Shown here one piece after another: positions 1-64,000 of a DNA stretch of 64,000 nt. This stretch comes from Boletus sp. NGJ. Its lineage: Eukaryota; Basidiomycota; Agaricomycetes; Boletales; Boletaceae. How positions within the stretch are numbered: position 1 is the first letter of the stretch; each line of letters opens with the position of its first letter. The position numbers and the translations under genes were made by a program. The stretch is from the NCBI GenBank assembly GCA_019096195.1, contig JAGTXK010000257.1, positions 62,001 through 126,000 on the forward strand, given 5' to 3'. The notes under the pieces were generated by a model, which ran no database searches, was not told the DNA's origin, and saw only the letters and a list, made by a program, of their open reading frames with translations.

Positions 1-707
1 GAGCCACTCTCAAGTCCAATTCAGAAGTAACTTGACTGGTTCATGAGGTCCTCCAAGCCCCAGACTTCAATATCCCAGACTTGTCATGATTTGACACTTT
101 CAGAGAGGCAGCACGGTTTGACACTGCTGAAAAGTTGATCCCACCTAAAGATGTATTCAGGATCAATAGATGAAAATATACAACCATCAAGATTTCAGTA
201 CCTATCAGAAAGAAAAAGAAGGAAGGTAATGGGCTGCCATTTACCATGAATGGTCTCTGCTACAGACCAGTACTCAATGTTGTATGTGCAGTATTTGCAG
301 AGGCATTATCCAAGACTTTTCATCTCACTCCTTTCAGAAAGCTCTGGAGGTCTCCAGTCACTGGTTGCAAGCAATGTGTTTATGACAAATTGTACACCTC
401 CAACCCCTGAAACCAAGCCCATAATGAGATAATGAAGCAGTGAAGAAACAACACCTGCAAGTTTGAAAGAGTGGTGGCTGGCTTGATATTCTGGTCTGAT
501 TTGACTTGACTTGCACAGTTTGGGCATGTGTCTACATGGCCCATTTACCTTTTCTTTGGCAACCTCACAAAATATACTCAATCCAATCCAGAGTCTGGGT
601 GTTGTCATCTGATTACATTCATCCCTTCCATAGGTTAATTTTATTCTAGCCTTGCTCTTGAAGACTCATGAAATCATTTAGCTTCTGAAGTCCATCAAAA
701 ATGTTAT

Positions 708-968
708 ACAGTGATGCAGTTGTGTTTCTTGCCAGAGATGGAGAATACAGTGACTCCAAAAACCCTTTCCATGCTAACCCTCAATGTGGTGCATGAAGCA
801 CACCACCACACACTGTGGGAATTCCGCTTAGCTTTGGTGGAGTTATAAATAGTACATACTCTTGGCTACGAGATTGCTCTTCTAGGTCATGTGATTTGGT
901 CCACAGGCTGTGGAGATATGATCAATATGAAACAGTAATACCATGGAAAGGGTTTTTTCACTTTTGAA
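708..968 (+). repeat. Left long terminal inverted repeat of Tc1-1
   Basis: Matches the reverse complement of about 2144-2404. It includes CAGTGACTCC at 748 and a small palindrome in which a GGTG stretch is followed shortly by CACC (about 790-810). Confidence 0.75.
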
Positions 969-991
969 TTGAAAAGGGTATTTGGATATTA

Positions 992-2013
992 TCAGTACTT
1001 GGTATAGCCTCCTTTTGCTCTAAGCACTGCCTGAATCCTCCTAGGCATGCTTTCAATCAATTTCTGACACTCCTCCACTGGTATCCTATCCCACTCCACT
1101 TGAACCCTTTCCCACAATTCATGAATTCCATTAGGGGGGTTTTCATGCTTTGCAAGGCTCCTCTTCAGACAACTCCAGAGATGTTCAATAGGGTTGAGGT
1201 CAGGAGATTGTGCAGGCCACACCATAATACTGAATTCTTGCTCCTCTAGCCAGTTCTTGACCAGCCTGCAGGTATGCTTGGGGTCATTGTCCTGCTGAAA
1301 GATGATGTTAGGAGGATTGAGACCATAATACTCCAGGGTTTGCTGAAGCTCATCCTTCAAAATTTGAAGGTAGAGGTCCCCATCCATCCTACCATCAATC
1401 TTAGTAGCAAAGCCAACTCCCTCCCAAGTCATACAGCCCCACATCATCAGAGAACCTCCTTCAAACTTGAGGGTTCCATCCACCAGCCTATCACTAAGCC
1501 CCTCACCTGCCCTCTTCCATGCCCATTTACGCCCATCTGACCCTAGGCGATTGATTTTGGTCTCATCAGACCATATCACCTTCTTCCAATCCTCCATAGT
1601 CCAATCCTTATGTGCATAGGCAAAATCCAAGCGAGCCTTGTGATGCCTAGCAGAGAGGAGGGGACGTTTGGACTTCACCACAGCTTTCATACCAGCTTTC
1701 TTCAAGTGGAGGTGGACAGTATTGGCAGAGAGGGGTTGGTTGATGATATTGGTGAGGGCTTTGGTTACTTGGACAGCATTTTCAGCTTTCCCAGAGGTGA
1801 TTAGATGTTGGGCATGACAAATGTTGGTGGGAGAAAGCCTGGAAGGACGACCCCCAGGAGCTTTGAGGAGAGGGCAGAACGCTCTTTGGAGCGAAGCTTG
1901 GATATGGCAGAAGGGCTGACACCAGTTTGCTTGGCAATGGCTTCACCAGAGCAGCCAGAATCAAGCAAAGAGAGAATAGTGCTTTGTTGGGGAAGGGAGA
2001 GGGATTTGACCAT
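992..2013 (-). pseudogene. Tc1-type DD34E transposase with one frameshift (Tc1-1)
   Basis: Transposase that cuts and joins its own inverted repeats. The N-terminal helix-turn-helix segment is read from 2013 (MVKSLSLPQQ, then AIAKQTGVSPSAISKL). The second HTH and catalytic core are read in another frame down to 992, ending GGYTKY. The core shows VIWSDETKINR, FQQDNDPKHT and SPDLNPIEHLW, with 34 residues between the second Asp and the Glu, so it is DD34E. A single one-base shift near 1855-1862, just before a PGGRPSRLSP motif, separates the two parts. It is otherwise complete and close in layout to the intact 338-residue enzyme at 15510-16526, with which it shares the C-terminal ESMPRR and RAKGG/KAKGG blocks. 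Probably inactive. Confidence 0.85.
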
Positions 2014-2143
2014 GGTGGTGGTTGAGAATCAAGAAGTGTGTGAACTTTTTTAAGCTCAGACATGCTATTTATATGTATATCTTTGTTTGCATGAACAAAC
2101 AATGGCAAATATGATATGATTTGACTAAGATCCTAGTCATCAG

Positions 2144-2404
2144 TTCAAAAGTGAAAAAACCCTTTCCATGGTATTACTGTTTCACATTGATCATATCTCC
2201 ACAGCCTGTGGACCAAATCACATGACCTAGGAAGCAATCTCATAGCCACGAGTATGTACTATTTATAACTCCACCAAAGCTAAGCGGAAGTCCCACAGTG
2301 TGTGGTGGTGCGCTTTGCGCACCACATTGAGGGTTAGCATGGAAAGGGTTTTTGGAGTCACTGTATTCTCCATCTCTGGCAAGAAACACAACTGCAACCT
2401 TCTC
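2144..2404 (-). repeat. Right long terminal inverted repeat of Tc1-1
   Basis: Inverted copy of 708-968. Beyond position 2395 it loses similarity to the left end, so the outer limit is approximate. Confidence 0.7.
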
Positions 2405-5131
2405 AGTCACTGCAAGCAAGAACTCATGCATGTGATCTGGAGTATATTACTTGATGATGATTTCATTGAGGCATACAAGAATGGTATTGTCATAAAATGC
2501 TTCAATGGCATTACCAGGAGAGGATATTCACTTACTCAGCAGATTATCCAGAAAAGTGAGTGCTTGTGTGTGGTTGCTAACAGGATATTGATAAGATTGA
2601 AGGGTCCTCCTTGCCACCATTTGGGACCAAGGCTACTGCCCTTGTTCTCATTGCCTGATCCCTAGATCAAAATTCCATTGCACTGGTTTGATTAAAGACC
2701 TTGCTGCAAGATTGTCTCGAGCCAGAATGTACTTAGTGAACAAGGTCAAACTTGCATGACACAATCTATGTCCTTAGCTGGCCCTTGAAAGGTACAACTG
2801 TAGAAGCCATTCTCAAAGAAGAATCCCTGGTTCCAATGCTGGTAAGTACTCTCTTGAACACTGGCAGCTACCTCACAACACCATCCAGAATGCTTTTTGT
2901 GAATGACTATCACCCTTGGGATTCAAATTGTATCCAACTCTGGTGGTAGATTTTTTGCACGAGTTCAGGCTGGGTGTTCTCAAATCAGTTATGAAACATC
3001 TGCTCCAAATATTATATGCTGTTGATCCTTGTAAGATTGATATACTCAATGAACAGTGAGCTCAACCACCCTTGGGCAATCCAGTCACTGACAAGTGCTC
3101 CAATAGGTTCACCAAAATATCTTTGTTTGGTCTCAACACAATATGCTGTTTCCCTCTGGATGTGGCCAACATGAGCTAGCAGCCAGCATGGTTTTTTGAG
3201 CAGGTACTTCAGGTACATCCTTTCAATGATTCATTGTTGGTGTGTGGTACTCAACTGGTTCCATTAGTGTTCTGTTCCTGTATTTGGGGGTCTCTTTCCT
3301 TCTGCACAAGACTCAAGCATTCAACACCTCCTATTCCACCTCTCTGAATGGCATGCATTGGCCAAGCTTCAAATGCATATGGATGATTTGCTCACACTCC
3401 TCCAGCAGTCCTCACAGTCTCTTGGTGATCAGCTGTGCCATTTTCAACCAGATATGTGCACCGCATTTCATACTCACAAATTACCTATGGAAGCTGCCTA
3501 GTGGCAGAGGAGGGAAATGGCTGAGCTCAATGCTGGCCAACGAAGGAAAGAAGCATGTTCTGCCTTGCTTCTGAAAAATTTCAACCTTAACACCTACAAA
3601 TTTCATGCCCTTGAAGACTACATCACAATGATCAAGGTGTTTGGGACGACTGACTCTTTCACCACCCAGATTGTAAGTCAACAGCTGGATCCTTTCTTTT
3701 TCTCACAGCAGGGTGAGCTGGCACACTGCCAAATCAAGAAGATGTATGGACTGTCAAACAAGAAGGCTGTTGACAAACAATTCATAAAGCAGGAGCATCA
3801 TCACACTCTCCTGAGATGATAATACGAGCAGGATGAAATGAATGATGTTGATGATCTTTCACTGACATTGCATTACTCAATGGCAAGGCAAGCTCAAAAG
3901 AACAATGTTTTTAGTCTCTCACGATTCCTTGCTGATCATATTAATGACCCAGCTATCAAGGTGAGCGACTTGGACTGATGTACTGTATATGTGCTTGTAC
4001 TTAGATTCCTCATAGCCCAATTTCATCTTGGACCTCAAGGACCACTTGCTGTCAAGACTACTCCACCTTGACTTTGATGGCAACGATGAACAGTTTTTCA
4101 CCCCAGAGCAGCACAATGAACTATGTCTCCTGAACCCTGACTGCATCGTGGAATCAAAAATCCTATGCATCAACTATACAAGTTATAATATTCATAGGGC
4201 CCATGATTGCCTGCAGACAGACCGCCCTTCTTTCCTCATGACTCTTTCGAGAGAAGAAGATCCTGAATCTCACCCTTTTTAGTATTGTCAGTTGCTCAAG
4301 GTGTTCCATTTTGAGGTGGTCTTCTGTCCCAGCAATGTTGATGGTTCAAAGGAGACAATGGAAATCCTCTGGGTCCATTGGCTAGGGATTGATCCAGATC
4401 ACAAGTGGGGCTTCAGATAATGCATGCCTCTGAAGATTGAATTTGTGCCTGAAGATGGAGATAGCCCCACCTTTGGATTTTTGGAACCCTCTCTGGTGAT
4501 TCACAGGTGTCATCTCATCCCAGCTTTCATAGATGGTCATACTGATCAACTCTTGTGAGCTAGCAAATCAGTGGCCAAACAGCATGGCAAAACCAATGAT
4601 TGGACAAGATACTATGTAAACATGTAAATTTTAGTTCACTCACTGTATTGATGCTGTGTATGCTACTAACACAATCAGTTTTGCCAACTGAGACATGTTT
4701 GTGTGGTATGCAGGAATTGGTGTGGGTCATGATGCAGTGCACTTAAGAAGACATTCATACAGGCTGGTTGACAACCACCTGGCTGCTGATGACAAAGAAG
4801 ATGACATTGATGAGTTCAAAGTTCCTTCTTTGAGTTATGCACCCCAAAATGATGTGGATAAGAGACTTAGGGATGAGGGGGACAAGGGGGACAAGGGGGG
4901 GGCACAGTGACAGCGATGTGAGTGATGGCTCTGTGGACAGCAACTTCCAAGCACTTTTCTAGTATGACCTGCTTGGACTAACCATTACTTACCTGTGGTA
5001 CATACTGTATCATCAATGAAATTTATCCAGATGTTGTTCTAGATGTTGCATAGACATTGAGGAAGAACATGAGATGAGGATGAGACTAGTGACATCAGTG
5101 ACAACAGCAGGAGTGGCTCTGATGACAGTGA

Positions 5132-5333
5132 CTCTGACACTCATTTTTACTAGCAAAACCTACTTTAATGCATCTGACTAGCTTACATGTTCTCAGAGGA
5201 TGTAAATTTTATTTATGTTGGGAGATGTGCTCCCGAAATAATATCAACACTTGGAATGACACTCATTTCTAGCACAACCTACTTTAATGCATCCAACTAG
5301 CTTACACGTACATGTTCTCAGAGGATTCTATTT
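5132..5333 (+). repeat. Degenerate tandem duplication in the Plavaka 3' tail
   Basis: A block beginning TGACACTCATTT and running to TGTTCTCAGAGGA occurs at about 5132-5210 and again at about 5257-5333. A further relative of the same tail lies at 25,470-25,560. Confidence 0.6.
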
Positions 5334-5339
5334 ATATTG

Positions 5340-6090
5340 CCCACAAAAATAAGCATAGTCATGTCAGGCAGCATGGCACCACAATATTCAAATCTCTGCT
5401 TCAGCAGACACTCAGTAAGTGACAGTGGGTGACAATCAGTGTGACAAGAACCAACTTCACTATCTCAAGAACTACTGCATTATTTTCACTGGTTCAACTT
5501 TATAAATGTAACTATAGTACAGAAACTAATAAATGTGAACTAAAATGGTGAAAGTGTTGTGTATTGATGGGTGGCCGACTTGGTGGTAAGTGGCCAAGTC
5601 ACCATAGTTTGAATCCACTTGTTGGTTACTATTGTTTGTTTCACCATGATCTTCCCACATTCCACAACAATGCTCAAGGCTTGTTCCCCACCTTCCCCAA
5701 CCTCGCCAATACTCACTCAGGACTCAAGCTTGGTCCCTGCCTTCACTGATCCCAGGCTCCACCACCATGTTAAGACCTTGTCCTGATGAAGACCCCTCCC
5801 TCTCACAGCCCAGGCTCCTCCTGAGTTGGCTGTGTGCTGCTCAAACTTTTCTCTTGTGGTCAGACTTTATGTTGTGCAGAGACCACTTTTGGACTTTGTG
5901 TCCATCAAGTTGCTCTGACACCACCTCGTATCACACGTCCATAGGGTTAAAGATTAGTTGAAGTGTTTCACCCCTTTTTTATTCATATTAAATGACCAAG
6001 AGATCTCCAGTTTACAAAGAAGTATGTACCCCTGTTCATACTGTATATCATAATGGTACTAATCACAATCCTATGGTGAGCTGCAATAGT
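5340..6090. other. Non-coding transposon debris
   Basis: No convincing gene. The stretch 5570-5640 has a tRNA-promoter-like look (GTTTGAATCC resembles a B box) and may be a SINE remnant, but no folded tRNA could be drawn. Confidence 0.3.
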
Positions 6091-7167
6091 TATACTGATG
6101 ATGGCCACTGCTGTGTCCAGATATGCCCCTCAAACCTGCGCTGATGATGGTAAGTCTTGTTGGACTGTCTCTGTAGTACTAAGCTCATTTGGCACACAAG
6201 CTACTTTCAACTGCCTCAATGTCAAATCTATTGCTTGCAACAGTGATGGCACAATCATTTATACCTCTCTGAACATGTTTTTCATCCCCAAACCCTATGA
6301 TGGCAATGAAGAATTGCATGCTCATATGGATGGGCAGTTTGGGCCTGTTGATTGTTTCTAGTGGCCTCAAGTCCATTGCAAGAAATATGAATATGCTGTC
6401 TGCATACCTCAAAGTGAATGTCACCCTTCCCCTGACCTGCTCTCCTGGGCATGGTATCATTTTTTCCTTGAAGATTTTGAGGCCCTCCCCCACACCATCT
6501 TCCTTGCTGGCTGATTGAACCAGGACAAAGCAGTGGGTGTCACCTCATGTGCCAGATCACCATCATACAGTACAACAACTGGAAAAAAACACATGGGGAC
6601 AAGAAGGACATCATTAGTCAGCTTTTCATGGCTTTTGACCATGATCTCATGCTCCTCTTCAACCACCCTCTCACATTCCGTGATATCATTGTATTCATGG
6701 CTCAAATTCAACATTGTTTTTTGGACATCATGGCATCTCTCAATTACATCCACTACATCCTTCCTGTCTTCCACCCTCCTTCCACCCCTCCCCCCATCCA
6801 CTCTAATTGGATGGGCTGTTTTACTACAGACACCAGAGTCTGCAGTGAGCTATTCCATGTGGGTAGGCCAGTATGGCTAATCTGGCATAAAGTCACCATC
6901 ACTCCCTGGACTATAATTGAGAAATCAGTGAGGTACACATTTTCTGACCACATCATCCACAGCATGTACCCACTCAAGTGCAGACAAGAAGAGCTGCACA
7001 AAAGGAGCATGCTCATCCCAAGCCTCACAAGCCAAGTAAGTGATCTGTGATGCATCATATGTCAGGTGATGACTGACATACCGTGGAGGTGGTAACACCA
7101 GGGGCCATAACAAATGGGAAGAGTTATGCATGCCTGACATGCCAGAGCCTTTCACAGCTTGGGAGAA
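6091..7167 (+). pseudogene. Left part of an accessory ORF of unknown function, interrupted by gypsy-2
   Basis: Conceptual translation resembles a recurrent agaricomycete hypothetical protein found near transposases: GCFTTDTRVCSEL and GRPVWLIW (about 6805-6890), preceded by a segment HPLTFRDIIVFM (about 6665-6700). Function is unknown. The frame is broken in several places. The right part of the same unit seems to continue at 24131 with PEPAMLIPGQ and NWLA motifs, which in the remembered family follow the block seen here. The interruption is the gypsy-2 retroelement, starting at 7168. Whether the ORF belonged to the neighbouring Plavaka element is inference from proximity and shared strand. 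Confidence 0.4.
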
Positions 7168-7366
7168 TGTATTATGGTTACAGAAGGGAGTACATCTTTT
7201 CCCCTTCCCTCACCCCTCATAGGACTATGGAACGACTTGTTCTTCAACTTGGACCGGGATTCCCCTGCAACACCAACTCAGGCATTGCCCCATCAGGAAC
7301 TCCCTTTCTAGGAAGTTACCTGTTTGGTTTGGACACCACCTTTCTATTTCATTGATACATGCCTTT
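7168..7366 (+). repeat. Gypsy-2 5' LTR, first piece
   Basis: Matches the start of the 3' LTR at 23222. It ends at 7366 with CCTTT, the target duplicated by gypsy-1. Confidence 0.85.
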
Positions 7367-7727
7367 TGAAAGGAAAAGAGCCTCAATATCTCAAAGGGTG
7401 CGAAGTGCACTATCTAAGAGAGAGAAGAGGAATTCCAAAGCTAGCTAATACAGGTGTTGCTATGCTACTTATATACTATCTACTCGTGCGCACAGACCAT
7501 GGTTTAGGGCCGGTATGGAATGTGCTAGAAGGTTCCGTATGACGTACGGTGACGTAGTGGGGTCTAGGTTGTTCTATGGGTATAGGGTTGTGGCGTAACC
7601 TGACTAATGTGTGACGTAGGGTCTAGACGTAAGGTCTAGGTATAAGGTAACTACGTAAGTCGTTCGTGGGATCATTAAGTGTTGGCTAACTTCATAAATA
7701 AATATGAAAAACGTCCAATTCGTTTCA
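7367..7727 (-). repeat. Gypsy-1 3' LTR
   Basis: Direct repeat of 14174-14534. On the element's sense strand a purine run (AGAAAGGGGGTAA, 7728-7740) abuts it and is the likely polypurine tract. Confidence 0.93.
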
Positions 7728-7738
7728 TTACCCCCTTT

Positions 7739-9133
7739 CTAGCCGTCAAACTCCCGGTCGACTATGATACCAGTGAGCTTAACGTCGCTATGGGGCTCTG
7801 GGATTTCGAAGAGACGGTTGGGGAGGTGGTTGAGGGATGTCGCATACGAGCGGAAGGACGGGTCTTCAAACAGTGGGGTCCTGGGGAAGGCACACGTTGG
7901 ACAATCGCACTCGCCATCCGTGAGGGTATGAATGGCGGTGGGGTTTTCGCGGTGGAATTTCTCAATGGCCTGTGGGGCATTTGAGACATTCTTTTTGGGC
8001 TCCCACGTGCATTCCTCGTGGGGGTATCCCTTCCACTGTACGAGGTACTCGGTTTTGCTGCGTCGCTTACGTGAGTCGGTGATGTGCTCCACTTCGTACT
8101 CTTCTTGTTGTTGGACGACAACCGGGGGTGGTGGTTTCGGTTTCGTCTGAGAGGGGGATGTGCCGGGGTGGTACGGGATGAGGAGCGACTCGTGGAAGAC
8201 GGAATGGATCCCTTTCCACGTTCTGGGGAGGTCAAGTTCATAGGAGGCCTCGCCCACTTTTCGCTTCACCTTGAACAGCCCGTGTCGCTTATCGTCGAAC
8301 TTCTTTGTCGGGCGGTCGGTCCGAATGTGGGTTCCTTCGAGTAGGACTTGTTGACCGACAACATATTTGACGGCAGGGGATGCGCTCTTGTCGTGCGTCT
8401 TTTTCATCGCTTGTGCCACTTTCTCTAGTGCATCCTTGGTCGAGTTGTGGTGCATTTTCATTGTTTCAGCGAAGGAGGCGGCGGACTCATTTCGTACTTC
8501 CACCCTCTTGTTGGGTATGAGTGGTTGCTGCCCGTAGTTGAGCAGGAAGGGCGAAACACCAGTTGCGCTAGTGGTTTGGGAGTTGTGGGCGAACTCGGCC
8601 AGCGGTAGCCATTCTGCCCAGTCGGTCTGGCGATGGTTTACATAGATGTGCAAGTACTTCTCTACTTCTCAGTTGATGCACTCCGTTTGGCTGTCGGTTT
8701 GGGGGTGATAGGCCATGGACAGGTTGGCTTGGATGCCGAGGAGTGAGTAGAGGCCGCGCATGAATGACGACACGAATTGCATTCCTCAATCTGAGATCAC
8801 CTTGCGGGGGACACCGTGGAGTTTGAATATTTGGTTGCGGAAGATCGTCGCGACTCCTTGTGACGTGATGGTGTCCATTACGGGTGCTAGGTGGATCATT
8901 TTCGAGAAACGATCGACGAGGACTAAGATGGCGTTCTTGCCATCTGATTGGGGGAGGGGGCCGATCAGGTCTACGGAGATGATTTCCCAGGGGGATGATG
9001 GGATTTCGTTCGAATGGAGTGGCGTGTTGATTGCTGAGGTTTTGGCTTTAACCTTTTGGCATGTGTCACAGCCTTTGACGTACGACTCCACGTCCTTCCA
9101 TAGTGATGGCCAGTAGTATTCGCTCATGCTCAA
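7739..9133 (-). pseudogene. Gypsy-1 integrase with C-terminal chromodomain (fossil)
   Basis: Integrase region of the fossil pol. The zinc-binding and DDE core are recognisable (CDTCQKVK, ISVDLIGPLP, LAEFAHNSQ), followed by a chromodomain at about 7930-8095 (EYEVEHITDS, TEYLVQWKGY, ECTWEP). In chromoviruses this domain steers integration to modified chromatin. The region is broken. Confidence 0.88.
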
Positions 9134-9145
9134 GTCATGAGTTCG

Positions 9146-11088
9146 TCAGATACCGGGGTGGCCGGCGATCGGATGATCATGGTTGGTGATGAGGATGTCT
9201 TCCCGGAGTTTTGTGTCGTTTGGCACGTACACGAGCGACTTCCAGTAGACGAGTCCCTCCTTGTGGGTCCAGTGTGAGCCCTCCTTCTCTAGACCGTCTT
9301 TCGTGAACTGCTTGAGCTTGTATTGCATTTTAGTGATTCTTGTGAGCGTGCTCGCAGGTGTGACAGCTTTGAGGGAGACTGTGGTGGAGGTTGGTGATGG
9401 TGGTGGTGAAAAAAGGGCATCGGGGAGTAGTGTTTGTGCAGTATTGTCGGATGTCACCCCCTTTTCAAAGTCTGGCCTCCTGGACAGAGGATCCGCAGGG
9501 TTAGTTTTGCCGGGTCGGTGGCTGATGACTACATGGTATTCCTGTAGCACCTGTTGCCATCTGGCTTGGCGGCGGGTGAGATCTTGTGGTTTATGGAAGA
9601 ACTCGAGGTTCTTGTGATCCGTCCAGATCTCAATTGGTGTGCTGCCTCGAGGAGATATTGTCGCCACTCATTGAGGGCGAACATGATGGCTAGCATCTCA
9701 AGGTCAGCCGCGTGATAGTTCCACTCAGCGTTGTTGAGGGAATGGGAGATGAATGCGACGGGGTGCCACATGCCATCGTGTCGTTGGGATAGGATGGCGC
9801 CAATGCCAATGCCTGAGCCGTTGGTTTCGATGCGGTAAGGGTCATTGTCGGTGGGCATGGCGAGTGCCGGGGCGGATGAGATGGTGTCTTTGAGGGTTTG
9901 GAAGGCATCTTGGCAGGCCGTCGTCCACTCGAAGTCTTTCTTTACTGATGTAAGCGCATTGAGAGGGTGCGCGATCATTGCAAAGTTCTTGACAAACCAT
10001 CAGTAGAAGTTGAGGAATCCTAGGAAACCTCTGAGTGTTTTCTTCAAGGTGGGGACTGGCCAGCTCTTGATGGCTTCCACTTTTTTGTTGTCCATCTTTA
10101 CCTTGTCTCGTGCGACAATGAGTCTGAGGAATTCGGTTTCCTGGACCTCAAAATCGCACTTGTCGTGGTGAAGGTAGAGGTGGGCGTCCCTCAGAATTTG
10201 TAGCACTTCTTGTACTACCCTGTGGTGTTCTTCGAGTGTTTTCGTGAATATCATGATATCGTCTATATAGACGACCACTACGCCTCGGTCCACCAAATTC
10301 TTGAATAGCACGTTCATCATTGTTTGAAACGTTGCTGGGGAATTGGTGAGTCCGAAGAACATCACGAGTGGTGCGAATAGACCGCGGTTGGTTCGGAAGG
10401 CGGCCTTCCATTCGTCTCCTTCAGCCATCCGCACATTATTGTATCCCCATCTCATGTCGAACTTTGTGTAATACTTGGCCAACTTGAGTTTATCGACTAG
10501 TTCGCTTATGAGTGGGAGAGGGTAGCGATTTCTCTTTGTCACCGCGTTTAGCTTGCGGTAGTCTTGTATGGGGCGGAGGTGTCCGTCTTTCTTTTTGATG
10601 AAGAAGAACGCTGATGTGAAGGGGGACTTGGAGGGTCGTATCCTCCCGGATTTCAAGTTCTCTTCAAGGAAGGCATCGAGTTCCTTCTGCTCGCTGGGGT
10701 TTAGTGGGTAGACTTTGCAGTCTACTTTGTGATTTCCCGGGAGGAGTTCGATGGTGTGGTCCCAAGGGCGTCTCAGGGGTAGTGCATCAAAGCTTTCCTT
10801 GTCAAAGACATCCTTGAATTCATGGACGTACTTCAGGGCGGCTTCCTCGAAGGTTTTCTTTTTCTTTTGGGCGTAGTCTTTAATGGCTACCTCCGTTGCA
10901 ACATTTCGATTTCGCATGTATTCTATTACGTCGATCTCGAATAATCGGTCGCCTTGGGAAGGCATGTAATCTACGTCCATCTTCGTCCTCCTCCTCGTCC
11001 ACATTATTCGTGACGTGATCTCCTCTGACAGCGGAAGGAGATCCTGCCCGTCTTCCAGTTGATGGCTGGGTTGTGAGTCTTCAGCCAA
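9146..11088 (-). pseudogene. Gypsy-1 reverse transcriptase and RNase H (fossil)
   Basis: The reverse transcriptase shows FFIKKKDGHLRP, KFDMRWGYNNVR, LTNSPATFQ and the catalytic YIDD box (about 10265). RNase H follows with IETNGSGIG and DLEMLAI, TDHKNLEFF. Order and motifs are those of Ty3/gypsy pol. The region is broken. Confidence 0.9.
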
Positions 11089-13536
11089 TCATGTCCGAGG
11101 AATATCGTGTTGGGCCCGAGGTTTGTCACGGCGAGGGCCAACTGTTCTTTGTGATCCTGGACCTGGAGTTCGAGTATCACGAATTTCTCTACTTTGCCTC
11201 CGGCGTTCGGTGTGCCGTCGGCATTGTATACTGTGAGGGGGACGGGGGAGCGAGTGGGTGGTCACCCCCTTTTCAGCCACGAACTTCTCGTGTATGGATG
11301 ACCCGGTGCAACCTGAGTCGATCAGTGCCTTGACTTCGGGAGTCTGTCGAGTTTGCGAAGGTCACCTTCGCGGGGATTTCCAGCGAGTTTCGCTTCGTTG
11401 ATCAGGGGGGAGGCTTTCCGGAATTTCGGGGCGTGCTGCAGGTTGCGGAGGACCCAGTGTGCCTCCTCATCGGAAAGTCTGCGGAGATCCTGCACGAGGT
11501 CCCGAGACACTTCGATCGTTCTGGTATCGTGGACGAAGGACTTAAGGTGGCGGATGCTTCGCTCTACATCCGTGTTTTCCACTTGCGCTTTCATCCAACG
11601 TATGGACCAGGGGTCCAACGTGTTCAACCAGGAACGAGAGGACATCTCTTCCTTTCGTGTTTCCTTAGGATGCTTCCGAGGTATTGTGTCCGCATCGTTT
11701 GGGCCGTTGTCTCGTTTTACGGATGGCGTGAACTTTACCTTTCTCGGCATGATGGTTATGTTTTTGACGGGCGGGATGCCCAGGAGATTCATGCAATTTT
11801 TGATTTCAGTCTCGTCAATGCTCAAAATGGAGAATTTATTGTTCTGCAATGACTTAAGGGGTACAGTAGGGCGACTGGTATCTACTGTATGGGTTGAAAA
11901 CCCGAATCTTCTATTACATTTGGGGCGTAAACTACCGGCTCTTCTTTCGGAGCCTCTGCTGAGTCCATCATGGCTCGAATTGTTGCGAACATCTCTGGGG
12001 AAACTTCCTGGCCATTCACCGTGATACTTCTCGCCTGAGGGCGAGGGTGGGGTGGGTGGTCTGCGCAGGGCCAAGGTTTCCTGCATTTGCGACACAGTCC
12101 TGCTGCACACGCCTTGTCTAGTTCCATTGGGGCGCCTTGACCGGGGAACGTGCCAGTCTGTTGAGGATGCGGACGCGAAGCAGGCGTTGAGGGGGGCGGA
12201 GCAGCGGGGGTGTGTGTAGTGTGGGCGAGGGATGAAGCGGGGGTTGTACGTAGGTCCGGTCGCATAGACAGAGGACACTTTCTTGCGCTCTGCGATGGTG
12301 CCAAGAACTTCCTCGGCCCGTACAAGAGTGGTTTCCCATTCGCGAATGTCTGTTTCGTCAATAAGGTCAGGTTTGTACCTTTCGACGTACTCCACCAGTT
12401 TGTTGCATGCCTGGTGGTGTATTTGGTTCACGATGGTCCAGCCGTTAATGCGTATGTCAAATTTTGCTTCAATGGCCAGCTGGTACAGGCGGGTGAAGTA
12501 GTCCTCCACTGTGTCCTTCCCCTGCCGGAGGGAGAACAGTTTTTGCTCAGCTAGCCGGGCCAGGCCAGCGGGTTGGAAGGTCTTTTTGAGCTTCTCTACG
12601 AAAAACTCAAAGTTGATTGCCACGTATGCGTTACCTTCGGCGAGGAGGTCCGAGAAGCGACCGGCCGCATTATCACCGCGCATATACGATAGCGTGATGA
12701 GTATCTTTTGGCGGTCGGTTGGCTCCGTCTCGAAGCCATTGAGGTATAGTGTGACTGTCCTCCACCACTGGACAAACTTCTCCTTGTTCCCATTGTAATG
12801 CTCAGGTTTCGCTGCCAGACTCTTCCCAATCCTCAGGGATGTGGGGGGAAAACCACATGCGGCGGGCCGAGGGATCCCAGGTGAATTTGACGGGGATGAC
12901 GGTTGGTGCAGTGGGGATGGGAGCAGGTGTGATGGTGGAGGGGCCTGCGATGGGAACATCCAGGGGGTCCTCCCTGGCGAGGGGATATGGACTCGGATAC
13001 CGGAGGTCGGGGAGAGGGCTGCGCGTGGAGCTGCGGCTGCGGGGGGTAGTTCGATTGGGGGCAGCAGTCCAGCCGCTGCGGGGTCTGCCGTGTATGCTTG
13101 GTGCCATATGTCGTAGCGGAGGATGGACTGGTACAGTGTGTACTGTGCGATGTCCTTCTGGAGCGTGGGTGTGAGCAGGAGTCGCTGGACGGGGACTTGG
13201 GGGGTAGGTTGGGCAAGCTGCAGGGTTGGCAGGCCCTGTGCTGCTGCCCGGTTGGCCAGGTCCCGAAAACTGCCCAGGGCGGGGGTTACGGATGCGGGGC
13301 GCGAGTACGGCAGTTGGGGGACGTTGCTCATCTCGTCTTAAACCGGCGAGTTGGGCTAAGCGGGTGATTGTTTGAAGGCGATGTGTGTGCGAAGGGTAGG
13401 TTGTGAGGATCGTGTGGACCACAAGTGAGTAGTCAGGGTGTGCCCAGACGTATCGTTGTCTGTAGACGTTGTAGGTTCGAGGGGTATCCGAAGGCAGCTT
13501 TAAAAGAAGATGGCAGGAAAGACCGCACACCGTCAC
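11089..13536 (-). pseudogene. Gypsy-1 gag and protease region (fossil)
   Basis: The gag capsid-type segment is clear at 12,300-12,850 (KFVQWWRTVTLYLNG, TLSYMRGDNAAG, VEDYFTRLYQLA). The short region 11089-11330 lies where the protease belongs. Proline-rich N-terminal part. Broken. Confidence 0.8.
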
Positions 13537-13539
13537 GAA

Positions 13540-14173
13540 GTGGGAGAGTCGGAGGGTAGGAACCGGAGTATAACTCTCTTACTACAGAGAGGTGGCACAT
13601 GCCCAAAAGTCAAGGTAAATTGGGTTGACACGCCTACGTGACGTTATGGGTGATCACGTGAACCCGAGTCCACTATCATAGGACCAGCGTACGCTCCAAT
13701 CGACAACCACTGGAGAAGCGGGGCTTGTGCACTATGCCCGGTAGCAACGTTATCCTTGTTTATAAACGCCGGACGAGCGTATATAACAGTGCTTGACGAG
13801 TGCTTTACTCGGGTGTGTCATGAACACCAACAGGTCCCTCTAAACCTGAGGTCTGGTGTAGGGTGAATGGCAGCGAAGAGCCCACACGTTTGGAAGTGGA
13901 TGGAGGGAGGTAACGGTGACCGGTATCCCCTTATCTTCTCCTGCAGTCAAGGATGATTCCCACACTGACCACCACCTAGTAGGCTGGAATTACGTCTATC
14001 GCTAACAGGAGTCCTCGGTTCCTCTGAGGATTGATGTGAGGGGAGTCTGGGTCGAAAGCGGGAGCGGTACTAGTGGGCAAAAAGTTTGCACCAGCTAGGC
14101 AAGGCAGTAGGGGTAGGAGGGGTAGAAATGTCCGGAGGCGAAGAGCCCAGGGATGAGGTATAGCTTTGGAATT
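13540..14173 (-). other. Gypsy-1 leader with self-complementary primer-binding site
   Basis: Untranslated leader next to the 5' LTR. The 13 bases adjoining the LTR (14161-14173) are exactly complementary to LTR positions 14238-14250, which lie about 33 bp after a TATATAA box (14277-14283, minus strand). This matches the known Tf1-type self-priming, in which the mRNA 5' end folds back as primer. Confidence 0.7.
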
Positions 14174-14534
14174 TGAAAGGAAAAGAGCCTCAATATCTCA
14201 AAGGGTGCGAAGTGCACTATCTAAGAGAGAGAAGAGGAATTCCAAAGCTAGCTAATACAGGTGTTGCTATGCTACTTATATACTATCTACTCGTGCGCAC
14301 AGACCATGGTTTAGGGCCGGTATGGAATGTGCTAGAAGGTTCCGTATGACATATGGTGACGTAGTGGGGTCTAGGTTGTTCTATGAGTATAGGGTTGTGG
14401 CATAACCTGACTAATGTGTGACGTAGGGTCTAGACGTTAGGTCTAGGTATAAGGTAACTACGTAAGTCGTTCGTGGGGTCATTAAGTGTTGGCTAACTTC
14501 GTAAATAAATACAAAAAACGTCCAATTCATTTCA
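14174..14534 (-). repeat. Gypsy-1 5' LTR
   Basis: Direct repeat of 7367-7727, 361 bp, TG...CA. It contains a TATATAA box and the self-priming complement at 14238-14250. Confidence 0.93.
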
Positions 14535-15158
14535 CCTTTCATCTCTTTCTGATTCAATCATAGACATTGCCTCCTCGGCTGTGTTCTCTTGCACACAGCC
14601 TAGTATTCCAAATCTCCATTTGACTAATGTCTAGATCCTTTATGGTAATCTTCAGTCTGCAACTTATGATTACCATATATGATAGAAAGCCTACCCTAGA
14701 TGGGCACGGCCTATATAAAGGAACACTGGCCCTTCATGTAACTCTAACCTAGATCTACACTCCTTCCCATGTAATCTACCAGCTTCTCCCACTCTGGAGG
14801 TGATCACCCTTGTGCTCGTGATCGTCTTCCTCATCACTGCACACTTGTGTGGCCTCATTGCCATCTGAACCCACTTCTAAAGCTTTGGCAACTCCAATAA
14901 CCAACAGAGGTTGGTCCATGCAAGCCTGGGACTCTGCCACCGACACTAGGCCATGTAAGCCCAGAGATCTAGTTTCTGGCCTCCACATTCCGGTCTGCCC
15001 TTCCTTCTTGGAGGATTGCACCACCATGGTAAATCCAAGCCTCTGTCATTGGTCATAGAGGTAACGAGAGGACTCTATGTAAAGCTAGCAGCTGGTCTCC
15101 AGTCAGAGGAATCATTGGGCCTCTGGAGATATTTTCCCCTCAAGTCCTGCTAGTCCTA
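14535..15158 (+). repeat. Gypsy-2 5' LTR, second piece
   Basis: Resumes after gypsy-1 with the duplicated CCTTT and continues to the TA target of Tc1-2 at 15157-15158. It contains a TATATAAA box (about 14712) and, 43 bp later, TAACCTAGATCT (14755-14766), complementary to the primer-binding site at 16790. Confidence 0.88.
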
Positions 15159-15370
15159 CAGTGGCTCAAAAAAGTGTCCCAATATTTGACTATTTTGCAA
15201 AGACTTGACATTTGCAAAAGAACCAAAAGGCATTAGCCCTAACCCTTGCTGGGCCATTGATAGCCCTAATCCTTGCCCTGAAGATGAGCCCTTAGTCATG
15301 TGAGTTGGTTGTCATGGTACTGAGTTATAGCCATATTAAAAGGATATGTCATCGAGACACTTATTTGACC
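15159..15370 (+). repeat. Left TIR of Tc1-2
   Basis: Starts CAGTGGCTCAAAAAAG; inverted partner at about 16545-16730. An insertion-like repeat of about 30 bp near 15235-15270 makes it longer than the right copy. Confidence 0.85.
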
Positions 15371-15509
15371 CTGATATTATCAACTATCATTTAGTAAATA
15401 ACATAAGGTTCTGATGGATGCTGTGCTTCAACCCTGTCTGATTATGTCACTTACATAACTCCAAATGGTATAAAGAGCAGAGATACCATTTAGCCAACCC
15501 TATTTCATT

Positions 15510-16526
15510 ATGAAATCCACTCCCTCCTCTGCTAGAGTTAATATTCTTTTTCCCTCTGAATCTGGCCTTTCTACTAGGCAAATATCATTCCAAATTGGTC
15601 TGGGAAAGTCTACTGTGGCCAGGGTTATCAAGGAGCTCCACCCAGGCAAGGAAAACATCAAATTAGGATGTCCTTCTAAACTTTCTTCTACTGATAAAAG
15701 GAGAATTGTCTCTAGTATTACCTCTGGCAAAGTTGAAAATGCTGTCCAGGCTATCCATCTCATCAATTCTGCTCTCTCTTCTCCTGTCTCTGCTCAAACT
15801 GTTAGGAATGTTCTCAAGTCTGCATCTCTCAAGGCTGTAGTCAAGAAAAAGAAGCCACTCTTGTCTGTGAGGCATAGGCAACATAGGCTAGCCTTTGCTC
15901 TCAAGCACCAACATTGGACTGTGGAGGACTGGACTAGGGTTATATGGTCAGATGAAACCAAGATCAACAGGATTGGGTCAGATGGAAGGAAGTATGTATG
16001 GAAATTGGCAGGAAAGTCTTTGCAAGACAAGGAAGTTCAGGGAACAGTAAAGTTTGGAGGAGGTTCCTTGATGGTTTGGGGATGCATGAGTTGGAGTGGA
16101 GTGGGGATTCTTGCAGAGGTTGAAGGGAGGATGAATGCTGAGCAGTATGTCTCCATTTTGGAGGATTATCTGCTTCCTTCCATGGAAAATTCTGAAATTC
16201 CTGAAAAGAGCATTATCTTTCAACAAGATAATGACCCCAACCACACCTCTAAAAGAGCCAAGGAGTGGCTGGAATCTCAAGGAATCAAGCTTCTTGACTG
16301 GCCAGCACAATCTCCAGACCTTAATCCCATTGAACATCTCTGGCAAATCCTCAAAAAAAAACTCAATAGCTATACAACACCACCAAAAGGAGTATGGGAG
16401 CTTTGGGAGAGAATTGAAGTGGAGTGGGAAAAGATAGAGGTTGAGGAGTGTCAAGGATTGATAGAGAGTATGCCTAGAAGACTAGAGGCAGTGATAAAAG
16501 CAAAGGGAGGGCATACAAAGTACTAA
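15510..16526 (+). CDS. Tc1/mariner DD34E transposase, full length
   Basis: A 338-residue transposase that would bind and cleave the element's TIRs in the nucleus. Start chosen at the only early Met, about 350 bp inside the left end. Domains: first helix-turn-helix about 18-45 (STRQISFQIGLGKSTVARVI), GRPS-like GCPSKLSS linker at 53-60, second helix-turn-helix about 62-105, basic run KKKK at 112-115, catalytic core from about 140. The DDE triad reads D148 (VIWSDETK), D240 (FQQDND) and E275 (LNPIEHLW), with exactly 34 residues between the last two. The length is that usual for Tc1 enzymes. No stop or frameshift is present, so it may be active; this is inference. It is closely related in layout to the broken copy at 992-2013. 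Confidence 0.95.
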   Translation: MKSTPSSARVNILFPSESGLSTRQISFQIGLGKSTVARVIKELHPGKENIKLGCPSKLSSTDKRRIVSSITSGKVENAVQAIHLINSALSSPVSAQTVRNVLKSASLKAVVKKKKPLLSVRHRQHRLAFALKHQHWTVEDWTRVIWSDETKINRIGSDGRKYVWKLAGKSLQDKEVQGTVKFGGGSLMVWGCMSWSGVGILAEVEGRMNAEQYVSILEDYLLPSMENSEIPEKSIIFQQDNDPNHTSKRAKEWLESQGIKLLDWPAQSPDLNPIEHLWQILKKKLNSYTTPPKGVWELWERIEVEWEKIEVEECQGLIESMPRRLEAVIKAKGGHTKY

Positions 16527-16544
16527 ATTGAAGAATAGAAATGT

Positions 16545-16730
16545 TGTTCAAAAAAGTGTCCCAATGACATATCACTTTAATATGCCTATATCTCAGTGCC
16601 ATAACAACCAAATTATATAACTAAGGGCTCATCTTCAGGGCAAGGATTAGGGCTAATATCTTTTGGTTCTTTTGCAAATGTCAAGTCTTTGCAAAATAGT
16701 CAAACATTGGGACACTTTTTTGAGCCACTG
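16545..16730 (-). repeat. Right TIR of Tc1-2
   Basis: Inverted copy of the left TIR, ending TTTTTTGAGCCACTG next to the TA target. Confidence 0.85.
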
Positions 16731-16787
16731 TATAATCAAACAGGGTTGATTATACAGAAATGTGTCACATTATTACCCAGTGTAACA
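16731..16787 (+). repeat. Gypsy-2 5' LTR, third piece
   Basis: Final 57 bp of the 5' LTR, ending CAGTGTAACA, matching CAGCATAACA at the end of the 3' LTR. Confidence 0.85.
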
Positions 16788-16789
16788 AA

Positions 16790-16801
16790 AGATCTAGGTT
16801 A
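16790..16801 (+). other. Gypsy-2 primer-binding site (self-complementary)
   Basis: AGATCTAGGTTA, two bases after the LTR end, is the exact reverse complement of LTR positions 14755-14766, downstream of a TATA box. This is consistent with Tf1-type self-priming. Confidence 0.7.
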
Positions 16802-17255
16802 TAAATTGCCAAAGACTATTCAGTCTAGCAACTCCCACCACTATTCAGAGAAATAGAACAGTGTATCAGAGGATAGGCCCTCGCTCTACACACTGTGCAA
16901 AATCAATCTTGCACAACTCCTTGGAGAAGATCAAGAAGAAGAAGCGACATCATCACAGGCTTCTACTCCTATCTCTGATATGTCTTCATCAAGAAGGATC
17001 CCAGGGTCATCTTTCTATTACAATGACCCTCCCGCCTGCACATTTCCAGAACAGTCCAGACGACCAGATTTTCCAGGTGGTCTCCACTCTCGAACCTCAA
17101 CCTCATTGGACACTCCCATCCCACTGTCCGCATTCCAACTGGTTCCCATTGGAGTAGATTCCCCTGACTCTCTCTTCAACTAAAGCGGAAGATCTAGTCC
17201 TAATCCCAACTCAGGAAATCCCCAGCCCGAAGAAGACACAGATGATGAAGATGAT

Positions 17256-18212
17256 ATGGTTGAAATTAAAGCTGCCCTGCCTGAGGAGTTCTCAGGAGAG
17301 ACCAACAATGCCAAGAGATGGCTCATGGCTATGGAAGGATGCTTCCATCTAGGAGAAGCAGAGAAGTTCACTAAGGAAGCCAAGCAGCTTATCCTATTGA
17401 ACAGGATGTCCAAGGGAAGAGGAAAAGCATCCGCAGAAGCCTGGCTGACCAGGCTGCTCAATGACACTGTGCCACATGCAGACAAAACCTATAATGAGAT
17501 CAAAAAAGCCTTCACCCTCACCTTCACCCCCCACAACACCAGCAATCTGGCCATGGCAGAACTCGGATCTCTCCAACAAGACAAACAGGATCCAAAGGGA
17601 TTTGACAAATTCATTTCCCAGTTCTCATTGCTGGTAGTTCACTCTGAGCTACAGAAATTCTGCTCTATTCTGGAATTCTTCCTCAGGGGGATCGATCCAC
17701 AAATTGCTCGACAACTAGTCAACAGCGAGACCTTCCAAAAGGCCAAGAAGATGGAAGAAGTCTACAAAGTAGCTGCCAACATCCATGGGGCATGGCAACA
17801 GATCAAAGGAATACAGAAAGGACCCTTTGTGTCCTTTGGAAGAGGAAGAGGAAACCACCACAATCCAAACACTATGGATGTGGACTGGATCACCTTATCT
17901 CCTATTGAGCATGCCAGGTGGATGAGAGAGCGAAGATGCTTCATCTGCAACAAAATTGGGTGTAGTACCAGGAAACACCTAGGATACCAGCTGATTAGAA
18001 GAGAGGAGTATAGAAAACCTCAGGAAATGCACACAAGAGTGGTCGTCACCAGGGAAACGCCACAGGATCCCCTCAACAAATATCTCACAGAAGTCTTCAG
18101 AAACAATGGACGAGACAAAGTTCTCAGAACGCTCCAGACAGCCTTCAACACGGGGCTGGATAAGCAAGGCCTCATTTTAGAACAAGTGCAAGAAGCTGCC
18201 GCAATGGAATAG
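17256..18212 (+). pseudogene. Gypsy-2 gag region (fossil)
   Basis: Capsid-type segment typical of Ty3/gypsy gag: KRWLMAMEGCFHLG, SAEAWLTRLLN, GFDKFISQFSLL, followed by a Cys/His-containing basic tail (ERRCFICNKIGC). It would package the element RNA. An unknown Ser/Pro-rich stretch precedes it (about 16,860-17,180). Confidence 0.8.
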
Positions 18213-18319
18213 GAAGAGAACATTAACTCTCTTGCCCTTGGACCCACTATGCAAATCCCCATTTCTCCCATAGATGAAACATCTTTTTAGGTGGAAGAGG
18301 TGTACCAACATCACCCTCT

Positions 18320-20240
18320 TCCTATATGATTGCATCTGTATTTATTTCTAGATTGAAGAGTAATTCTATTCACATTCCTCTCTCAATCTGGAAGCAGGAT
18401 GGCAAAATTGTTGAAACAAAAGCCTTAATCGGCAGTGGAGTAACAGGATGCTTCATTTCAAGACAAGCGGTGGAGAAAATGAGACTACCCACATGGAAGC
18501 TGGACAACCCGATTTGAGCTTGGAATGTTGATGGAATCCAAAACCAGTCTAGGACCATCAAGGAAAGGACCAACATTGTGTTGGACTATGGAGGCATATG
18601 AGAACAGTAGGATCTCTATGTCCTCAACTGTGGCAAGGATGAAGTCATTTTAGGACTTCCATGGCTCAGGGCAGTGAACTCTGACATCAACTGGATGGAA
18701 GGATGGGTAACAATAGTGCCGTCTTTCTACCAGTGCACTCAAGGCGATCCACCAGGAACACTGGAATAGCAATACCTACTATGGTATCTGGAGCATGACA
18801 AAAAGGAGTATGTGCAAGACGGACTCTATGAAACCTTTCATCATTTGGATGCTCTTACAATGGGCCAAGTTTTTCAACACACATGGGGATGTACCAGAGT
18901 TTGTCATCAAAAGGACCACTCTGTCTACCAAAATTGCCCAACAGACGCCAAAGGCCAAGATTACATTGCCAGATGCATTTAAAGAATATGCAGATGTCTT
19001 CATGGAGAAGACAATCACCAAGCTACCTCTCTTAAGGCAATATGACCACACCATCGAGTTAAAGGACTTGTTTGTTCCAAAACAAGCCAAGGCATACCCT
19101 CTCAACCTGCTGGAACAACAAGCATGCCGGGAATTTATCAACGAACATCTAAAAACTAGGAAGATATCCCCATCAAAATCTCCCCAAGCCGCTCCTTTCT
19201 TCTTTGTACAGAAGAAAGATGGGAAGCTCCACCCATGCCAAGACTACTGATATCTCAACAGCCACACAATCAAGAATGTTTATCCCCTCCCCTTAATTTC
19301 TGACCTTCTGGATAAATTAAAGGGATCATCAATCTTCACCAAATTTGATGTACGATGGAGCTACAACAACGTCTTGATCAAACCCGAAGATTGGTGGAAG
19401 GCGGCTTTCCTCACCCCATTCAGATTATTCAAACCAAATGTCATGTTCTTTGGAATGTGTAATTCCCCCACAACATTTCAGATGTTTATGGATGATCTCT
19501 TTGGAGATTATATCGCAGAGGGATGGTTGGTGACCTACATGGACAATCTGTTGATTCATTCTTCAGATCAGATAACTCACGACGAGAGGACACAGAAGGT
19601 CCTAGAACACTTCTGACAGTATGAAATGTACCTCAAATTGGAGAAGTGCACCTTCTCAGCCAAAGAAGTTGAATATCTTGGGATGATTGTAGGGAAGGAT
19701 GGAGTCCAGATGGACCCAGTCAAGCTCAATGCCATCAAGCAATGGAAACCCCCAGTGAATGTGAAGAACATATGGTCCTTCATTGGGTTCTGTAATTTTT
19801 ACAGGAAATTCATCCCCTCTTTCTCTGACATCGCACGTCCTTTGCTGGACCTCACAAAGCAAATGATGGCTTGGTCCTGGGGATCACTTCAAGAAAAATC
19901 ATTCAGAACCATGCAGGCGGCATTCACCAAGAAACCCGTCCTTGCCTTCCCTGATACTTCAAAATCCTTCACCCTCATGACAGACACCTCACTCACGGCA
20001 TCAGGGGCGATACTCATGCAGAACAACAACAACGGAGACATGCAACCATGTGGTTACCTCTCCAAAACTTTCTCTCCTGCTGAGAGAAACTATGATATTT
20101 ATGACAGGGAACTACTGGCTATCATACAAGGTTTGAAAGAGTGGCAGCAATACCTCCTTGGATCCCCCCATCCCATAACAGTGTTAACCAACCACAAGAA
20201 CTTGACATTCTTCAAGGAACCCTATCAATTATCCAGATGA
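18320..20240 (+). pseudogene. Gypsy-2 protease, reverse transcriptase and RNase H region (fossil)
   Basis: A protease-like segment at about 18,400-18,780 (GRSNGxx equivalent not clear) is followed by reverse transcriptase motifs [36 protein letters not shown], a YMDN box, then RNase H with LMTDTSLTASGA and YDRELLAII. Order is that of Ty3/gypsy pol. Broken. Confidence 0.85.
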
Positions 20241-20599
20241 CAGACAAGATGGCTTTTGTTTCTCCAAAACTACGATATGGTCTATCAAGCTCTACCCAGA
20301 ACAAAAATGGCCCCCACAGACGTGTTATCTCATCAGGACAAAATCGATACTTCCAAGGACAATAAAGATGTGCAACTCCTCCCATCCGATGCATTCAACT
20401 GTCAAGTATGAATGATTGACCTAGCACTAGCCAAGAAAATTAAGGGATCATCTCAAAGTGATCTCCTAGTACTCTCTGCCATACAAGCTATGATGCAAGG
20501 AGAACCTCTCTTCACCCAGTCTAGAGTGGAAGATTGGACCTTTGACAACAGCAATCTATACTTCAAAAACTGAATGTACATCCCCAGCCCAGCCCAGTA

Positions 20600-21841
20600 G
20601 GAATTGGTATCCTCCATGCATTCCTTCTTCAAGGGAGAATATGGCGGACACCTTCACACCACTGAACTTCTGGCCAAGGACTATTGGTGGCCCGGACTCA
20701 CTACATTCGTCTGCAACTTCATTGCCAGCTGTGCTGTCTGTCAAAGTAACAAAGTCCAAACACATCCTATGGTTTTCCCAGTCACCCCCCTGGCTTTTGA
20801 GGGCCACCGCCCTTTCCAACATCTATCGGTGGATTTGATCACTGACCTGCCCCCTGTGGAGAGGTTCGATTCAGTCATGGTCATGGTCGACCATGGGCTT
20901 AGTAAGGGGGTAATTCTTGCCCCTTGCACAAAAACAGTGGATGCAGCTGGTATAGCCCATCTTTTCTTCAAAAAGGTCTTCCTATGGTATGATTTACATG
21001 ACAAACTGGTTTCAGATCATGGTCCACAGTTCGCATCCACGTTCGCTCGGAAGCTCACTAGGCTCCTGAACTACGATGTCACCCTTTCCACAGCCTATCA
21101 CCTGCAAATGGATGGCAAAATGGAACGATATAACCAGGAACTAGAAACCTACCTCTGGATATTCTGCAATGGCCAACCACAGAGGTGGTTGGAACTATTA
21201 CCCATGGTGGAGTTTGCTCATAACTCCGCAACTCACTTGGTCACTGGAAAATTGCCCTTCTTCTTGATCCTTGGATATGAACTGAGAGCATATCCTTCTA
21301 TTGGAAAAACCTTCCTACCAGCCCTAGAAGAATGACTCTCTTTCCTAGAAGAATCAAGAAAGAAAGTAGAAGTGGCATACAAATTGGCACAACTACGTAT
21401 AAAGGAGAGAGTCCACTCTTGCTTCAAATCCTGGAAACTTGAAGATAAGGTATGGCTGGATGCCAAGAACCTGAAACTCCAAGTCCCCTGCTGAAAGCTG
21501 TCCCCAAAATGAACTGGACCATTTGAAATTACTCAAGTGGTATCCTCCATAGCATTCCGACTCAAGTTGCCAAAACAGTGGAAGATCCACAATGTGTTCC
21601 ACACATCCCTACTTTCCCTGTATTGGGAAACTATGGAACATGGCCCCAATTTCACTCAACCACCACCAGAACTTGTCAGAACAGAAAAGGAGTACAAAGT
21701 GGACAGCATCATCAACCATTGGGAAAAACTGGGAAGAAGGTAGTACCTAACACACCAGAAAGGGCCACAGCAGAACAAACTTGGGAACCAGAGGCCAACT
21801 TAGGAAATGCCAAGAAAATACTCTCTGAGTATAAAACCTGA
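20600..21841 (+). pseudogene. Gypsy-2 integrase and chromodomain (fossil)
   Basis: Integrase motifs LAKDYWWPGL, CAVCQSNK, LSVDLITDLP, LVSDHGPQFAS, YHLQMDGKMERYNQ and LLPMVEFAHN, then a degraded chromodomain (KEYKVDSIINHWE, about 21,690-21,830). Broken. Confidence 0.87.
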
Positions 21842-21899
21842 CTCAAGCTCTGAGCCAGATCCATGTCCCAAGACAATACCTCTCTGTTCATACTCCTAG

Positions 21900-23109
21900 C
21901 TTGAGTATCTGCTGCCCTCACCCAGGCTTGCCTTCAAAGACAATACCTGGACCTTGACATTCCCAAACATGCCAGCTCCCACTCCTGTTTCTGCCATATC
22001 GACTACTGCCCCTATCACCACAACTGGTAGATGGCTGTTGCTCCCCTCTCTGTACACCTCAACTGACTCTCTCCCACCCATCGTCAAAACCTCTATGCTA
22101 CCATCCTCGACAACCCCGTCACCATCCGAATCCTCCAATCCATCCCCTTCTTCTCCTGTGATGACTTGCTCGTTCAACTCATCACTCTTTATAGATCCTA
22201 CTCCTCACTTCGATCCATTTTCTCTAGGACCACCGGGAACTTGGCAAGTCCCCATGTCTCAAATGCCCAACAGACTGCCAAAGAAGAAATGGCAATGGAA
22301 AGTATTCTCAAGATTCACAAACTTATTCTCAACCTCCTTTTCATCAAAGAATTCAACTACTCCCTCACCCTTTTACCTGTCAACACTCATGATCGCCTCC
22401 TCCACACCACCATCCTCTCCCTCTCAGAAGAAGAAAGTCACCTTTTCTTTGCCCCCTTGTCAACCACCCCAGCCTCCTACCCTGTTCCATCTTAATGAGC
22501 CCCTTCCATGGCAGAGCGACCCTTGAAGAACGTCAATGGAATCTGAGGCATTAACAGAGTTAATAGAGACTCTCCAGAGACACAGGGAGCCCAGTCCTCC
22601 AATGACACCCTTGTCACCTCCCCTTCCTCCACAGCTCTAAACTCAGCCTCCTGAGAAACCCCCACAATACCAGTCCTCCCAGTTCCTCCCCCAGCCCTTT
22701 TCCAACCCACCAGAATCCTCCACCAACAGGGAGCCATGGTATTCTCAGTCAGCCTCCCCTCTTGTTCCAACAAACAAGGTCTTCTCAACACACTAGGGGA
22801 CACTATAACAAGGAGCCCTCCTCCTTTCTCTGTTCCCATTCCTGGGGCTGCTGCAAGCGCCTCTCCTACCAGCCATTCTGACTCAATGACTAGTCATCTC
22901 CATCCCCTGCCCTGCGCCTGACCGACTCATCACCATCAAGCTTCCATCACCAGCATCTGCTGCTTTGAATGCGGACATCAAGGTCACCTTCAGCCCACCT
23001 GTCCCCACTATCACTGCCCCTACTGTAGGGTGGTTTCCCCCAACCATCCACAGTATGCTTGCTCACAAAGAGCTTGCACCTATTGTGGGGGACGAGGACA
23101 TGGTTACTA
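21900..23109 (+). pseudogene. Extra 3' ORF region of gypsy-2 with zinc-knuckle array
   Basis: Between the chromodomain and the 3' LTR lie about 1.3 kb not needed by a standard chromovirus. It encodes a Ser/Thr/Pro-rich stretch (21954-22526) and, near its end (about 22,956-23,109), a Cys/His cluster: a canonical CX2CX4HX4C zinc knuckle (CFECGHQGHLQPTC), then a CX2CX6HX4C variant, then a third start CTYCGGRGHGY. Zinc knuckles normally sit in gag. Whether this is a relocated nucleocapsid-like domain or a captured host gene is open. The region is part of a fossil and is broken. Confidence 0.6.
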
Positions 23110-23210
23110 GACCTGTCCCAGCCAGGGGGTCTTTGACAACTCCTGGGACCTTACCAGCTACAAGAAGAATGAGGGGGACAGAAGTTCTTGAGATGGAACT
23201 TCAAGATTAT

Positions 23211-23221
23211 GAAGGGGGTAA
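23211..23221 (+). other. Gypsy-2 polypurine tract
   Basis: Purine run GAAGGGGGTAA directly before the 3' LTR at 23222. Confidence 0.7.
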
Positions 23222-24130
23222 TGTTACAGTTACAGAAGGGGGTACATCTTTTCCCCTTCCCTCACCCCCCATAGGACTATGGAACGACTTGTTCTTCAAC
23301 TCGGACCAGGGATTCCCCTGCAACACCAACTCAGACATTGCCCCATCAGAAACTCCCTTTCTAGGAAGTTACCTGTTTGGTTTGGACACCACCTTTCTAT
23401 TTCATTGATACATGCCTTTCATCTCTTTCTGATTCGATCATAGACATTGCCTTCTCGGCTGTGTTCTCTCACACATAGCCTAGTATTCCAAATCTCCATT
23501 TGACTAATGCCTAGATCCTTTATGATAATCTTCAGTCTGTGATTTATAATTATCATATATGATAGAAAGCCTGCCCTAGATGGGCATGGTCTATATAAAG
23601 AGACACTGGCTCTTCATATAACTCTAACCTAGATCTACATAACTTCCCGTGTAATCTACCAGCTTCTCCCACTATCAGTTCCACTTCACCTCAGAAGCCT
23701 CACTCCTGCTCTGGAGGTGATCGCCCTTGTGCTCATGATCATCTTCCTTATCACTGCACACTTGTGTGGCCTTGTTGCCATCCGAACCCACTTCTAAAGC
23801 TTTGGCAACTCCAATGACCAACAGAGGTTGGTCCGTGCAAGCCTGGGACTCTGCCACCGACACTAGGCCATGTAAGCCCAGAGATCTAGTTTCTGGCCTC
23901 CACATTCCGGTCTGCCCTTCCTTCTCGGATGATTGCACCACCATGGTAAATCCAAGACTCTGCCATTGGTCGTAGCGGTAATGAGAGGACTCTATGTAAA
24001 GCTAGCAGCTGGTCCCCAGTCAGAGGAATCATTGGGCCTCTGGAGGTATTTTCCCCTCAAGTCCTGCTAGTCCTATAATCAAATAGGGTTGATTATATGC
24101 GAACATGTCACATTGTTACCCAGCATAACA
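23222..24130 (+). repeat. Gypsy-2 3' LTR
   Basis: 909-bp LTR, TG...CA, uninterrupted. It preserves the empty target sites of gypsy-1 and of Tc1-2 and carries a TATATAAAG box near 23,593 with the self-priming complement after it. Confidence 0.92.
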
Positions 24131-25030
24131 GAATGCCATGAAGCACATGGATAAAGACCTGCCTAGGGTGAAGAAGGGCATCATGGATAAAGACCTGCCT
24201 AGGGTGAAGAAGGGCATCATGGACCAGGCCTATCGCATTCCAGAACCAGCCATGCTCATCCCAGGACAGACTTCCAAACACTGCCAACTATTTATGACAA
24301 ACTGGTTGGCAATTTGCCTGCTCTGGATCAGTCACCTCAACCATGACCCTCCTGCTCAATTTCCTGTCCCCCAGTTGTGGAGGGAGGTACTCCATAAAGT
24401 GCCATTCAAGGATGAACTCGCTGCTGCACCTGAAAGCACTATGGGTAACAAAACTGCCAAGGGTCACAAGATGGCTGTGCTGGAGATCTTCGGTGACATC
24501 ATGGTGGCCATGATGCAGGGCTCCACTTTTGCACCCTCAGAAACTGTGGAATGGCACAGCAAGTATATTCCAATCACATCCCTTACCAATTCTCCACCCC
24601 ATCTCATCAGAGCAATCTTGTGGGAGATTTATGAGATTGGCTAGCACTACAAGCTGTGTGCTGTCAATCAAGCCCTTCACCTTCATTTGTGGGCAGAACA
24701 TCACACTGAATGTCACAGCTTCATATATGCCATCTTCCCTGATAGTTCAGGTCTGATGTTGTGGTCTGAGCCTTTGTTATTCAAGCATGGAGATCTCAGG
24801 CTGATGGACTTCTTTGCTGACAATGTCTATGTCCCGCACAGTTTCTATATGCTTCTCTCCACCTGGCCTGGCCCCCACCCATCATTTTAATGAACAATCC
24901 AAGCAAGCACAGGCCTTTGAGATTATGAGTCAGACTTGCCAATTCTATGTACAGACTTTCTTTGATCATTTCAGCCATCCCCCTCTACTCCCCCATCACT
25001 TTCCCCTCAAGTACCATGAATAGTGTCAAT
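24131..25030 (+). pseudogene. Right part of the accessory ORF interrupted by gypsy-2
   Basis: Continues the unit cut at 7167. Translation shows RIPEPAMLIPGQ, MTNWLAICLLW, LWREVL, then AILWEIYEIG and, after a stop, LYAVNQALHLHL-like and MLLSTWPGPHPS segments in the order of a remembered agaricomycete hypothetical protein (W-rich, PEPALL...NWL...IxWELYEL). Function unknown. A 36-bp tandem duplication at 24147-24218 repeats MDKDLPRVKKGI twice. Several stops. Confidence 0.4.
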
Positions 25031-26435
25031 TTCCTTTCTGGCCACTGTCCCCACTCCCCCATTCCAACCATTATATATGTTTATGCTGTATGAATCGAAT
25101 AATGACTTTCATGTATGGAATTTAGAGCCCTCTGCCTTTACTTCATGATGCAATACAGCCAGCAGCTCTCATGATTTCTATGACCCGTATTGGTGACCAG
25201 TTGTGTCCCTGGCTCTTTCTAACTCTTCACTCACAGATCTGCCTCATTGGTGTCCTATTTCTGTTATGTCACTCTAGGTATGTAATTATATTTCAGGTCA
25301 TTCTGATACCTCAATCGTGTAGAGGTAGAAAAGCTTGATTCTTTGAGTGGAGTGGTCCTGAACAACAAGGAAGTTAATGAACAGGATAAGGTCAAGGTCA
25401 AGGATGAAGACAAAAATGAGGCTAGTGATGCCAGCGACAACAGCAGGAGCAACTCTGATGACAATGACTCTGACACTCATTTCCAGCATGACCTACTTTA
25501 CATCTGACTAGCTTACATGTTCTCAGAGAATTCAAACTATAGTGGTAAAATTTATTTATATTGCCTTGCCTATTAAAATAAGCATTGCACACATGCCTGC
25601 AAGACATGCAGGAGATGCACTTCTGAAATAATGTCAACACCTCAGAAGGGCTTCTAAGCCCTTGCAATTCACCCACCATATTGTCTAATGTTATCAAGAT
25701 TGAGGTTGGTGAACAAGTATTGTATCAAAGCCTCACCATATTATTCACTTTGTGTTAATATTATCTGCCTGTCATTATTTGGTTATCATAGTAAGAAGGT
25801 CTTACAAGCACTTATATGGCCTTGCTCAGGTGCCCATTGTTGTGTAACATGGATCACGTTCAACTTATCACAAAAGCAGATATCAGGCTAGGGTAGTTGT
25901 CATGATGTTGACATTGCATACATGCATACAATGTGAATCATAGCAACAAAAGTACAAAGCACATGACACTAGGATGGTTGCCATGGAAAATTGAAGCTGA
26001 ACTTGAAGAGTCTGGAGGAGGGCCAATCAAGAGACTTGTCCATCAGAAGATGTTGTGTCAAGTCAGGATGTGTGAGCTGTGTGGTACCAGCAGTTCATGT
26101 GTTGTGATGCAATTCTTCGAGCAGGTGTTATGTTCTTTCATTGGATAGTAGCGCTATAAAACCAAATTGATCATATTAGCAACCATGCTAAGATGAGTTC
26201 CACCAATATTTTCCTTCATTTTACTGCTTTGGTTTTTCCTGCCTTTATGCTTGTGAAACTCATTTGCCTCTTTGTGATCATCTAGAACTTGATCAACCTG
26301 GGTTTTCTATTAGTGGAGATCAAGTGTAATGTATAAGACTAGACTATCTTAGCCTCAATGCAGGATGAATTATAATTATTGTGCTCAGTTAGGGCCTTTG
26401 ACTGAACAACTGTACTAGGACCAGCTTGAAGCTCT
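25031..26435. other. Transposon-derived non-coding stretch, with a second Plavaka-type tail
   Basis: 25,310-25,560 matches the acidic tail and 3' untranslated part of the Plavaka remnant at 5050-5230: both encode an S/D-rich run and share TCTGACTAGCTTACATG and the TGTTCTCAGAGA motif. The remainder (25,600-26,435) holds no recognisable gene. Confidence 0.5.
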
Positions 26436-26439
26436 GGGA

Positions 26440-29400
26440 ATTTATAGTGTCGAATCATCCATGGTTTTGGTTGAGGCTACTTGGTCTCATCAATCACAAG
26501 GATTAAATAATCAAATGTGATGAGACACACTTGATCTGGGTCGGACTCATGCTTCAACTGGAGCAATAGATTTGCCGCATTTTCAACATCTTTTGTTGTT
26601 GGAACTGCCTGTGACTGATTGCAGTCAGTATTATAGTTTGCATGTTTCCATCCAAATTTCTTGAAAAGGATGATATTTGTTCAATAAATGTTGTCTAGCT
26701 CATCATCTTCAGCTTGGGGGTACTGCAATTCGCCCACATTGCTCGTCTTCAACATGCATTTGTATCCATTAGCAAGTGTTGTACCCAAGTCCTGTGTGAT
26801 CAAAGTGGCAGCAACATAAGGAACAAGGAAAAATCTGAAGAACTGATTATGTGAGAGTGGTCTGAAGCCGTCATCTGAAATGTTGTTCATAGGGAAAAGG
26901 TCAATCAATATGTGCATGATGACCAATGTGCCTTTGATTCCATAGCTGGAGTAGGTCTTGAGTGCACAGCATGAACACAAGTATAGCTTAGAAAGATACA
27001 TACTATCCTACTCAAGTGCCTTTCAAGGCCTCACTGTCATCTGCAAGCCTTGAAGGTGTTATGGCGACAAACTGTTTAAGTGTCAAATGGTCTAACTCCA
27101 GGTCAGCTTCAAAGCTGCCCCAAACACACAACATCTGGTTTTGGTACTCTGAATCAACTATTTGTCACTTTAGTTGATCAACCATCGTCACAATTCAACC
27201 AGGAATTTCTCTGAAGTTGACTGATGTGACTGGCCAGCCACAACCCAATGCATTTTCAACCATTGCCAGCCTTCTGATATTGATCCTCAGCAGTGAGCAG
27301 ACCTCACCAGCCAAATGTCATGCTGCCTTGCGCCCTTTTGCTCTGCAAATCATTTTGTACAAATCAATTGCATAAGTGAGCTCAACTGAACAATCCCTAG
27401 CCACTGGGATCTTGTCCTGGCAATAGACTCCTGAACAATAGTGTAGATCTCCACTGTCCAACTCATCTTTGCTGGTCATAAGGCCAGGGATATGATATTT
27501 CTCCTTATCAGAAACCTTTGAATGTAATACAAGATATGAATCATAGCACGAGACAATAATCAGAAGCTCATATTTTTGTTACTAACAATTTCTGTAGGCT
27601 TGACAAGTTCATTTTCTTTTGCCTTATTCTTGCCCTTGTTTGAGCTTGAGCAAGATGCCTAAGATACAGAAAATTATGAGTTGAGTAAGAAAATATAATA
27701 GAGAGAATGAACATCTGAACCTTTGTAACATGTTTCCTTAGATTGTCGCCAGTTTGACTTGGAGTTGAGGCTATATTCACTTTAAGGGACACTGATATGG
27801 GACCAGGTTTACTAGAGTCGCTGCTGATGAAGTGCTGTTCAAATTGGCTAACACCAATCTTGTATTTCTTCAATCGTTATATTGCTATCTCTTTGGTGTC
27901 TCGTTCTAAGTCACCATCATGCCTGCACTTCTCAACTTGTGGGGCTGTGGCCATATTGACTATCTTCTGACTCAGAGCCTTGATATTTGTGGAGAATGTA
28001 TTCTCATAGTGACATACCTTGTTCTGGTCCTTGGTTCTGGCTGATATCCTAATCTAGTTTAGTCTTCTCAATGTCTTTTCAAGTTATCAATCAAGTAGAT
28101 TTGATATCATTATCTTTCTTTCTGATTGCTGTTCATTCTGATCAGCCTCTGAGTCAGACTTGAATGTGTCCTCAGGGATGACATGTGCCTTCTTGACCTT
28201 CATCTTCATAGGGATTTCATTCTAGTGTAGTTTTGTTAGTGTATTTCTCACTATCCAGCAAGGATATCAATACTGTCTTTTGTTTTTTGATCAGTTGCTC
28301 TTTGTTGGCTACAGTATCTGAGTTGGACTTGGACATGTTCTTAGGGATGATGTGTGCCTTCTTGACCCTCATCTTCATAGGAACCTCATTCTAGTGTAGT
28401 TTTGTTAGCATAGGATTTGGACATGTCCTTAGGGATCACAATACATGCCTTCTTCTGAACCCTTGCTTTGGCAGTGATGACCGACCACTTTTCATTGCTG
28501 TCATTGGTTCTTCAAGCATTCCAGACCAAGCACTTTTTGTCAGCATCTGAGTCAGATATGTCCTTTGGGCTGCAAACCATTTTCCAGGACTTACATATTC
28601 TAGTGTAATTTCATTAGAGTGGTTACTAGATATTAAACAAATAGATTTTGATACCATTTTTCATTCCTTGATTGCTGGTTCCTCATCATTATCAACCTCT
28701 GAGTTAGATGTGTCCTCATGGGCATGAGCCCTCTTTTGGGTCTTTTCAGCAGCAGATATTCTTATCCCTTTGATGGGAATCTTACTCTAGTTTAGTTGCA
28801 TTAGTGTATTCATAAGTTATTGAATGAATAGGACTGATACCATTGTCTTCTTTCAGGCTAAGATGGCTTTCGTGGAAATAGATGATCACACCCTGCCAGT
28901 GTTGCCATTGATCTCCAAATTAGACTTGTCATCATCAGCCTCTGAATCAGACTCACCATTATCAGCCTCTAAACCAGACTTGTGATTATCAGTCTCTGAG
29001 TCAAACTCGTCATGAGGGCTGTGGGCCCTCTTCCAAGCCTTTGCTTATGCAGTAATCTTAATCTAGATAAGAACTTTTGTAATTCCAACTTGGAAATAAT
29101 ATGAAAATCAACAATGTACCACTATTTCCCTTTCTCTGGCTGATTGATTCCATAGAAACTGGGCCAATATATCATGGACTGGCCAGCTGCTTTCATGTTT
29201 CATCAAAATGGGAAATTCAGTCTGGACCTGCAATAAAGTAAATGTTAGTCACACATATATGCACTTCACAGCAAGGTAAATCAGTCTACTTGCCTGTCTA
29301 ATGAGCTTTTCTGCCAGCAACTTGTCTCTTTGACAAGAGAGTGGACAGCTGATGTTGAGAAACCTTGATGCAAGTTTGTGGACATAGTCCTTGTCCAGGG

Positions 29401-29608
29401 AGTAATGTTAGTGCATGAACACAATGACTGAGACACTTGGATGTAGCACCTACACAGATGAGATTATACTTGTACTTCTGGTGTGTTAGGCCCATGGCAT
29501 CTATAATTGAGTAACCATTGTTCCATCCAGGTTGTCCTTTCAGCCTAGGAATCATTTTTCCAGCTTGGAGATTATGATGCACATCCTTCTTGCTGTGTTT
29601 CTTCGCTC
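26440..29608 (-). pseudogene. Minus-strand gene of unknown function with a tandem exon-intron array, truncated by gypsy-3
   Basis: Not recognised as a named family. Its coding pieces (minus strand) include RAKKHSKKDVHHN with LKGQPGWNNGYSIID (29,450-29,600), FPILMKHESSWPVHDILA and QFLWNQSARERE (29,140-29,230), a repeated exon array (28,054-29,064), and near the 3' end FRPLSHNQFFRFFLVPYV (about 26,820-26,880) and ANLLLQLKHESDPDQVC (about 26,510-26,570). The last pieces resemble agaricomycete hypothetical proteins. The 5' end was cut off by gypsy-3; the missing first exon may lie in the inverted segment at about 38,000-38,212. It stands back to back with the CACTA Tnp2 gene once that inversion is undone, so it may be the second gene of that transposon (inference). 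Confidence 0.45.
28054..29064 (-). repeat. Tandem array of exon+intron modules
   Basis: Five intervals of about 168, 169, 209, 187 and 276 bp, each starting (minus strand) at a CTAG acceptor preceded by a branch-like CTAAC or CTAATG and ACTACACTAG-type sequence. Each exon starts with a basic segment (for example VPMKMRVKKAHIIP, IPMKMKVKKAHVIP, KIPIKGIRIS) and ends in a Ser/Asp/Glu-rich segment (SDSEAD, SNSEVDNDEE). The introns begin GTATCA where intact; some donors are altered. Confidence 0.65.
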
Positions 29609-30195
29609 TGTCATATCCTGTGCAACTTGACAAGTCCAACTCTGGACCTCTGTTCATAACTCCAGCACGTTCCCCCTTGGAGTATGCTCTCATATCCTTG
29701 GATTTGTAACTCACCCCACATAGTATTCCTACTTCCTCATTCATACATAAAGTTATGTCCTACTCATCTGTCTTAGTCCTGCTTTGTAGCTGTCTCCAAT
29801 CCAGTGTCTGTCTCACTTAGGAGCACTGCTCTGGCAAGGTCCCATCTCTGTTCCTAATTACTCAGCTACTACTTACTCATTACACCTTACAAACTCTGTT
29901 AGTAATCTCATTTCCAATTATATATAAACCTTTGCTACTACTCTTGTAAAATTAGTTTGAATATCAACTCTGAACACCACTCCTGTCCTCCATCCAAATC
30001 TCAATGACTCACTTTGATCCTCTGCTGGACTTGACATTTGACCATGTCGAGTCCAAACCTCTGATCTTACTATGTCCTTGAAATCCAGGACATCAGACTC
30101 AAGCAAGGGTGCACCACATAAGGTGAAGCCAAGTCCCAACACCCTCAAGTAACTCCGATCCTTTAGAGTTGCATCAGAGTTGTCCATTCTTAACA
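29609..30195 (+). repeat. Gypsy-3 5' LTR
   Basis: 587 bp, starts TGTCATATCCTG and ends CTTAACA. TATATAAA box near 29,921; 33 bp later AGTTTGAATAT (29954-29964). Confidence 0.92.
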
Positions 30196-30208
30196 GTATA
30201 TTTGAACT
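30196..30208 (+). other. Gypsy-3 primer-binding site (self-complementary)
   Basis: GTATATTTGAACT abuts the 5' LTR and pairs with LTR positions 29954-29964 over eleven bases if two G-U pairs are allowed. The pattern is the same as in gypsy-1 and gypsy-2. Confidence 0.55.
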
Positions 30209-30399
30209 CCCATTTGCAACAAGTCTCTTACATTATGGCTACATGCACCACTAGATCCCAGACTCATGCCATCAGTGTAAACTCCTCTGCATCCCCACAA
30301 TACAACCTGTTGAGCACATTCGGTAGCAGTCAACAAAGCCCAGAACTTGTTGACCAGTTCCAAAGCTTCTCCACTCAATGAACCTCCACCTCCGCCTCA

Positions 30400-31611
30400 C
30401 AGTCACAACCTCTCCCAGAGTCTCCTACTCCAGGAGCACACATCATTGAGCTACCTACCGACGATGACTCCATCACCTCCCTGCTTGCAAGCCAGCACTC
30501 GAATCAAAGAGTGCAGGCTGCCCTCTTCCCAAATGATGACATCCTGGACTTCCCCAGAGATGACCCATCAGATGATGATCCTAACTTCCCCAATGACAAT
30601 GTTCCCTCTAACTCTGACAGTGAGCATGTCCCACAAGACACTCTCACACTGCTTGCTGATGCCATCAAAGGCCTCACTCGCTTCACATGTTGTCCCTCTG
30701 ACCACACCCCACACACTAAGATCTGGGAACCAGACCAGTTTGATGGGACTGAACCCCACAAACTCTGAGTCTTCCTGGTTCAGTGCAAATTCAACTTCCA
30801 AGACCACCCGAAAGCTCTCAGGATGGACTGCACCAAAGTCACCTTTGTGCAGTCCTACCTAAAGGGCATGGCTCTGGAGTGGCTCGAACCAGACCTCCTC
30901 CAGATGGAAGATCCCACTTTCTGTCCACTTTGGATGGACGACTTTAAAGAGTTTGTCCTAGAACTCCAGATCAACTTCAGTCCACATGACCCTGTCAGAG
31001 ATGCAGAGCACCAGCTTGACCACTTGTTGATGAAGGATACTCAACACATCAACAAGTATGTGGTTGAGTTCAACTGGATCGCTTCGCAAGTCTGCAGTTA
31101 CAGAGAAGGTGCCCTCCAACCCCACTTTAACAACAGTCTGCTGGACAGCATCAAGGATGAGATATCATGGGTTGGGAAACCCCCAATGCTCTCCAAACTC
31201 CGAAGCCTCACACACACTATTGACACATGCTATTGGGAGCACAAGTCGAAAGTCAGCAGATAGACTAAAGCATTGACCCCATCCTCCACTCTGAAACCAT
31301 CCACCCTCACTGTATCATCCTCTCTGTGCCCCTCTGGCAGTGCCAAGGACTCCAAGGAGTCCAAAGGCAAAGGAGCTACCACCTCTGCCCATCCAAAGCT
31401 GGACTTGTTGTCCAAATTAGAGAAAGATGGCAAGCTCACCATGGATGAGAGAAAGTGCAGATTCAACAACAAGCTCTGCATGTTCTGTGGCCAAGCCAGT
31501 CACATGGCAAAGGACTGTCTGAAGTTGACCTCCAGCATATCCAAGGGTCATGCCACAACCACAACTCCAGAAACCAAACTGGAGGTCTCCACCTTGGAGG
31601 CAAAAAAATAA
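30400..31611 (+). pseudogene. Gypsy-3 gag region with zinc knuckle (fossil)
   Basis: Acidic N-terminus, then a capsid-type segment (VTFVQSYLKGMALEWLEP, INKYVVEFNWIASQV) and a CX2CX4HX4C zinc knuckle (CMFCGQASHMAKDC, about 31,477-31,518). Confidence 0.85.
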
Positions 31612-31614
31612 TCT

Positions 31615-33650
31615 GTGACCTCCATGACTCCACACAGACTGGAGGTTGTGTTGAACCCACATGTGCAGCTAAGGAGATTCGCCTCAACATGTCCACTCTT
31701 TCTAACCCAAATCCCTCATGCCCTCCATCTCCTTAGTCTCCTACCCAATTCTGCCCTTCTCTGCACTTGTAAATTCAGGCTCCTCAGATTGTTTCATAGA
31801 TACTTCTTTCATAAATAAAAATGAACTTTCAACCTACCCCATCCCTCCACTCCATCTCCATCTCTTTGACAGAACTACCAATAGCACGATCACCTGAGCT
31901 ATCAACCTCTCAGTCTGCTTCGCAACCAGTGACATCACCCTGATGACTTTCTACATCACTCCACTGGATTCCGCCTGCTCCATTGTCCTAGGACACAACT
32001 GGCTCACTTGCCACAATCTGTTAATTGATTGAATCACGAGCAGTATCACATTCTGTTCATCCAAGCAGTGTTTGCTAGCAACCCCAAGCTCCCCTCTGCA
32101 GCCTCTGGAATCACTTCCTCTGGCTGACACCCCACCCGATCCACTGCATTTCTCTGACTACAAAGCTCTGCTCATAGCACTCATTAGTGCACTAGCATTC
32201 ACACTAGCCTGTCACCTTGAGGGCTCCATTCAATTTAGCTTGCAACTCCGTCCCCAGGAGAGTGATCTCTGCTCCGCTACCATCACTTCCCCAGAACCAG
32301 TCGATCTTTCCAGTGTTCCTCCAGAATATCATGATTTCCCCAATGTCTTTAGCAAGAGCAAAGCTTTCTGGCTTGCTCCATGCTGGAAACACAATCTGAA
32401 GATCGATCTGGAGGACAGAGCCTCTCCTCCCTTGGGAACTACCTACTCTCTTTCCACCTCTGAACTCGGCTCTCTCCATGCTTTCCTCGATGAGCACCTA
32501 GCCATGGGCTTCATCAGACCCTCTTTCTCCACCCATGCCGCCCCAGTCCTCTTTGTTCACAAGAAGGATGGTTCACTCCGCCTTTGCGTCAACTTCCAAG
32601 GACTCAATAAGATCACAAAGAAAGACTGCTACCCACTCCCCCATATCTCCAACCTCCTAGATGCTCCAACCTGCACAAAGATTTACACCAAGATTGATCT
32701 CTGGCATGCCTACCATTTGGTTTGCATTGCTGACGGAGATGAATGGAAAATGTCTTTCCAAATGTGCTATGGCTTTTATGAGTGGCTAGTAATGCCTTTC
32801 AGTCTTATCAACACCCCCACAGCTTTCCAATGGTTCGTCAACACCATTTTCACAGATCTTCTAGATGTTAGCATGATCGTCTACCTGGATGACATCCTGA
32901 TCTTCTCTGCAGATAAAACTGCTCACAGAGAACATATCCAGGAAGTCCTCCGATGACTCTGCAAAACCTGAGAAATGTGAATGGTCCACCGACACTACGT
33001 AGTACCTCAGCTATATCATCACGCCCTCCAGCCTTACGATGTCTTTGGACAAAGTCAAAGCCATGCAGAACTGGCTGAAACCTCGTAAAGTCAAGGATAT
33101 CCAATCCTTCCTCGGATTTGCCAACTTCTACTGGTGTTTCATCACCAATTACTCCAACATCGTCATTCCACTAACCCAGTTGACCTGCAAGGGTATTCCT
33201 TGGGTCTTCGGAGATGACTGCCAATCCATCTTCCTTTCACTAAAGGAAGCCTTCACCACTGCTCCCATCCTCACCCATTGAGCTTCTGATGCTCCGATAA
33301 TCATAGAAACTGATGCCTCTAACTATGCCATTGCCAGAATTCTTTCCATCTGTTGTCCAGATGAAGAACTCTGGCCTGTTGCCTTCTTTTCACAGATGCT
33401 CACCACTCTGGAGCTCAACTACAACACTCATGATAAGGAGCTCCTTGCCATCCACGAGTCTTTCCAGACTTGGCAGCACTATCTCAAAGGCTCCAGAACC
33501 CCAATTGATGTCATCACCAACCACAAGAACCTGGAATACTTCACCACCTCGAAACTCCTGACCCACTGGCAAGCCCAGTGGTTGGAGTTCCTCTTCCAAT
33601 TCCACATGATCATCCACTTTCGCCCTGAATGACTTGGCACGAAACCTGAT
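31615..33650 (+). pseudogene. Gypsy-3 protease, reverse transcriptase and RNase H region (fossil)
   Basis: Protease-like region at 31,700-32,060 (SILVLGHNWL-type sequence), then reverse transcriptase (PVLFVHKKDGSLRLCV, KIDLWHAYHLV, YLDDILIFS) and RNase H (IETDASNYAI, THDKELLAI, TNHKNLEYF). Broken. Confidence 0.87.
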
Positions 33651-33839
33651 GCCCTTACTAGATGCTGGGATGTCTATCCCAAAGAGGGGGATAAGGACTA
33701 CACTCACATCAATCCACATAATTTCTGCCCCATCTTTACACAGGAACAGCTCACTTCTTCTCTCTGCACTACTTATCTTGCAGCTCCAGTACTTCGGGCT
33801 AGCACCCTGTTTGATATAGAGCAACTCCACAGTGACATC

Positions 33840-35286
33840 CTATCCACACTCCCTTCCAACCCACTCACCAAACTACATATGTCCTCTCCCAATCCAGACT
33901 CACGCTGGTCAGTTGACGAAGATGGCTTCCTCCATCTCAACAAGTGCATCTATGTCCCTGATGCCAATGACCTCCAACTCCGAGTCCTCCAGTACAAACA
34001 CGACCATCCCCTCTCCAGACATTTTAGCCAAAATTGGACATTGGAACTTGTACACCATAAATACACCTGGCCAAGGATAAGGATGTTTGTAAAAGAATAT
34101 GTCTCCTCCTGCACCACTTGTGCCTGCACAAAGGTTCCAAGACACTGACCCTATGGGTTGTTGAAACAACTCCCCATCCTGGAGAAGCCATGGAATTCCA
34201 TCTCTATGGATTTCATCAAGCAACTCCCCTTGTCCTCCGGATTTACTGCTATCCTCATCATCATAGACTGATTATCCAAATAGTACATCTTCATCCTGAC
34301 ATATGACATGGTAACATCCCTGGACCTTGGCAAAACTATTCCTACTCCATGTCTTTTCTAAGCACAGAGTTCCCTCTCACATAACCTCTGACCGAGGTTC
34401 AGAATTCATCTCTCATTTCTTCCGCTCGCTTGGAAAAGCTCTCAACATCCGCCTCCACTTCACCTCCGGTTACCACCCCGAAGGAGACGGTCAGACAGAA
34501 CAGATGAACCAGATACTCAAACAGTACCTCCGCATATATTGCAACTACCAGCAAGACAACTGGTCCAAACTCCTTCCATTAGCAGAGTTCACATACAACA
34601 ACACTCCAAGTGCTACTACCAGTGTCTCCCCGTTCTTCACCAATAAAGGCTACCATCCCAACATTACAGTACATCCCAAGCATGACCTCACCTCTGCTAA
34701 AGCCTGCGAATATTCCATAGACCTCAATTCCCTCCATGACTACCTCCATGAAGAAATGGCTGCCGCCCAAAAGCATTATCAAGGAACCACAGATGCTAGG
34801 CAATCTCTGGCACTGGACTCCAAAGTCAGCGTCCTGGTCTTCGTAAAAGCCAAGTACTTCCGCTCCACTAGGCCTTCAAAGAAACTCTCCAAGAAGAACC
34901 TAGGGCCCTATCCAATCATCACGCAGGCAGGCTCTCACTCCTTCACACTCTGACTCCCCGAGTCAATGAAGTTTGTTCATCCAGTCTTTCATGTCTCACA
35001 ATTAGAATTCTCCATACCCAACACCATACCTAACCGGGTACAATCTCTGCCACCTCCAGTTAAAGTAGATGGAGAACCAGAGTATGAAGTTTCAGAGACC
35101 CTCAACTCAAAGATAGACCAACATTTTTGGAACTGCAAACTCCTATACCTTGTCCGTTGGTCAGGATACAAAGGAACAGATGAAGAAACCTCATGGTTTC
35201 TAGCCACCAAACTCAGCCATGCTTCCGAACTTGTCCATGACTATCACACTTGCTACCTGGACAAACCCAGACCTCACTCCGCATAA
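33840..35286 (+). pseudogene. Gypsy-3 integrase and chromodomain (fossil)
   Basis: Integrase motifs CTTCACTK-type zinc region, ITSDRGSEFISHFF, YHPEGDGQTEQMNQ, LAEFTYNN, followed by the chromodomain at about 35,080-35,240 (EPEYEVSETLNSK, LLYLVRWSGYKG, TSWFLATKLSHA). Broken. Confidence 0.88.
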
Positions 35287-35318
35287 TCGGACACAAACTC
35301 CATTGGATGAAGAAAATA

Positions 35319-36118
35319 CTAAACTTCTTCCTCTACTCCCTCCTCTTTGCTCTCCTCCCCATTCTCCTCAATTTCTTCTGTGGCCAACCCCACCAACTCC
35401 TTCTCTGCCTTTTCCTTTTCCCCTTCCCCTATCTTCTCCGAGCCCAACTCCCCACTCCCATGCACCTCCTCCACTTTTAGGTCGACCAGGCACTCTAGCA
35501 GTACATTTTGCTGCTTCAAATGCCTGTTCTGGGACCTCAGGGCATTCCGAATCTCCCAAAGAATCTCCATTAGCCCCAATAGCACCCCTGGTGCTGCTTT
35601 GTCTGTGTTGGAGCCACTAGGTCCTGCCTTGCCAGTCTCCACCCTCCACTTTTTCTTCCACTTCTCTGGCTGCTCCTTGCCGGGCTGCTCACACTTCACT
35701 TTTGCGTCACAACACTCAATGCATGACTTTAACTTCCCAGGGTTGAGCATGCACTCGAGGCCCCGGTTGTCACAGCAAATGCACAACTGCTCCACTGCCT
35801 TCCTCTTCTTCCTCTGTTTGATGCTTTGATGCACCCTAATCTCCTCCACCTGTGAAGTCTGGTTAGTTTTGTCGAACTCTGGTTAAAGCGACTCACCCTG
35901 TGTACAGCCTCCTCCTCGGCCTCATGGTGCACCTTCTCTTCCTCCTCATACGCCTTCTGCTCAGCCTCCTCATGTGCCCTCCTCTCCGCCTCCTCTTTCC
36001 GGGCCCATGCTCGTCTCTGCTGTTCAGCATACTTGGTTGCACTGACCTCCTCATTGTCATCCTCGTTCTCTGTGATACACTTGTCAGACCACTCCTTGAT
36101 GTTGTCGAGGTCAGACAT
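35319..36118 (-). CDS. Spliced antisense gene inside gypsy-3, cysteine-cluster and coiled-coil protein
   Basis: Lies on the strand opposite to gypsy-3 between its chromodomain and 3' LTR. Two exons (36118-35897 and 35849-35319) join in phase across a 47-nt intron with GTGAGT donor, CTAAC branch site and TTCACAG acceptor, giving 250 residues with no break. Start MSDLDNIKEWSDKC; residues about 25-72 form a charged, Ala/Glu/Arg-rich helix. Next come a basic QRKKRK and a cysteine cluster CX2CX6CX9CX2CX6C (CICCDNRGLEC, then CIECCDAKVKC), suggestive of but not identical to a Zn2Cys6 DNA-binding domain, a Leu-rich stretch and an acidic C-terminal tail. Similar proteins exist as remembered hypothetical genes in agaricomycetes. 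Function unknown; perhaps regulates the element or was captured. Confidence 0.65.
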
Positions 36119-36261
36119 GGCAGGGAATAAGGGTAATGCAGAATTGGCCAGGGCACACCCTCACCCTTTGTATCCTTTTTTTCAACTCCGATTTTTTCCT
36201 CCACTTCAATTTTCCCCCACTCCACATTGTCTCTTACCTAGGCCTTCAGGGGTTCAGGCCT

Positions 36262-36274
36262 AAGAGGGGGATAC
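36262..36274 (+). other. Gypsy-3 polypurine tract
   Basis: AAGAGGGGGATAC immediately before the 3' LTR. Confidence 0.65.
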
Positions 36275-36860
36275 TGTCATATCCTGTGCAACTCAACAAG
36301 TCCAACTCTGGACCTTGTCCATAACTCTGGTGTGTTCCCCCTCAGAGTACACACTCATACCCTTGGACTTGTAACTCACCCCACATAGTATCCCTACTTC
36401 CTCATTCAAACATAAAGTTATGTCCTACTCATCTGTCTTAGTCCTGCTTTGTAGCTGTCTCCAATCCAGTGTCTGTCTCACTTAAGAGCACCACTCCAGC
36501 AAGGTCCCAACTCTGTTTCTAATTACTCAGCTACTACTTACTCATTACACCTTACAAACTCCATTAGTAATCTCATTTTTGATCATATATAAACCTTCAC
36601 TACTACTCTTGTAAAGTTAGTTTGAATATCAACTCTGAACACCACTCCTGTCCTCTGTCCAAGTCTCAATGACTCACTCTGATCCTCTGCTTGACTTGAC
36701 GTTTGACCATGTCGAGTCCAAACCTCTGATCTTATTACGTCCTCGAAATCCAGGACATCAAACTTGAGCAAGGGTGCATCACATAAGGTGAAGCCAAGTT
36801 CCAACACTCTCAAGTAACTCCAGTCCTTTGGAGTTGCATCAGAGTTGTCCATTCTTAACA
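36275..36860 (+). repeat. Gypsy-3 3' LTR
   Basis: Starts TGTCATATCCTG, ends CTTAACA. Its stretch about 36,420-36,800 is virtually identical to the inverted solo LTR at 38213-38799 while differing more from its own 5' LTR. Confidence 0.9.
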
Positions 36861-38212
36861 CTGAGATGGATTGTCCAACAGAGTCAGATGGCTGAATGTC
36901 ATCTTCCCCACCTGCCTCAGCAACATACCAGTTGTGTAGAAGTCTTCCTGTATGGCTGAGGACCTTTCCACAGGTTGGGTGATACCAACAGCATTTTTTT
37001 TTTCTTATTTCTTGGACTTGGTGGCATAGTGTATGGTTTGTGACATGCTCAGGCCACAAGTCACATGCATGACCCAGTGCCACTGTTATGCTGGGTAACA
37101 ATGTGACATGTTCCTAAGTAATCAACCTGTTTGATTACTGGACTAGCAGGACTTGAGGGGAAAATACCTCCTGAGGCCCAATGGTTCCTCAGACTGGGGA
37201 CCGACTGCTAGCTTTACATAGAGTGTCCTTGGTTGCCTCTATGACCAATGGCAGAGTCTTAGATTTACCACAGTGGCGCAATCCTCCGAGAAGGAAGGGC
37301 AGACTGGATGTGGAGGCTAGCAACTATATTGCTGGGCTTGCACAAACCAACCTCTGTTGGTTGTTGGAGTTGCCGAAGCTTTAGAAGCAGGTTCGGACAG
37401 CAACGAGGCCACACAAGTGCACAGTGATGAGGAAGACAATCACGAGCACAAGGGCAATCACCTCCAGAGCAGGAGCGAGGCTTCTGAGGTGAAGTGGAAC
37501 TGGTAGCAGGAGAAGCTGGTAGATTATATGGGAAGTTATGTAGATCTAGGTTAGAGTTATATGAAGGGCCAGTGTCCCTATATATAGGCCCTGCCCATCT
37601 AGGGCAGGCTTCATATCATATATGGTAATCATAAGTCGCAGACAGAAGATTACCATAGTGGATCAAGGCATCAGTCAAATGGTAGGTTGGGATACTAGGC
37701 TGTGCATGAGAAACCACAGCTGAGGAGGCAATGTCTATGATCAGATCAAAAGAGGTGAAATGCATGTATCAGTGGAATAGGGAGGCAGTGTCCAAACCAA
37801 ACAGGTAACTTTCTAGAAAGGGAGTTCCTGATGGGGCAATGCCTGAGTTGGTGTCATGGAGGAATCCCTGGGGAATCCCTGGTCTGAGTTGAAGAACAAG
37901 TTGTCCCATAGTCCTATGGGGGGTGAAGGGAGAGGAAAAGATATACCCTCTCCTGTGACCGTAAGAGCCACAAGTCACATGCATGTCACGTGCTTCCTTG
38001 CACATTCCTCTCTGACTTTCTCAAATTCTTATTGGCATTCAATCAGTCCCTCATCATGGTAAGGTCAAAGGAAAAGGAAAAAATCTCTAGGCTTGACAAG
38101 CTTGGTCAGTCACTGACTGACCTTCATGGGAAAATTGACTCCATTAATTGTAGGTGAAACTATACATTTGAAGCACTGACATAGTATATGTGTATCAGGC
38201 AAAGAGTGAGCA
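36861..38212. other. Inverted segment between two oppositely oriented gypsy-3 LTRs
   Basis: Holds, reversed relative to its surroundings, the N-terminal piece of the CACTA Tnp2 gene (36,866-37,080, minus strand: WYHPTCGKVLSHTGRLLHNW), a solo gypsy-2 LTR, and at 37,990-38,212 a possible first exon (MVRSKEKEKISRLDKL) with a GTAGGT...CAG intron. Turning it around restores both flanking target duplications. Confidence 0.75.
37084..37966 (-). repeat. Solo LTR of the gypsy-2 family
   Basis: Reverse-orientation copy of the 909-bp gypsy-2 LTR, beginning TGTTATGCTGGG and ending GTAAGA (a degraded CA end), flanked by a perfect 5-bp target duplication GCCAC (37079-37083 and 37967-37971). No internal region is attached, so it arose by LTR-LTR recombination. 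Confidence 0.88.
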
Positions 38213-38799
38213 TGTTAAGAATGGACAACTCTGATGCAACTCCAAAGGACTGGAGTTACTTGAGGGTGTTAGGACTTGGCTTCACCTTATGTGATGCACC
38301 CTTGCTCAAGTTTGATGTCCTGGATTTCGAGGACGTAATAAGATCAGAGGTTTGGACTCGACATGGTCAAACGTCAAGTCAAGCAGAGGATCAGAGTGAG
38401 TCATTGAGACTTGGACAGAGGACAGGAGTGGTGTTCAGAGTTGATATTCAAACTAACTTTACAAGAGTAGTAGTGAAGGTTTATATATGATCAAAAATGA
38501 GATTACTAATGGAGTTTGTAAGGTGTAATGAGTAAGTAGTAGCTGAGTAATTAGAAACAGAGTTGGGACCTTGCTGGAGTGGTGCTCTTAAGTGAGACAG
38601 ACACTGGATTGGAGACAGCTACAAAGCAGGACTAAGACAGATGAGTAGGACATAACTTTATGTATGAATGAGGAAGTAGGGATACTATGTGGGGTGAGTT
38701 ACAAGTCCAAGGATATGAGAGCATACTCCAAGGGGGAACATGCCAGAGTTATGGACAGATGTCCAGAGTTGGACTTGTTGAGTTGCATGGGATATAACA
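38213..38799 (-). repeat. Solo LTR of the gypsy-3 family
   Basis: Reverse-orientation, about 587 bp, TG...CA. Its right flank is CTCAG (38800-38804). Its left flank does not match, but the reverse complement of the far breakpoint (36861-36865) reads CTCAG, which supports the inversion. Confidence 0.9.
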
Positions 38800-41700
38800 C
38801 TCAGATGCAGAGAGCACCAATGCAATCATCCCAGCACACTCTGACTCAGGCATGTTTGAGCAATACCACAGTACATCTCTCTCTCAACATATAGCTTCCC
38901 CTCTAACCTACAATAATACAGACTTGAATGTACTATGTGCAACACCAAAGGCCCATACTCAGAAGCAGAGGACTGTGATCATGTATCAGATGGATTGGTT
39001 TCAACCCATTCTGGACCCAAAACAGCATCTGATGCCAGTCCAGAGGACTCAAATTGGACATGGACAGAGGCTGACAGAGGGTACCAGTCAGAGCCTGAGG
39101 ATGAGCTTTTGGCAGATGGAGAGATACTCAACAAGCTCAAAGAGATAACAATGAGCTATGAAGAGGAGCTATATGTGATCTATATGCATCTATGTCATCC
39201 ATTTTACACATCGTGACTGATTGGACCATAACATAGACAATGATATACTTTCTGAAGAAGATTGCATTAACATTCAAGCATTCAATTTACTTGTTATGAG
39301 TAAAATTTCATGACAAGCCTTCATGCAGCTCCAGTTTGCCTTCCATGATAAACTCCAGATTGCATCTGAATACACCATTTTTCATCACATGCACATTCTT
39401 TCAGGAGTCAACCCCGTTACCTATGATTGTTGCCCCAACTCTTGTGTCACATATACCAAGAAATTCATCTATTATCAAGCATGCCCATATTGCAACGAGC
39501 CACGTTTCAAGGATGGAAAGGCCCATCAGAGCTTTGTTTACTTTCCATTGATTCACTGTCTACAGGGCTACTTTCGGAGCATTGAGATGATTGAAAAAAT
39601 GTCCTATTGATCCCGCTATCAGTCACAACCTGGGAAGATAGCAGATGTATTTGATGGAGCTCACTACCAACGACTACTATGGCACCGGGTCATTGTTGAT
39701 GGTGTCAAGCTCAGTCATCGCCATTTTTCAGGATCCGATGATGTCACATTGTCCCTTTGCACAGATAGCTATCTACTATTCAAGCAATGCTGGAAGGGAC
39801 CTTCAGCGACTCCAATCCTCATTCAAAACTATAATCTCTATCCCCAAATACACACACATCTTTGCAATCTCATTTGTGTTGGGATCATTCCTGGTCCCAA
39901 ACAACCAAAAGATCTCTTGTCCTTCCTATCACCTCTTGATGATGAAGCCGCCAAACTTGCATATGGAGTCAAGATATTTCATGCTGTACAACAGACAACA
40001 TTTGATCTCCATGCCTACTTTTTGTTCAAGCTTGGAGACATAGTGGCTGTTGAGAAGTTTCTCAACATCAAAGGTCACAATGCTATATACCCATGCCATT
40101 CTTGCGCCATACAAGCTGTCTGTGGAACAGTGAGCAAAACATATTATGTTCCCCTTGACCCTCCAAAGAACATTCATAACACCAGTGTGCAAAGTTGGGA
40201 CCCAGCCACTCTGCCACTTCAGAAACACAAGGATTTTGTCGAGACTGCTACTATGATACATACAGCTACAACAAAGGCTGCAAAGGAACAGATTGTGAAG
40301 GAAACAGGAAACAAGGGCTTGCCTGCAATGTCTCGTGTTCAATCTCTGGACTATGCTCAGGCAGTACCATGGGAATGATTCCATCTTCTACTTGAAAACA
40401 TCATTCCTAACCTCATTTACTTTTGGACTGGGAACTTCAAGGGCCTTGATGTAGGCATGGAAGAGTTCGAGATTGAACCTCATATCTGGGAAGAAGTTGG
40501 ATGAGAGACTGCAGCAGTTGTTCAAGACATGCCAACTACCTTTGTACGCATTCTCAGCAACATTGCACATGATCGATCACTCTTCACAGCCAAATCATGG
40601 GGGTTTTGGAGGAACAAGTACTACAAACATATATGCAAGCTGGGAGACATCATGAAGGTTATGTTGCGATTTCAGATCGCTGTTACACAAGTTGCGGAAA
40701 TCAAGCAACATCTGATTGATTGGGTTCGGAGATACGAAAGGTATGTATAGCTACAAAGTGTATAGCTACAAAGTGGTACAACATGTTGAGGCTAAACCTG
40801 TTCCCAGGTACTATTACCAGTACCATGAAGAGCGCCTGTCCACTTGTACATTGACAATCCATGGCCTACTCCATCTTGCAGACGGAATCCAGGAATGTGG
40901 CCCAATTTGGATGACATGAACATTCTACATCGAGAGGTTTTGCAGTATGCTTTAGCAGAGCCTTCAATCTCATGTGCAACCTTGAAGTACATAACTTGAA
41001 TAAATTGTTACTCCATGCGATCTATTTGGAACAACTTGGTGTGTGCTACAACCTGCAAGATGAACTTCAATACATCAGCGACCAAATCAACAATGGTCCA
41101 ATCGGTCACAAACAAGTCCTAGATAACTGTAGGTATCCTATGTTTCATTTCCACAAGCTCATGCTGAGTTTTCTAGATCCTGATTATGTTTTTCACCCGC
41201 CATACAAGGCCATCAAGTGCCTTGAACATGAGCTATACATAAAAATTACAAAGTATCTCGCACAAGTTCTTAAAAAGTGTAGTTCCAAGGTCAAGCACCA
41301 CCTATCTCTTGCCTCGATGTCTGGATATTCTGCCAGCAAGCTCAGAATACAGAATGATGGAGACAATTTTTGAACAAAACATGCTTCTCAGAGGTCTGGT
41401 AATCTAGAAAGAAGAAACTATTATGTTCAGGTATGTACATTCACTTTACATACATCCTATCTGATGACAAAATGGGTACAGTACAGGATAACGTACCAGG
41501 ACCACACCCAGATAGTGAAGCACCTGGGCTACAGTGACCTCGAGAAAATCTTGATCATCACCTTACCTGACAAGTCATTCCTTACTACTGACTTCAGTGA
41601 GCGCACGATTGCCCTTGCACTTGCTACACTGTGGGACACCAATGGTAGGGATGCAACTGAGGAGAACATATATATGACAGAGTGAAGGGCAAGTGTCATA

Positions 41701-41860
41701 ATGGATGTTCGAAGTCTTCAAGCTGTCATTGGCCTGGTTCAAACACGAGGAAAATGGGGGATCATAGATAGAACTGGAGAGAGCATTATGGCAACATTCA
41801 GAGATGTTGAGATGGAGACTGGACTCACTGTGAAAAGTAAAAACACTATTACAGAATGTC
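38800..41860 (+). pseudogene. Decayed CACTA-type transposase (Tnp2 family)
   Basis: Transposase remnant of the CACTA (EnSpm) superfamily. Motifs in family order: YTKKFIYYQACPYCNEPRF (zinc-like, about 39,455-39,510), VYFPLIHCLQGYFRS, then LIQNYNLYPQIHTHLCNLI with IIPGPKQPKD (39,820-39,910), LGDIVAVEKFLNIKGHN with YPCHSC (40,040-40,105), TYYVPLDPP, LTIHGLLHLADGIQ (40,850-40,890) and a C-terminal IDRTGESIMATF (41,770-41,800). Several stops, frame changes and probable short introns (for example GTATGT near 40,741). Its N-terminal part lies in the inverted segment at 36,866-37,080. The solo gypsy-3 LTR inserted between the two. No clear CACTA terminal repeats were found. Confidence 0.75.
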
Positions 41861-43231
41861 CTAGAAACTAATGTGTAGAGAATCAATGGCTGTGTCACTG
41901 ATGTCTGGGACACATCTTTCTAGTGTCAGCCACTAGTCACTAGTATTTATGTCCCTCTTTGAGTGACGATAATTCTCAGTGTCAAGCCATTGGGGGATCA
42001 TGATTATGAATGTCAGATACCAAAGTCCATCCTGTATGGATATACAACTGTGTGTGTCATGCCATCATTCCTCTCGCCTGAGGCCATGTTGTCATCAACG
42101 ACAGCTCAACGACTCAGACACCACTGCTGCCGCCCTCTCACCCAACACGATCATAGTGTCATCATCATCATTGCACTCACCTTGCCTCTGCCTGCACTCG
42201 CCTCACAACTTGATTGTGACAATGACAAAAATGTGACAATTGTGCTGAAGCTCAGCTTAGTCTTACCATCTGGATCTTAGTGTGTGGGTGCTTGTGGATA
42301 GGTAGCTTACATACCTCAATAGGAATTTTCAAGCAATGATACTTGCTAATACCCTCTTGCAGTTGGGTCATTTAGTCTAATGGTTAAACGGGTCTTACAC
42401 CTTCTGGTTTTAAAAGTCCCCCGAAGTCATGTGTTCAATTCCCCTGATCTGAACATATTATTACTACTGTATGTATTTCAACTCTTTCCTAACAGAATTA
42501 TGGATATCTGGACAGTAAACCACACCAAGCTTGTGGTCATTTATTTACTTATTTTGCAGTGGATGGCACTCTGGTTCAATGACAAGGACACTAATTTCTA
42601 GTTGACCAAATGTCCATTCCAGTGTCACATTGGACAGTAATCTTTAATGCCAGACACTTTTTTGTAATGTCAGGGACATTAACTATTATTGAATTGGACA
42701 CTAATGTATAGCGACTTTACTATTCACAGTGACTCGGGGATATCGAAAGTGATGATGATTTGGTCAACCTCCATTAGTACCTACAATACGGGTGCTCTGC
42801 CTTCAAGTTCCAGTCGTGAGAGGTCTGTTTTGTGGCCTTTCGTAGATAATCAGTCAAGGTAGACGTTGAAAAATAGTGCTGTGAGGTCCTGGGTGCTAAT
42901 TATCAATGACCGCATCAGTGTCTTTAATCAGTCGTGACACCGCCCCGTCCTTGAAAAGACGTGACCACACGATCAATGACGAGGACCCATATTTCCTTGT
43001 GATTGTTGACACGGCCACTTTTAAAAAGTGACTTTACTTCCCTCAGTGATAAGATTTGTTACCCGCACTCTTCCGACCATGTCTCAGATGTAATCGTTGC
43101 TCTGCTATCCCTGAGAAATTGGCAGAACCCTTAGCGAAGTTATTTTGGTCGGCCCGTTGCCCGCATTGCGTGCCTTACATAAGTATATCATGCTTACTGA
43201 TTCCTCTTTCTCTTGCTCCCCCCATTTGCCG
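41861..43231. other. Transition zone between transposon graveyard and host genes
   Basis: No protein gene recognised. It contains a tRNA-like unit (42365-42450) and short recurring GGACACTAAT and CAGTGTCA words that may be degraded transposon ends. CpG dinucleotides become common from about 42,720 on. The last 400 bp should hold the promoter of the F-box gene. Confidence 0.4.
42365..42450 (+). other. tRNA-like sequence, probably a SINE head or tRNA relic
   Basis: An A-box-like TAGTCTAATGG (42373-42383) and a B-box-like TGTTCAATTCC (about 42432-42442) lie at tRNA-like spacing, and GGGTCA can pair with TGATCT at the ends with G-U pairs. The T stem pairs poorly and the anticodon arm cannot be drawn cleanly, so an active tRNA gene is unlikely. 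Confidence 0.4.
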
Positions 43232-45335
43232 ATGAGTTTGTTCAATCCCCGTATCCTGGATGCGAGCATCCGCGATGTCACCGCCGACTTGAATGACACT
43301 CAAAAAGCCGACGTGCTCTTGCATGCACTCCAGCATTTGCCCATCCAGGGGTAAGTTTACAGGAAAACTGCTTTTCACCGAGATATTTCCTCACTCGGTG
43401 ACAAAGTTGTCGTACTATAATGGAAAACGCTGTCCAGTCACTTTTGCAAGTTCCTAACTTGCCATCTGCCAATATCGCACGTGCGTTGTTGCTACGCGCC
43501 AAAGGGAGGCTCGCCGCGGGTTACCGGACGTCCGCCCAGCAAGGTATGTGTAAAAATGCTGCATTTGAGCGTGTGTACGGAGTCACGATATATCCGGCAG
43601 ATCTTCATTCTGTGTTGACGGTGGATCCTGAAAACCAGGACGTCAAGGCAATCATTCAAGTGCAACATCTCCGCCCTGAGATGGTACGTACCGGAGCGAA
43701 CGGGAGAACATTCGTTCATAGCCAACATAGCTTCTCAGAGAGCCTGATTGCCCGCCTCGCTTCTCAGCGGAAGTGTGGAGGGAGATTGCACTCTTCCTCC
43801 CTAAACGCGACCTCAAGTCGCTGCTGTTCGTCCCAAACGCACTTTCGCGCATCGCCAGCCAGTTGCTCTTCCGGGAGATTAACATTCATCTCACCGCTGC
43901 CGTGGAACCTGGAGGGGCAGATAGTCGTTTTCGACCCACACAGGGAGAAAGTGTCGATCAAGACATTGATGCGTGGCATTACCAGCGAAGCGCAGATATC
44001 CTTACCCGGATATTGGTTGATCCACATTTCGCTGGTCAAGTCAGGAGCTTAAGTATTTTTGCCCTTTCCTACGACGTCAAGCAACCGTTGGCATTTCAAG
44101 TCGGTATGAATATCTCTTCGCTGCGCGCCTATGTGATTGAATAGCATCCCAGGCATGCTCATGAATGCCCTCCCGAAGTTGTTGAACCTTCGCAAGGTAC
44201 ATTGCTCTGGCAACAAAGAATTGATCGCACGCATGTTGCACACGGTACATTCATATAATCCGCGACTGCAACGACTATCACTCGTGTATGAACCGCATAT
44301 TAGAGCGACAGACCATGCCGTTGACATCGAAGTGCCTGTCTTCAAGCACCTTACGCACTTTGCGATCAGCTCGGACGGTGGAAGCAGTTCGTCTGTTCAC
44401 ACGTTTCTAGCTCAGAGCCGTGACACCCTTCGTTCCTTGTCCATTAACAATCCCCGCTGGCGTTTTCCCACAGAAGCCATCTCTGTTCGCCATCTCACCC
44501 AAATCGAATTCAGTGGCTGTTTCTCGACAGATACGCAAGCTTTCTCTGAGATCCTTGCCAATGGCCACCAACTCGAGTCACTGATGCTCTCGGGGACACT
44601 CGAATGCACCCCCTCGTCCCTCTTCAGAAAATACCGCACCGCTCTCCCGTTCCTCCGCCATTTCTCGCTCACGATTACCAATCTCCACCGACACATTGCA
44701 GATCGCGAGCTCTGTCCTGCTATTTCCGAATTCCTCCGCGAACGATCGCAGCTGCGGACATATCACCTCCTCATCCCACCGACGGATGCCCGTCGCATCG
44801 GGTTCGACGCCTCGGCATGGGGCGTGCTTCCTGTGCTGTCCAACTTGAGTAGTTTGTCGATCACATATCCGAGGGATTTATCGCCTGCGTTGGCGGGGTG
44901 GTTGGTCCCACGGACGGTACGTGCGTTGACGCTCGATTTGTCGCATGCGGTGACGGAGGACTTTATGGCTTTCATGAACGTACGTCTTGCCTATCATCTT
45001 TTCTTCTTCATCGCCCCTCCTTTCTTATCATCTTTTGTCGGTCTGACGTGTTGCACGTGCAGCAACTCCGTACGGGCATGCCTCCCGTGTTGCGCTACAT
45101 CGGCATCACCAACATCCCGATTCGTTCTGCCTTGAGCGTCGTCGAACACGGGTTCCCAAACGTTCGCGTGGTGCGAGTCGATGGGAACATTTGGACGGTG
45201 ACAAGATGCGAGGAAGACGGGTCGTTGGAGGCGGAACAGTGGTCATACCGAAGGGGCAAATATCATGCGGCAGAGTGGCTTGAGTCGTTGGAGTGCGCAG
45301 ATGCGATTTGGGTGGGGGTGGATGGGCCCAGATAG
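43232..45335 (+). CDS. F-box / leucine-rich-repeat-type protein
   Basis: Likely substrate adaptor of an SCF ubiquitin ligase. Six exons: 43232-43350, 43407-43543, 43601-43683, 43743-44103, 44153-44979, 45063-45335, total 1,800 nt, 599 residues, with all splice sites GT-AG and phases consistent. The start MSLFNPRILDASIRDV was chosen over upstream ATGs because of family layout. Residues about 1-112 form a helical, TPR-like N-terminus (DTQKADVLLHALQ, ARALLLRAKGRLAAG, LTVDPEN). The F-box is at about 117-160 (RFSAEVWREIALFLP, RIASQLLFREINIHL). The remainder has irregular Leu-rich repeats (LRSLSINN, LTQIEFSGCF, LESLMLSGTL). It belongs to a large, expanded agaricomycete family. The 3rd-4th exon junction (AGAGAG) is the least certain. 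Confidence 0.85.
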
Positions 45336-46935
45336 GAGGGGAATAGGGTATAGTCTTATCTACCCCTCTCGCTGTCGTTCTCGCTCTTGCTTGCTTCCTT
45401 TCAGTGTCGACTGGTTGGGGCTCGTTTCTTGTATTACTTAGATTGATTTGCGCAAACAACTGGAGTGAAGGATCGGTCGAGGAATAGAGTAGCATGTGAC
45501 CCGAGTTGGTGTGCAGGTGTGCGAAATTGACGGTTTGTAGCTACATCGTGATGAATAGCAATCAGTCACGATTCGCGAAAAAGATAAACCATGGCGGACC
45601 TACTATGCTAGGACAAATGATTTTGCCAATGCACCGGGTACAGCATGAGCATAATGGGCCAACCCGACGAGCCTAGCAGCCAGCTTTATGCCAGAACGCT
45701 TCGAAACGTCGAGAAGCGGCGTGAGTTGAACTTACGGCCCCGCGGCCGTGCGGAAACCAACGTCGTCACGAACCTCCCGTGGAGCAGGCAGGATGAATTC
45801 TCATGCTGTGATCAGGCGAACCATTGGCGTTTCGACGCGGACATGCCCGAGGGTTTTGGGGGTTACACGAACGACGTCCTGCTGTGGGTTGCGTTGACTA
45901 CGGCCAAATACTTGTCGCTATCGTGAGTAGCAGCTAGAGCGGTGGTGCAGGCTTAAGACCCCAAGTCATTCTTAGTGGGACCAATGGTGGCCTGTTCAAG
46001 CCGCATCTTCGTGTCGTTCGTCGGGTCATTACATAATTCTTGCCAGTGACTGGTGAACATGATCTTCATCACGATCACTATTGTCCAATATCATTAAAAA
46101 TACCTGGAAGGAAAAATTTGGTTGGCTCAACGTTCGAGGGCGTTGGCTACAACGCGCATCTTCGAAACAAACGACTGTGGGTCTTCAGTACCGATAAACT
46201 ACAGCCGTGACCGCACACGCGAGGGACCGCGTTGGTGTAACTTTGCCAAGTCGTACGGCGATCGCGACCGGGCTCGATGATCTCTACAATCGTGCGTAGT
46301 CTAGGTATTTTGCGATCCTCATGCGTCTCTCTGCACAGGGTGATACCGTCTGACAGCGATACCTGTGTCTGAATCCGTAGGTCATTCTTCAGCGCTCAAC
46401 AATAAAGTGATCCTACCCCTCTCAGAAAAACCTCGGGGACACGGCCCATGCCGCCTGTAGGTGAGATCGTGCACGCCGACGAGGTGTACAACTGATGTGA
46501 TAGGAACTAGTTCGAGGTCAATGTGAGGTCGGATTTCCAGGTCGTTAGTGACGCTAGTGTTCCTTTTTTTTCGCCGTGGCTGATGCGCTCTTTCGTGACT
46601 CGTATTAGATCCCGGGATGATGGAAAACGTGGCCATCCCCAGTGAGGCCATTCACAAGGACATGTGAATCAACACCATGTTTGACTGAAGCGCAGATACC
46701 CAAGTAAACGAGCGTTACTATGTTGCAGTCAAAAACCGGACGATAGCGTTAGCCCACCGAACCCCTCTGACTGCACACGCGTCCTGTTGTTCCAAGAATC
46801 CGTAGACCCTGCATCGAGTGAAGGTGGGGTAGCTAGTAGGAGTGTCACGTGGTCATGACAGTGTGGGAGTTGGGTTTGAGTGAGGGAGGAGCGAGTGAAT
46901 ACGACCGCTGGCAATCGATCAGCCTCGTCTCATTG
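45336..46935. other. Intergenic region
   Basis: No gene recognised. One open stretch at 45645-45926 (93 codons, containing HWRFDADMPEGFGGY) has no family I know and no splice partners. The last several hundred bases are probably the velvet gene promoter. Confidence 0.35.
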
Positions 46936-49072
46936 ATGGATGTCAACTCAAACTATGGCTCCGTTCCAACTGCGTATCCGTACGAACGAGACCGTTCTTT
47001 TTATGAGAGAGACAGACTGTACGTACCCGTGTCCTCCCTTTTTCCTCCCGGACCCACGCAGCGGGTCCCAGACACTTTTTCTCTCGTATTCACCTATCTG
47101 ATAATCCATAGTCTCTTTCTCTTCTAATACTCATGTCCAACTACCACAGAGAATACGAACTCACCGTCAGGCAGGAGCCGAAGCAGGCCCGCATGTGCGG
47201 GGTCGGTGGTAAGCCACTCTTGCTCCGCATGTCCATCCCTCTCACCCACGCCGCCAGCTGACCGTCGTCCCATCGACCCTCCACCCATCATTCAACTCCG
47301 TGTCATCGACCCACACACCCGGCAGCCACCCTCCCCTGCGAATCCGGACCCCGAAGATGCCGATCCAAACTATGCCCATAGCTTCCTCCAGAATCCCTAC
47401 TATTTCATGTTTGCTAGTCTCGCCAAACCGGATGACGACACCGAATTACATTGGCTCAAGGTTCGTACCTCCACACCCCTGTCACCTGCTCTTTTTCATT
47501 CCATCCTCCACGACACAGGATGGCAAGACACGATGCACTACTGGCTCAGTCGTTTCTTCCTTATACCATCTCAAAGATACCGAGAATCGCAACGAAGACG
47601 CTGGTTTTTTTGTATTTCCAGATCTCAGTGTACGCACCGAGGGTAGCTACCGTCTCAAACTCAGTCTCTTTGAAGTTGTCGGGTACGGCCCCCCTCCTCC
47701 TTTGCACTCTCCCATCGCTCATCTACCCGAACAGCAACACCGTTCGTCACTGCAAATCCATTTATTCCGCTGCGTTTTACGTCTATACTGCAAAAAAGTT
47801 TCCAGGCATGGAAGGTTGGTTGCCTCCAGCGCAATGACTTGTCTTATCTGACCTACCCTACCTTTGTCCTCGTTCTCCCCTTTCATTTATGTCGGCTGTC
47901 GGATCATTACTTTATTTCGTCTCCGATGGGACCCTGCTTCCGCCCCCCAACCACATGTCTCTCCCAAAAAAAAAAAAAACAGAATCAACCCCCCTTTCAT
48001 GTTCCCTCGCTGACCAAGGCATCAAAATCCGCATCCGGAAAGACATTCGCGTACGCAAACGCCCCATTGCAGCACTTGCCCCACCGTCCGATGGCGGTCC
48101 ACCCAACACTGGCGAGACTCGCAAAGTGGAACAAGACCAGGCTGAGGACGATGCACACGCTCAACAACCGCACCCACCACTCTCATCCCAACCCGCCTCT
48201 AGTAACGCTGCCAGTTCAGCCGCCGTCAAACGCGCACGGCATGGGACATTCACAGGTCCACCTCACCTCGTGTCTGGGCCTTCTTCGAGTAGCGATGGTA
48301 TGTCAGCGCATACGCCGGTGTCGGGGAATAACAATACGGGGTCGTCGTCAATTGCGTTGGCGGGGTTACCTGCATGGCCGACATCCTCAACGTTGGATCC
48401 AATGTTGGGTGTAGCGAGTGCCACGCCTGGCGGTATCGAGCTCTCAGCGACCAGTGCGCTCCCACATGCCCACGCTCATACACACACACATGCGCACCAA
48501 ACGATGGGTGGGAGTGTTGGTGTCGGTGTGAGCGGCCAGCTCTTGTCTGCCGGCAGTGAACCGTCGAGTTCGGGCTCGGGATCTGCTGCGGGTGCGGAAA
48601 CACGAAGGACAGGTCCACAGGCACTGTCGTCATCCTCGGCGTCGTCTTATCCGTCATCTTCGTCCAGCGTGGGTGGGATGTATGACCGACTCAACTATGA
48701 CTACGAGCCGGCAAGTCTTCGAGGTACATCGTCGTCGTATGATCCACAACGTCCTCTCGGGGGTGGCAGTGGTACAACGTATGAAAGCGCCAGTAGTGGG
48801 AGTGGGAGTGGGAGAGGGGAGTATGATGCCGGTGGTACAAGGAGTGGGTACGAGGGAGGGGCGGGAGGTGGGAGGACGACATTTGAACATGCTCAACAGC
48901 ACCATACGCGTGGATCCTATGATCCCCGAGGGGGATACGAGTCTTCCCAGGCACATCCTCGAGCGCCGTACAATGCTCATCCGCATACTCAGACCCAGAC
49001 CGAGGTGCATGGGCACACACCCCGTGCATCGTTTAATGCGCCGTACGAGGGTGCACAAGCGTATCAGGATGG

Positions 49073-49105
<33 letters not shown>

Positions 49106-50009
49106 CCATCATCATGGTGGGTATGCCCATCCACAGCAGACCTCGGCGAGTTATGCGCATGTGTCTTCGACAGGCTCGCACCCTCACCCTCATCCCTCGA
49201 CATCTCATCATCCACAGCAAGGACAATACCCCTCTCCGACTCGTTCTCAATACCCTGGATCGGCGTACCCCGGATCTTACGCACGATATGATATCGGTGC
49301 AAGCACGAACCCCAATGTAAACCCCAATGCCAACGCTAACGGACCTGGAACGGGTGGGAGTGGCGGATATTACGATACTCCTTCATCATCTTCCTCGCCA
49401 CATCCACAACCACATACCTACTATCCGGGTGGAACATCGGGTCAAGCCCAAGCTCAACCTTCACAAGTAGCACCACCCCCACCCCCACCAATGACACACG
49501 CCGCGTCGTATACGTCCTCGGGGAGTGGAGGATCACCGTATGAGTATGGTGGACAGGCACAGGCGCATGGATCGTCTTCGTCTGGAGACTATTACACTCA
49601 AAGTCACGGGCAGCCTGGTCGGATGATTTCGCCAGGACCGAACTTACCGACGTCTGCGGCACGCTACCCTGGGCCAGGCTGTCCTTCGTATGCGGGCGGA
49701 GCGCCATCGGCGTCAGGATGGGGTCCCAACGGCGGCGGACATGCACACGGACACGGACAACAAGAAATGATTCATCTCGCACCGCTGAGACATGCGTCTG
49801 GCAGTGCTGTTGGTGGTGGTGGTGGGAGCACCGGTTCGTCGGCGTCATCCCCTTCCTCGCCTGCCCTGCCATCCGCCTCTGTCAGCGGGGGATACCCCGT
49901 AATACAACTTTCGCGGGCACCATTTGAACAGGACCATGGACGCGGCGTTGGGTTGCCAGGCAAAAAGAGCGTGTTGAGTATTGGGAGTATTATTTCGGAT
50001 GGGGTGTGA
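46936..50009 (+). CDS. Velvet-domain transcription regulator
   Basis: Nuclear DNA-binding regulator of fungal development and secondary metabolism. Velvet proteins act as homo- and heterodimers with an NF-kB-like fold. Six exons: 46936-47018, 47150-47208, 47258-47460, 47519-47682, 47735-47814, 47983-50009; 2,616 nt, 871 residues, all in phase. An in-frame ATG at 46849 could add 29 residues. The velvet domain (about 28-225) has [84 protein letters not shown] and [17 protein letters not shown]. The long tail is low in complexity (Ser, Gly, Pro, His) with a (CAA)n polyglutamine run at 49073-49105 and ends in [15 protein letters not shown]. The subfamily is uncertain; VosA-like features (SSLYHLKD) are seen. 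Intron 5 has 14 A just before its CAG acceptor. Confidence 0.92.
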
Positions 50010-50396
50010 AACGGCGACGGAAAAGTGGGAGAAATGTATTCACCCCATCTCGTGCGTGCGCCGTATGTATGTTATTCTCGTCTGATCTTTTGTCGTTGTT
50101 GGTCGTCTCGTCACTACGCAGTTTCCCTTTTCCCCCTCTTTCCTTTGTTGTTTTCATTCCATCGTTTACTCTTCCTCGTACTTTTCGCTCTGGCTTATGG
50201 CCCGAGGTGTTAGCCTCGAAGACACTGTCTACGACCACCCATTAAGTCATGTCTCGGCTGTATATAAGGTTGTGTAGTATTCTTTCTCGATTTATAGAGT
50301 TTGGCGCCCCAGTGCGAGTTCGGATGTCCATGGTTTGTGTAACCTTGTCCGGGCTAGCCACACAGTAGTTTGCACCAATGACCCTACTAACACCTG
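50010..50396. other. Velvet 3' flank
   Basis: Pyrimidine-rich 3' untranslated-like sequence; no gene seen. Confidence 0.4.
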
Positions 50397-50710
50397 AGAT
50401 GCAGAAGGATGTATTTGTGGTGAGTCGCATGCGCGAGCTCTTTCTCTCTCGATAGTATTGGGTGCTGACACGTCCTTTTTTTCATTTTCACGACGACCAT
50501 CGGGGTTGAAATTAGCAAGCTATCAAACTTGTCGCGTTCATGCGCACCCCGGCTCAAGGCGATGCAGCGATATGTCGGCAGTCGAGTCGGTCGGGTACAT
50601 CAGCAGATGTCCTCCAAATCGGAGCGCGCGTGAGCGAGACAATACGTCATCCAGGGAATCGGTGGAGATGTTTGCACAAGGCATGCAAGCAGGGCGTGTA
50701 GATGCTATAT
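50397..50710 (+). pseudogene. Duplicated 3' fragment of an adenylate-forming reductase
   Basis: Matches 57,400-57,745 at high identity: both share GTGGTGAG followed by CGCATGCGCGAGCTC, the intron-like T-rich stretch, and the segment read in the larger copy as the C-terminus of the reductase. Only this 3' end is present, with nothing upstream, so it cannot work. It abuts the 3' end of the A4-like pseudogene at about 50,750, implying a recombination joint there. Confidence 0.7.
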
Positions 50711-50749
50711 GTAGATTGTGTATAAGGGGGAGAGTGAACGATAAGAAGA

Positions 50750-51420
50750 AGTGAGCGGCTGGGAGGAAGTCTGGCGAGCGGTCTTATTCTCAACCATCAC
50801 CATATCAGAATTCGTAGAGGCCACGATGACGGTGGCCGTGACAACGCCACCAGCAGCACTGGGGGTGATGCCGGGAAACGGTAGGGGTAGTTGAGGGCCT
50901 AGTGATACAAGCTATCCGATGCACGAATGATGAAAACCAATCCGGACTGAATGTTCGACGTCTCTCACCATGGTACGAGACACTTCTATCAATGGTCTGG
51001 CAATTCACACCGTCGACACCAACGAAAATCACGGCACCGCCATTATCGCCCAGTGAAAGGGTGGGGGCAGTGAAAGTACCGGTGTCGGCAATGGACGGTC
51101 AACCATGGGGATGATACGAACTTTCTCCCCAACCCAAGAAAACACCAGCCCAGTTTGAGTACTACACTACCTTAGAGGCATTATCAGCACGCGACACATC
51201 ACGGCTGAGGGAATGTGACTGGAGATTCTCGCCACGGTGATCAAGGGGAGCCTCCGGCTGAGAGGGATGAACAGCCAGAGCCGAAGAGGGGAGCAAAAGG
51301 GTTCCGAGAATGGCAAACTTGGAGATGATGGTGGAGATGATGGAGTTGTGAATCGTCGATACAACGAGAGCCCGAAATACAGCAACGCTCGGCACACTTC
51401 CTGATGTTCTCATGAAAAGA
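50750..51420 (-). pseudogene. Truncated A4-family (eqolisin) peptidase-like gene
   Basis: Secreted glutamic-peptidase-type protein, broken. Minus strand: signal-peptide-like ISKFAILGTLLLPSSALA (about 51,275-51,330), propeptide, then NWAGVFLGWG (about 51,130-51,160), TGTFTAPTLSLG (about 51,040-51,075), VGVDGVNCQTI (about 50,995-51,025) and ATVIVASTNSDMVMVENKT (about 50,780-50,840), all in the order of eqolisins. It shares an intron start GTGAGAGA..GTCGAAC with the intact gene at 53574. The expected start codon reads ATC where the paralogue has ATG, and the C-terminal third is missing, cut at the reductase fragment. Confidence 0.7.
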
Positions 51421-52173
51421 CATTGACAACGGGCGATTCTCAGAGAGAAGGAGAGGGAGGAGAGAATGCGGGCCAACGCCCCCTGCCATGGACTCACCCC
51501 TGCCACTCCTACCCTCACTACAGGACGCCCGGTCCAAGTGGTACGTTCTTGGGGAATCAGATTGTTTCCTGAGTGCCAACCCGTTCTGTTCCATGCCATG
51601 TGGACCTGTGACCGATAAATTTAAAACGCGTTCGAGCTGTCCGCCACATGTCTTCAAATCTTCGTTTTAGATTTACAGCTGAAGTATTGATCCTGGGATG
51701 GGCCATGCGGGTGGATTATCTGTGCTGCTGCACAGGTTACCGGCGGAAAAGTATTGTAAACATCGGCTTAGTGTGTGTGTGGATGTAGCCGTGCGTGGAA
51801 ACGTCTCACGACATATGTTTGGGCCGCACCCAATGCCATATCGCCACTCAACGGCGTTGTTCAAAAAGAATTTGGACATAGCATTGCCCTCCGGGCACCC
51901 CTGGCCCCAAGGATGGAGAGTAATTCAACAACGAAGTACAAGGGGGAATAGCATAAATTTTACGTCGTATTTACTGTGTTGAGGAATGTTGTAAGGATGA
52001 GAGAACAAATGTCAGTTCATACCATTTAGCTCGAAGATGACAGCCAAGTGTGATAGGATGGAGAGAGCTCTCCGCGTGGTGTCAATGGAGGTGAAATATA
52101 TGCGATGTACGTTAGAATTGTTAATGATTGCTGTACTATGTGAGAAAACAATGAACATAAATCGTGTTGGAGA
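51421..52173. other. Intergenic region
   Basis: No gene recognised on either strand. 51,421-51,600 corresponds to the upstream flank of the A4-like pseudogene. Confidence 0.4.
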
Positions 52174-53034
52174 CTAACCCAACAGGTCGAATAAAGAAGG
52201 GACATTTTCTGCATCATTCGTGATAATGTTCATACCAACGAAGTGATATTCCATAGCAGTGCATATTGGCAAAAGTAGTAAGTGAGGTGGTTTGTCCAGC
52301 CAATGGTTGACTGTAGGGCAATGATGTACTTGGAGTAGTTGAACCCTATCCTGGTGAGTAGCAGTACTCGCACATGCAACTGAATGAGCACTCATTAAAA
52401 AATTGGTGTCCTGGGACGTCAGCGTATACATCGACAGTATGAAAGGTAATGGTACGTCTACGAGAAGAGACGACAGCCCATCATCATCAGGCGCTATCCG
52501 ATATTGTGTTTTAAGAAGATGTGACGAGACATAATGAATCCCATCGTGCGACCACATCGTGCATTCTTGGGACTGCACAAATTCATGCACAATGCGTGCA
52601 TCATTCTCGTTCGCGTGCCTGCGTCGACTGACCCTTCTACTTTTGCGACGTTGCTCGAAGACGAACACGAGATCAGACTCGCAAGGTGCATTACATTCAT
52701 GACGGCGCAGTTCTTCCACGAGCCGATTCTTAGGCCAGCATCGACTAAAAGGAACATGATGAATCAAAGCGACACTCTCCAATGCAGCGACAGTGAGGTA
52801 CGGAAAGGAATGAACCAGTTGCGTCAGCGACTGAAACTGAACGAGTACATAAGGACCCGCTGGCCACAAACGCACTGTCGGGAGCGGCATGTGACGAACA
52901 CCCACAAAGTCGAACGCATCGCCAAGTCTGCGCGAACTGACAACGCCGTTCGCTACGTCCACATCACACTCAACGTCCTCTGAAACGGCCAAAACGACCT
53001 GCACGTCCGATTCGTTTACGACCAAGCTCGACAT
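52174..53034 (-). CDS. Hypothetical protein with SAP-like segment
   Basis: Unbroken 286-codon ORF, MSSLVVNESDVQVV to PSLFDLLG. Residues about 80-115 (TVAALESVALIHHVPF, NRLVEELRRHEC) resemble a SAP-like helix-extended-loop-helix DNA-binding motif, followed by a basic patch EQRRKSRRVSRRRHA. The remainder is unrecognised. Its N-terminal part recalls short proteins that precede Helitron-type genes in agaricomycetes, but no helicase is nearby. The last codons (CTGTTGGGTTAG) could also be a splice donor, so it may be a first exon. Real gene or relic cannot be settled here. Confidence 0.45.
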   Translation of the reverse strand: MSSLVVNESDVQVVLAVSEDVECDVDVANGVVSSRRLGDAFDFVGVRHMPLPTVRLWPAGPYVLVQFQSLTQLVHSFPYLTVAALESVALIHHVPFSRCWPKNRLVEELRRHECNAPCESDLVFVFEQRRKSRRVSRRRHANENDARIVHEFVQSQECTMWSHDGIHYVSSHLLKTQYRIAPDDDGLSSLLVDVPLPFILSMYTLTSQDTNFLMSAHSVACASTATHQDRVQLLQVHHCPTVNHWLDKPPHLLLLPICTAMEYHFVGMNIITNDAENVPSLFDLLG

Positions 53035-53573
53035 GATAAAATCGTAGTACTGTTGTTGTAGATAATGGAGTGTTCAGATGATGGAGTATTGTGATGACCG
53101 CCAGCCCTCTGCCCTGGGCGACGCGAGCCCCAACACTGAGGTTAAGGTTAGGTTCCCGTTAAGTCAAGCCAAGACTTCCCACGGGCGTCGACTTTTGGCA
53201 CTTCCCACGCATTCTTGGATCGCAAACCTGTCCCCTCCGGGTCCAGGAATATCCACACGCTGACCTTCGGATGAGTCTACAATACGTTTTGGCGATCTCT
53301 GGTGCCGCCCTGATAACTCATCTGCGTGACCCATGCAGGATCAATGTGCCTCAGCATTTAATTTTCCACGAACGCCAGAAAGTCAACCTAAAACGAAGAT
53401 GAAGGCCACGGCGGACATCTCGAACGTGTTTTATCGGTCATGGCACGAAACAGAACGGGTTGATACTCGGTATCCAAAGGGGAACATACCTGCCAGTGCT
53501 GGACGTATAAAGGTTGCAGGATGGTCACTCTGCACTCATTATATCGACATTTCACAACTCCATCACCCCCACC
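53035..53573. other. Upstream region of the A4-like gene
   Basis: No gene seen. The final part, including TTCACAACTCCATCA, is also found next to the start of the inverted paralogue near 51,350, so the duplication included 5' flanking sequence. Confidence 0.4.
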
Positions 53574-54547
53574 ATGATCTCCACGTTTACCCTCCTCCTC
53601 GGAGCCCTTTTGCTCACCTCGCTGGTTGTGTTGGTCGACTCAGCTCCCACTTGTCCTAGCGAGGACCTCCCCTCGGAGCGTTCTCTGTCGCTTATCCCCA
53701 GAAACAATGGAAAAGCACAAGCTTGGGCTGGCTTTCAGCACTATAGTTGGACTAACGTTCCACGAGTTAGTATCATCCCCATGGTCCACGATCGATCTCA
53801 TTTCTTTGCCGACAGCTTATAATAGATTACGCCACTGTCAGCTTCAGATTTCCCACCATCAACACTGCCGCCACCCCCAACTCTCGCGTCGGTTACGCGC
53901 TTACTCTCGGCACACCTGGGACTACGACCAGGGGACGAATCATGGACGAACTGGGGAAGAAGGTCATCCTGGTTGGTATCCAGGTCGAAGTCACTCATGG
54001 ATTTTTTGCTGCTTATCGTGAGAGATGTCGAACTTCCAGTCTAAATGAACACTCATCATTCGTGCATTGAACAGCTGTCTACGGGACCAGCTTTCTCGAC
54101 TTCCGGCTTTTCCCTGAGACCCCGGAGAATCTGTTCCCCCGCCCAATCGCCGCTGGTGACCTTATCACCCTCCAAATCTATAACATGCTGCTCGCGGATG
54201 GCCGCGTGATTCGTCGAGTGGTGGTTCAAAATCGTTCAGCGCATGGCCCGTGGGCGGCCTCGGCATATATCACTGGCACTGATGTTCCAGCTTGCTTCAC
54301 TAGTGTTGTGGGGATGGTCTATGCCAGGCGCACTGGCGTGGGTTGGTGGACTCTCACGAAATTTGGAACAGTGACCTTCACTGATTTTCGTGTCATTCAC
54401 CGGGGAGCCGAACACACGCCCATCAGCCCGCCGGGGATTGATATTTACTGGGACATGCACCGAGCACGCACTCTCGCATACGCCCAGCCGGGCCAGGGGG
54501 TCCAGGGCATCACCAGTGTCGTTTACGTATTGCCAGCATCTACTTGA
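53574..54547 (+). CDS. Secreted A4-peptidase (eqolisin)-like protein, probably non-catalytic
   Basis: Three exons, 53574-53765, 53816-54017 and 54075-54547, total 867 nt, 288 residues, with introns of 50 and 57 nt and consistent phases. An N-terminal signal peptide (MISTFTLLLGALLLTSLVV, cleavage about DSA/PTC) sends it out of the cell. The mature part has the beta-sandwich pattern of glutamic peptidases: QAWAGFQHY, YATVSFRFPTI, AAGDLITLQI, WAASAYITGTD with ACF, and FGTVTFTD. In active eqolisins an AEWIVE-type segment follows the Cys and carries the catalytic Glu; here it reads ACFTSVVGMVY, so the Glu seems absent. It may be a binding protein or a decayed enzyme. The next gene on the same strand is the reductase pseudogene. 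Confidence 0.75.
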
Positions 54548-54693
54548 ACATGAAGTAGTAGTCACTGCGAGTTTTTGTAATCTTTGCAGGCTATTTTATG
54601 ACATCTCAGTTTGTGATATTCCAACACTCTTCTTCAACACCTGCTAGAATATTGATTGCCTCCCGTGCGCAGTCAAAGTACGCGAAATAGATC

Positions 54694-57600
54694 ATGGCGA
54701 CCCCGTACAACTTCCGTCAAGCAGAGCCCCTCTGATTAGTATCCTATCCCCCCCAACGGATCTCTGTTTGTGTCAGAGACGGTCGAGTTCAACGCGAAGC
54801 ACAACCCGACTCACCCTTTCTATCCCTTCCACGACGAGCATACCAAATGTTCCCATTTAGAATTCTACCACGCCTGCCGGCACGTCGCTCATGCCGTGCG
54901 TCCCAACAGTCAATTTGAAGGCGCTGACAATACCATCATCGATATCATCGCCAGCTGTGACGCTAACCTCTATTAGGCATTAACGATGGGCGACGCTTAC
55001 CCCGAATTCGGGAAGGAGACGAAACGCACTCCCTTCGTACCCTAACCAGAGGCTGAAGAACGACCTCTCAATGGTGATATCATGTACTACCACCGGAGCA
55101 TAGGATTCCACAAACCCATTGCGATGACAAACCACACCGCAGTTCCTTGGTGCACCGTGTGTTTCGTTTGGTTTACAACGTCCATCTGATCTTACTCGGG
55201 GAGGAGCACGTGGATTTCTCACAATTGATGCCAGTTCTCTCCTTTCATTCCCCCACGTCCTATCGCGAATCAACCGTAGTAGCCCCATCATACTGGACCC
55301 ACAGGATACGATTGAGGTAGTTCGGTCAACCAAATCGAGCTCGCTCTTCATCGTGCCTACATTCTTGGAAGAATTGGTTGCTTCCGCACAAGCCGTCGAT
55401 GTCCTCAGATCGCTGAAACATGTAGTATGACACTCTCGTCGCTTTTCTCGCGTCGTTTTGTGGAATTTGACATGCTTCCTCTTAGGCTTTCGGGGTCGGC
55501 CCTCTCACGAGAAAGATGGGCTGGTAGCTTCCAGCGTCAACCTCGTGTCTGTATATGGCGGGACGTAGTTTGGCCCCAACGTATGCACTCCGTAATCCTG
55601 CCGAGTAGCACATTTGGGAGTGGATACAGTTTGGAGCATACGATGGGTGTGGCAGGGTGATGACACATACGAGTGTCAAGTATGGGTGCGTTTTCGTTTG
55701 GGAACCCGCGGTCTCAAGATGATACACCAACTTTTTTTTTTTTTTTTTTTATATAATTCCCGATCGTGTTTGTTTTAGTCACTCGACAATCTTCAAGACA
55801 TAGATCAATTATGCGCGCTGGCAAGGGACGGTGATCGAGAAGGCGACGATGGCGTTGTACGAATCGGAGACCGATACAGTGTAAGCGTCAGTGCTCCACC
55901 ACTGTCCGTCCTTATGGTCATGCAAACCTACGTAGGTATGTGTCAACTGCCAAGGCTGGGATCGACGTCCCCGTGCCTTTGATTTGGTCTCAGAGTGAAA
56001 TTGAGAGCTGGTTGATGGCACATGCGACGGCTGTCAATGCAGATTACTTAACCCATCGAGCTCGACATGGATGTGTTTGAACAAGGGATTTGACAGGTCT
56101 GCTTTATTTACCCATCTCCATCGAGCGACGTTTCACTCGTTTATATACGTAGCTTGCCCTCGACCTTGCTCAGGAACCGCATCATTCGCCGGGTCCTCGC
56201 ACGGTGAGATTCAAGCAACAGTGTCTCAGATCAACCAGAACATCATCTTCCCCACACGTCAGTTCCTTGCCAGGCATTTGATTCAACTTTTAGTTAGCAC
56301 TGATACTCCTGCCGCAGATCGTAAAGCAGAGTTCGAGGGCATGATTATCAAGTACTCGATCGGCTTGGGAGAAAGGTTGGCAATGTCGTACATACTAGGT
56401 TCGGAATTTTCTACCACGGCCATGTCGTTCTACTGGGTTCGACGGGCGGGCGTGGCTCGTGTCTGCTTGCTTCCCTGCTGAGCCGTAAGGACGTGGCATT
56501 GTATATGCATTTAACCGGCCTTCCAGGACGGCCTCAATCGAACGGAGACAGCGCGCTGTTGTCGAGGACCGTGGGCTCGACACTGCCATTCTCGATTCGG
56601 CGAAGCTGATGCACATCGAGGTCGACTTGGGCCAACCGAACCTGTCGCTCGACGATTGCACGTACCGCGAGTTCTGCTATTCGGTGACGGTGATCATCCA
56701 CAGTGCGTGGCGGCTCGATTTAAACCTCGTGCTGTCGTCGTTTGAGCCGAACGTGAAGCGGACGCGACATATGGCCAAAGCGGGCGGACAAGCCGAGATT
56801 CTTGTTCACGTCGTCTGTGGCGTCGACACACGGGTGGGATAAGAATGGGGGGCGTTCCTGGAAGAGGTGCAGCTCAATGCGGGGGCTGCTGTGCGAGCTG
56901 GTTACGGTGCGAGCAAGCCCGTGTCTGAGTCGGTGCTTACTTGCTTGGTCGTCGGCCTCGTGTCGAGCGGTTTACCTGCAACGTCATTTAGAATTGGGCA
57001 GATCACGGGCGGTGCACCGTGAGGTGTGTGGTTGACCATGGATTGGGTTCCCATCATCGTCAAGTCGCGCGTAAGCTTTTGGGCGCTTCCTTAAGCCCAC
57101 GGGGTAAGTCGATAAACTGGCTCCGATTTTTTTTGGGTGTGGGGCAGATGTTATAAAAGATCGCGTCATGGCTTCCTCCGTATGTTGTATCCGATGCGAT
57201 ACTGGACACTGCGTTCGCAGATGAGGCACCCCCTCTTCCCGTGGACTTGGTGCATCCCCCCGAACCGACCGCATGGAAGTCTGCGAGACAGCCCATCAGC
57301 GAGGTTATCTATCAAAAGCAACTGACGCCATCCCGTCTCCCATGGATCTCATTCGCTCGATGGGTGGAAGGAGAGACTGGAAAACACGCGGTTGATACGA
57401 GCGAGGAGGATGTCCGACGTGTGGTGAGCCGCATGCGCGAGCTCTCTCGATGATATTGTGTGCTGACACGCCCTTTTTTTGGTCATTTTTCACAACGACT
57501 ATCGGGGTTGAAATTAGCCAGCCATCAAACATGTCGCGTTCATGCACACCCTGGCTCAAGGCGATGCAGCAATATGTCGGCAGTCGAGTCGGTCGGGTAC

Positions 57601-57770
57601 ATCAGCAGATGCCTCCAAATCGGAGCGCGCGAGAGCGAGACCATGCGTCATCTCGCTACAGCTGTCGACCGTGGACGCAGTACTCTGGTTGGATTATTGG
57701 GAAGCGGCGGGGATGTTTACGCAAGGCGTGTTGATATTGTGTGTAAATTGTGTGCGTGGAAGAATCCCCG
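54694..57770 (+). pseudogene. Adenylate-forming reductase (A-T-R, NRPS-like), broken
   Basis: Such enzymes activate a carboxylic acid as AMP ester, load it on a carrier domain and reduce it to an aldehyde with NAD(P)H. Recognisable in order: N-terminus ETVEFNAKHNPTHPFYPF and SHLEFYHACRHVAHAVRP (54,780-54,905); an A3-like core GDIMYYHRSIGFHKPIAM (about 55,063-55,125); IVPTFLEELVA (about 55,350); SVYGGT-type and TYECQ-type pieces to 55,690; carrier-domain tail KAEFEGMIIKYSIGLG (about 56,325-56,375); reductase GSTGGRGSCLLASLL (about 56,425-56,475), SVTVIIHSAWRLDLN, SFRIGQITGGAP, SWLPPYVVSDAILD and C-terminal VLWLDYWEAAGMF (about 57,680-57,720). Multiple frameshifts and stops; the end of the A domain is replaced by 55,730-56,190. 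Not functional. Confidence 0.82.
55732..56050 (-). other. Probable poly(A)-tailed insertion inside the reductase pseudogene
   Basis: A run of 19 T (55732-55750) followed by a minus-strand ORF end (WSTDAYTVSVSDSYNAIVAF, stop near 55,809) and a ~60-bp 3'-UTR-like stretch looks like the 3' end of a reverse-transcribed mRNA in reverse orientation. The protein family is not recognised and the 5' limit and any target duplication could not be found. Confidence 0.45.
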
Positions 57771-57881
57771 ACTCCCACAATAGTGGGGGAGGGTTTTGTC
57801 TGCAGCAAACATCAGACAGCCGGCAAATGAGCATTGTCGATTGGGAAAGTGTCACCCACTACTATTTGCACCCCGACGATC

Positions 57882-57990
57882 ATGCAAGCTGCAATAGTGA
57901 CTGGCAGTGCTCGAGGAATTGGGAGAGCAGTTGCTTTACAACTGGCAAGGGATGGTTACAATATGACTCTGAATGACAGTGTGTTAGTTA
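57882..57990 (+). pseudogene. N-terminal fragment of a short-chain dehydrogenase
   Basis: Reads MQAAIVTGSARGIGRAVALQ then LARDGYNMTLND, the Rossmann-fold NAD(P)-binding TGxxxGIG motif of short-chain dehydrogenases of the diacetyl-reductase kind. The frame then runs into unrelated sequence, so only the first ~36 residues survive. It is poorer in CpG than the sequence on either side. Confidence 0.7.
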
Positions 57991-58620
57991 CATCTAAATC
58001 GTGTAAAGAAACTTGTAAATTGAATCTGCTGCAGTTTACGTCAGGGAAAGAAGGAAGATCGAAAGAGCCTGATCGATCGACTGTGGACGTCCAGATTGAC
58101 GATCAGCACACCTCGAACGACGACGTACCCGCAGCAGAACCTCCTCCACCAAACTTCAACTCATACGAGCGACGCTGCGACATTAAATCGTCGAGCACGG
58201 GAGTCAAGCACACAGACGCGCGCAGTGGGGTAGACGGTTCAGGGGTTGAAACGAACGTACCAGAAGAACCCAACGAGCAGCGATAGGCGAGACGATCGCG
58301 TCGAATCAAGACAGCGGGCAAGGAGGCACGCATAGAATCTATCAAACAACATCAAGGACGGAGGGGAGGCCAGAGCGACTACGATGGAAAGACTCCGCAG
58401 AGATGGCGCAAGAACAACGTCGGCCGTAATTCACGACAAATAGCACCGAAGCTGCTAGCTGGACAAGATGAAAAATCTCGGAGCGATTCCCCGTGGGCCT
58501 GTATGGCAGTTGCATGGATTACCAGTTTTTGTCCCTCACGTGACGAGTTGAAGCATATCAACCAGTCTGACAAGCTTTTTTTTAAAAAATCTTTAAAGCT
58601 GTGGGCTCGCGGTTAGGATT
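57991..58620 (+). other. Open but unrecognised sequence after the dehydrogenase fragment
   Basis: The frame stays open to 58286 with a polar, Pro/Ser/Asp-rich translation (DDVPAAEPPPPNFNS), followed by an Arg/Lys-rich segment RRSRRIKTAGKEARI in a similar frame after a stop. It could be the linker of a decayed copia-type element, but no catalytic motif is present. Confidence 0.25.
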
Positions 58621-61600
58621 TCATGCGGTAAGCTGTGACCATACGCTTCCAGTGGAGCGTTATCGTGGAGTATAGAGAGAGAATACGAAGCCCTTCTGCT
58701 TACGGATGTGTTGAGGCATGAATTGGGCCACACTTCACTCCATCCGTGCCTTACGTTCACCCTGCGAAAGGCATTCCCTCCGAGCGAGGCATTGCTATCT
58801 GTAGAAAGTAAGTGGGCGGTGGTTCTTCCCTTCTCCATAAACACTTTCAAAAGCATCATATCGCGCTAGTGATCATTTCAATGCTCGTCTGGTCTGCTGT
58901 GTACTATAAAACATGTACAACTGATTACTATGTATAATGCAAGAAAAGTTTTGGGTGATTCCTACATTAGAGTGGTCGGAAAAGGCATATTTTATTCAAA
59001 CTTCGAGAGTCAATAAACAGGATAGGAGTTTAAGTTATACTCGACGCTACTCTCAGCATTATGAGATAGTGTACTGTATAACTAAAATTGTCTGGAACCT
59101 CTATCGTTGATGTGTCTTTTCTCATACTCGACGATATTGCATTCCGTCGCCTCCTGTTTTGCATTGTACCGGTCCACAGCGCAGTGACCCTGAGCAAGAG
59201 AACTCGCCCACAATGTCCTCCTGGTTTGGTATCCGCCGACTTGGGGCACAGCTGAGGATCGGCGAGCCGTGCGCCCTTATCGTGGGGTGAAAGAAGCTTT
59301 TTTGAGCTGACTTTATAGTTTGAATTGCCCGCTACAACAAAGATCGTACACAGTGCCCCTCCGAGTACAATGTATATCTGGGGAGTAATGTAAAAGAGTG
59401 GCATCTCCGCTGAGAGACGCGATGATCACGACCCAGATCGGAGTCGCTCGCGCCATTCTGGTTCAAAGCTCAAATTGCGGGAGATTATGTGCACCTCTAC
59501 GACTGGATGTTGAACGTCCCTGTGACACGGAGATTTGGATCCATTTCCTACTAATCCACTCTCGCGATCAGAGATGACCGTAATCTACGTAAACTCCACC
59601 TCTACTTATTTCCGATCTCTCCTCTCCGCTCGCCGCTTGACCATTTTGTCGTGAGCAATGGGAAAGAGGCATAATGCGCTCCCACCTGAATCTGCGGAGT
59701 AGTAGTTACATCTTGGCAGGGCCCTTCTACGGACGCCCGGCATCCGATACGACTTCTGATTGGCCAAAATCTGTTACACAACCCCTCGTGAGTTAAATTA
59801 TGCATCAGGGTCCCACCCCCTCTATTACCCAGCTTCGCCTCCAGAAACATCCTTGACGATATGTTTCATAAATCGATGAAACATGCGATCCCAAGAGCTG
59901 TCAGGAGTTATTTGTACGTGTACGCATAGTGGTATTTCTGGGGTCGAATCGGAATGTGTGCGACTCGAAGTTTTCGTTTGCCCGTTCACGAATGGGGGAA
60001 CTGGTCATATTACGCCGGGAGAGCGTCACATCGTTCTCGTTCTCGTGCCACATTACTGATGGCTCCGCCTTCTCACCATGTTGGTCACAACACGTGTGCA
60101 GACGGGAATGAAACGTGTATTCGAATACACGACGGGGCAGACTTTCAGTTCGGACGTTAGACGCGGCGAGCGAATGAAGGTGTACACACATTTTTATTCG
60201 GAGGGTAATTGTAGTTCGAGGGTGAGACCGAGACAGGTGAGGATACGATGATCGGCTGCTGGACTTGATTTCCCGAAAGAAGTGTTTTTGCTCTTCGCGT
60301 CCATTCGTGGATCTAAGACCCGCTTTGTAACGACTGATCGGATGTGCCATGTTTGGCAGATCGTTGGTCGCGGAGAAGATAGGTCGTGGGTTTCGAACCG
60401 GTAATGAAGGCACTGGTAATACTCACTCCACAGTGTTTCTATGCTTCTCTGGTGGTGTTTCCATCCAATTTACAACACAAACGGCGCATGATACCTAAAT
60501 CAAGGGATCTCACAAAGTCAGCATCGAACGATGTTCACCACAGTACTGGAACATGGTGAGACCGAATGAGAACATTATACCTTCACCTGATTGAAAGCTT
60601 GCACTACAAATTGTGCCGATTCGGGTTCCATTTATTAGCTGCTCCACAGGGTGCCGTCTCCAGGAACGATACATAATCGTAAGTTGATGCCTTGGGGTCA
60701 GATACCTTTTTCTGGAACAACCATATCGCAATCCCCCCATTGGCCCACATTTCGGACGCGGCGTCAAAGCCCCTGTTGACCGGGTGTCGTGGTTATGACC
60801 CTTGGAATGGATGATACAACCTTTTCGTGTCCAGTGAGTGATACACGTGGGACAATAAAAGACGTACATACTCGGCTGCCTCGTTTACACCCTCGAGGCT
60901 ATGTTCAACTCTGCAGGAAGTTGTGGGGCAACAACCCGAACTTCTCGTCGACCTCCTGTTTCACCACGCGGCATCCCAAGCATAGCGCCAGCGTGGCATC
61001 GCGCATGACGGCGTTCCATACCCCTGGGCTCCCAACGGCATCGGGTTGCCTGCAGGCATTCGTCCTCTCATTTGTCATTCCTATCAAGCCACCGTCTGAG
61101 CAGTTGACCACGCCACTGCGCATGCGAAGCCTCATTTTTGGGCGGTATCCAACCCTCCGGCTCCTGCCCCAGGTGATTATATTCAGAGTCTGCCAGAATC
61201 ACCCCAGTTTTGATCGTGGGCATGCCGTCACCGTTCAGAGACATGTAATAATGGCTTGCCAGCGAGCCATCTTGGCAGACAAGATCGACACGTCACGTTG
61301 GGTGGATATGTGCGGACATAGGCGTTGATTGTGGAACGGAAAAGGAGCGTGTTAGGAACACGAGGCGACGAACGCTCGCCACTGGCTGACATACTTGGGA
61401 GACAGTCGCCAGTAAAGGCTACAGTAGAGCTTCTGGGTGGGTTTTCTTTCAGAATGGACGTCAAGCCATCATGGGACCGTTTCGAAGCTTCGCACCTATA
61501 TTTAAACACACGTCAAAACCACATGTATCACTGGTAAGCTGTGCTGCTGCGCGGCTGTGCATGTTTTGCGTGTATGTCCTGGATTTCCTAGTCACAAATT

Positions 61601-62525
61601 ACCATTGCGGTCAGGTTTTCTAGCTGGTTGGTGCACCAACGAAGGAGGAGGGGTTCGGGCCGTTCGGAGAGAGACCGCGGTGTAATTGCGTGCTTGCGGT
61701 CGGAACCTGGCGGCAAGTCCCAGCGCTTCCTGATTCAGCCGAACTCGCGCGGTCATTTCGCGTCGAAGGCTGGGGATGAGGAAGCCTCGAGGTCGTCAGT
61801 GAGAGGTCCCGTGATCACGGCCCGCATCCTAATTGATGAATTCTTTGGTTGAGCAGGAACGGGTCAGGGTAAAGGGGATCGGCTAATTTGCAGGGCAATG
61901 TGGTTACGAGAGTGATGGAATCGGTGGGTGCCAGTGAGAAGATATGGGGGGCGATGACAGGGGTTACGAATATTCTTTTACTCTTTCGAACGAGAGAGAA
62001 GCAGGGGATGGTTGCTACTAGAAACGTACAAGAGGCAGGGTAAGGTGGGTAATTGGAGGAGGCAGTGAGCACGAGGGCACGTGTTAGTGTGCGCGTGCGG
62101 AACGTGGCATAGGTTGGAGCTGCCGTGTATACCCGGATGCCAGACCTCCACTGGCACGCGATTGGGTGTTGTCCAGGCCACCCAGCGTTCTGGGCAGAAG
62201 TGGCAAAAAAAGGATGAGTCCATCAGGTTCTGGCGAGACCGGGACGAGCGTACGAGATGGACTGCCGTCCTGGACTGTCCCATACGAATATAATTTGTTT
62301 TTATGTGCGTGTATTGCAAAAATCCCAAACGGAGCTGCTAGGAATAGTCGGGGTTTCATTCTGTCAAATTTCTGCAACGTGCGCTCTGAATAAGAGTCAG
62401 TTTTTGGATCTCATTTTCGTTGCCGGTATCTCTTATACTTCGTCCTGCGTATCACAGCACCCCTCAAGCTCTCGATCGCTTCAACATCCTGAACGAACCC
62501 GTTTCTTGCTCTCTTCTCTTTGTTC
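58621..62525. other. Long intergenic stretch without a supported gene
   Basis: Open frames exist (59030-59404 minus, with a hydrophobic start; 59901-60413 minus; 60789-61328 plus; 60905-61135 minus, with GVWNAVMRDATLALCLG, which recalls the end of a membrane protein), but none has splice partners or a family I recognise. The last few hundred bases precede the GATA gene and include TCTTATACTTCG near 62,430. Confidence 0.35.
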
Positions 62526-64000
62526 ATGCCCTCCATTGTCAACTTAAAGTTCAAGGTATTCCCATATATCTTTCCCACACCTCCGACTTGACTCACCCTC
62601 ATCCCAGGGTAACAAATCCTTCGTCGCATTCTCCAATCTAGGCGACTCGGAGTCGCTCACAAAGACATGGAAAGTGCGTTTTTTGATCCCATCCGCTCGA
62701 TCACCCCTTTTTCATCCCCTGTAGGTCTGCACGAAAGTGGCCAGTTACCTCGAGCAGGGCCAGCGTCTCGAGAACTTGAGTTGGCGCCTCTGGCATTTGC
62801 AGAACCTCATTGTCGATTCTGACAATGCCAAGTCGAAGCGTGAGTTCAAAAAGCTCTCCAAGAACATGGGCGACAAGCTCGACAAAGAAAAGGGCCGGTC
62901 CGTCTCTTCTCATTGTCTTCTTAGCCGCCCTGTACCCTGACTCTTCCTCCATAGGAGCATCGAGGAGCTTGAGGCTCCCGACTTTAAACGCAATGCGTCC
63001 ACTGATCTCATTCGCCAGCGTGCTGTTGAAAGAGAGCGCAGCCGTGAGGCCAGTCAGAATGCGAAGCCCGGGATCATTAAGCGCATGCAATTCACCTTCT
63101 CAGTCGATCAACCCACCCCTGCCACTCCGAATGCCGCCGTCCCGAAGCCCGACCTTAGACCTTCTGCGGAATTCAAGGAAACTTCCACCCGACGTGGCCG
63201 TCAGGCCACTCGTGCCCATGTCGCTGGCGACGAATCCATTCATACAGACACGGACGCTTCCGCCGGCTCCCGGAAGCGCAAGTATCCGACCGATGACCAG
63301 CCCCTGCTTCGGTTCCCTTCTCTCTTTTCAAACGATTTTGGCCCATCCGCCCTCCTCTCTGTGCAACCCACCTTTTCCAGTGCTATGAATTACGGAGAAG
63401 ACGTTACCAATACTTCCTCCCGCGGTTTTAGCATCCTTCGTCCTACCATCGAACTTCCGCTAGATGAGATCCTCAGCAACGTTGATCCTACGGATGACCA
63501 TCCGTCTTCCTGGCTCATGGCGCAAAATGAGCCCACCCTTGCTACTGACGCCGACATCATGATGCAGGAGTCCTCCGGGTCTGGTTCGTCTCGCTCGGAG
63601 TCCCAATCCTCTCGCAATGACAACGAATTAAACGCCACCACATTTTCACTTTCCCAACCTGCCAAGGAAACCCCTCCCCAGACTATCTCCCCAGCCAAGC
63701 TTGGTCCTAGCGCTGGAACTCGGAGCAATGTCCCCAGCACTCGCCCCAACCTCACAGTGAAGACCCAGAATGCTCCCGCTACGCGTTCGTCTGGCCCTGG
63801 TGCCACCGCCACTAGCGTCAACCCTGCAGTTCTTCGAGGAACTGGCAACTCCGCCCCTGGCGGGGTAAAGGCCGAGTGCTCAAACTGTGGCGCCACCCAT
63901 ACTCCTCTCTGGCGCCGTGGGCTCAACGACGAGTTGAACTGCAACGCATGCGGCTTGTACTGCAAGCTGGTTCGTGACTTTTCGATGACACATGTGACGA
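62526..64000 (+). CDS. AreA/NIT2-like GATA transcription factor, 5' part (runs off the window)
   Basis: Nuclear zinc-finger activator, in this family usually of nitrogen-source genes. Exons: 62526-62555, 62608-62673, 62725-62897, 62955-63969 (donor GTTCGT after CTG); 1,284 nt, phase zero at the end. The start MPSIVNLKFK fits the family N-terminus. Next come GNKSFVAFSNLGDSESLTKTWK and VCTKVASYLEQGQRLENLSWRLWHLQN, the short conserved domain (DUF1752 type) of fungal GATA factors. A Ser/Thr/Pro-rich middle with a basic RKRKYP follows. The GATA finger begins CSNCGATHTPLWRRG with CX2CX17CX2C spacing, then CNACGLYCKL, where an intron starts. The remaining basic tail of the finger and the C-terminus lie beyond 64,000. 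Confidence 0.92.

Follow-up and report, generated by a model that had tools for sequence, protein, structure and literature searches.

A segment of 1.35 kb was probably flipped by ectopic homologous recombination between two opposite LTRs of the gypsy-3 family, one at each end of it; we put this reading at a probability of about 0.82. The segment lies within the window, which is the whole stretch of 64,000 nucleotides analysed here (contig C1, positions 62001-126000, of an assembly of 32.8 Mb in 141 contigs). A sequence-only reading of this DNA had claimed that one inversion explains three independent features of the locus, and this view gained support from the target duplications, the orientation of paralogous genes, their spacing, and a tract of 390 identical columns in the LTR alignment. 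Inversion by ectopic recombination between inverted copies is already known as a mechanism, and the locus adds another example of it.

The region combines parts of a tnp2-type element with several LTR insertions (Table 1). tnp2 elements (EnSpm/CACTA-like) have CACTA-type terminal inverted repeats and a short target duplication. The tnp2 body was recognized by a match to Pfam Transposase_21 at 39611-40375 (E 2.3e-13). With both LTRs included, gypsy-3 extends over 29609-36860. Its LTR family is numerous, with at least 40 matches in the assembly, the three of the window included (40 of 182 candidates were scored).

Table 1. Features at the proposed inversion, in positions of the window.
Feature	Position	Strand	Remarks
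Part of LEFT gene (second, divergent gene of the tnp2 element), split by gypsy-3	29100..29608	-	Translated matches to paralogues
gypsy-3 5' LTR (587 bp)	29609..30195	+	Left target duplication CGCTC at 29604-29608
gypsy-3 internal region	30196..36274	+	Split into many open stretches
gypsy-3 3' LTR (586 bp), left boundary of the proposed inverted segment	36275..36860	+	
Proposed inverted segment (1352 bp)	36861..38212	.	Starts with CTGAG (36861-36865), ends with GAGCA (38208-38212)
Putative 5' piece of the tnp2 gene, on the strand opposite its body	36861..37083	-	Named from position and paralogues
Nested solo-LTR-like repeat of another family (883 bp)	37084..37966	+	Many copies in the genome; target duplication GCCAC (37079-37083 / 37967-37971)
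Spacer, may hold the start of the divergent LEFT gene	37972..38207	+	Weak matches to paralogues
Solo LTR of the gypsy-3 family, bounding the proposed inverted segment on the right	38213..38799	-	Right target duplication CTCAG at 38800-38804
tnp2 gene body (Transposase_21), interrupted by stops	38805..41814	+	Pfam match and translated matches to paralogues

The target duplications at the boundaries provide the first line of evidence. As claimed before, neither insertion has matching flanks at present: gypsy-3 stands between CGCTC and CTGAG (1/5 matches) and the solo LTR between GAGCA and CTCAG (0/5). When 36861-38212 is turned round, the solo LTR gains the perfect CTCAG duplication foreseen in the sequence-only reading (5/5) and gypsy-3 gains CGCTC / TGCTC (4/5), where the sole mismatch is, also as foreseen, a C against a T at a CpG. 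Aligning the four flanks, which that reading had put forward as a check, thus gave 9 matches in 10 over both insertions after reversal vs. 1 in 10 as the sequence stands. Replacing both inner flanks by random 5-mers from the window reached nine or more matches in a fraction of 2.2e-5 of 2 million draws. The flipped segment holds a control of its own, since the nested repeat retains GCCAC at both ends, as expected if the flip touched the boundary insertions only.

As another control, nine further LTR pairs whose spacing suits full elements of the gypsy-3 family were checked at their outer flanks, and seven presented 4/5 matches or better: five with 5/5 (contigs C91, C101, C31, C37, and C82) and two with 4/5 (C59 and C118). 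The remaining two were unmatched, with 2/5 in C81 –a putative single element– and 1/5 in C102. An inversion by two non-homologous breaks or by aberrant transposition, to which the LTR positions would be incidental, is hardly credible: at each breakpoint sits an LTR of one family, oriented as recombination requires, and the target duplications have been swapped. We found no point in its support.

The second line of evidence is the gene order in tnp2 paralogues. Relatives of the tnp2 body occur on nine other contigs; their DNA is 64-72% identical to it, with the exception of a single 41-bp match (85%). We took one 10-kb locus from each of these contigs of the same genome as the paralogue set. 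Each piece was compared on its own by tblastn, using stop-to-stop open stretches as queries. With the tnp2 body as reference, the 36861-37083 piece had the opposite of its present orientation in six of the nine paralogues (E values: L065, 5e-11; L061, 9e-8; L058, 9e-5; L057, 2e-4; L060, 6e-4; L064, 1e-3), and in the other three (L059, L062, and L063) it had no match below E 0.05. The present orientation was found below E 0.05 in none of the nine, the best value being 0.060 in L065, and the best E among 90 shuffled loci was 0.007 for this piece. Judged by paralogues only, and in six of nine, this supports 36861-38212 being inverted relative to an ancestral order.

The LEFT gene (29100-29608) matched six of the nine paralogues, with a best E per locus from 2e-7 to 3e-10. 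In five of the six paralogues with the oppositely oriented piece (L057, L060, L061, L064, and L065, not L058) it was on the far side and in the predicted orientation. The two-gene layout of the tnp2 element itself varies, as L058 (C31:162000-171900) carries the LEFT gene downstream of the tnp2 body and turned the other way. The spacer at 37965-38212 was matched, weakly, by two of four paralogues (L065, E 0.014; L060, E 0.036); they sit at the predicted place and in the predicted orientation, but shuffled loci also reach 0.014 and the matches alone are not significant.

Spacing agrees with the un-flipped order. With the segment turned back, the distance from the 36861-37083 piece to the tnp2 body would be 648-711 bp vs. 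599-763 bp in six paralogues, and that from the LEFT gene to the same piece would be 290-708 bp vs. 289-657 bp in five paralogues. As the sequence stands, 1671-1797 bp separate the piece from the body if the solo LTR is excluded and the nested repeat counted; subtracting this repeat and one copy of its duplication (888 bp) gives 783-909 bp. By position arithmetic, the frame of the 5' piece would also continue into that of the tnp2 body after un-flipping. We give frame continuity little weight because it has a chance of one in three and the paralogue spacing is not always a multiple of three.

The sequence-only reading had named the stretch at 36,866-37,080 a Tnp2 N-terminal piece that rejoins the body on reversal. 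The rejoining is supported by the orientation in six of nine paralogues and by the spacing. The piece near 36866-37080 had no Pfam match, so its name rests on position and paralogues.

The third line of evidence comes from the LTRs themselves. The gypsy-3 3' LTR and the solo LTR were correctly described as inverted copies, and they are 98% identical over 545 nt. Their full alignment has 17 differences in 587 columns, unevenly placed: 14 in columns 1-136 (10%), none in columns 137-526, and three in columns 527-587. Over columns 137-526, identity of the 3' LTR is 90.0-90.8% with six other members of the family and 92.6% with the gypsy-3 5' LTR. Zero differences in 390 columns at 9% divergence has p ~1e-16 if sites are taken as independent, and this improbability indicates that the 3' LTR and the solo LTR swapped sequence recently relative to the decay of the family. 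The 390 columns read as a recombination tract, sharp-edged between otherwise divergent copies.

The tract would also be explained if the middle segment had always been oriented as it is now and gene conversion had homogenised the LTRs without crossover. A tail-to-tail LTR pair on contig C82 lends something to this idea: it is 96.4% alike over the same columns, yet its bounded element has CACAC on both sides. However, conversion by itself leaves both the exchanged duplications and the orientation in six of nine paralogues unaccounted for. We rejected gene conversion without inversion on the flanks and the paralogue order, and consider it very improbable. Recombination with crossover accounts for these features too, and we infer that one crossover gave both the inversion and the LTR homogenisation.

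The ends of the two LTRs showed no clean chimera. At columns 4, 11, 12, 40, and 529 the gypsy-3 5' LTR shares the base of the 3' LTR and not that of the solo LTR; the reverse holds for ten sites in 42-136 and for 527 and 535. The ends available for this test are short, the signal is mixed, and CpG decay makes the 5' LTR a poor reference. In identity, the 5' LTR is 91.1% to the 3' LTR, 92.3% to the solo LTR, and 88.4-91.0% to six others. Among nine aligned LTR copies, the 3' LTR and the solo LTR are 97.1% alike, the C82 pair 94.4%, and the remaining pairs 87.6-92.3%. Since other pairs are this much alike, a 5' LTR at 91.1% to its 3' LTR is no reliable reference, and we dropped it as a guide to the native LTR end.

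The identity tract bears as well on the one serious rival that remains, an error of assembly. The chromosome would then be in the ancestral order, and the assembler would have reversed the 1.35 kb between the LTRs, with breakpoints that could fall in the 390-bp perfect inverted repeat. The ancestral order accounts equally well for flanks, paralogues, and spacing, so that such a flip would mimic every feature except the tract; for this reason the word "proven", used earlier of the inversion, is slightly too strong, even if the inversion itself is supported. An assembly flip alone leaves 390 identical columns beside a difference of ~10% (columns 1-136), for which a real sequence exchange is needed. 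Moreover, repeats of 587 bp around 1.35 kb would presumably be bridged by long reads or paired clones. We therefore regard an assembly flip as unlikely, and infer that the inversion occurred in the organism.

The proposed course of events would start with a tnp2-type (EnSpm/CACTA-like) element that carried two divergent genes. It would have received three or more insertions of LTR elements: gypsy-3 within one of the genes or beside it, an oppositely oriented solo LTR of the gypsy-3 family within the tnp2 gene, and an LTR-like repeat of another family between these two. Ectopic recombination would then have taken place between the 3' LTR of gypsy-3 and the solo LTR, which lay 1.35 kb from each other in a tail-to-tail arrangement. 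The crossover would reverse the segment between them and swap the inner target duplications, while accompanying conversion would make at least 390 bp of both LTRs identical. The flip would part the 5' portion of the tnp2 gene from its body.

A comparable case is the transposon Galileo at inversion 2z3 of Drosophila buzzatii, described with oppositely oriented copies at the breakpoints and exchanged target site duplications, and attributed to ectopic recombination (PMC2775673). Both cases present opposite copies, one per breakpoint, exchanged duplications, and ectopic recombination as the explanation. They differ in that Galileo is a DNA transposon, its inversion is chromosomal, and the report describes chimeric copies (PMC2775673), whereas here the repeats are LTRs, the segment measures 1.35 kb, and chimerism is putative. 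On the human Y chromosome, ectopic gene conversion among LTRs is reported (PMC4921805). Sequence is exchanged between non-allelic LTR copies there (PMC4921805) as in our case, but the tract found here accompanies a probable flip.

The duplications at the boundaries, the order in the paralogues, an inserted repeat as internal control, and the recombination tract can all be read in this one locus, and as a sequence record of a small LTR-mediated inversion it is unusually complete. It also illustrates that neighbouring LTR insertions with unmatched target duplications can expose an inversion from one genome, with no relative for comparison. Flips of this sort, mediated by LTRs, split genes; here it would be a neighbouring transposase gene, tnp2.

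Including the pair discussed so far (C1), three neighbouring inverted LTR pairs were noticed among the 40 scored copies, the others being on C82 and C102. The C82 pair (331046-331632 / 332834-333420; L006, L066) consists of two 3'-type LTRs, tail to tail and 1.2 kb apart. The two LTRs are 94.4% identical as a whole (96.4% in columns 137-526), vs. ~88-92% for the other copies compared. We rejected the pair as a second inversion because the only element with both ends bounded retains its duplication (CACAC / CACAC), so that no flip is needed. The segment between the C82 LTRs contains short repeats, e.g., GATTAG and runs of TACTATGA.

The C102 pair (9369-9955 and 10392-18701; L067-L070, L086, L087) is a head-to-head inverted pair. 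Its solo LTR, the end of which was placed one base past the match, is 97% identical to the LTR of the adjoining element over 301 bases; the best copy elsewhere reaches 93%. The flanks of the element, GATGT / AAAAC, are unmatched, and AAAAC is the reverse complement of the inner flank of the solo LTR, GTTTT. With the segment reversed, the element would regain AAAAC / AAAAC, but the solo LTR would still lack a duplication (CTTGC vs. ACATC). A second LTR-mediated inversion is possible at C102, where the element flank fits and the solo LTR flanks do not.

Over the parts compared, the three inverted pairs on C1, C82, and C102 are 97, 94, and 97% alike vs. about 88-93% for other copies. This likeness and the half-matching duplication swap at C102 are the grounds for a broader idea, which we find rather doubtful: inverted LTR neighbours in this genome might recombine readily, flipping and homogenising repeatedly, and so act as small reversible switches, possibly with both orientations in one strain.

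At the level of base composition, CpG observed/expected is 0.13-0.17 in the LTRs at 29609-30195, 36275-36860, and 38213-38799 vs. 0.60 in the window. Differences between the gypsy-3 5' and 3' LTRs are transitions in 47 of 52 cases, and 29 of the 52 are CG/TG/CA interchanges. CpG depletion together with TG/CA interchanges among LTR copies looks like methylation-type CpG decay. CpG-targeted decay of repeats is reported in basidiomycetes (PMC4352252); the gypsy-3 LTR differences, mainly transitions, resemble it, and the mismatch in the gypsy-3 duplication is of the same kind. Unlike the inversion, this decay is a mutation process on repeats and not a rearrangement (PMC4352252).

Finally, the ends of the nested repeat at 37084-37966 were placed by eye against three other copies; its last five bases are TAAGA, and TAACA in the three compared copies. 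A second copy of this repeat family is found at 23224-24131, with 83% identity. A 19-bp perfect direct repeat, GCCACAAGTCACATGCATG, occurs at 37053-37071 and 37967-37985, one copy a little upstream of the nested repeat and the other directly downstream, and is longer than the 5-bp duplication of the nested repeat.
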